DNA of 22,740 bases, from IMG/VR virus record IMGVR_UViG_3300050014_000551, positions 1-22,740 of that record, one strand, 5' to 3'. Positions 1 to 22,740 of the stretch are shown here, in pieces. Made by a program: the position numbers and the translations under genes. The notes beneath the pieces are model-generated. The model made no database searches. It was not told the origin of the DNA and worked only from the letters and a program-made list of their open reading frames with translations. Numbering within the stretch: the first letter of the stretch is position 1; each line of letters begins with the position of its first letter. The DNA comes from a virus.

Positions 1-5
1 ACAAA

Positions 6-179
6 ATGAGGCTACTCCGCACCATCGGTTTTGTCCTGCGGTTCGCTTGGCGCGACTGCTGTTCGCTGCCTGAGAATCGCGTGGGCCTGTCGCGATGGCG
101 CTGCTGGCGTCTGTATCACCTGCCACTGTTGGCGGCGTTGTCTATCGGCTGGTCACTGTCAACCCCCAAAGGAGCATAG
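6..179 (+). CDS. Small hypothetical protein, 57 aa, possibly membrane-associated
   Basis: An ORF opens with ATG at 6 and ends with TAG at 177-179, one base before the GTG start of the next gene. Its first bases read ATGA, which suggests a 4-base overlap with an upstream gene outside the window. The product is basic and Arg/Trp/Cys-rich, with a hydrophobic stretch near residues 38-51 (LPLLAALSIGW). I do not recognise a family. The tight spacing to the next gene, whose ribosome binding site lies inside this ORF, supports it as a translated small phage gene, but codon evidence is limited. Confidence 0.5.
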   Translation: MRLLRTIGFVLRFAWRDCCSLPENRVGLSRWRCWRLYHLPLLAALSIGWSLSTPKGA

Positions 180-180
180 T

Positions 181-723
181 GTGAGCGAGACCAAGTACAC
201 ATTTAACCCCGCCTGCAAGCCGATCATCCGCGACTGGCTCAATGACGAGACGACGCCGCTTAAGTTTGAGGCGGGGTTGTGGATCGCCGAGCTTGAGGCC
301 GATCTCGCCGCCGAGCGTGCGGCAAAAGAGAAAGCGGAGGCGGCGGCGGCAACGTTGAGAGATGCATTGAAGTGGTTTTCTGACCACGCATTCGCGCAAG
401 AAGACGTGCGCCAAGAGTATATCGGTGAGACGGTTGGTTGGTTACTCGCACAACCCAACCCCGGCCAGGCCATCCTCGACCGACTACAGAAGGCAGAGGC
501 GGCGGTGGACAAGCTGCCCAAGACGGCGGATGGAGTGCCGGTAGTGCCCGGTAGAGACGTGGTCGTGCATGGTACGCCCCCGCTTGACGTTTGGTGTACG
601 GTGAATCAGGCCGGAAGCGAATATGTTGCGGCAGATGCCAATGGAACTGACGTGGCAAAGATTGGCGAGTGTTACTCCACCCGCGAAGCCGCCGAAGCCG
701 CCCTCGCCCAGCAGTCGAAGTAA
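181..723 (+). CDS. Coiled-coil protein with C-terminal LPKTADGVPVVP domain, 180 aa
   Basis: The GTG start at 181 is chosen because AAAGGAG sits just upstream at 168-174; the reading frame is open further upstream but lacks such a site. Residues 34-62 are Glu/Ala/Lys-rich and probably form a coiled coil. Residues 110-180 form a second module beginning DKLPKTADGVPVVP and ending with YSTREAAEAAL. A related module occurs at the end of the gene at 4349-4657, attached to a zinc ribbon instead. I know similar C-terminal modules from phage hypothetical proteins, always of unknown function. No catalytic motif is visible. It is followed 27 bases later by the RusA-like gene. Confidence 0.75.
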   Translation: MSETKYTFNPACKPIIRDWLNDETTPLKFEAGLWIAELEADLAAERAAKEKAEAAAATLRDALKWFSDHAFAQEDVRQEYIGETVGWLLAQPNPGQAILDRLQKAEAAVDKLPKTADGVPVVPGRDVVVHGTPPLDVWCTVNQAGSEYVAADANGTDVAKIGECYSTREAAEAALAQQSK

Positions 724-750
724 CGGATTTCACACGGAAGGAGCCGAGTA

Positions 751-1449
751 ATGGCACACGATCTACCCGCCCGCGCGGAGCGAATGGCACGAGAGGAAGC
801 GGCAAGGCAGGACAAGCCGCGCCCAATCATCGCCGGTGACGTGCTGAGCACGAGCCAGGAACGGCGGTTGCGACTCCAGGCGACGCAGGCCGACAATCTG
901 CCGCGAGAGTGGGGGGGCGTGCGATACGACCACGCCACGGACCCCGTGCCGCCGGAAGTCTACGACGACGCCATGCCCCCCGCAGGCTGGGCGCGGATGG
1001 ACGGCAACGCCATCATCCTGACGCTGCCGCTTCCGCCTTCGGTCAACCACTACTACCGGCGCGGCAAAGGCGGCAAGGTCTACATCGGCGCGGAGGGCGT
1101 GCGGTTTCGGCAGGTGGTGGCCTACGCCTGCATTCAAGCTCGCGTCAAGCCCATTGGTGGCAAGCTGAAGGTGGCGGGCGTGTTCTACTGCGGCGACCAT
1201 CGGAGACACGACCTGGATAACTTCGGCAAGTGCCTGCTGGACGCCCTCCAGCACGGCGGTTGCTATGGTGACGATTTCGACATTGACGACCAGCACTGGG
1301 TTCGCGGCGAGATACTGCCCATTGGCAAGTGCGTTGTGCGGGTCGAGGCCGCCACGATCAAGGCGGCAATGGGAATATACCATACCCCCGATGAGATACT
1401 GAACGTAATCAACCCGCCATACGATCTGCGGACGAAAGGAACCAAATGA
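751..1449 (+). CDS. RusA-family Holliday junction resolvase, 232 aa
   Basis: RusA enzymes are dimeric nucleases that cut Holliday junctions made during phage recombination and replication, before packaging. The family hallmarks are visible: a PPSVNHYYR motif at residues 95-103, HDLDNFGK at 153-160 carrying the paired catalytic aspartates (D154, D156), then DALQ and YGDDFDIDD at 172-180 with the third acidic site. E. coli RusA has about 120 residues, and the RusA part here is residues 86-205. Residues 1-85 are an extra charged N-terminal region of unknown role. A strong GGAAGGAG at 736-743 fixes the start. The stop overlaps the next ATG in ATGA. Confidence 0.88.
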   Translation: MAHDLPARAERMAREEAARQDKPRPIIAGDVLSTSQERRLRLQATQADNLPREWGGVRYDHATDPVPPEVYDDAMPPAGWARMDGNAIILTLPLPPSVNHYYRRGKGGKVYIGAEGVRFRQVVAYACIQARVKPIGGKLKVAGVFYCGDHRRHDLDNFGKCLLDALQHGGCYGDDFDIDDQHWVRGEILPIGKCVVRVEAATIKAAMGIYHTPDEILNVINPPYDLRTKGTK

Positions 1450-2066
1450 GCAACACCGACAAATGCCCGATCTGTGAACGCGGAGTACAGGACTGCAACT
1501 GTCCGAAGGCCGCCTATTGGGCGCGTATCGGCCAGCTTGAGAAGAACGCCTTGGCCTTGGCTGAAAGCTTTGCGCTTGTTCATAAGGAAGCCGACGCCGA
1601 GCTTGGCCGCTGGCAGAACGAGATTGCCCGCGTAGTCACCGAACTCTGCGGCGTCCATGTGGACGGAAGCGGAACCGACAGCGGTGATCCGCTTGACCTG
1701 ACGCTGAACGAGATTCGGGAGGGGTTCCATGTCGAGCAGGAATCTGCGGACCACCTGGGGGCCGTGCTGCTGAAATACACCTGCGCCTTTGACCGAATGT
1801 ATCCGATGGACGAGGGGCTTGTCACGCAGTTCATCAAAGAGGCGCGAGAGGCACTGGACGGGGACGACGAGCGTGAAGAATCCGAATCGGCTCACCTTGC
1901 CGCCAGCCTGACGCACGGCGCAACGGACGCTTGTGTTTGGGGCGACGCCTATTGCGAGAGTTGCCGAGAGCAAGACTCCTGCCGCGAAGAGGACAGGCAA
2001 GACGAGATTCGCGCCAAGCACGATGAGCAGAACTTTCAATGCGAGGAAGGAGATACGGCATTGTGA
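1446..2066 (+). CDS. Hypothetical protein with N- and C-terminal Cys clusters, 206 aa
   Basis: The gene starts within the ATGA of the resolvase stop. The N-terminus has CPICERGVQDCNC (residues 7-19), a zinc-ribbon-like knuckle. The centre (residues 20-150) is helical and acidic. The C-terminus has a second cluster, CVWGDAYCESCREQDSC (near residues 164-180), and ends in an acidic tail. No family is recognised. The overlapping neighbours suggest translational coupling in one operon. The Cys clusters may bind zinc, which is an inference from spacing only. Confidence 0.75.
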   Translation: MSNTDKCPICERGVQDCNCPKAAYWARIGQLEKNALALAESFALVHKEADAELGRWQNEIARVVTELCGVHVDGSGTDSGDPLDLTLNEIREGFHVEQESADHLGAVLLKYTCAFDRMYPMDEGLVTQFIKEAREALDGDDEREESESAHLAASLTHGATDACVWGDAYCESCREQDSCREEDRQDEIRAKHDEQNFQCEEGDTAL

Positions 2067-2329
2067 ACACGAAAGATCGCCACAACATGATGCGCATGGC
2101 AATCATTTTGCGAAAGCTAGCCAGCCTTGCCCCGATGAATCCGGCCGATATTCAGAGAACGGCAAATGCGGCAAGGGCTTCGATCATTGTTGGACTATCC
2201 CTGGCGGGTGTTGCAAGCTCTATGCAGTATGCAGAAGGGCAAGCGGCCGTTGCCGAGGGATTGGAACAGGCCGAGACGTTGATTGAAGTATATCGAACGC
2301 TGGATACCTCAAAGAAGGATAGGCCATGA
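2063..2329 (+). CDS. Hypothetical protein, 88 aa
   Basis: GTG at 2063 is preferred over the ATG at 2039 because AAGGAGAT lies at 2047-2054 with ideal spacing, and the GTGA overlap with the previous stop matches the style of the operon. The product begins MNTKDRHNMMRMAI. It has a helical central part including a mildly hydrophobic segment (ASIIVGLSLAGVASS, about residues 47-61) and an Ala/Glu-rich C-terminus. I do not recognise it. It ends in an ATGA overlap with the next gene. Confidence 0.65.
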   Translation: MNTKDRHNMMRMAIILRKLASLAPMNPADIQRTANAARASIIVGLSLAGVASSMQYAEGQAAVAEGLEQAETLIEVYRTLDTSKKDRP

Positions 2330-2526
2330 CCAACAGAGACAAGCGTGTATCAGCGGCGATTGGCGAGCTTCGCCGAACGGCGGGCGTGATAGTGGGTGAG
2401 TGCAGCAATCCTGTTGGTATACGGCCACAAGCCCCGTCCAAAGAAACGCTCAATGATTTGATTCGGGCGTTGAACTTGATGGCTATTGCAGAGCGAGTCT
2501 ACTACAGCCCAGGAGATGACAAATGA
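2326..2526 (+). CDS. Hypothetical protein, 66 aa
   Basis: It is linked by ATGA overlaps at both ends (2326-2329 and 2523-2526), which strongly suggests a real, translationally coupled gene. The product is small and mixed-charge, with a helical C-terminal half (LNDLIRALNLMAIAERV). No domain is recognised. An AAGGA-type site (AAAGAAGGATAG at 2311-2322) precedes the start. Confidence 0.65.
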   Translation: MTNRDKRVSAAIGELRRTAGVIVGECSNPVGIRPQAPSKETLNDLIRALNLMAIAERVYYSPGDDK

Positions 2527-2762
2527 CCAAACTAGAAGAACTGTACCTGTACGAATGCCGCAAGACCTTCGATCCGGGCATACCGCCAGGACTGCGTGCG
2601 GTTGCCGAGATTCGCGGACACGCGATCCTGGACACCCTGACTGCTGTCTACAACGACGGCGGAACAATGGCCGGGCAACTGGGCTTGTTTGCCGACAGTG
2701 TGATGATGGACGAGCATGGCCAGGACGTGCCGATGTGCTGCGGAATGAAGGCATTACCATGA
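2523..2762 (+). CDS. Hypothetical protein, 79 aa
   Basis: It starts in the ATGA of the previous stop, with AGGAG at 2511-2515 as ribosome binding site, and ends in an ATGA with the next gene. The N-terminal half is helical (LEELYLYECRKTF, then GLRAVAEIRGHAILDTL). The C-terminus holds Met/Cys residues (PMCCGMKALP). No family is recognised. Confidence 0.65.
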   Translation: MTKLEELYLYECRKTFDPGIPPGLRAVAEIRGHAILDTLTAVYNDGGTMAGQLGLFADSVMMDEHGQDVPMCCGMKALP

Positions 2763-2962
2763 TTATCGCCGCCCGCCGTGTGCAGCACAGCCAGAAGCAA
2801 CGCTTCTGCGAGGTGTGCAATAACCCGATTCCCGGCCAGCACGTCGCCGCCTTCGGATGTGCCGAGCGATATGACAAGCCTTACTGGGTTCGATTGTGCG
2901 CAGGGTGCGCCAACAACAGTAAGGACGTTACTAACCGCCTTAACCAAGGAGACAAGCCATGA
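2759..2962 (+). CDS. Small zinc-ribbon-like protein, 67 aa
   Basis: The ATG at 2759 overlaps the upstream stop. The product has CEVCNNPIPGQ (Cys 17 and 20) and a second pair CAGCANN about 30 residues later, giving a CxxC...CxxC arrangement typical of treble-clef or ribbon zinc sites. The open frame extends further upstream, but that part lies inside other genes and is unlikely to be translated. Function unknown; probably a small nucleic-acid- or protein-binding factor. It ends in an ATGA overlap with the next gene. Confidence 0.7.
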   Translation: MIIAARRVQHSQKQRFCEVCNNPIPGQHVAAFGCAERYDKPYWVRLCAGCANNSKDVTNRLNQGDKP

Positions 2963-3252
2963 CGAAAGTAAGCAAAGAGTTTTCAAGCGAAGAACTGATG
3001 TGCGTAGTCTACGGCGACCAGCCTGGTTGGTCAGAACTGCGTGGAGAACGCAAGATTCTGGATCAGGGGCGTTGGGTGACGCTCTGGTGCAGCATTTTCA
3101 AGCACGAAGCATCGGGCCGGCATTACGAAATCGGATGGGAGCGCGCATCCACGGAACAGCAGGAAGGTAGCGAAAGCAACGACCCCACCTGCATTGAAGT
3201 TGAATTGAAAGAGGTTCTCGTCAAACAGTGGGTTCCAGTGAGCGAGGCTTAA
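2959..3252 (+). CDS. Hypothetical protein, 97 aa
   Basis: It is coupled to the upstream gene by ATGA, with AAGGAGA at 2946-2952. The product is a beta-rich acidic small protein with several aromatic residues (RWVTLWCSIFKHE, RHYEIGWERA). The C-terminus ends VKQWVPVSEA. No motif points to a reaction. Confidence 0.68.
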   Translation: MTKVSKEFSSEELMCVVYGDQPGWSELRGERKILDQGRWVTLWCSIFKHEASGRHYEIGWERASTEQQEGSESNDPTCIEVELKEVLVKQWVPVSEA

Positions 3253-3253
3253 C

Positions 3254-3403
3254 ATGGGACACACTTGCCCTAACTGTGGCCAGATGTGCTACTGCTCTGG
3301 CGACATAGACGACATCGACTTCGGCGAGTGGGATGGCTGCAAGTGCGACTGTCAGGATGAGGCCAACGATGACGAGCCGTGGTATGACGACGAGACCGAC
3401 TAA
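3254..3403 (+). CDS. Cys-rich acidic mini-protein, 49 aa
   Basis: A short ORF begins with ATG one base after the preceding stop and ends TAA at 3401-3403. The product has CPNCGQMCYC at the N-terminus, CKCDC in the middle (seven Cys in all), and a strongly acidic tail (about 16 Asp/Glu in total). The Cys spacing suggests one zinc site. A GAGCGAGG stretch just upstream (3240-3247) could serve as a weak ribosome binding site. Family unknown. Confidence 0.55.
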   Translation: MGHTCPNCGQMCYCSGDIDDIDFGEWDGCKCDCQDEANDDEPWYDDETD

Positions 3404-3418
3404 CCCCCAGCCCGCGAG

Positions 3419-3643
3419 ATGAACATGGAACCTCAATGGCTCAATTTGGGCAAGAACCCAGCTCCCGCGAGCATTCTGTCTGCGGCGACCGCCCTGATTC
3501 AGTCGCCGGCCCCGGACGATGATGGCGACAACATGATCTGCCCGCACTGCCACGAGATCGTGAACCTCCACGACTGCGACTCGATAGGCGCGTACGACGC
3601 TTGCGTGTTCTGCGCGAACTGCACAATGGAATTCCAGACATAG
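3419..3643 (+). CDS. Zinc-ribbon protein, 74 aa
   Basis: The C-terminal half has CPHCHEIVNLHDC and CVFCANC, a clear paired CxxC zinc-binding pattern. The N-terminal 40 residues are low-complexity and Ala/Pro-rich. Two in-frame ATGs lie at 3419 and 3425, and neither has a strong ribosome binding site, so the exact start is uncertain. The stop lies next to the AGGAG of the next gene. Confidence 0.65.
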   Translation: MNMEPQWLNLGKNPAPASILSAATALIQSPAPDDDGDNMICPHCHEIVNLHDCDSIGAYDACVFCANCTMEFQT

Positions 3644-3652
3644 GAGAAACCA

Positions 3653-4261
3653 ATGAACGCATGGATTGAGACGTACACCGGACGACAATTCTACTACATC
3701 AAACCAAGGCCCGACGACGTGTGCCTGGAGGACGTGGCCTACGCCCTGTCCAACATCTGCCGCTACACCGGGCATTCCAGCATCTTCTACTCAGTAGCCG
3801 AGCATTCATGCCTATGCGCTGACGAGGCAGAGACGCGCGGCTATCCCGATAGTGTGGCTCTGGCCTGCCTGTTGCACGATTCGGCAGAGGCGTATGTCGG
3901 CGATGTGAACAGCCCTCTAAAATCACTTCTGCACGGATTCAAAGACATTAAACGCGCGGCGCATAACGCCTGTGCGGCCGCCCTCATGCCGGGAATCGTC
4001 ATATCGCCGGAGCAGCGGCTGATCGTCAAGGACATTGACATTCAAATGCTGCGATACGAGGCCACAGTGTTAATGCCGTCCAAGGGCTATACCTGGAACT
4101 GGCCCGACAACGCGGCCGACATTGTGTCGGTTGGAATCATGCGGCTCACACCGGAGCAAGCTCGTGGATACTTTATCGCCAAATATGAACAACTCCTTGG
4201 ACGTTGTGGAGCATCGACAGTGGCTCAACAGCCTGACGCTGGCCGAGCGACGAGGATATGA
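3653..4261 (+). CDS. HD-domain phosphohydrolase, phage type, 202 aa
   Basis: HD-domain enzymes are metal-dependent hydrolases; phage members often resemble 5'-deoxynucleotidases such as YfbR and are thought to act on nucleotides. The metal ligands are visible: H51 in YSVAEHS, H75-D76 in CLLHDSAEAY followed by VGDVNSPLK, and a late Asp at 127 or 129 in VKDIDIQMLRYEA. The N-terminus (WIETYTGRQF) fits phage family members. AGGAG at 3642-3646 supports the start. The last 20 or so residues overlap the next gene by 77 bases, and relatives usually end near the LTPEQARGYFIAKYEQLL segment, so the tail may result from loss of an ancestral stop or a frameshift. Confidence 0.85.
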   Translation: MNAWIETYTGRQFYYIKPRPDDVCLEDVAYALSNICRYTGHSSIFYSVAEHSCLCADEAETRGYPDSVALACLLHDSAEAYVGDVNSPLKSLLHGFKDIKRAAHNACAAALMPGIVISPEQRLIVKDIDIQMLRYEATVLMPSKGYTWNWPDNAADIVSVGIMRLTPEQARGYFIAKYEQLLGRCGASTVAQQPDAGRATRI

Positions 4262-4349
4262 CCGAGCGTTTGGCGAGGCGTGGTTTGAAGGCAAAGATGC
4301 CGACCTGTGCCGAATTACGGCAAGGCGACAGATAGAAAAGGAGCAGTAA
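4185..4349 (+). CDS. Small hypothetical protein, 54 aa
   Basis: The ATG at 4185 is preferred over the upstream ATG at 4122 because everything before it lies deep within the HD gene. The product looks like a genuine small helical protein (QWLNSLTLAERRGYDRAF, then EAWFEGKDADLC). It overlaps the HD gene by 77 bases, which is unusual here, and has no good ribosome binding site, so translation may depend on coupling. Its TAA overlaps the next ATG by one base. Confidence 0.55.
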   Translation: MNNSLDVVEHRQWLNSLTLAERRGYDRAFGEAWFEGKDADLCRITARRQIEKEQ

Positions 4350-4657
4350 TGAGCGACAAATGCAAATCATGCGGCAAACCCTTCACAGCCCACCTGGGCC
4401 TCGAAGGGACGTGCAGGGAGTTGATAGAGGCGAAGGCCATCTTGGACAAGCTGCCCGTGACCAAAGACGGCGTTCGCGTGGTTCCGTTTACACCTTTATA
4501 TGGACGGTCCAAGAACTCCCGCGGCATTCGCCAGTTCCAATATTGGCCCGATTTAACCCATGTGGCGTTTGATTGGAACGAGTACGGCCCCGACGTGGTT
4601 ATAGACGTGTCGGCCGCCTACTCATCTTTCGCCGCCGCCCAGGCGAAGGGGAAGTGA
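4349..4657 (+). CDS. Zinc knuckle plus LPxTxDGVxVVP domain protein, 102 aa
   Basis: AAAAGGAG at 4336-4343 fixes the start at 4349. Residues 5-22 form a Cys cluster (CKSCGKPF, then a later C). Residues 31-102 are a module beginning ILDKLPVTKDGVRVVP and ending VSAAYSSFAAAQAKGK. This module is clearly related to the C-terminus of the gene at 181-723 but is joined to a different N-terminal part. Function unknown. Its TGA overlaps the ATG of the radical SAM gene, so the two are probably co-translated. Confidence 0.75.
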   Translation: MSDKCKSCGKPFTAHLGLEGTCRELIEAKAILDKLPVTKDGVRVVPFTPLYGRSKNSRGIRQFQYWPDLTHVAFDWNEYGPDVVIDVSAAYSSFAAAQAKGK

Positions 4658-5550
4658 TGGACATTGACCCAAGGCTGATCGTGCGAGTATTCCCGCGCCG
4701 AACCGCCGCGACCCCGGACGATGGCAACGCCTTTGTCGGCGACCCGCCGTTTGAAGTGCCGCGCGGGCTGGAGGTACATGTTTCCTGCTGCTTCACATGG
4801 GATCGGCCCGAAGCGGAACGGCTGGCTATCGCGTGGGCGCGGACGGACGTATCGGTCAAGATCGGCGGCCCGGCCTACGGCGACCCCGGCGGCGAGTTTG
4901 TGCCGGGAAAATATCTCAAGCCGGGATACGTCATCACATCTCGCGGCTGCCCCAACAACTGCGGTTTCTGCATGGTGCCAGAGCGAGAGGGCAAGTTTAG
5001 GCCCATCCCAATTCGTGACGGCTACGACGTGCTAGACAACAATCTTCTGGCGGACAAGGAACACGCCAAGAAAGTTATCGCCATGTTGCGGGCGCAGAAA
5101 CATCCAGCCCGATTCTCCGGGGGCCTGCAACCCGCCCGACTGCTGGACGGATGGTTCTTGAGTGAACTGGCGAACACGAGATTTGAAGTGGCGTTTCTGG
5201 CCTACGACTTGCCGCAACACAAGAACACAGTCGAGCGAGCGGCGGGGCTGATTCGGGAGATATTCAAGCATCGTTCAGAGTCATGGATTCGGCACAAGTT
5301 CGGCGTGTACGTCCTGTGCCGCTATCTACCCAACGACACTGTTGAAAAGGCCGAGGGTCGCTGCGGATGGGTTCGGGGGCTTGGCATCACCCCGTTCCCG
5401 ATGATATGGCGGCCCGATATGACCTCCAATCTGGAAGATGTGACGTACTGGAAGCGGTGTCTATGGAAATGGCTACGCGCGGCCGCACAGAATGCCAAGC
5501 CAGAAGCTGAAGGCAAACTCTTTGCGAAGGGCAACCCATGCCCCGCCTGA
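4657..5550 (+). CDS. Radical SAM family protein of phage type, 297 aa
   Basis: Radical SAM enzymes hold a 4Fe-4S cluster through a CxxxCxxC motif and cleave S-adenosylmethionine to start radical chemistry. The motif is seen at residues 98-105 (SRGCPNNCGFC). Before it comes a GGPAYGDPGGEF segment (about 70-81). After it follow DNNLL (residues near 128) and a SGGL segment, consistent with the remaining strands of a partial TIM barrel. I have seen this architecture in uncultured tailed phages annotated only as radical SAM protein; the substrate is unknown. There is no obvious second iron-sulfur domain. ATG 4657 overlaps the previous TGA and is preferred over the open frame upstream. A role in nucleotide or DNA hypermodification is possible but only an inference. 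Confidence 0.85.
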   Translation: MDIDPRLIVRVFPRRTAATPDDGNAFVGDPPFEVPRGLEVHVSCCFTWDRPEAERLAIAWARTDVSVKIGGPAYGDPGGEFVPGKYLKPGYVITSRGCPNNCGFCMVPEREGKFRPIPIRDGYDVLDNNLLADKEHAKKVIAMLRAQKHPARFSGGLQPARLLDGWFLSELANTRFEVAFLAYDLPQHKNTVERAAGLIREIFKHRSESWIRHKFGVYVLCRYLPNDTVEKAEGRCGWVRGLGITPFPMIWRPDMTSNLEDVTYWKRCLWKWLRAAAQNAKPEAEGKLFAKGNPCPA

Positions 5551-5684
5551 CGCCAGCGCAATACGACGTGCTGCGATGGTGTGTAGCCGAGGCCGCGAGA
5601 CAGAACCGGGCCGAAGTCGCAACTGACAAAGAGACTGAGACCGTAGCTGAACCATTCGAGACGAGTGAGACGGAGTCGAAATGA
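5538..5684 (+). CDS. Small hypothetical protein, 48 aa
   Basis: The ORF starts with ATG at 5538, overlapping the radical SAM stop by 13 bases, and ends TGA inside the ATGA start of the methyltransferase. This fills the gap between the two genes exactly and argues that it is translated. The N-terminus reads MPRLTPAQYDVLRWCVAEAA; the second half is Thr/Glu-rich. GCGAAGGG at 5524-5531 may act as ribosome binding site. Unknown family. Confidence 0.55.
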   Translation: MPRLTPAQYDVLRWCVAEAARQNRAEVATDKETETVAEPFETSETESK

Positions 5685-6391
5685 ACGAGCCGATAGTCAT
5701 GGATGACGCACTCAAGCAGTTTCCGCACTGGCAATCGGACGATGGAACAATCCTGCTGATCTGCGGCGATTGCCTCACCGTGTTGCCGATGCTGGCGGCG
5801 GGGAGCGTGGACGCCGTGGTGACGGACCCGCCGTATGGGGTCGGTTTCAAATATGACACACACGACGATGACCGTGCCGGATATGAGGCTTGGTGCCGCG
5901 ATTGGTTCGCCAGCATAGAACGGATTGGTTGCCCGATTTTGATGGCTTGTGGTGCTGTCAATGTTGCAATGTGGGCACGCATTAAACCGTTTAATTGGCA
6001 AGTGGCTTGGCTGAAACCCGCCGCTATGGGCCGTTCGCCTGTCGGTTTTTGCAATTGGGAGCCGATGCTGCTTTGGGGAAGCGGAACCGGAAACAGCGTA
6101 GATGTTTTTACGGCTCAAATTATTCCAGACGCTTCGCTTGATGGGCACCCTTGCCCGAAACCGTTGAGATGGGGAACAGAATCGGTTGCAAGGGTGTCGC
6201 TCGAAGGCGACACCATCCTCGACCCATTCATGGGCAGTGGCACAACCGGCGTTGCCTGCATCCGAACGGGGCGTAAGTTCATCGGCATCGAGATTTCACC
6301 GGAATACTTCGAGATCGCGCGGGAGCGGATTCAGACGGAACTCGACGCCCGCGACGGACGCGGGCAACTGTTCAAGAGAAAGCTGATATGA
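5681..6391 (+). CDS. Site-specific DNA methyltransferase (N4-C/N6-A, beta class), 236 aa
   Basis: The order of motifs indicates an amino-methyltransferase of the beta type: the catalytic DPPY comes first at residues 49-52, and the SAM-binding FMGSGTTG is near the C-terminus at 183-190, followed by FIGIEISPEYFEIA. The HPCPKP segment at about 156-161 corresponds to the usual HPTQKP. It transfers a methyl group from SAM to adenine N6 or cytosine N4 in a sequence-specific manner. No restriction endonuclease partner is visible in the window, so it is likely an orphan phage enzyme protecting phage DNA or altering regulation. At 236 residues it is compact, with a small recognition region (about 85-155). 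Confidence 0.92.
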   Translation: MNEPIVMDDALKQFPHWQSDDGTILLICGDCLTVLPMLAAGSVDAVVTDPPYGVGFKYDTHDDDRAGYEAWCRDWFASIERIGCPILMACGAVNVAMWARIKPFNWQVAWLKPAAMGRSPVGFCNWEPMLLWGSGTGNSVDVFTAQIIPDASLDGHPCPKPLRWGTESVARVSLEGDTILDPFMGSGTTGVACIRTGRKFIGIEISPEYFEIARERIQTELDARDGRGQLFKRKLI

Positions 6392-6474
6392 AGCCCCGCA
6401 GACGCAATAGCCTCCCGGTGTGCGTCAAGGCCGCAAAGACGACGAGACCAGAATTGGAGGAACTCAAGCCATGA
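6388..6474 (+). CDS. Micro-ORF, basic 28-aa peptide
   Basis: A 28-codon ORF is joined by ATGA overlaps both to the methyltransferase stop (6388-6391) and to the next start (6471-6474). Such double coupling rarely happens by chance. The peptide begins MKPRRRNSLPVCV and is basic. It may act mainly as a translation coupler rather than a protein with its own function. No family. Confidence 0.4.
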   Translation: MKPRRRNSLPVCVKAAKTTRPELEELKP

Positions 6475-6734
6475 GGACATGCAAACTATGCGGAAAGCCT
6501 TTGACGCGAAGCCGAACCGGATACTGCTGCACGCCACATCGGTACAAGGGTGACGCCCGATACCGCCGTAAGTGCCAGCGCGCGCGCATGGCCTACTACG
6601 CCAGTCACCGCAAGCAGGAGAGCGACCACAATAAGGAACGATACTACTGCAAGAAAGAGGGCAAGCCCGTTCCGCGTCGCGTCCGCAAGTCAAAGGTCAA
6701 CGTCTACTCAAGCATCACGCCTTGGTGGAAGTGA
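6471..6734 (+). CDS. Basic zinc-finger-like protein, 87 aa
   Basis: The ATG at 6471 has GGAGG at 6456-6460. The N-terminus has CKLCGKPLTRSRTGYCC followed by TPHRYKGDARYRRKC, a Cys-rich finger like those of small phage HNH-adjacent or DNA-binding proteins. The rest is Arg/Lys/Tyr-rich, suggesting nucleic acid binding. No HNH catalytic triad is evident. It lies between the methyltransferase and the replication genes. Confidence 0.68.
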   Translation: MRTCKLCGKPLTRSRTGYCCTPHRYKGDARYRRKCQRARMAYYASHRKQESDHNKERYYCKKEGKPVPRRVRKSKVNVYSSITPWWK

Positions 6735-6742
6735 GACGAGTC

Positions 6743-7069
6743 ATGGTTAAAAGACCTATACCGTTGCTGGAAGTGCTGCCCGCCAACCTCGACACTCCTG
6801 ATTTCCGTAAGGCGTGGGATGATTGGAAGCTCTACCAGCGCCAGAGCCACAAGAAGATCGGACCCATGACGGCGGCGCGGCAACTGGAGAAGTTGTCTCG
6901 TGCCGGCCCGGTTGTCGCAATCGCCATGATTGAGCAGTCGATCACGATGAACTGGACTGGATTGTTTGAGGTCAAGAATGGAACGAATCAGCAAAATACT
7001 GCCGGGGCTGGGCAAGTCGCAAAGCCAGCCTGGACGCCCAATGTCACAGCGGCCCGCGTTGACGCCTGA
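6743..7069 (+). CDS. Replisome-organizer-like C-terminal domain protein, 108 aa
   Basis: Residues about 20-80 (FRKAWDDWKLYQ, KIGPMTAARQLEKLSRAG, then AIAMIEQSITMNWTGLFE) match the C-terminal domain commonly seen in phage replication initiator or replisome-organizer proteins, including the WTGLFE ending. Here that domain stands almost alone, without the usual N-terminal winged helix. It lies directly upstream of the helicase loader and probably cooperates with it in loading the host helicase on phage DNA. The start is uncertain: ATG 6743 (chosen), GTG 6731 that overlaps the previous stop, or TTG 6722. Confidence 0.75.
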   Translation: MVKRPIPLLEVLPANLDTPDFRKAWDDWKLYQRQSHKKIGPMTAARQLEKLSRAGPVVAIAMIEQSITMNWTGLFEVKNGTNQQNTAGAGQVAKPAWTPNVTAARVDA

Positions 7070-7607
7070 GCAAGAGCGTGCGGTGGAAATGCTAGACATT
7101 CCGCCACAGTACCGCAAGTGGACCTTGGACGACTACTCCCAGGCCGTGCGGTTGGCTCTGGCACCGTTCCTGGCCGGGTATCGCTGGTCGGCATTCCTGT
7201 GCGGGGGCGTCGGGACACGCAAGACGAGCCTGGCGGCCGCCATGCTGCGGAGATGGCGCGTGTCAGGCAAGCCATCGGGCGGCGCTCCGTATGGCGAATT
7301 TGTACAACCGAGCCGATTCACATCACTTGCCCGCGACATGGACAATGGCCGCGTAGCCTTGGCGTCGTGGCGCAAGGCGTCAATCCTCGTGCTGGACGAC
7401 GTGAGCGCCTACCGTAACACGCCGCATATCGTCGAGACGCTACTCCTGCTGCTTTCGGCCCGATACGACGATGTTCGTCCTACCATAATCACGTCCAACT
7501 TGCGATTGCCCGAACTGGCGACGCACCTGGACCCGCGAATCGCCAGCAGACTACAGGATGGTGTGTGTGTAGACCTGGGCGACGTGGATACGCGGGGTAA
7601 GGCATAA
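6978..7607 (+). CDS. DnaC/IstB-type helicase loader ATPase with altered Walker A, about 209 aa
   Basis: AAA+ helicase loaders place the replicative helicase at an origin using ATP. Visible motifs are a Walker A-like GGVGTRKTSLAAA, a Walker B ILVLDDVSA, a sensor-1-like TIITSN and an arginine-finger-like DPRIASRLQDG. The residue before the Walker A lysine is Arg (codon CGC) where Gly is normal. GAGG at 6968-6971 supports ATG 6978, but ATG 7041 would shorten the 92-base overlap with the preceding gene to 29 bases. Placement after a replisome-organizer-like gene is the typical phage order. Its TAA overlaps the next ATG. Confidence 0.85.
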   Translation: MERISKILPGLGKSQSQPGRPMSQRPALTPEQERAVEMLDIPPQYRKWTLDDYSQAVRLALAPFLAGYRWSAFLCGGVGTRKTSLAAAMLRRWRVSGKPSGGAPYGEFVQPSRFTSLARDMDNGRVALASWRKASILVLDDVSAYRNTPHIVETLLLLLSARYDDVRPTIITSNLRLPELATHLDPRIASRLQDGVCVDLGDVDTRGKA

Positions 7608-7762
7608 TGACCACACCACGAAAACCAAAGTGTGAACTTAAATCCAGCGCCACGCATCGCCATCCTGACGAGGATCGCGAGATTCAGCGGCGTGTGGGGG
7701 TCTACAGAGTGCAGGTAATGATCTGGCGGCGAATTGTTCGCTGGGAACCCAAGAAAGGATGA
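7607..7762 (+). CDS. Small basic protein, 51 aa
   Basis: This ORF starts one base into the TAA of the helicase loader and ends in the ATGA start of the next gene. The product is basic, with a His/Arg-rich centre (HRHPDEDREIQRRVGVYRVQ) and a C-terminal VMIWRRIVRWEPKKG. Unknown function. The double overlap supports translation. Confidence 0.55.
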   Translation: MTTPRKPKCELKSSATHRHPDEDREIQRRVGVYRVQVMIWRRIVRWEPKKG

Positions 7763-7914
7763 TCGTGAAATACCTAATGGCAATCTTGTGTCGATTGGGC
7801 CTGCACCCGTGGATAGTCAGCAACGGCGGGCTGTCTCGCTGGTGCCCCTGGTGCGAGGCGCGGCAAATTCGATTCATGCGATTTGGTCAACTGTCGGATT
7901 GGAGAACGCTATGA
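7759..7914 (+). CDS. Small Cys/Trp-rich protein, 51 aa
   Basis: AAGAAAGGATG surrounds the start, giving a ribosome binding site overlapping the previous gene. The product has an N-terminal hydrophobic stretch (MIVKYLMAILCRLGLHPW) followed by a CPWCEARQIRF knuckle, a layout seen in small phage zinc-knuckle proteins that begin CRLGLH.W. It ends with TGA inside the ATGA start of the kinase-like gene. Confidence 0.6.
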   Translation: MIVKYLMAILCRLGLHPWIVSNGGLSRWCPWCEARQIRFMRFGQLSDWRTL

Positions 7915-8510
7915 CAACCGCTCCTGAACTGGACTATCAATACGAGCTGCTGGAGCTGCCGCCCCGAAAACCGAGAGTGTTAATCATCGGGCCGTCGGGC
8001 GGGGGGAAGACCACGGCGGGAGAAATGCTGTGCAAGGCGATGAGAACGCACGGCCCGGCCGACACTAGTACCATACTGATGCTGGAATTCGCAGAGGATG
8101 AGGTTGAGCCTCTTCGAGGGGTGCTAAGCCCCAGCGTACTAGACACCGTGCGAACGGCAATCCATAGGTTCCTGCGCGACCACAAGGCCAGCCTTCGCAA
8201 AGAACTATTTGACTTCGGCAACAGAAAGAAGGCGGACAACCCGGCCTACTACGCACGTTCCGCCGTCGGGATGTGTGACGTTGTTACCGGCGTTCGCACC
8301 AAGGCTGAACTTGCGGCGGCGCGGCCCCTGTTTGACCGCGTAATCTGGGTGCAGCGGGCGGGCTTCGAGCGGGGCGAAACCGACGAGATCGAGGCTACTG
8401 ACGCGGACGAGCAATTCATCGGCCTGTCTCTTGTGGAGATGCAGGTCGCGATGGAGCAACTGGCACAAAGGCTACGCGGTGAGAGGGGTAACAATGAACA
8501 AGCGAATTGA
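7911..8510 (+). CDS. P-loop kinase, probable phage deoxynucleoside monophosphate kinase-like, 199 aa
   Basis: A perfect Walker A GPSGGGKTT lies at residues 27-35. Further along come a HRFLRD..ASLRKELFDFGN segment, NPAYYARSAVG, a conserved-looking DVVTGVRTKAE and VIWVQRAG. This order (P-loop, then R-rich helix, then VVTGVR and VIWV.R) resembles phage dNMP kinases such as T4 gp1, which phosphorylate dNMPs for phage DNA synthesis. A general AAA ATPase is the alternative. The ATG at 7911 is fixed by the overlap with the previous stop. It belongs functionally with the HD hydrolase and resolvase genes. Confidence 0.78.
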   Translation: MTTAPELDYQYELLELPPRKPRVLIIGPSGGGKTTAGEMLCKAMRTHGPADTSTILMLEFAEDEVEPLRGVLSPSVLDTVRTAIHRFLRDHKASLRKELFDFGNRKKADNPAYYARSAVGMCDVVTGVRTKAELAAARPLFDRVIWVQRAGFERGETDEIEATDADEQFIGLSLVEMQVAMEQLAQRLRGERGNNEQAN

Positions 8511-8715
8511 GTTACTTGGCGGGCTAGCAACGCTTGTTGCCATTGCGGGCGTCATCCTGAACAACTGCCAGCTTTGGCCCTGCTTCCTGCTCTGGTTCGT
8601 CAGCAACGGCCTGACGCTCTGGATTCATTACCAGGCGCGTATCTGGTCCCTGGTGGCGCGTGATGCCATATTCCTTGTGTTAGCTATTGTTGGATTGATC
8701 CAATGGACGGCCTAG
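8494..8715 (+). CDS. Small membrane protein, PnuC-like fold fragment, 73 aa
   Basis: The gene has GAGAGGGG at 8481-8488 and overlaps the kinase by 17 bases. Three hydrophobic stretches are visible: about residues 7-23, 28-44 and 53-70. The pattern ILNNCQLWPCFLLWFVSNGL...AR...FL...GLIQW resembles short phage proteins related to PnuC nicotinamide riboside transporters, but it is far shorter than PnuC (about 200 residues), so any transport role is doubtful. It acts in the inner membrane if translated. Confidence 0.7.
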   Translation: MNKRIELLGGLATLVAIAGVILNNCQLWPCFLLWFVSNGLTLWIHYQARIWSLVARDAIFLVLAIVGLIQWTA

Positions 8716-8717
8716 TC

Positions 8718-8879
8718 ATGCCTACATTGAACCCCAAACAGACCAGACTGATGCACCAACTCCTGCGCGTAGCGGAGTGGCATAACCAAGCGGAAATCCC
8801 GACGCCAGAGCAAGAAACGGAATTAGTAGAACTCCCGTTCGGCGAGGGCGAGGAACACGACGACGACACGGAACCATAG
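8718..8879 (+). CDS. Acidic small hypothetical protein, 53 aa
   Basis: ATG 8718 follows GGACGG at 8706-8711. An in-frame ATG at 8703 is possible but overlaps the membrane gene and lacks a ribosome binding site. The product has a basic helical N-terminus (MPTLNPKQTRLMHQLLRVAEW) and an acidic tail (GEGEEHDDDTEP). Unknown family. Confidence 0.5.
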   Translation: MPTLNPKQTRLMHQLLRVAEWHNQAEIPTPEQETELVELPFGEGEEHDDDTEP

Positions 8880-8905
8880 TAACCAACCCTGAAAGGAAAA
8901 GACTC

Positions 8906-9088
8906 ATGGACGAGCAGCAGGAAGTAACGGATTTGACGGTACATGACGAGCGCAAAACCTACCGTGTGCGGACCATCTGCACGAACTGCGGAACGCGGGC
9001 GGCGATGTTGTTCCCGCTGGGCGTTCCGGTCGCTTTAGCCATCTGCCCGACATGCAAGTGTGTGACCATCAAACCCATCATCAACTAA
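8906..9088 (+). CDS. Zinc-ribbon protein, 60 aa
   Basis: AAAGGAAAAG precedes the ATG. The product has CTNCGTRAAMLFPLG followed by CPTCKCVTIKP, a compact two-knuckle ribbon of the type seen in phage and host small zinc-ribbon factors. The N-terminus is acidic. It lies just upstream of the metallophosphoesterase. Confidence 0.7.
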   Translation: MDEQQEVTDLTVHDERKTYRVRTICTNCGTRAAMLFPLGVPVALAICPTCKCVTIKPIIN

Positions 9089-9102
9089 GGAAAGGATTCC
9101 GA

Positions 9103-9939
9103 ATGAACAAGCACGTAGACAACCTGATTGTTGTGAGCGACCTGCACTGCGGCTGCAAGATGGGCCTGTGCCCTGACCACCCCGTACAACTGGACGACGG
9201 CGGAACCTACCAGCCCTCGCGCGTGCAGCGCACGATGTGGGCGTGGTGGCAAGAGTTTTGGCATGATTGGGTGCCCGAAGTCTGCCACGGCCAGCCCTAC
9301 GCCGTGCTGGTCAATGGTGACGCGCTCGATGGTGTTCACCACGGCGCGGTAACGCAGGTGTCAAACAACTTGGCCGACCAGCAGGCGATTGCCGAACTGT
9401 GCCTGCGGCCCGTCCGCGACCGTTGCCAGGGGCGGTTCTACATGATTCGCGGAACCGAGGCCCACGTAGGCCCCAGCGGACAGCAGGAGGAGGCGTTAGC
9501 GCGATCGCTTGATGCGGTCAAGGACTCAGAAGGTCGGCGGGCGCGCTATGAGGCGTGGATTCGCGTCGGCAGCGGCCTCGTTCACTGTTTGCACCACATT
9601 GGCACGACCGGCTCGATGCACTACGAGAGTACGGCCGTCACCAAGGAACTAACGGAATCCTATGCCGAAGCCGGCCGCTGGCGAAACCGCCCGCCCGATG
9701 TCGTGGTGCGCTCGCACCGCCACCGCAATATCGAGGTCCGCGTGCCTACGTCGCTGGGCTACGGCATCAGCTTCACTACGGCGGCCTGGCAGCTCAAAAC
9801 GCCCTTCGCGTTCCGCATTCCCGGTGGCCGGCTGACTACCCCGCAGATCGGCGGAAGCGCCATCATCCAGGGCGACCACGACCTGTACACGCGGCACCGG
9901 GTCTGGTCTATCGGCCGCACCAAGGAGGTTGTACTGTGA
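9103..9939 (+). CDS. Calcineurin-like metallophosphoesterase, 278 aa
   Basis: This is a binuclear-metal hydrolase of phosphoesters. Motifs in order: SDLHCG (D13, H15), NGDALDG (D73, D76), a variant of GNHD/E reading RGTEAH (117-121) and a late VVRSHRHRN (204-209) supplying the last His ligands. The family signature is thus complete, with Thr in place of the usual Asn of the GNH motif, a variant I have seen in phage members. Possible substrates are nucleic acids or nucleotides; the exact one is unknown. AAGGAAAGGA at 9088-9097 fixes ATG 9103. The stop overlaps the next GTG in GTGA. Confidence 0.88.
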   Translation: MNKHVDNLIVVSDLHCGCKMGLCPDHPVQLDDGGTYQPSRVQRTMWAWWQEFWHDWVPEVCHGQPYAVLVNGDALDGVHHGAVTQVSNNLADQQAIAELCLRPVRDRCQGRFYMIRGTEAHVGPSGQQEEALARSLDAVKDSEGRRARYEAWIRVGSGLVHCLHHIGTTGSMHYESTAVTKELTESYAEAGRWRNRPPDVVVRSHRHRNIEVRVPTSLGYGISFTTAAWQLKTPFAFRIPGGRLTTPQIGGSAIIQGDHDLYTRHRVWSIGRTKEVVL

Positions 9940-10199
9940 AGAAGGCCAAGATTACGCGCGACGAGTGGATGGAGGAGCTAGACAGGATTTCGCAACGTCC
10001 CAGCGATCCGGGCAAGACACAATCCGAACTGGCTTCACAATGGGGCGTATCACATCGGATTGCGCAGGTTCGTATCGCCAAGTTGAATAGTGCTGGCAGC
10101 CTGATTACGGGCAAGCGGTACGCAAAAGACGCACGGGGACACTGGATAGCATTCGTTGTCTACCGGCTCAAGGGCAGGAAGGGGGCTACAAATGCCTAA
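9936..10199 (+). CDS. Winged-helix-like protein, 87 aa
   Basis: A consensus AAGGAGG at 9922-9928 shows that GTG 9936 is the start, coupled to the phosphoesterase stop. Residues 28-60 (TQSELASQWGVSHRIAQVRIAKLNSAGSLITGKR) read as a helix-turn-helix followed by a wing, ending WIAFVVYRLKGRK. It is probably DNA-binding, perhaps a transcription regulator. It is not a full MarR protein, being too short. Confidence 0.72.
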   Translation: MKKAKITRDEWMEELDRISQRPSDPGKTQSELASQWGVSHRIAQVRIAKLNSAGSLITGKRYAKDARGHWIAFVVYRLKGRKGATNA

Positions 10200-10500
10200 A
10201 ACCCTATTCCCCGCCATCACGCCGCCCGTTCACGTCCTGGCATGCAGGGCTAACACCACGATCAGCCTTACCAGCGACACCAGGACATGCTCGGTAACCC
10301 ATCAATCCGTGCCCGCCAACCTGATTTTGACGATCCGGCAGGGCAAGGGCGAGAAACGGCGGTACTACTCGACGTGGCAGCAACTCGTCCGCCTGGGGCC
10401 GCGCACGTTGGCTGAGTTCATCCCCGACGCGGGCGCGGTCACGGCAGCGATAGCGGCTATGGAACACCTGCGGCTGCAGTACCGACAGTTTGACCTCTAA
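10192..10500 (+). CDS. Hypothetical protein, 102 aa
   Basis: The start overlaps the previous gene by 8 bases, with GGAAGGGGG at 10177-10185 as ribosome binding site. The protein is beta-rich in its N-terminal half (TTISLTSDTRTCSV, ILTIRQGKGEKRRYYSTW) and ends with a helix (VTAAIAAMEHLRLQYRQ). No family recognised. Confidence 0.62.
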   Translation: MPKTLFPAITPPVHVLACRANTTISLTSDTRTCSVTHQSVPANLILTIRQGKGEKRRYYSTWQQLVRLGPRTLAEFIPDAGAVTAAIAAMEHLRLQYRQFDL

Positions 10501-10527
10501 CCGCCCAAATGGGCAAGGAAATTGAAA

Positions 10528-11052
10528 ATGAAGACAGCAGCGTGGATTCTAGCGGTGGTCCTGTTTGTGCTCACTGTCGTTATGATTCGGGGCCGCATCG
10601 TGGCGGATTGGGAGTATGAGAGCACCATTTCTGCACCGTGGCTGTTGGCCGATAAGGCATCGACCATACCCCAGAAGACAAAGTACATCGACCAGTTTGT
10701 TGCGAATTTGGAGGGCTTGCATCTTAATGACGAACACAGCGCCATTTTCTTGACGACGCCCAATAACTCGTTCGGGGAAAATCTGGCGCAGCTCAAAACG
10801 CTCCGGGTGCGGCTGCACGAGATAGAGAAGATGGACGTTACCAGCTTCCAGTACCAGACGGCCATGCAGCAGATCACGGCCCAAGAGCAGGGCGAGGCCA
10901 AGAACATGCTGTCTGTCTTTGAGGGCACCTGGATCAAGGCGCATTTCTGGTATGTGTGGAATTGGATTGGTGGCGTGATTGTGGTACTGCTGAGTCTCGC
11001 CGCGTCGGCCGATGTCGGGCTATTTATTGCAGCCTACGAGGCGTGGTACTAG
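10528..11052 (+). CDS. Membrane protein with two terminal TM helices, 174 aa
   Basis: The N-terminus (AAWILAVVLFVLTVVMI) and the C-terminus (WIGGVIVVLLSLAASADVGLFIA) are both strongly hydrophobic. The 110-residue middle is soluble and probably helical, so a hairpin membrane protein with a large periplasmic or cytoplasmic domain is likely. AAGGAAA at 10515-10521 supports ATG 10528 over the TTG at 10522. It is the last gene of the rightward block and overlaps the end of the recombinase gene on the other strand by 29 bases. No family recognised. Confidence 0.7.
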   Translation: MKTAAWILAVVLFVLTVVMIRGRIVADWEYESTISAPWLLADKASTIPQKTKYIDQFVANLEGLHLNDEHSAIFLTTPNNSFGENLAQLKTLRVRLHEIEKMDVTSFQYQTAMQQITAQEQGEAKNMLSVFEGTWIKAHFWYVWNWIGGVIVVLLSLAASADVGLFIAAYEAWY

Positions 11053-11731
11053 TCTTGAGCGCCCTCCACACTGACGCCTCGGACCACGCCGAACCCCGTG
11101 GCGTGGTCTTGTTTTGCGCGTTCATCTCTGCGGCTATCCGCGCGTAGGTAGCGCCGCCCTCGCGCAGCGCCCGCATCGCGGGCAGCGTGTCCACTAGAAG
11201 CGACAAACTTCGCTCGTGGCGGTGCTCTGCGGCAGTGGCGCGGCCCTTTGCGGCAGCGATCTTCCACGCCTCTCGCTGTTGTGGCGTCCAAAATCCCTCC
11301 CGCTGACTGCCGAGCTTGACGCCGCGAGCCTTGGCCGCGCCAAGTGCCAGCTTGGTATTCAGGCTGATTCGGTCGGCCTCGTATTCCGCGACCAGGGCCA
11401 TGATCCCGATCATAAACTTGTTGGCTTCCGGCATGTCGGCGGCTTTGAACTCAACGCCAGATTCGCGGATGGACACCAGGAACGCGAGATTGCGCAGGAG
11501 CCTATCTAATCGCGCCACGATCAGGGTTGCCCCCGCCCGCTTACAGTGGGCCAGGGCCTTGAGCAGCTCTGGCCGGTCGCACCGCTTGCCAGATTCGACC
11601 TCGACGTAATCCGCTATGACGCCACCGTTGGCGTTGGTGTAGGTTGCTACGGCGACACGTTGCGCCTCTAAACCTAGACCACTCCGGCCCTGACGATCTG
11701 TACTTACGCGGTAGTATGCAATTAGCTGCAT
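11024..11731 (-). CDS. Serine recombinase, resolvase/invertase family, 235 aa
   Basis: The resolvase domain is clear: YYRVSTDRQ (catalytic Ser about residue 10), IVARLDRLLRN (about 71-81) and the E-helix region IMALVAEYEADRISLNTK (about 110-127). A C-terminal region (about 182-227, ending SEASVWRAL) resembles a helix-turn-helix DNA-binding domain. It is of the small resolvase/invertase size rather than a large serine integrase. Roles might be DNA inversion, resolution or insertion of the phage. A GAAGGAAGG site just upstream of ATG 11731 supports the start. It is the terminal gene of the leftward operon and converges on, and overlaps, the membrane-protein gene. Confidence 0.9.
   Translation of the reverse strand: MQLIAYYRVSTDRQGRSGLGLEAQRVAVATYTNANGGVIADYVEVESGKRCDRPELLKALAHCKRAGATLIVARLDRLLRNLAFLVSIRESGVEFKAADMPEANKFMIGIMALVAEYEADRISLNTKLALGAAKARGVKLGSQREGFWTPQQREAWKIAAAKGRATAAEHRHERSLSLLVDTLPAMRALREGGATYARIAAEMNAQNKTTPRGSAWSEASVWRALKTSTTPRRLQ
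11081..11116 (+). terminator. Rho-independent terminator for the rightward block
   Basis: Positions 11082-11090 (GACCACGCC) pair perfectly with 11100-11108 (GGCGTGGTC), with a 9-base loop, followed by TTGTTTT. It lies about 30 bases after the stop of the membrane protein gene. It also lies inside the coding region of the converging recombinase on the opposite strand, where it is only coding sequence. Confidence 0.7.
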
Positions 11732-11733
11732 GG

Positions 11734-11985
11734 CTACCCTTCCTTCATCGGTTCCACGGGCGGCAGCATCACGGGCGCGGGTTCGGCCTTGGGCGCTTCG
11801 GGTTCCGGCTCCGGCGGATTGGTGATCTCCCACTGCCGCAGGCCGATCTCGATGATGTACTGCGCAGCGTTAGACAGGCCACGGCGCTCGACCTTGGCCA
11901 CGCGCACGAGACGCGCCTTCACGGAGCGCAGCGCAGACACGTTCAAGGGCACAAACGGATCATCGGTGTTTCGGTATCGGGGCAT
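11734..11985 (-). CDS. Ribbon-helix-helix-like protein with Pro-rich tail, 83 aa
   Basis: The first 50 residues (DPFVPLNVSALRSVKARL, then RGLSNAAQYIIEIGLRQWEI) look like a short beta strand and two helices as in CopG-type repressors, but the fit is not strong. Residues 57-83 are a Pro/Glu-rich disordered tail. A good AAAGGAAG site precedes ATG 11985. It sits directly upstream of the recombinase, two bases apart, and may regulate this operon or the recombinase. Confidence 0.65.
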   Translation of the reverse strand: MPRYRNTDDPFVPLNVSALRSVKARLVRVAKVERRGLSNAAQYIIEIGLRQWEITNPPEPEPEAPKAEPAPVMLPPVEPMKEG

Positions 11986-11988
11986 CGT

Positions 11989-12381
11989 TCAGCTTCCTTT
12001 CGGGTTCGGGGTTGTGTTGGTCGTCTCTGCCGTCGTCTTTACTAGAGCGGCGCGGGCCTGCTCCAGCCATTTCGCATCGGGCGATCCGGCGTCGGGGGTG
12101 TCGCCAGCGAATGCGGGGTTGTCTAGTTTGTCCACGATCCACCGCAGCGCCGCTACGAGTTCGTCGTGGGCGTTGTCCGGGGCGCGACGGTTCCAGGTCT
12201 CCAGGGCCGTCTTGCGAGTAGAGCCTGTAACCTGTGGGGCCGCATTACACTCATCGTTGTCGCACATAACCATTCGCTTCTGCGGACCGCCACCATGCCA
12301 AGGCTCGATGAACGGCTGATGTCCGCAGAACGGACACGGCTTGGCATCTTCCTTCGACAATCGCACTGGTTCGTTGCTCAC
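11989..12381 (-). CDS. Lar-family-like zinc-ribbon protein, 130 aa
   Basis: Residues 15-66 have [12 protein letters not shown] (CxxC), a central MCDNDEC and a terminal ALETWNRR. This is the pattern of Lar restriction-alleviation proteins (phage Rac lar), which reduce the effect of type I restriction on phage DNA. The rest (to residue 130) is a helical extension not seen in short Lar proteins. Anti-restriction activity is inferred from the family and has not been shown. GTG start at 12381 with AGGAG at 12388-12392. The stop lies just 3 bases before the RHH gene start. Confidence 0.78.
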
Positions 12382-12408
12382 GTCATTCTCCTGCGCCCTC
12401 GCGGGCGG

Positions 12409-12567
12409 TTAATGGTTCTTTGCTGCATCAATCAGCGCCAACAGGTCATCGCGCCGCTGTAGTAATTCCCAGTTCCAGCACCGGCCGGAACAGTTCCGAA
12501 ATATCTCGTCCGTGATCTTGCGGGCAACGGCTCGCAGTTCGGCTTGGTAGGCTTCCAGTAGCGTCAT
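12409..12567 (-). CDS. Small hypothetical protein, 52 aa
   Basis: ATG 12567 overlaps the upstream stop by ATGA, and GGTGGG lies just before it. The open frame continues further upstream but overlaps the neighbour. The product is helical (LLEAYQAELRAVARKITDEI) with two Cys (CSGRCWNW) and a terminal LALIDAAKNH. Unknown. Confidence 0.6.
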   Translation of the reverse strand: MTLLEAYQAELRAVARKITDEIFRNCSGRCWNWELLQRRDDLLALIDAAKNH

Positions 12568-12788
12568 AGCCCACCGTCCACGTCCATCAAATCCAGCTCT
12601 AGCGCCGCCAGTCCGCACTCGGTCTGCTTGCGTCGGTCGCCGCGCTCGCCAGCACGTCGCGCCTCGCGGCGTAGCAGGTCGCTCATCGCGCGCCGCTGGT
12701 CGCGGATCAGCCGCTCGATAGCCTCGATCATGCTGGAGGTAGCGTATCCGCAGTTGACGAGTGGGATGTTTTCATTTACACTGACCAT
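12564..12788 (-). CDS. Hypothetical helical protein, 74 aa
   Basis: AAAGGAG is well placed before ATG 12788. The product is mostly helical and Arg-rich (AIERLIRDQRRAMSDLLRRE), with a C-terminal LAALELDLMDVDGGL. No family. It is coupled to the next gene by ATGA. Confidence 0.65.
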   Translation of the reverse strand: MVSVNENIPLVNCGYATSSMIEAIERLIRDQRRAMSDLLRREARRAGERGDRRKQTECGLAALELDLMDVDGGL

Positions 12789-12823
12789 GTTCGCAAGCTC
12801 CTTTCCTTTTGCCGGTTCCCCGG

Positions 12824-13225
12824 CTATTTGGTGGCCTTGGAAATTGCGGCGCGGGCGGCGTCAATACGGTTCTTCCGCAGAGCGTTAAACTCCTCATGCG
12901 ACAAGCCCGTCTTCGTTCCGTCATTACCACGACCATCGCCGTACACCATCGCCGGGCCTTCCGACTGCGCAAGCAACCCCTCCAGCGCCGCCAACAGGTC
13001 AGGGGCGGCTTTCAGCAGATTAGCAACGGCCCTGGGATTGTAACCAGACTCGCCGTAAATCATCGCCACAGCATGACCGCCCATGTACTCCTCGCCGGTG
13101 TCTGGCCACAGGTACAGGTCGCCCTTGTCGTTGGTGCCACCTTCCAGCTTGAGTTTGCAGTCAAGCGCGCGGGCATGTTCCCTGTTCGCCTGATCTGTAA
13201 CGGCGCGTCGTTCCTTGTTTGTCAT
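12824..13225 (-). CDS. Hypothetical phage protein with KAAPDLLAALE motif, 133 aa
   Basis: Start ATG 13225 is chosen over 13231 because AAAAGG lies 6 bases before it rather than touching it. The motif ANLLKAAPDLLAALEGLL is common in small phage early proteins of unknown function, usually near NAR.IA. A beta-rich segment (DLYLWPDTGEEYMGG) precedes it, and a GYNPRAVA segment stands where others have a longer linker. Not recognised beyond this. It is part of the leftward operon. Confidence 0.72.
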   Translation of the reverse strand: MTNKERRAVTDQANREHARALDCKLKLEGGTNDKGDLYLWPDTGEEYMGGHAVAMIYGESGYNPRAVANLLKAAPDLLAALEGLLAQSEGPAMVYGDGRGNDGTKTGLSHEEFNALRKNRIDAARAAISKATK

Positions 13226-13257
13226 GTTCATCCTTTTGCGGCGTTGCCGCGTTTGAG

Positions 13258-13413
13258 TTACTTGGTTCCTTGGGCCTTGGCGAGGGCAGCGCGGATCGCC
13301 TTGGTATAACCAACCACAAAGGCCACGCTGGCGTCCGTGGTGTTTTGTACCTGCATGTGCGCCCGGATAATGCGCCGGCAGTTCGCGCGTAGCTCTGTCA
13401 ATATCACAGTCAT
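13258..13413 (-). CDS. Small hypothetical protein, 51 aa
   Basis: The internal ATG 13413 is chosen because CGAAAGAGA lies immediately upstream; the longer frame would run into the next gene upstream. The product is helical and basic (TELRANCRRIIRAHMQVQN, then AFVVGYTKAIRAALAKAQ). Unknown. Confidence 0.55.
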   Translation of the reverse strand: MTVILTELRANCRRIIRAHMQVQNTTDASVAFVVGYTKAIRAALAKAQGTK

Positions 13414-13417
13414 TCTC

Positions 13418-13653
13418 TTTCGGTGTTTGATTTCGGAACTACTCTTTTTCAACATCCTTCAATGGGACACAAACATAATCCCCATCATCACAGAAGATCC
13501 GGACCAGTTTCCCGAGCTTGGGATGATCTTCCATCAAATGGGCTTTACCGGCATACTTATTTTTGCCGGAGAAAAAGAATACCCTGTCTTTGGCTTTGAT
13601 GGTTTTCATACGGCTACCTTTCAGTGTTTGGTTTCGGGACTACTTCTTTTTGC
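13418..13653. repeat. Imperfect direct repeat of about 33 bases flanking a 56-aa gene
   Basis: Positions 13418-13450 and 13619-13653 are near-identical: TTTC(G/A)GTGTTTG(A/G)TTTCGG(G/A)ACTACT, then a T insertion in the second copy and CTTTTT. Three substitutions and one indel separate them. In both places the repeat spans the end of one leftward gene and the ribosome binding site of the next, so it is a duplicated gene junction. Confidence 0.7.
13439..13609 (-). CDS. Small hypothetical protein, 56 aa
   Basis: An ORF of 56 codons between TAG (13439-13441) and ATG 13609, with a GAAAGG ribosome binding site. The product begins MKTIKAKDRVFFFSGKNKY and contains FCDDGDYVCVPLKDV, so it looks like a small beta-rich protein with a glycine turn, perhaps an SH3-like fold. 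Function unknown. It fills a stretch that otherwise would look empty. Confidence 0.55.
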   Translation of the reverse strand: MKTIKAKDRVFFFSGKNKYAGKAHLMEDHPKLGKLVRIFCDDGDYVCVPLKDVEKE

Positions 13654-13718
13654 CGAAAAACATTCGCAATCGGTGCGGCCTGGGCGACGGTCAGGGGATT
13701 GTGGTTGGCGCGGGTCAT
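13614..13718 (-). CDS. Micro-ORF, 34-aa peptide
   Basis: ATGA overlap with the upstream gene (13715-13718). The peptide is short (MTRANHNPLTVAQAAPIANV...) and ends just before the next gene's ATG. The end region lies in a duplicated stretch (see repeats), so it may be a by-product of spacer sequence. Low certainty. Confidence 0.35.
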   Translation of the reverse strand: MTRANHNPLTVAQAAPIANVFRQKEVVPKPNTER

Positions 13719-13945
13719 CGCTCGTGCCCTGTCTCGATCTGCCGGACTCGACCTGTGCCGTCCGTCCACACAACGACGCCGTTAGGCAGGCGCAGCGTGT
13801 ACCCTGCCGCTCCATCCGCCGGATGATCACAGGCGGCGATAGGCGTCCCGCCGCCAGGGCGATATATAGCCAGGGCGTCGGCCTGCAGCGCGGTCCGGTA
13901 GAGGACTCTAGACATGCCAGTTGCGGCTCTCTGCTCTGTCGTCAT
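13715..13945 (-). CDS. Hypothetical protein, 76 aa
   Basis: ATG 13945 has AGGAG and a second GGATC nearby on the coding strand and is preferred over the longer frame. The product is beta-rich in its second half (AAGYTLRLPNGVVVWTDGTGRVRQIE), which reads as a small beta-sheet domain. Unknown family. The 105 bases upstream are noncoding and structured (see ncRNA entry). Confidence 0.6.
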   Translation of the reverse strand: MTTEQRAATGMSRVLYRTALQADALAIYRPGGGTPIAACDHPADGAAGYTLRLPNGVVVWTDGTGRVRQIETGHER

Positions 13946-13964
13946 GATCCTGTACTCCTGTTTG

Positions 13965-14033
13965 GGCCGGCCAATTGCCGGCCATCCTGCGCCACCACGG
14001 CACGGGCCGCGTACCGCCGTGGGCACGGTACGC
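13965..14033 (-). promoter_or_regulatory. Leader with three hairpins, two mutually exclusive
   Basis: Inverted repeats: 14009-14016/14026-14033 (GCGTACCG / CGGTACGC), 13996-14001/14016-14021 (CACGGC / GCCGTG) and 13965-13971/13977-13983 (GGCCGGC / GCCGGCC). The first two share bases 14016-14021 in part and cannot form together fully. They lie in the leader of the 76-aa gene (start 13945), just before its ribosome binding site. No long U-tract is seen, so this is not a classical terminator. It may be an attenuator or a translational control element; this is an inference from geometry. Confidence 0.4.
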
Positions 14034-14050
14034 AGCCGGGGTCGAGAGGG

Positions 14051-14257
14051 CTACTTGACGCGACCGATGTAGTAACCAAGCCCGGTAGGCGCGTCGGGCT
14101 GGCCGCAGGTGTCAGACGGTAAGTCGCTGGCTAGCTCGCCGACCGTATCCACGAGTCGCCAGAGCGCAGCCGGGGCCTCTGACGCTGTGTCCAGCATCCG
14201 CGCGGCGTCCCGTAGCATCGTCTGTATCCGTTTGAGTTGCATCTGTGCCATTTCCAT
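14051..14257 (-). CDS. Hypothetical helical protein, 68 aa
   Basis: AAGGAGA at 14264-14270 on the coding strand fits ATG 14257 best (ATG 14263 and 14251 are alternatives). The product has an amphipathic helix (QLKRIQTMLRDAARMLDTA) and a C-terminus ending TGLGYYIGRVK. Unknown. Confidence 0.6.
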   Translation of the reverse strand: MEMAQMQLKRIQTMLRDAARMLDTASEAPAALWRLVDTVGELASDLPSDTCGQPDAPTGLGYYIGRVK

Positions 14258-14284
14258 CTTCATTCTCCTTCCGCTCTCGCGGGG

Positions 14285-14458
14285 TTAGTAAGCCAGGTAG
14301 TGCGCGGGCTTCTTGCCGCTGGTAACGTTCTCGATGATGGCGTCCAGCTCGGCGCGGTTCTGTCTGACAAACTCGCGCTTTGACAGGCGAGAGCCACGCC
14401 ACCAGTTGTAAAGCCCTTCATCGTTGTCAATCCACTGTTCACGTTCTTGATTGTTCAT
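14285..14458 (-). CDS. Phage NDEGLYNWW-type small protein, 57 aa
   Basis: The first gene of the leftward operon. ATG 14458 is preferred because AAAGGAATAGG lies just upstream; the frame is open to a TTG at 14509 that has no ribosome binding site. The motif IDNDEGLYNWW, then SKREFVRQNRAELDAIIENV and a C-terminal PAHYLAY match a recurrent small phage protein of unknown function. It is transcribed from the promoter at 14522-14550, giving it a likely early role. Confidence 0.75.
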   Translation of the reverse strand: MNNQEREQWIDNDEGLYNWWRGSRLSKREFVRQNRAELDAIIENVTSGKKPAHYLAY

Positions 14459-14521
14459 CGTCCTATTCCTTTGCTCTTGAGGTTGTGTATTCGGTTTCTC
14501 GTTGCTCAATCTCTATCGTCA

Positions 14522-14550
14522 ATATTACTCCATGATCTTTAGCAAGTCAA
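14522..14550 (-). promoter_or_regulatory. Sigma70-like promoter for the leftward operon
   Basis: On the reverse strand: TTGACT at 14545-14550, a 17-base spacer and TAATAT at 14522-14527. The -35 box matches consensus in five of six bases, the -10 in four of six, and the spacing is ideal. The start point would be near 14515, about 57 bases before ATG 14458. It lies in an AT-rich region without genes. Confidence 0.6.
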
Positions 14551-14574
14551 TGGGGAAAATATAATTTCTTTTAG

Positions 14575-14594
14575 TATCTTGTAGGCCCAAGATA
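14575..14594. promoter_or_regulatory. Inverted repeat, candidate operator between divergent promoters
   Basis: TATCTTG (14575-14581) and CAAGATA (14588-14594) form a perfect palindrome with a 6-base centre (TAGGCC). It lies between the two divergent promoters, 25 bases from the leftward -35 box and 34 bases from the rightward -35 box. This position suits a repressor operator. The bound protein is unknown; the ribbon-helix-helix-like protein at 11734-11985 or the winged-helix protein at 9936-10199 are candidates. Confidence 0.5.
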
Positions 14595-14628
14595 TAGCTA
14601 ATAAATCTCTAGGTATTGTGGTTTTCAG

Positions 14629-14658
14629 TTGACAATATACAAGGCGCATGTTTACAAT
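14629..14658 (+). promoter_or_regulatory. Sigma70-like promoter for the rightward genes
   Basis: A perfect TTGACA at 14629-14634, an 18-base spacer and TACAAT at 14653-14658 (five of six). The predicted start point is near 14665, 16 bases before ATG 14681. It overlaps the ATG at 14648, which argues against that ATG being the gene start. Confidence 0.7.
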
Positions 14659-14680
14659 CCAGGCAAGAAAGGCGCGAATC

Positions 14681-14947
14681 ATGGATGATGACCGCACGAC
14701 GTGCAAATTATGCGGGGGACCGTATCGGGGCGATAAGGGGCGGACCAAGGTCAACGACCCACTCTATATGGTATATGTTCGCGGCTGGGGCTGGATTTGC
14801 TTCGATTGTCTACTGGGTATGTCCTGGATACCCACAACGCGCCGCCGGCAAATGTGGTACGTGGAGAATGTCGTAGGGGATACGGGGCAGAACACGCCGA
14901 AAAACCGCAAGCGCCGAAGCCGAGCAAAGAAAAATCTAGCGGGCTAG
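14681..14947 (+). CDS. Zinc-ribbon protein, 88 aa
   Basis: The first gene after the rightward promoter. ATG 14681 is used because the promoter lies upstream; AAGAAAGG precedes it. The product has CKLCGGPYRGDKG near the N-terminus and CFDCLLGMSW around residue 41, a CxxC...CxxC ribbon, followed by a strongly basic tail (NRKRRSRAKKNLAG) that suggests nucleic acid binding. Position and basic tail would suit a small regulator of the late genes. Family unknown. Confidence 0.7.
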   Translation: MDDDRTTCKLCGGPYRGDKGRTKVNDPLYMVYVRGWGWICFDCLLGMSWIPTTRRRQMWYVENVVGDTGQNTPKNRKRRSRAKKNLAG

Positions 14948-15004
14948 ACGGAATGGTGACAGAAATTACCACGATTTGCGGCCTTTATTAGATATAGGTA
15001 CACG

Positions 15005-15466
15005 ATGATAGAACTTCCAGGCACATCATGCGAACAAAGCCAGCTACGCACGGCACTTATCCGCGTTCCTGAACGTCATCGGGAGGACGCGGTGCAAGAG
15101 GCCTGGCTCGCGTACCTGACGAGCCGGACCGCCGGCAGCAAGTATCCGGCGCGGGCAGCTACTCACGCGATAGTCAGATTCTCCAAACGTGAGAAACGAT
15201 GGGAGCGCGGACAACCCGACGATTACGCCCAGACCGTGATTAGTCAGATGGACCCGCTCGAAGCTGAGAAGGTGGACGAGGTCAGCGGCAGCGAGAGGAA
15301 CCGGGCGCGCCGGGCCGTCGAAGAGAACAAACGCCAGCACCGCAAGAGGCAGAGATGCACCAAGATCCGAGACAGGGCGGCAAACTCGCCGGTAGCAGAA
15401 GGCGAATGGGACAACGCCGTCCGGGCCGTCGAGGACGCCGCCGACCTAGCTGATACCCCGGCCTGA
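15005..15466 (+). CDS. Helical basic protein, sigma-like motif, 153 aa
   Basis: The N-terminal part (RTALIRVPERHREDAVQEAWLAYLTSR) recalls the core helix of sigma factor region 2, which binds RNA polymerase, and a second helical segment follows (ATHAIVRFSKREKRWE). The rest is Arg/Glu-rich, and the C-terminus is acidic and Ala-rich. No region 4 is obvious, so a sigma role is only suggestive. The ribosome binding site is weak (AGGTAC). It lies between the control region and the terminase genes, a place where phages often put late regulators. Confidence 0.6.
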   Translation: MIELPGTSCEQSQLRTALIRVPERHREDAVQEAWLAYLTSRTAGSKYPARAATHAIVRFSKREKRWERGQPDDYAQTVISQMDPLEAEKVDEVSGSERNRARRAVEENKRQHRKRQRCTKIRDRAANSPVAEGEWDNAVRAVEDAADLADTPA

Positions 15467-15504
15467 GACCCGGCCGCGCTCGAGATCGTAGCTCCTGGGG
15501 CAGC

Positions 15505-15569
15505 GTAGAGCACCAAAATCAGGCAAAATGCCCCGAAATGGGCAAAACTGGCCAGTAGAGCACCAAAAT
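15505..15569. repeat. Two 15-base direct repeats before the small terminase
   Basis: GTAGAGCACCAAAAT occurs at 15505-15519 and 15555-15569, exactly 50 bases apart. Between them is a short inverted repeat, TGCCC / GGGCA with a 6-base loop. Repeats next to terS are typical of pac or cos binding sites, which is an inference here. About 80 bases downstream is the start of the terminase gene. Confidence 0.6.
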
Positions 15570-15581
15570 GACACCAAGCCA

Positions 15582-15600
15582 AGGCCCCGCGTAAGGGCCT
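15582..15600. other. Small hairpin, AGGCCC/GGGCCT
   Basis: A 6-base perfect stem (15582-15587 with 15595-15600), 7-base loop. No T-tract follows on either strand, so it is not an intrinsic terminator. It lies in the 190-base noncoding stretch between 15467 and 15656. Confidence 0.45.
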
Positions 15601-15656
15601 GTAAAGCGGCTGGATAAGTGGTAAAGATCGTACAAGATTAGGCTGCGAGAGTCACA

Positions 15657-16226
15657 ATGCAAGGTCGAGCCAACACCTGGGAAGCGACAGAACACCAGGA
15701 AGCGGCTGTAAGGTACGCCCAAGAATATGATTACAAGTATAGCGTACCTGAACTTTGCGAATCTGTGGGAATTGCCAAGCAGTCTTACTATAGCTGGTTC
15801 AAGACTCCTGAGTTCCTAACGTGGTGGCTGGGTGAGTCGGCAAGATGGCGCGCGTTGAAGCTGCCGGAAGTTCACAAAGTCATTGCAGAACAAGCACTTG
15901 CGAAGTCGAAGCCCGGCGACGCTCGCTATGACATGAAGGCCGTCGAACTGTACCTCCAGCGGTTCGATGAGGGCTTCGTCCCGCGATCCCGCCAGGACAA
16001 CCACAATACGCTGGATATCACGGCCGAGCTGTCCGACGCCGACGCCACAAGGCGGATCGAGGCGATGATCCTCCAGCTCGCCCCGGCCGAGCAGCAGGCG
16101 CTGCCAGCGCCCGCCGACGTGATCGACACGACCTGTACACCCGCCACAAGCCCAATAGAGCTCGCCCTGCATGCGGAGAGCGACGATCCGGCCCAGGTTG
16201 AGGGATTGGAGGAGCTGGCGCGATGA
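15657..16226 (+). CDS. terS: Probable small terminase subunit (phBC6A51-like homeodomain), 189 aa
   Basis: The small terminase binds pac or cos DNA and guides the large subunit. Residues 28-53 (YSVPELCESVGIAKQSYYSWFKTPEF) form a helix-turn-helix of the homeodomain-like type seen in phage terminase small subunits. A helical core follows (ALKLPEVHKVIAEQALAKSKPGDARYDMKAVELYLQRFDEGF), and the C-terminus from about 115 is acidic and rather disordered. It is preceded by repeats (15505-15569) that may be its target. terL lies about 2.7 kb downstream, separated by small genes and a tRNA. Confidence 0.75.
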   Translation: MQGRANTWEATEHQEAAVRYAQEYDYKYSVPELCESVGIAKQSYYSWFKTPEFLTWWLGESARWRALKLPEVHKVIAEQALAKSKPGDARYDMKAVELYLQRFDEGFVPRSRQDNHNTLDITAELSDADATRRIEAMILQLAPAEQQALPAPADVIDTTCTPATSPIELALHAESDDPAQVEGLEELAR

Positions 16227-16288
16227 TTGACGGTGGCGAGACTGTGATGATCGTGCTGGCTGTCCTGCTCGTGCTTGTGCATAGATGA
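16223..16288 (+). CDS. Membrane micro-peptide, 21 aa
   Basis: ATG 16223 overlaps the terS stop (ATGA) and has a strong GGAGGAG at 16208-16214 with an 8-base spacer. The peptide is MIDGGETVMIVLAVLLVLVHR, a single 13-residue hydrophobic run. The good ribosome binding site makes it more believable than most short ORFs. Unknown role. Confidence 0.45.
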   Translation: MIDGGETVMIVLAVLLVLVHR

Positions 16289-16571
16289 CAACCTTCGCGC
16301 AGTCCGACGTTCGTCCGTAGTGGCGCAAGATTGCCCGATGCCCTTGTGCGGCAAGGGGTTAGGTGCAATGCAGCGTATTGGGCGACGCCAGGACAGGCCT
16401 AGGTGACAGCAGCGCGGGGCTGGACAGATCGCGACGCCCAGGCCCGCGTCGACCCCCGGTATACGCCGCCCCTGCCGGTCGATCGCGCGGCCGCAACCGC
16501 GAGCCGGAGTCCAGTGTACTCTCGCCGCATTGCTCTTAGCTTCTGACTCTCTGTTAACTTGGGTAATCTCC
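16289..16571. other. Gene-poor stretch
   Basis: No well supported gene is present. The longest candidate is a GTG-start 47-codon frame at 16403-16546 (weak support, no strong ribosome binding site). The reverse frames are shadows. Nothing like a promoter with both boxes was found; the stretch is GC-rich. It may be the remains of a gene. Confidence 0.4.
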
Positions 16572-16943
16572 ATGAATCCATCGCAGTTTGTCAAGGACGA
16601 GTGCTGCAACTTGAACGATGGTGTGTGCCTGACCAACGAGAAGCCGTGTCTGGTCTTGGTTGGCAAGAGGTGCGACTACTTCGAGACGGCGGTACTGCCT
16701 ATTGCTCAACAGCCAAGCCCCAAGAGCGACCCTGACCTACAATCGCGGCGCGCTGAGGCGGTTGCTGAGTATGCGTGGAAGCACAAGGCTGGAAACGGAT
16801 CATCGAGTCCTTGTCCTGACTGTGGCGGCGCGAAGCCCAAGGGCCATCGGTACTGCGAGTCTTGCGCTCGGAAAAGGCGAAAAAGCAGCTTCCGGCGCAC
16901 CCGCGAGACTAAGGCCGTCCGGCGCGCAACAGTTGAGGCATAA
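16572..16943 (+). CDS. Cys_rich_VLP-like protein with C-terminal zinc ribbon, 123 aa
   Basis: Residues 10-44 carry CCNLNDGVCLTNEKPC, then a C in GKRCDYFETAVLP; this resembles the Pfam Cys_rich_VLP pattern (ends YFE.AVLP). The C-terminus has CPDCGGAKPKGHRYCESCARKRRK, a second, ribbon-like zinc site with a basic tail. It is a two-domain Cys-rich protein of unknown function; nucleic acid binding is likely from the Arg/Lys tail. ATG 16572 is used, with only a weak ribosome binding site (TTGGGTAAT). The stop abuts a terminator. Confidence 0.68.
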   Translation: MNPSQFVKDECCNLNDGVCLTNEKPCLVLVGKRCDYFETAVLPIAQQPSPKSDPDLQSRRAEAVAEYAWKHKAGNGSSSPCPDCGGAKPKGHRYCESCARKRRKSSFRRTRETKAVRRATVEA

Positions 16944-17037
16944 AAACACGCATAGTTTCCTAGGAAATTCGCGTGTCTTTTCTTGAACTGGTGTATTGAT
17001 ACGGACCCCCTAGAAACGGCCTCAACAACTGTTGCGC
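16924..17037. repeat. Long imperfect inverted repeat around the terminator
   Basis: GCGCAACAGTTGAGGC (16924-16939) and GCCTCAACAACTGTTGCGC (17019-17037) are complementary except for a 3-base AAC insertion. A second inner pair, GTTTCCTAGG near 16955 and CCCTAGAAAC near 17009, lies in the same orientation. The left arm is within the end of the upstream gene. Confidence 0.7.
16942..16984 (+). terminator. Terminator hairpin with A-tract and T-tract
   Basis: An outer stem, ACACGC (16946-16951) with GCGTGT (16971-16976), encloses the palindrome TTTCCTAGGAAA (16956-16967). It is preceded by AAAAA and followed by CTTTTCTT, so it can work on the rightward transcript and perhaps on a leftward one. The stop codon of the Cys-rich gene lies inside the A-tract. 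Confidence 0.7.
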
Positions 17038-17115
17038 AGAGCGTCCTAGCGTGTAGGGTGGATGTTGGCTAGTATCTCTCGCCTTACTGCTCACGGATAA
17101 CGGAGTGCTGTTAAG

Positions 17116-17460
17116 ATGGATAAGCGCACAAGGGAAGCAGTTGAACGGATGATGATATTGCCATGTCCCTTCTGTGGCGCAGAAGTGAAGCCCGAACCCT
17201 ATGGTACCTACGCCAAATGGCGAATCCATTGTTTTGCTTGTGGCGTTCATTTCGATCTAGCAAACGATCTTCCGGCCTCAATCAGCAAGTGGAATCGCCG
17301 TACCGATCTGAGCACTGGCCGCATTGAGTTGTTCGTGGCAAGTATGGTTGTCGCCGGCGGCGCTGTTCTAGGCGATCCTGCGTCTTGGTTAAGCAGGTAC
17401 GAGTTGGCGCAGATAAGACGCCTACCCCTTGGAGGTACGGATGCCCGACCGGAACTGTGA
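17116..17460 (+). CDS. Second Lar-like zinc-ribbon protein, 114 aa
   Basis: Residues 17-62 show CPFCGAEVKPEPYG, then CFACGVHFDL and SKWNRRTD, the Lar ribbon layout (two CxxC and a terminal WNRR). Residues 63-114 form an extra domain with a hydrophobic part (FVASMVVAGGAVLGDPASW). It is not a simple copy of the other Lar-like gene in the window, with different C-terminal parts. Family function is anti-restriction, inferred only. The stop overlaps the next ORF, which starts within its end. Confidence 0.7.
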   Translation: MDKRTREAVERMMILPCPFCGAEVKPEPYGTYAKWRIHCFACGVHFDLANDLPASISKWNRRTDLSTGRIELFVASMVVAGGAVLGDPASWLSRYELAQIRRLPLGGTDARPEL

Positions 17461-17656
17461 AACGTGTTATGCCAAAGGAAGTCGCGTGGGGGACTTTGAT
17501 GGATGTTGACACAAGCCCAAGTGCCTTGACTGTACGACGAATGGCTACAAGTCCTACTGGACGCCAAAGATTGAGAAGCCAAAGTCCCCGATGGTACTTG
17601 TCCCGCTTGGTGTGACATGTGCGGGAATTGGACGAGGCAGAAGTGATTTACCTTAG
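17441..17656 (+). pseudogene. Cys-rich gene broken by an in-frame TGA, 71 codons
   Basis: ATG 17441 has GGAGG at 17431-17435. The frame reads MPDRNCETCYAKGSRVGDFDGC, then TGA (17507-17509), and stays open for 48 further codons (HKPKCLDCTTNGYKSYWTPK, and so on) to a TAG at 17654-17656. The restored protein would share the start DRNCETC and the segment KSYW.xK with the protein at 18064-18363, so the two are paralogues. No other start lies near enough to rescue the downstream part. The simplest cause is CGA to TGA. The 22-residue product would still have a zinc knuckle. Confidence 0.7.
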
Positions 17657-17752
17657 GGCTTAGACCTGGGCCGGATTAGAAGCCGGGTTCTTGCGTTTAT
17701 GGCACCGGACACACGCGCCTGCCGAAAGACCCAGGACCAAAATCTGGTGCAG
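17657..17752. other. Noncoding stretch before the tRNA
   Basis: No ORF is credible. A weak complementary pair (CCTGGG at 17665 with CCCAGG at 17730) is the only structure I found. Confidence 0.4.
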
Positions 17753-17842
17753 TTGGCGGTAGCTCAGTTGGTAGAGCCTTGGCATCCACTGTGCCTTCGG
17801 GCCCGTAGGATGCGTGTCGTGGGTTCGAGTCCCACCCGCCAG
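17753..17842 (+). tRNA. tRNA-like gene with about 18 extra bases; isotype unclear
   Basis: Acceptor TTGGCGG (17753-17759) pairs with CCGCCAG (17836-17842; first pair T.G). The D-arm is GCTC (17762-17765) and GAGC (17774-17777), the T-arm GTGGG TTCGAGT CCCAC (17819-17835), and U8/A9 are present. No CCA is encoded. The space between the D and T arms is 41 bases rather than about 23. The best long stem there is GCATCC (17782-17787) with GGATGC (17808-17813), leaving a 20-base loop with a TTCG-type stem. A short GGCA/TGCC pair competes. Therefore I cannot give an anticodon. It may carry an insert, be degenerate, or be a special class. Confidence 0.7.
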
Positions 17843-18063
17843 TTTACTTTGGGGGTTGAAGGAATCGCTGATGAGGTTCACGGCCACGGAGCAGCGGCGC
17901 AGCACCCGCCTGGCGAAACTACGGTTGATGGCGTGCGACTGGTGAACTTACCTATAACACTGCCGCCGTTATTATAGCAAATGGCGAGTTGGTAAAATAA
18001 CGATACCTGACGCAATCGCCACATGGAACTGCCGCACGCCTTCGGGGGCTGTAGAGGTCAAGG
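17843..18063. other. Noncoding stretch after the tRNA
   Basis: The only ORF of note is a 24-codon frame at 17871-17945 with GAAGGAA before its ATG; it is too short to call. TGGCGA/TCGCCA pairs flank a stretch near 17983-18025. No terminator was found. Confidence 0.4.
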
Positions 18064-18363
18064 ATGGATAGGAACTGCGAAACGTGTGGCCTCAATCCCC
18101 GCGACCTCGGACGCTGCTGTGAACATTACGATGTTGGCTGTACTGGCCGGTACGCGAAGTCCTACTGGAAGTCCAAGCCTGACGTAAAGCCTGTTGACGC
18201 TCTGGACATAGACCCAGTGCCGCCGCAGTCAGAACTAACGCTTCGTGAGACTAACATCTACTTCCGTGGCTGTCAGCTCTGGATTGACTCGGACAAAGGC
18301 GAGTCGTTGGTTCGTCGGTTCGAGGCCCATATGAAGCGGATGATGGCAAGAGACATGGCGTAA
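18064..18363 (+). CDS. Cys-rich protein, paralogue of the broken gene, 99 aa
   Basis: The product begins MDRNCETCGLNPRDLGRCC and continues with CTGRYAKSYWKSK, a pattern of small phage Cys-rich proteins related to the pseudogene at 17441-17656. The C-terminal half (LRETNIYFRGCQLWIDSDKG) is not shared with it. AAGGATG at the start gives a moderate ribosome binding site. Unknown function; likely zinc binding. Confidence 0.68.
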   Translation: MDRNCETCGLNPRDLGRCCEHYDVGCTGRYAKSYWKSKPDVKPVDALDIDPVPPQSELTLRETNIYFRGCQLWIDSDKGESLVRRFEAHMKRMMARDMA

Positions 18364-18366
18364 GCT

Positions 18367-18501
18367 ATGGACGATCTTAGTATTCGCGCGCAGCAGAACC
18401 TTCACACTGGCACGGCTGGCGCAATGGGCGCGGCCCAGAAGCACCTCGCCGACATGCGTGCGATTGCTGCCAAGTTCTTGAAGGTGGAGTTGCCCAAGTA
18501 G
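18367..18501 (+). CDS. Small hypothetical protein, 44 aa
   Basis: A short ORF starting three bases after the upstream stop. The product is helical (AQQNLHTGTAGAMGAAQKHL). No ribosome binding site is clear, so translation by coupling is required. Unknown. Confidence 0.45.
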   Translation: MDDLSIRAQQNLHTGTAGAMGAAQKHLADMRAIAAKFLKVELPK

Positions 18502-18578
18502 ACCCCCATACTCCCCGCCCCCTAGTTGTTCTGAATCGCCCCCGGCTTTCCTAATGCTTCCCTGCCGCCTCTGATTCT

Positions 18579-18887
18579 ATGAGCAAAGGTTCCAGACGAC
18601 GCCCGATGCAGATTCCGCGCGACCAGTTGGACGCAAACTGGGCGCTGGTGTTTGGGAATAAACAAGCCGCCCCAAAGGTTTCTGATTCTGAGACTGACTG
18701 TGAGCGCTGCAACGGTGCTGGTTGGCTCTGGCGACACGAGATTGATCCAGACGGCCATCACGAATCGGCTATGGCGGGATACTCAGACGATACGCAGTAC
18801 AGTTGCCCAGATTGCCACGGCAGCGGCAAACAAGTCGTCATTACCCGCGACTTCATGGGCCTAGGAAGCCTTGTAGTAAACCCCTGA
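18579..18887 (+). CDS. DnaJ-type CxxCxGxG zinc protein, 102 aa
   Basis: The protein has CERCNGAGW (about residues 41-49) and CPDCHGSGK (about 76-84), two CxxCxGxG repeats as in the zinc domain of DnaJ. The N-terminus has RRRPMQIPRDQLDANWALVFG, a start I associate with short phage proteins close to the terminase. ATG 18579 lacks a Shine-Dalgarno and is preceded by CTGATTCT, as is terL. It may be a chaperone-like or zinc-binding helper of head assembly; this is inference. Confidence 0.7.
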   Translation: MSKGSRRRPMQIPRDQLDANWALVFGNKQAAPKVSDSETDCERCNGAGWLWRHEIDPDGHHESAMAGYSDDTQYSCPDCHGSGKQVVITRDFMGLGSLVVNP

Positions 18888-18891
18888 TTCT

Positions 18892-20715
18892 ATGAAATCC
18901 GATACTCTCGCCTCAAGACTCTGGCATACCATTCGCGGCAGCAAGGCCAAAATCCTTGACATGCGCCTGATGGTGATGAAAGCGAGGCCGGCCGATCGCG
19001 CCGCCCTGATGCAGACGTTCTCGCAGGGCGCGGATGGCCTGCTGTGCTGGTTGAACTTGTGCGGCTGGGTGTTCGAGCCTCGCAACCGTGAGCGGAAGTT
19101 ACCCTTCATTACCTGGCCGATTCAGGACAGGGCCGCTGTTGGACTACACCGCGCAATCGGCGTGGGCAACGACGTGGCAATCGACAAGTCCCGCGACATG
19201 GGCGCGTCGTGGCTGTGTCTGTCGGTCATGGACTGGTTCTGGCTGTTCGAGCGCGAGAGCCTGTTCAAGTTGGTCAGCCGAAACGAAGATTTGGTGGACA
19301 AGCCAGCCGACCCTGACACGTTGTTCTGGAAGTTGGACTTCCTGAACAACAATCTGCCGTCGTGGATGCAGCCGGGTGCCAAGGCTGGAAAAGATCGAAC
19401 GCACATGCGACTGGTCAACCCCCGGAACGGGTCGATATTCACCGGCGAGTCCACGAATCAGGATGTAGGCAAGGGCGGTCGCCAACGCGCTATCCTGCTG
19501 GACGAGTTCGGGGCGGTGCTGAATGGAGGTGCGATTCTTTCCGCGACCAGCGATACCGCTCCATGCCGTATCTTCAACTCGACACCGAACGGATGGGGCA
19601 GTTTCGACGACAAGAAACAGTTGCGCGGCAACGCCTTTGCCGCCATACGATTCTCCAATGCCGTGCAGATTATTTCCCTTCCGTGGTGGGAACACCCCGA
19701 AAAGGGCAAAGGCGCACACTTGGCACCCGACGCCAACGGCAAGATGAAGTGGACCTCGCCGTGGTACGAGAAAGAATGTGTCCGTCGCGCATCGCGTCGA
19801 GAGATTGCCGAAAACTTGGATATGGACTACTTGGGTTCTGGGTCCATGTTCTTCGATTCCGAAGTACTGACCAGGATTCGTGCCGCCTGCCGTCCTGCCG
19901 ACAAACTGGGCGAATTGCGGTTTGACGTGCGAACCTACGTCGAGGGCCAGTCCTACCGCGTCGAGAAGATTCGCTTCGAGGAAACTGACCGGGGCCATTT
20001 GCAGTTGTGGTGTCCGTTGGCGCTTGACGACAAGGGCGAACTTCGTCCGCCCCAGGACCATACCTACGTCGGCTTCTGCGACATTTCCGCCGGCAACGGG
20101 GCGTCCAACAGTCGAATCACGATCTGCGACGTGGACCTGCGGGCATCGGTTGGCGCGTTCACCTGCCCCAATACGTCGCCAGAGCAGTTGGCGCGGACGG
20201 CTGTGGCCTTGTGCAAGTGGTTCCGTGGGCAGACCGGCTTCGTCTATCTCGGCTGGGAAGCGAACTTCGATGGCGGTCCGTTCGGCCGCGAGGTGCTGCG
20301 GCTGGGCTACTACTACGTGCTGGGCAACTCCAACCCGGCCTACGCCTGGAACCCCACCGATGGCAAGGTGGGCTGGTATTCAGGCCGCGAGAAGAAACGA
20401 TACTTGCTGACCGATCTTCGTTCGGCCTGGGCGCGGGGTGAGTTGAACACGTTCGATTCCGCGACGGTGGACGAGGCGGGCCAGTACACGACTTATTCAG
20501 GCGGCGGGATCGGGCCTTCAGGTCTGACCGAGGAAGATCAAGGCGCTCGGGCGGCACACGGCGACCGCGTGATTGCCGAGGCGGGCTGCGTGATGATGCT
20601 CCGCGAGCAGGTTAAGTCCAGGCCGCCAGAGAAGGCGATTCCCAAGGGTTCCCCGGCCGCTCGTAAGCGGTGGTGGAGGCGGGAAAAGGCGAAGTCGCAA
20701 GAAGAAACATGGTAG
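18892..20715 (+). CDS. terL: Terminase large subunit, 607 aa
   Basis: This is the motor and nuclease that packages phage DNA. The ATPase half has a Walker A-like KSRDMGAS (residues 99-106), as in T4-type terminases, a Walker B ILLDEFG (201-207) and a coupling motif STPNGWG (230-236). The nuclease half has D397 (FCDISAGNG), E456 (GWEANFDGG) and D558 (HGDRV), the RNase H-like triad. The length of 607 is normal. No ribosome binding site is seen; the start is marked by CTGATTCTATG overlapping the preceding stop TGA. Confidence 0.93.
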   Translation: MKSDTLASRLWHTIRGSKAKILDMRLMVMKARPADRAALMQTFSQGADGLLCWLNLCGWVFEPRNRERKLPFITWPIQDRAAVGLHRAIGVGNDVAIDKSRDMGASWLCLSVMDWFWLFERESLFKLVSRNEDLVDKPADPDTLFWKLDFLNNNLPSWMQPGAKAGKDRTHMRLVNPRNGSIFTGESTNQDVGKGGRQRAILLDEFGAVLNGGAILSATSDTAPCRIFNSTPNGWGSFDDKKQLRGNAFAAIRFSNAVQIISLPWWEHPEKGKGAHLAPDANGKMKWTSPWYEKECVRRASRREIAENLDMDYLGSGSMFFDSEVLTRIRAACRPADKLGELRFDVRTYVEGQSYRVEKIRFEETDRGHLQLWCPLALDDKGELRPPQDHTYVGFCDISAGNGASNSRITICDVDLRASVGAFTCPNTSPEQLARTAVALCKWFRGQTGFVYLGWEANFDGGPFGREVLRLGYYYVLGNSNPAYAWNPTDGKVGWYSGREKKRYLLTDLRSAWARGELNTFDSATVDEAGQYTTYSGGGIGPSGLTEEDQGARAAHGDRVIAEAGCVMMLREQVKSRPPEKAIPKGSPAARKRWWRREKAKSQEETW

Positions 20716-20734
20716 GGGGCTGAAAGGACGCGAA

Positions 20735-21262
20735 ATGCCTGAATGGTTCCCGATTGTTCTAACTGTTTACATGGTTGTGGCCCTCCTTGCTGGTTTGTGC
20801 GACCTGTTTGAGCATCGCAGTTTGCGGAAACAAAACGCCCTGCATCAACGTCGCGCAGAAGTCCACTGGAAACTGCTTGTGGGCCACGCGAAATCAATCA
20901 AGGCTTCGCGTGACGCTGCGATTGATGACCGCAAGAACGTCCACGCGCACATCTACGCCGTGGCGCAAAGACTTATCGAGGCCGAGAACAAGCGGTACGC
21001 CAAGGTCGCCGACGACGTGAATGAACTCCGCAAGAGTGTTGGCGCTGCCGACATCAAACTTGACGCCGACAAACTCAACATCAACGCCCTTCGCCAGTCA
21101 GTCTGCGGGCTGGCTGGCAAGCACGAGTGGGTAGAGCGTGGGCGCGCCAATTGTCTTGGCACAGGCTACGCCGTGTTGCAGATATGCAGCTTGTGCGGGG
21201 CGCAGCGAACAATCCGCCAGAACGACAAGGCTCCTAAGAAGGCGAAGAAGCATGGCCGCTAA
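20735..21262 (+). CDS. Membrane-anchored coiled-coil protein with Cys pair, 175 aa
   Basis: An N-terminal hydrophobic helix (IVLTVYMVVALLAGLCDLF, residues about 7-25) is followed by a long Lys/Arg/Ala/Glu-rich helical region to about residue 120, probably coiled coil. The C-terminus has CSLCGAQRTIR, a CxxC knuckle. GAAAGGA before ATG 20735 is a good ribosome binding site. It lies immediately after terL. Possibly a virion or lysis accessory; no family. Confidence 0.65.
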   Translation: MPEWFPIVLTVYMVVALLAGLCDLFEHRSLRKQNALHQRRAEVHWKLLVGHAKSIKASRDAAIDDRKNVHAHIYAVAQRLIEAENKRYAKVADDVNELRKSVGAADIKLDADKLNINALRQSVCGLAGKHEWVERGRANCLGTGYAVLQICSLCGAQRTIRQNDKAPKKAKKHGR

Positions 21263-21593
21263 ACTCCCCGTGATCTGGGTTGTCGTCCACTACTTCGCAC
21301 CCGAACACAAGGCGACGGCCGACAAACTGGGCGGCATCGTCGGCGCGAATCAGGTCAACTACGACGAGTCGAAGAAGTCGCAGCCGTTCATCGGGCACCT
21401 GATGATTCACGCTTCGTCTGTGGTGAACGGGATTCGCGTCACGGTCGATCGCGCCGTGTTGCTGGCCGATCTGGAGTCGTGCGCAAACTGGCTTTCTTAT
21501 GGCGAGGCGCTAAGAAAACTTATCTGCGCCGGCCTGGCCGACCCCGTGATTGCGAACTGGCAGCGCCAACTAGCGGCGCGGATGGCGAACTGA
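21252..21593 (+). CDS. Hypothetical protein, 113 aa
   Basis: It overlaps the previous gene by 11 bases. The protein is beta/alpha-mixed (LPVIWVVVHYFAPEH, HLMIHASSVVNGI) with an Ala/Leu-rich helical C-terminus. The ribosome binding site is weak (AAGGCGAAG). No family. Confidence 0.6.
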   Translation: MAAKLPVIWVVVHYFAPEHKATADKLGGIVGANQVNYDESKKSQPFIGHLMIHASSVVNGIRVTVDRAVLLADLESCANWLSYGEALRKLICAGLADPVIANWQRQLAARMAN

Positions 21594-21838
21594 TGGAACA
21601 TTGGTTTAACGCCTGGGGATTCGGCTGGTGCATTGCGATTACCGTATACGTACTGTTGTGGCTGATCCTCTGCATCCGTGCCCTTCGTCGAGAAAAGGCA
21701 AACTACTGGTTCCTGTGCCTTGGTGGACCCGACGTTGCAAGATATTGTGGACAGTGGCACTATCTCCGGCCGCGCGATCTTGGCCCTGACTATGACTACG
21801 TAGTTGAACCGGGGTGCGCACCAAGGACGGCGAACTGA
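21593..21838 (+). CDS. Small membrane protein, 81 aa
   Basis: Its ATG shares the last base of the previous TGA. One clear TM helix (WCIAITVYVLLWLILCIRAL, residues about 12-31) is followed by a basic and soluble C-terminal half rich in aromatic residues. Unknown role. Confidence 0.6.
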   Translation: MEHWFNAWGFGWCIAITVYVLLWLILCIRALRREKANYWFLCLGGPDVARYCGQWHYLRPRDLGPDYDYVVEPGCAPRTAN

Positions 21839-22032
21839 TGGACGGGCTTCTGGAGTTGATTCGGGCGCGACGCGAGAAGGCGTTGCTGTCAATCTGGCGA
21901 AACTGCCTGCCGCAATTAGGGAACCAACGTCCCGACAACACGCTCACTCCGTTCGGCGACTTCGCGGAGCAGGACAGTGTTCGCTGTTTGCGAACTGCGA
22001 ACGTCGCCGTGCAGAAACATGGCACACGCTGA
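21838..22032 (+). CDS. Hypothetical protein, 64 aa
   Basis: ATG 21838 shares a base with the previous stop. The N-terminal half is a basic helix (LLELIRARREKALLSIWRN) and the rest is mixed. The frame is the most consistent of three overlapping ones here; a longer frame from 21804 looks like a shadow. Unknown. Confidence 0.5.
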   Translation: MDGLLELIRARREKALLSIWRNCLPQLGNQRPDNTLTPFGDFAEQDSVRCLRTANVAVQKHGTR

Positions 22033-22237
22033 AATCTGCCCGGTATGCAAGGGGCAAGCGATTCCGGGTAGCACCTGCACTGGCTGTGGCGGGAAGGGCT
22101 GGGTGACGGTACAGGATGCTCCGACCGCGCCTTACTGGCCACCGCCACAACAACCCTATTGGAATCCACCGCAGCAGCCGACGCCGTTGATTCCGTACAA
22201 TCCGAATCCTCCGTGGTGGCCCATAATCATCTGTTGA
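22019..22237 (+). CDS. Zinc ribbon with Pro/Trp-rich tail, 72 aa
   Basis: The N-terminus has CPVCKGQAIPGSTCTGCGGKGW, a zinc ribbon. The C-terminal 40 residues are Pro/Gln/Trp/Tyr-rich with repeated YWPPPQQ and YWNPPQQ, like a flexible binding tail. It overlaps the previous gene by 14 bases. It ends just before a hairpin and the portal-like gene. Confidence 0.62.
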   Translation: MAHAEICPVCKGQAIPGSTCTGCGGKGWVTVQDAPTAPYWPPPQQPYWNPPQQPTPLIPYNPNPPWWPIIIC

Positions 22238-22238
22238 G

Positions 22239-22254
22239 CAAGCCGGGGGGCTTG
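22239..22254 (+). other. Hairpin before the portal-like gene
   Basis: CAAGCC (22239-22244) pairs with GGCTTG (22249-22254) around a GGGG loop. No T-tract follows, so it is not a strong terminator; it may modulate expression of the next gene. It lies 6 bases before ATG 22261. Confidence 0.5.
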
Positions 22255-22260
22255 TAAATC

Positions 22261-22740
22261 ATGGCTGAAATAGCCGCACCCAATATCAAGACTTCCAAGA
22301 ACGACTCCGCCGTGCGCCTATCGCGGGCGATGCAGTCGGCACAGAAGAAGATTGCGCCCTTCCAAGAGAAGCGCATCGAGCAGGTGCGCCAGTTCGCGGG
22401 CCGAAACCACGGCGCGAATAAAGGTGCCCGCGATTTGCTGAATCTGCCGCTGTCCCTGGTCACGACCCTGCTTCCGCACCTGACGCTGGAACCGCGAGCG
22501 ATGATCGTGCCGGTGTTCCCCGAGCGCGCTTCGTTCGCTGATAAGTTTGAATTGACCCTGAACCGCCGCCTGTCGCACATGGACATCGGCACGAGTTTCC
22601 GACTGGCCATCATCGACTCGATGTTCGGCCCCGGCATCCTCAAGACCGGGCTGGGCGAATCGGAGGCGGGCGAGTTCCGCGAGGCCGAGAACTACCGCCA
22701 CGATCCCGGCCGCCCGTTCTGCGACCGCGTGGACTTCGAC
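22261..22740 (+). CDS. Portal-like protein, 5' partial (160 codons to edge)
   Basis: The frame runs from ATG 22261 to the right edge. Visible features are an N-terminal helical part (MQSAQKKIAPFQEKRIEQVRQ), a basic FAGRNHG segment, LLNLPLSLVTTLLPHLTLEPR, and DIGTSFRLAIIDSMFGPGILKTGLGE, which resembles the clip or stem area of phage portal proteins. It sits downstream of terL in the usual order terminase then portal. The head-entry channel would be its role. The truncation is due to the window edge. Confidence 0.7.
   Translation, partial: MAEIAAPNIKTSKNDSAVRLSRAMQSAQKKIAPFQEKRIEQVRQFAGRNHGANKGARDLLNLPLSLVTTLLPHLTLEPRAMIVPVFPERASFADKFELTLNRRLSHMDIGTSFRLAIIDSMFGPGILKTGLGESEAGEFREAENYRHDPGRPFCDRVDFD

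Follow-up and report, generated by a model that had tools for sequence, protein, structure and literature searches.

The closest described counterpart of the element reported here is artificial. In the laboratory tRNA scaffold, the acceptor, T, and D arms are kept and the anticodon stem-loop is made an insertion hairpin that holds a payload; the product is processed and stabilized by the cell's tRNA machinery (PMC3753655). Natural RNAs with an unusual anticodon region have also been described. Introns in phage tRNAs were first reported for Lak megaphages (PMC6784885). tRNA-Sec, allo-tRNA, and tRNA-Pyl have altered arm lengths, including long anticodon stems (PMC7609411). In tmRNA, the upper half of a tRNA, lacking the anticodon arm, is combined with a coding region and pseudoknots, and there is no ordinary D stem.

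The element considered below lies in the window, i.e., the whole 22,740-nt stretch of viral DNA that was analyzed. As in the scaffold, the acceptor, D, and T arms are kept and a hairpin replaces the anticodon stem-loop; unlike the scaffold, the element is natural, phage-borne, and known from its sequence. It shares elbow sequence and pairing with phage tRNA genes, scoring above the gathering threshold of the Rfam tRNA family (RF00005), but lacks their 5-bp anticodon stem, 7-nt loop, U33, and purine 37 and is solitary, outside any tRNA array. Extra sequence in the anticodon arm is common to this element, the Lak megaphage tRNAs (PMC6784885), and a group of phage tRNAs whose inserts carry an ACAGCAA motif; in the latter two, excision restores the arm, whereas here it does not, and there is no shared motif. 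The element resembles tmRNA in its top half but has an ordinary D stem, and it lacks the decoding 7-nt anticodon loop that the noncanonical tRNAs keep, as far as the available part of PMC7609411 describes them. A search of open-licence PMC papers found no phage tRNA-like gene with a hairpin-replaced anticodon arm, which is weak evidence.

Anatomy and anticodon region of the element

The features of the locus are as follows:

17116–17460, + strand: Lar-type restriction alleviation protein (PF14354, exactly at the curated cutoff), upstream neighbor
17753–17843, + strand: tRNA-like element as a whole, 91 nt, CCA not encoded (RF00005, ARAGORN, and MFE)
17753–17759, + strand: acceptor stem 5′ strand, TTGGCGG; 7/7 pairs with 17836–17842, the first pair being U-G
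17762–17777, + strand: D arm, GCTC-AGTTGGTA-GAGC; 4 bp, 8-nt loop with G18G19
17778–17781, + strand: connector CTTG, leading from the D arm to the hairpin; ordinary tRNAs have 1 nt here
17782–17813, + strand: hairpin replacing the anticodon arm; GCATCC/GGATGC stem and 20-nt loop (17788–17807)
17793–17802, + strand: inner hairpin GCC-TTCG-GGC within the 20-nt loop
17814–17818, + strand: variable loop GTGTC, an ordinary 5 nt; C48 matches G15
17819–17835, + strand: T arm, GTGGG-TTCGAGT-CCCAC; 5-bp stem
17836–17843, + strand: acceptor 3′ strand CCGCCAG and discriminator T, followed by TTA and not by CCA
18064–18363, + strand: Cys-rich 99-aa protein, downstream neighbor, with direct repeats D1 and D2
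18892–20715, + strand: terminase large subunit (PHROG 2 and 5989), the marker defining the phage clade

The element (17753–17843) reads TTGGCGG-TA-GCTC-AGTTGGTA-GAGC-[41 nt]-GTGGG-TTCGAGT-CCCAC-CCGCCAG-T. All 16 stem pairs are formed (acceptor 7/7 with one U-G, D 4/4, and T 5/5), and the bases making the tertiary contacts (U8-A14, G15-C48, G18G19, and TTCGA) are all present. The element thus has the canonical class I features of a 7-bp acceptor, a D arm, a 5-bp T arm with a TTCRA loop, and the elbow contacts, in agreement with the initial annotation, which had called the three arms canonical class I and had placed the gene at 17753–17842, right to within one base (17753–17843 with the discriminator and 17752–17844 according to ARAGORN). 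The distance of 41 nt from the D arm to the T arm (17778–17818) that it reported is exact. GCATCC (17782–17787) pairs with GGATGC (17808–17813), and this stem, the 20-nt loop, and the inner TTCG hairpin, all of which had been noticed earlier, are present; the pairing probability of the stem in partition function calculations is at least 0.99 in isolation and 0.91 to 0.97 in context. The hairpin abuts the ordinary 5-nt variable loop exactly. As for the 3′ end without encoded CCA, in a sampled list, the four host tRNAs that match the 5′ part of the element likewise lack it.

RF00005 matched the element at 38.4 bits (gathering score, 29; E = 5.7e-5), a score that comes from the elbow alone, with the 41 nt treated as an insertion. 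The MFE of 17752–17844 is −39.4 kcal/mol. Compared with 200 dinucleotide shuffles each, the folding of the whole element outdoes 198 (z = −2.4) and that of the insert 191 (z = −2.2). When 200 nt of context was folded with ViennaRNA, the acceptor preferred other pairings, as is also the case for 19% of ordinary phage tRNAs. As a control, the strict elbow scanner was run on one strand of ~2 Mb of mononucleotide-shuffled sequence, where it produced no match.

The surroundings of the element show signs of duplication. A diverged partial copy of the Cys-rich gene (18064–18363) is located upstream, at ~17440–17650 (direct repeats D1/D2, with a spacing of 608 to 620), and an apparent frame-broken Lar copy was found by eye 3′ of the element, at ~17872–18067. 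The element therefore lies inside a duplicated gene pair. Since one copy of each gene looks frame-broken, the "broken gene" mentioned in the initial annotation is plausible. No promoter or terminator was recognized. The phage also encodes a serine recombinase of the invertase/integrase kind.

Elsewhere in the window, inspection by eye showed an inverted repeat at ~16923–17040 (GCGCAACAGTTGAGGC / GCCTCAACAACTGTTGCGC), which is imperfect and encloses an ACACGC/GCGTGT hairpin. Positions 1–302 recur at 87% identity in L299:15014–15307, ~1 kb from where the sibling contig described below ends. An ARAGORN tRNA-Trp call at L299:9847–9930 is spurious: it falls in a GGTGTTCC repeat and is brought about by repeated GGTGTTCCNGTNGCC units within coding sequence.

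In tRNAs, position 33 is nearly always U and position 37 a purine. The canonical 5-bp anticodon stem and 7-nt loop with these bases are absent from the element. The sole arm with a 7-nt loop that can be drawn is the GGCA/TGCC arm of the tRNA-Val(cac) that ARAGORN places at 17752–17844; it has C33, U37, and a U-U closing pair, and its partition function probability is 0.002. The remark that a normal anticodon arm cannot be drawn well is thereby borne out. A confident standard tRNA call with such an arm had been named beforehand as the finding that would speak against the annotation, and the call obtained is the Val call with this improbable arm. As to class II, the variable loop has the usual length of 5 nt (GTGTC), and the alternative 22-nt arm has no stem. 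The element belongs to neither canonical class I nor class II tRNAs because its anticodon arm was tested and is absent. What it does show is an intact elbow with a hairpin in place of the anticodon arm, as in a tRNA scaffold. A tmRNA was also considered and rejected: the D stem is fully paired (4/4), and there was neither an ARAGORN tmRNA call nor a match to an Rfam tmRNA family.

For each of the odd elements, including those of related phages described below, we also enumerated all single excisions that leave 22 to 23 nt between the D and T arms. The resulting arms were scored (maximum 8) on the presence of a stem of 5 bp, a loop of 7 nt, U33, and a purine 37. The best excision in the window element scored 5 of 8, a value reached by 79% of shuffles; with looser connector and variable-loop lengths, the best score was 6, reached by 48% of shuffles. 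The two positive controls, genes with intron-like inserts, scored 8, with 0.5 to 2% of shuffles as good. A simple intron-bearing tRNA is rejected on these grounds, as removing any single stretch restores no normal anticodon arm. A bulge-helix-bulge intron is rejected as well, since the two 3-nt bulges lie at the same junction, facing each other.

Related phages and their elements

A near-identical sibling of the window was found in a 63,720-bp viral contig (IMGVR_UViG_3300050015_000317), which is 100% identical over window positions 8892–22740 and 99.99% identical over window positions 1–8972. Its 127-bp terminal direct repeat suggests a complete circular genome. The window element is known in these two near-identical contigs only (one mismatch in the first 9 kb), so its own hairpin offers no covariation test. 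The sibling contains a second odd element of 116 nt (61510–61625, 42.4 bits), located 3′ of the RecT gene; here, a long hairpin with bulges stands where the anticodon arm would be. Thus, the element stands alone in the window, as originally stated, but not in the complete sibling, where the second one lies 43.7 kb beyond the first. No similar DNA was found in cultured phages for either of the two.

A pattern scan of IMG/VR (2.9 million viral contigs) that combined a class I D arm, 32–62 nt, and GTCGYGGGTTCGANYCCC returned ten stretches. One of them, L208, carries a 95-nt element located 271 nt downstream of a terminase gene whose product is 45% identical to that of the window; the insert of this element forms a long, almost uninterrupted hairpin (z = −3.5, equaled by none of the shuffles). 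This link with the terminase is independent evidence because the scan used the RNA only. An 86-nt element with an abnormal elbow is present in L004/L005 (terminase 41% identical), and a Rhodopirellula MAG contig (terminase 47 to 50%) contains an elbow of 59.7 bits at L308:240–316 with an enlarged anticodon loop of ~11 to 13 nt, its only departure from a tRNA being about four additional bases in the loop. No elements were found in L212–L215 or in the rest of the Rhodopirellula contig.

Comparison with related phages, which had been proposed as a check, revealed abnormal elbows in four of the seven terminase-clade contigs (in the fetched sequence), a count that includes L308 and L004, both of which would pass as ordinary under a permissive wobble-tolerant filter. 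Among 159 more distant terminase relatives, a loose scanner gave five hits, three of them weak and two resembling real elbows. Of these two, L059 has an insert of 88 nt, and L057 is close to ordinary except for its enlarged loop. The comparison of 4/7 clade contigs with ~2/159 other TerL relatives gives a Fisher value of ~2e-5, to be taken as a guide and not as an exact probability since contigs vary in length and some loci are near-duplicates. The L059 element (L059:14326, minus-strand reading) has 7/7 acceptor pairs and belongs to a phage with a 35% terminase relative; it may be a member of the class from outside the clade.

Of the 80 acceptor, D, and T stem pairs in the five clade elements, 77 are standard; the exceptions, in L208 and L004, are two 1-72 mismatches and one D-stem mismatch. 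U8-A14, the D-loop GG, and TTCGA are kept in all five, and the Levitt pair 15-48 covaries, being G-C in three elements and A-U in two. The inserts, in contrast, have no sequence in common, none of the five contains ACAGCAA, and two fold no better than shuffles (the second element of the sibling, z = −0.5, and L308, z = +0.5). This contrast between a kept elbow and unrelated inserts, seen across five elements, may point away from even decay.

The location of the element differs from phage to phage: before TerL, after TerL (in L208, at the start of the ~2.9 kb between the terminase and the gene in the portal position), after the portal-position gene (in L004, 3′ of it), and after RecT. There is no synteny across the phages, and the genes downstream are unrelated. 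The elements lie in intergenic gaps on the strand of their neighbors, and an ORF often starts 7 to 40 nt downstream. The variable position and the strand matching that of the neighbors would suit an independent trans-acting gene cotranscribed with phage genes.

In the genome collection, relatives of the terminase were found in seven Planctomycetota MAG contigs, with one weak match in Poribacteria, and a Planctomycetota host is therefore likely. In 294 Planctomycetota genomes, the elbow-plus-long-gap pattern occurred once, as an ordinary tRNA beside a chance match, and no real element was found.

Interpretation and alternatives

We give an even chance to the window element encoding a non-decoding tRNA-like RNA in which a complete elbow carries a hairpin instead of the anticodon arm. 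A natural counterpart of the laboratory tRNA scaffold fits best what can be read from the DNA; among the four options that the initial annotation had listed without choosing, this corresponds to the tRNA mimic. We infer that the element is transcribed and processed and that its hairpin has a target. Most likely, the RNA would be cut from a polycistronic phage transcript by host tRNA-processing enzymes, with the 5′ end made by RNase P and the 3′ end by the 3′ tRNA nuclease followed by CCA addition, these enzymes reading the elbow and acceptor and not the anticodon. What results would be a stable RNA unable to read codons, with the hairpin as its working part; it might display the hairpin or occupy elbow-binding host proteins. 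An antisense payload is not indicated, as no insert match of at least 12 nt was found elsewhere in the window and two further sibling stretches (the longest was 11 nt).

The main rival is a degenerate tRNA, i.e., a functionless phage tRNA gene that lost its anticodon arm by rearrangement, which we consider unlikely without dismissing it. The adjoining gene pair is duplicated and partly broken, U1-G72 and other 1-72 pairs are weak, the only drawable anticodon loop has C33 and U37, and decay predicts unrelated inserts. Decay should strike the elbow too, yet its pairs stand almost without exception and pair 15-48 covaries. The recurrence of intact elbows with unrelated hairpins in four lineages, one phage having two copies, also speaks against decay, as do the exact junction of the hairpin with the variable loop and its better-than-shuffled folding. 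A cis-acting signal, in which the tRNA-like fold would mark a cleavage site separating mRNAs or control the following gene, is improbable in our view; the intergenic position on the strand of the neighbors and the closely following ORFs agree with it, but downstream genes are unrelated between phages, the position moves, and a long hairpin would be superfluous for cleavage alone. We place slightly less trust in a precursor tRNA with a small anticodon-arm intron removed before use, as in Lak megaphages. Phage tRNAs with intron-like inserts do exist (PMC6784885), and a large family with the ACAGCAA motif, described below, was encountered in this analysis. In such genes, one excision restores a perfect arm, but in the window element no excision outdoes shuffled inserts, the motif is absent, and the facing bulges form no bulge-helix-bulge.

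The two remaining alternatives are both very improbable. The ARAGORN call favors a working tRNA-Val(CAC) that decodes and has a long variable arm. Such a tRNA requires C33, U37, the U-U closing pair, and an arm of negligible pairing probability, its would-be variable arm is stemless, and other clade elements give different isotypes or no call. We reject this option, which the initial annotation had also raised. An attachment-site remnant of a host tRNA gene would accord with the serine recombinase of the phage, but the host matches are short pieces of Ala, Lys, Met, Leu, and Ser tRNAs, none of which spans the 3′ end, and the sibling genome appears circular.

Returning to the scaffold-like reading, we propose more tentatively that phages with relatives found in Planctomycetota carry a mobile class of putative non-decoding RNAs, in which the elbow would be a processing and stability handle and the hairpins interchangeable payloads, possibly binding host or defense proteins. 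If the RNA is made, the tRNA body is used by phages for a purpose other than decoding, and evolution has reached the same design as engineers for stabilizing arbitrary RNAs. Annotation programs label such genes pseudogenes or unusual tRNAs, so that the class would go unseen in existing viral genomes. The questions that this opens are what the hairpin binds and whether removal of the element alters infection.

Other phage tRNAs with enlarged anticodon regions

In a first scan, many odd phage tRNAs proved to be array tRNAs with a 37- to 62-nt insert consisting of a hairpin followed by ACAGCAA. A second scan for such tRNAs yielded 77 stretches, making 88 distinct genes with the earlier loci (L094, L139, L148, L201, and L314–L385, e.g., L338:905 +, L384:1619 +, and L343:593 −). 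A match of L148 to a Caulobacter phage is to an ordinary tRNA. One excision gave a perfect-scoring arm in 37 of the 88 genes, compared to 0.9% of shuffles. The inserts often follow nucleotide 28 or 31, and in the Lys(UUU) genes L338 and L384, pair 27-43 swaps from C-G to G-C across the insert. Two near-identical cultured jumbo phages carry the same gene of this family: that of Serratia phage BF (KY630187, L387:368–492) is annotated as a pseudo-tRNA, and that of Erwinia phage pEa_SNUABM_19 (MW879342, L386:447–571) as tRNA-Lys(ttt). The ACAGCAA inserts are possibly the "enigmatic introns" of Lak phages. The window element is outside this family.

Other unusual phage tRNAs were encountered in addition. 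The 93-nt elements (L090, L091, L111, L121, L143, L153, and others) represent a recurrent phage tRNA present in many contigs, with a class I D arm, an anticodon loop CTTATAC (TAT), and a long variable arm (CAGATTA). L158 (1627–1484, 410–256, and 2731–2613) and L200 (1454, 1894, and 2687) are arrays with several elbows having 50 to 105 nt between the D and T arms, without ACAGCAA. Long anticodon regions were also seen in unrelated phages at L209:3497–3387, L136:6375–6466, L118:11582–11671, and L185:9745–9655, with no ordinary tRNA nearby according to ARAGORN. L209 could be intron-bearing, since excision after position 31 gives a perfect arm.
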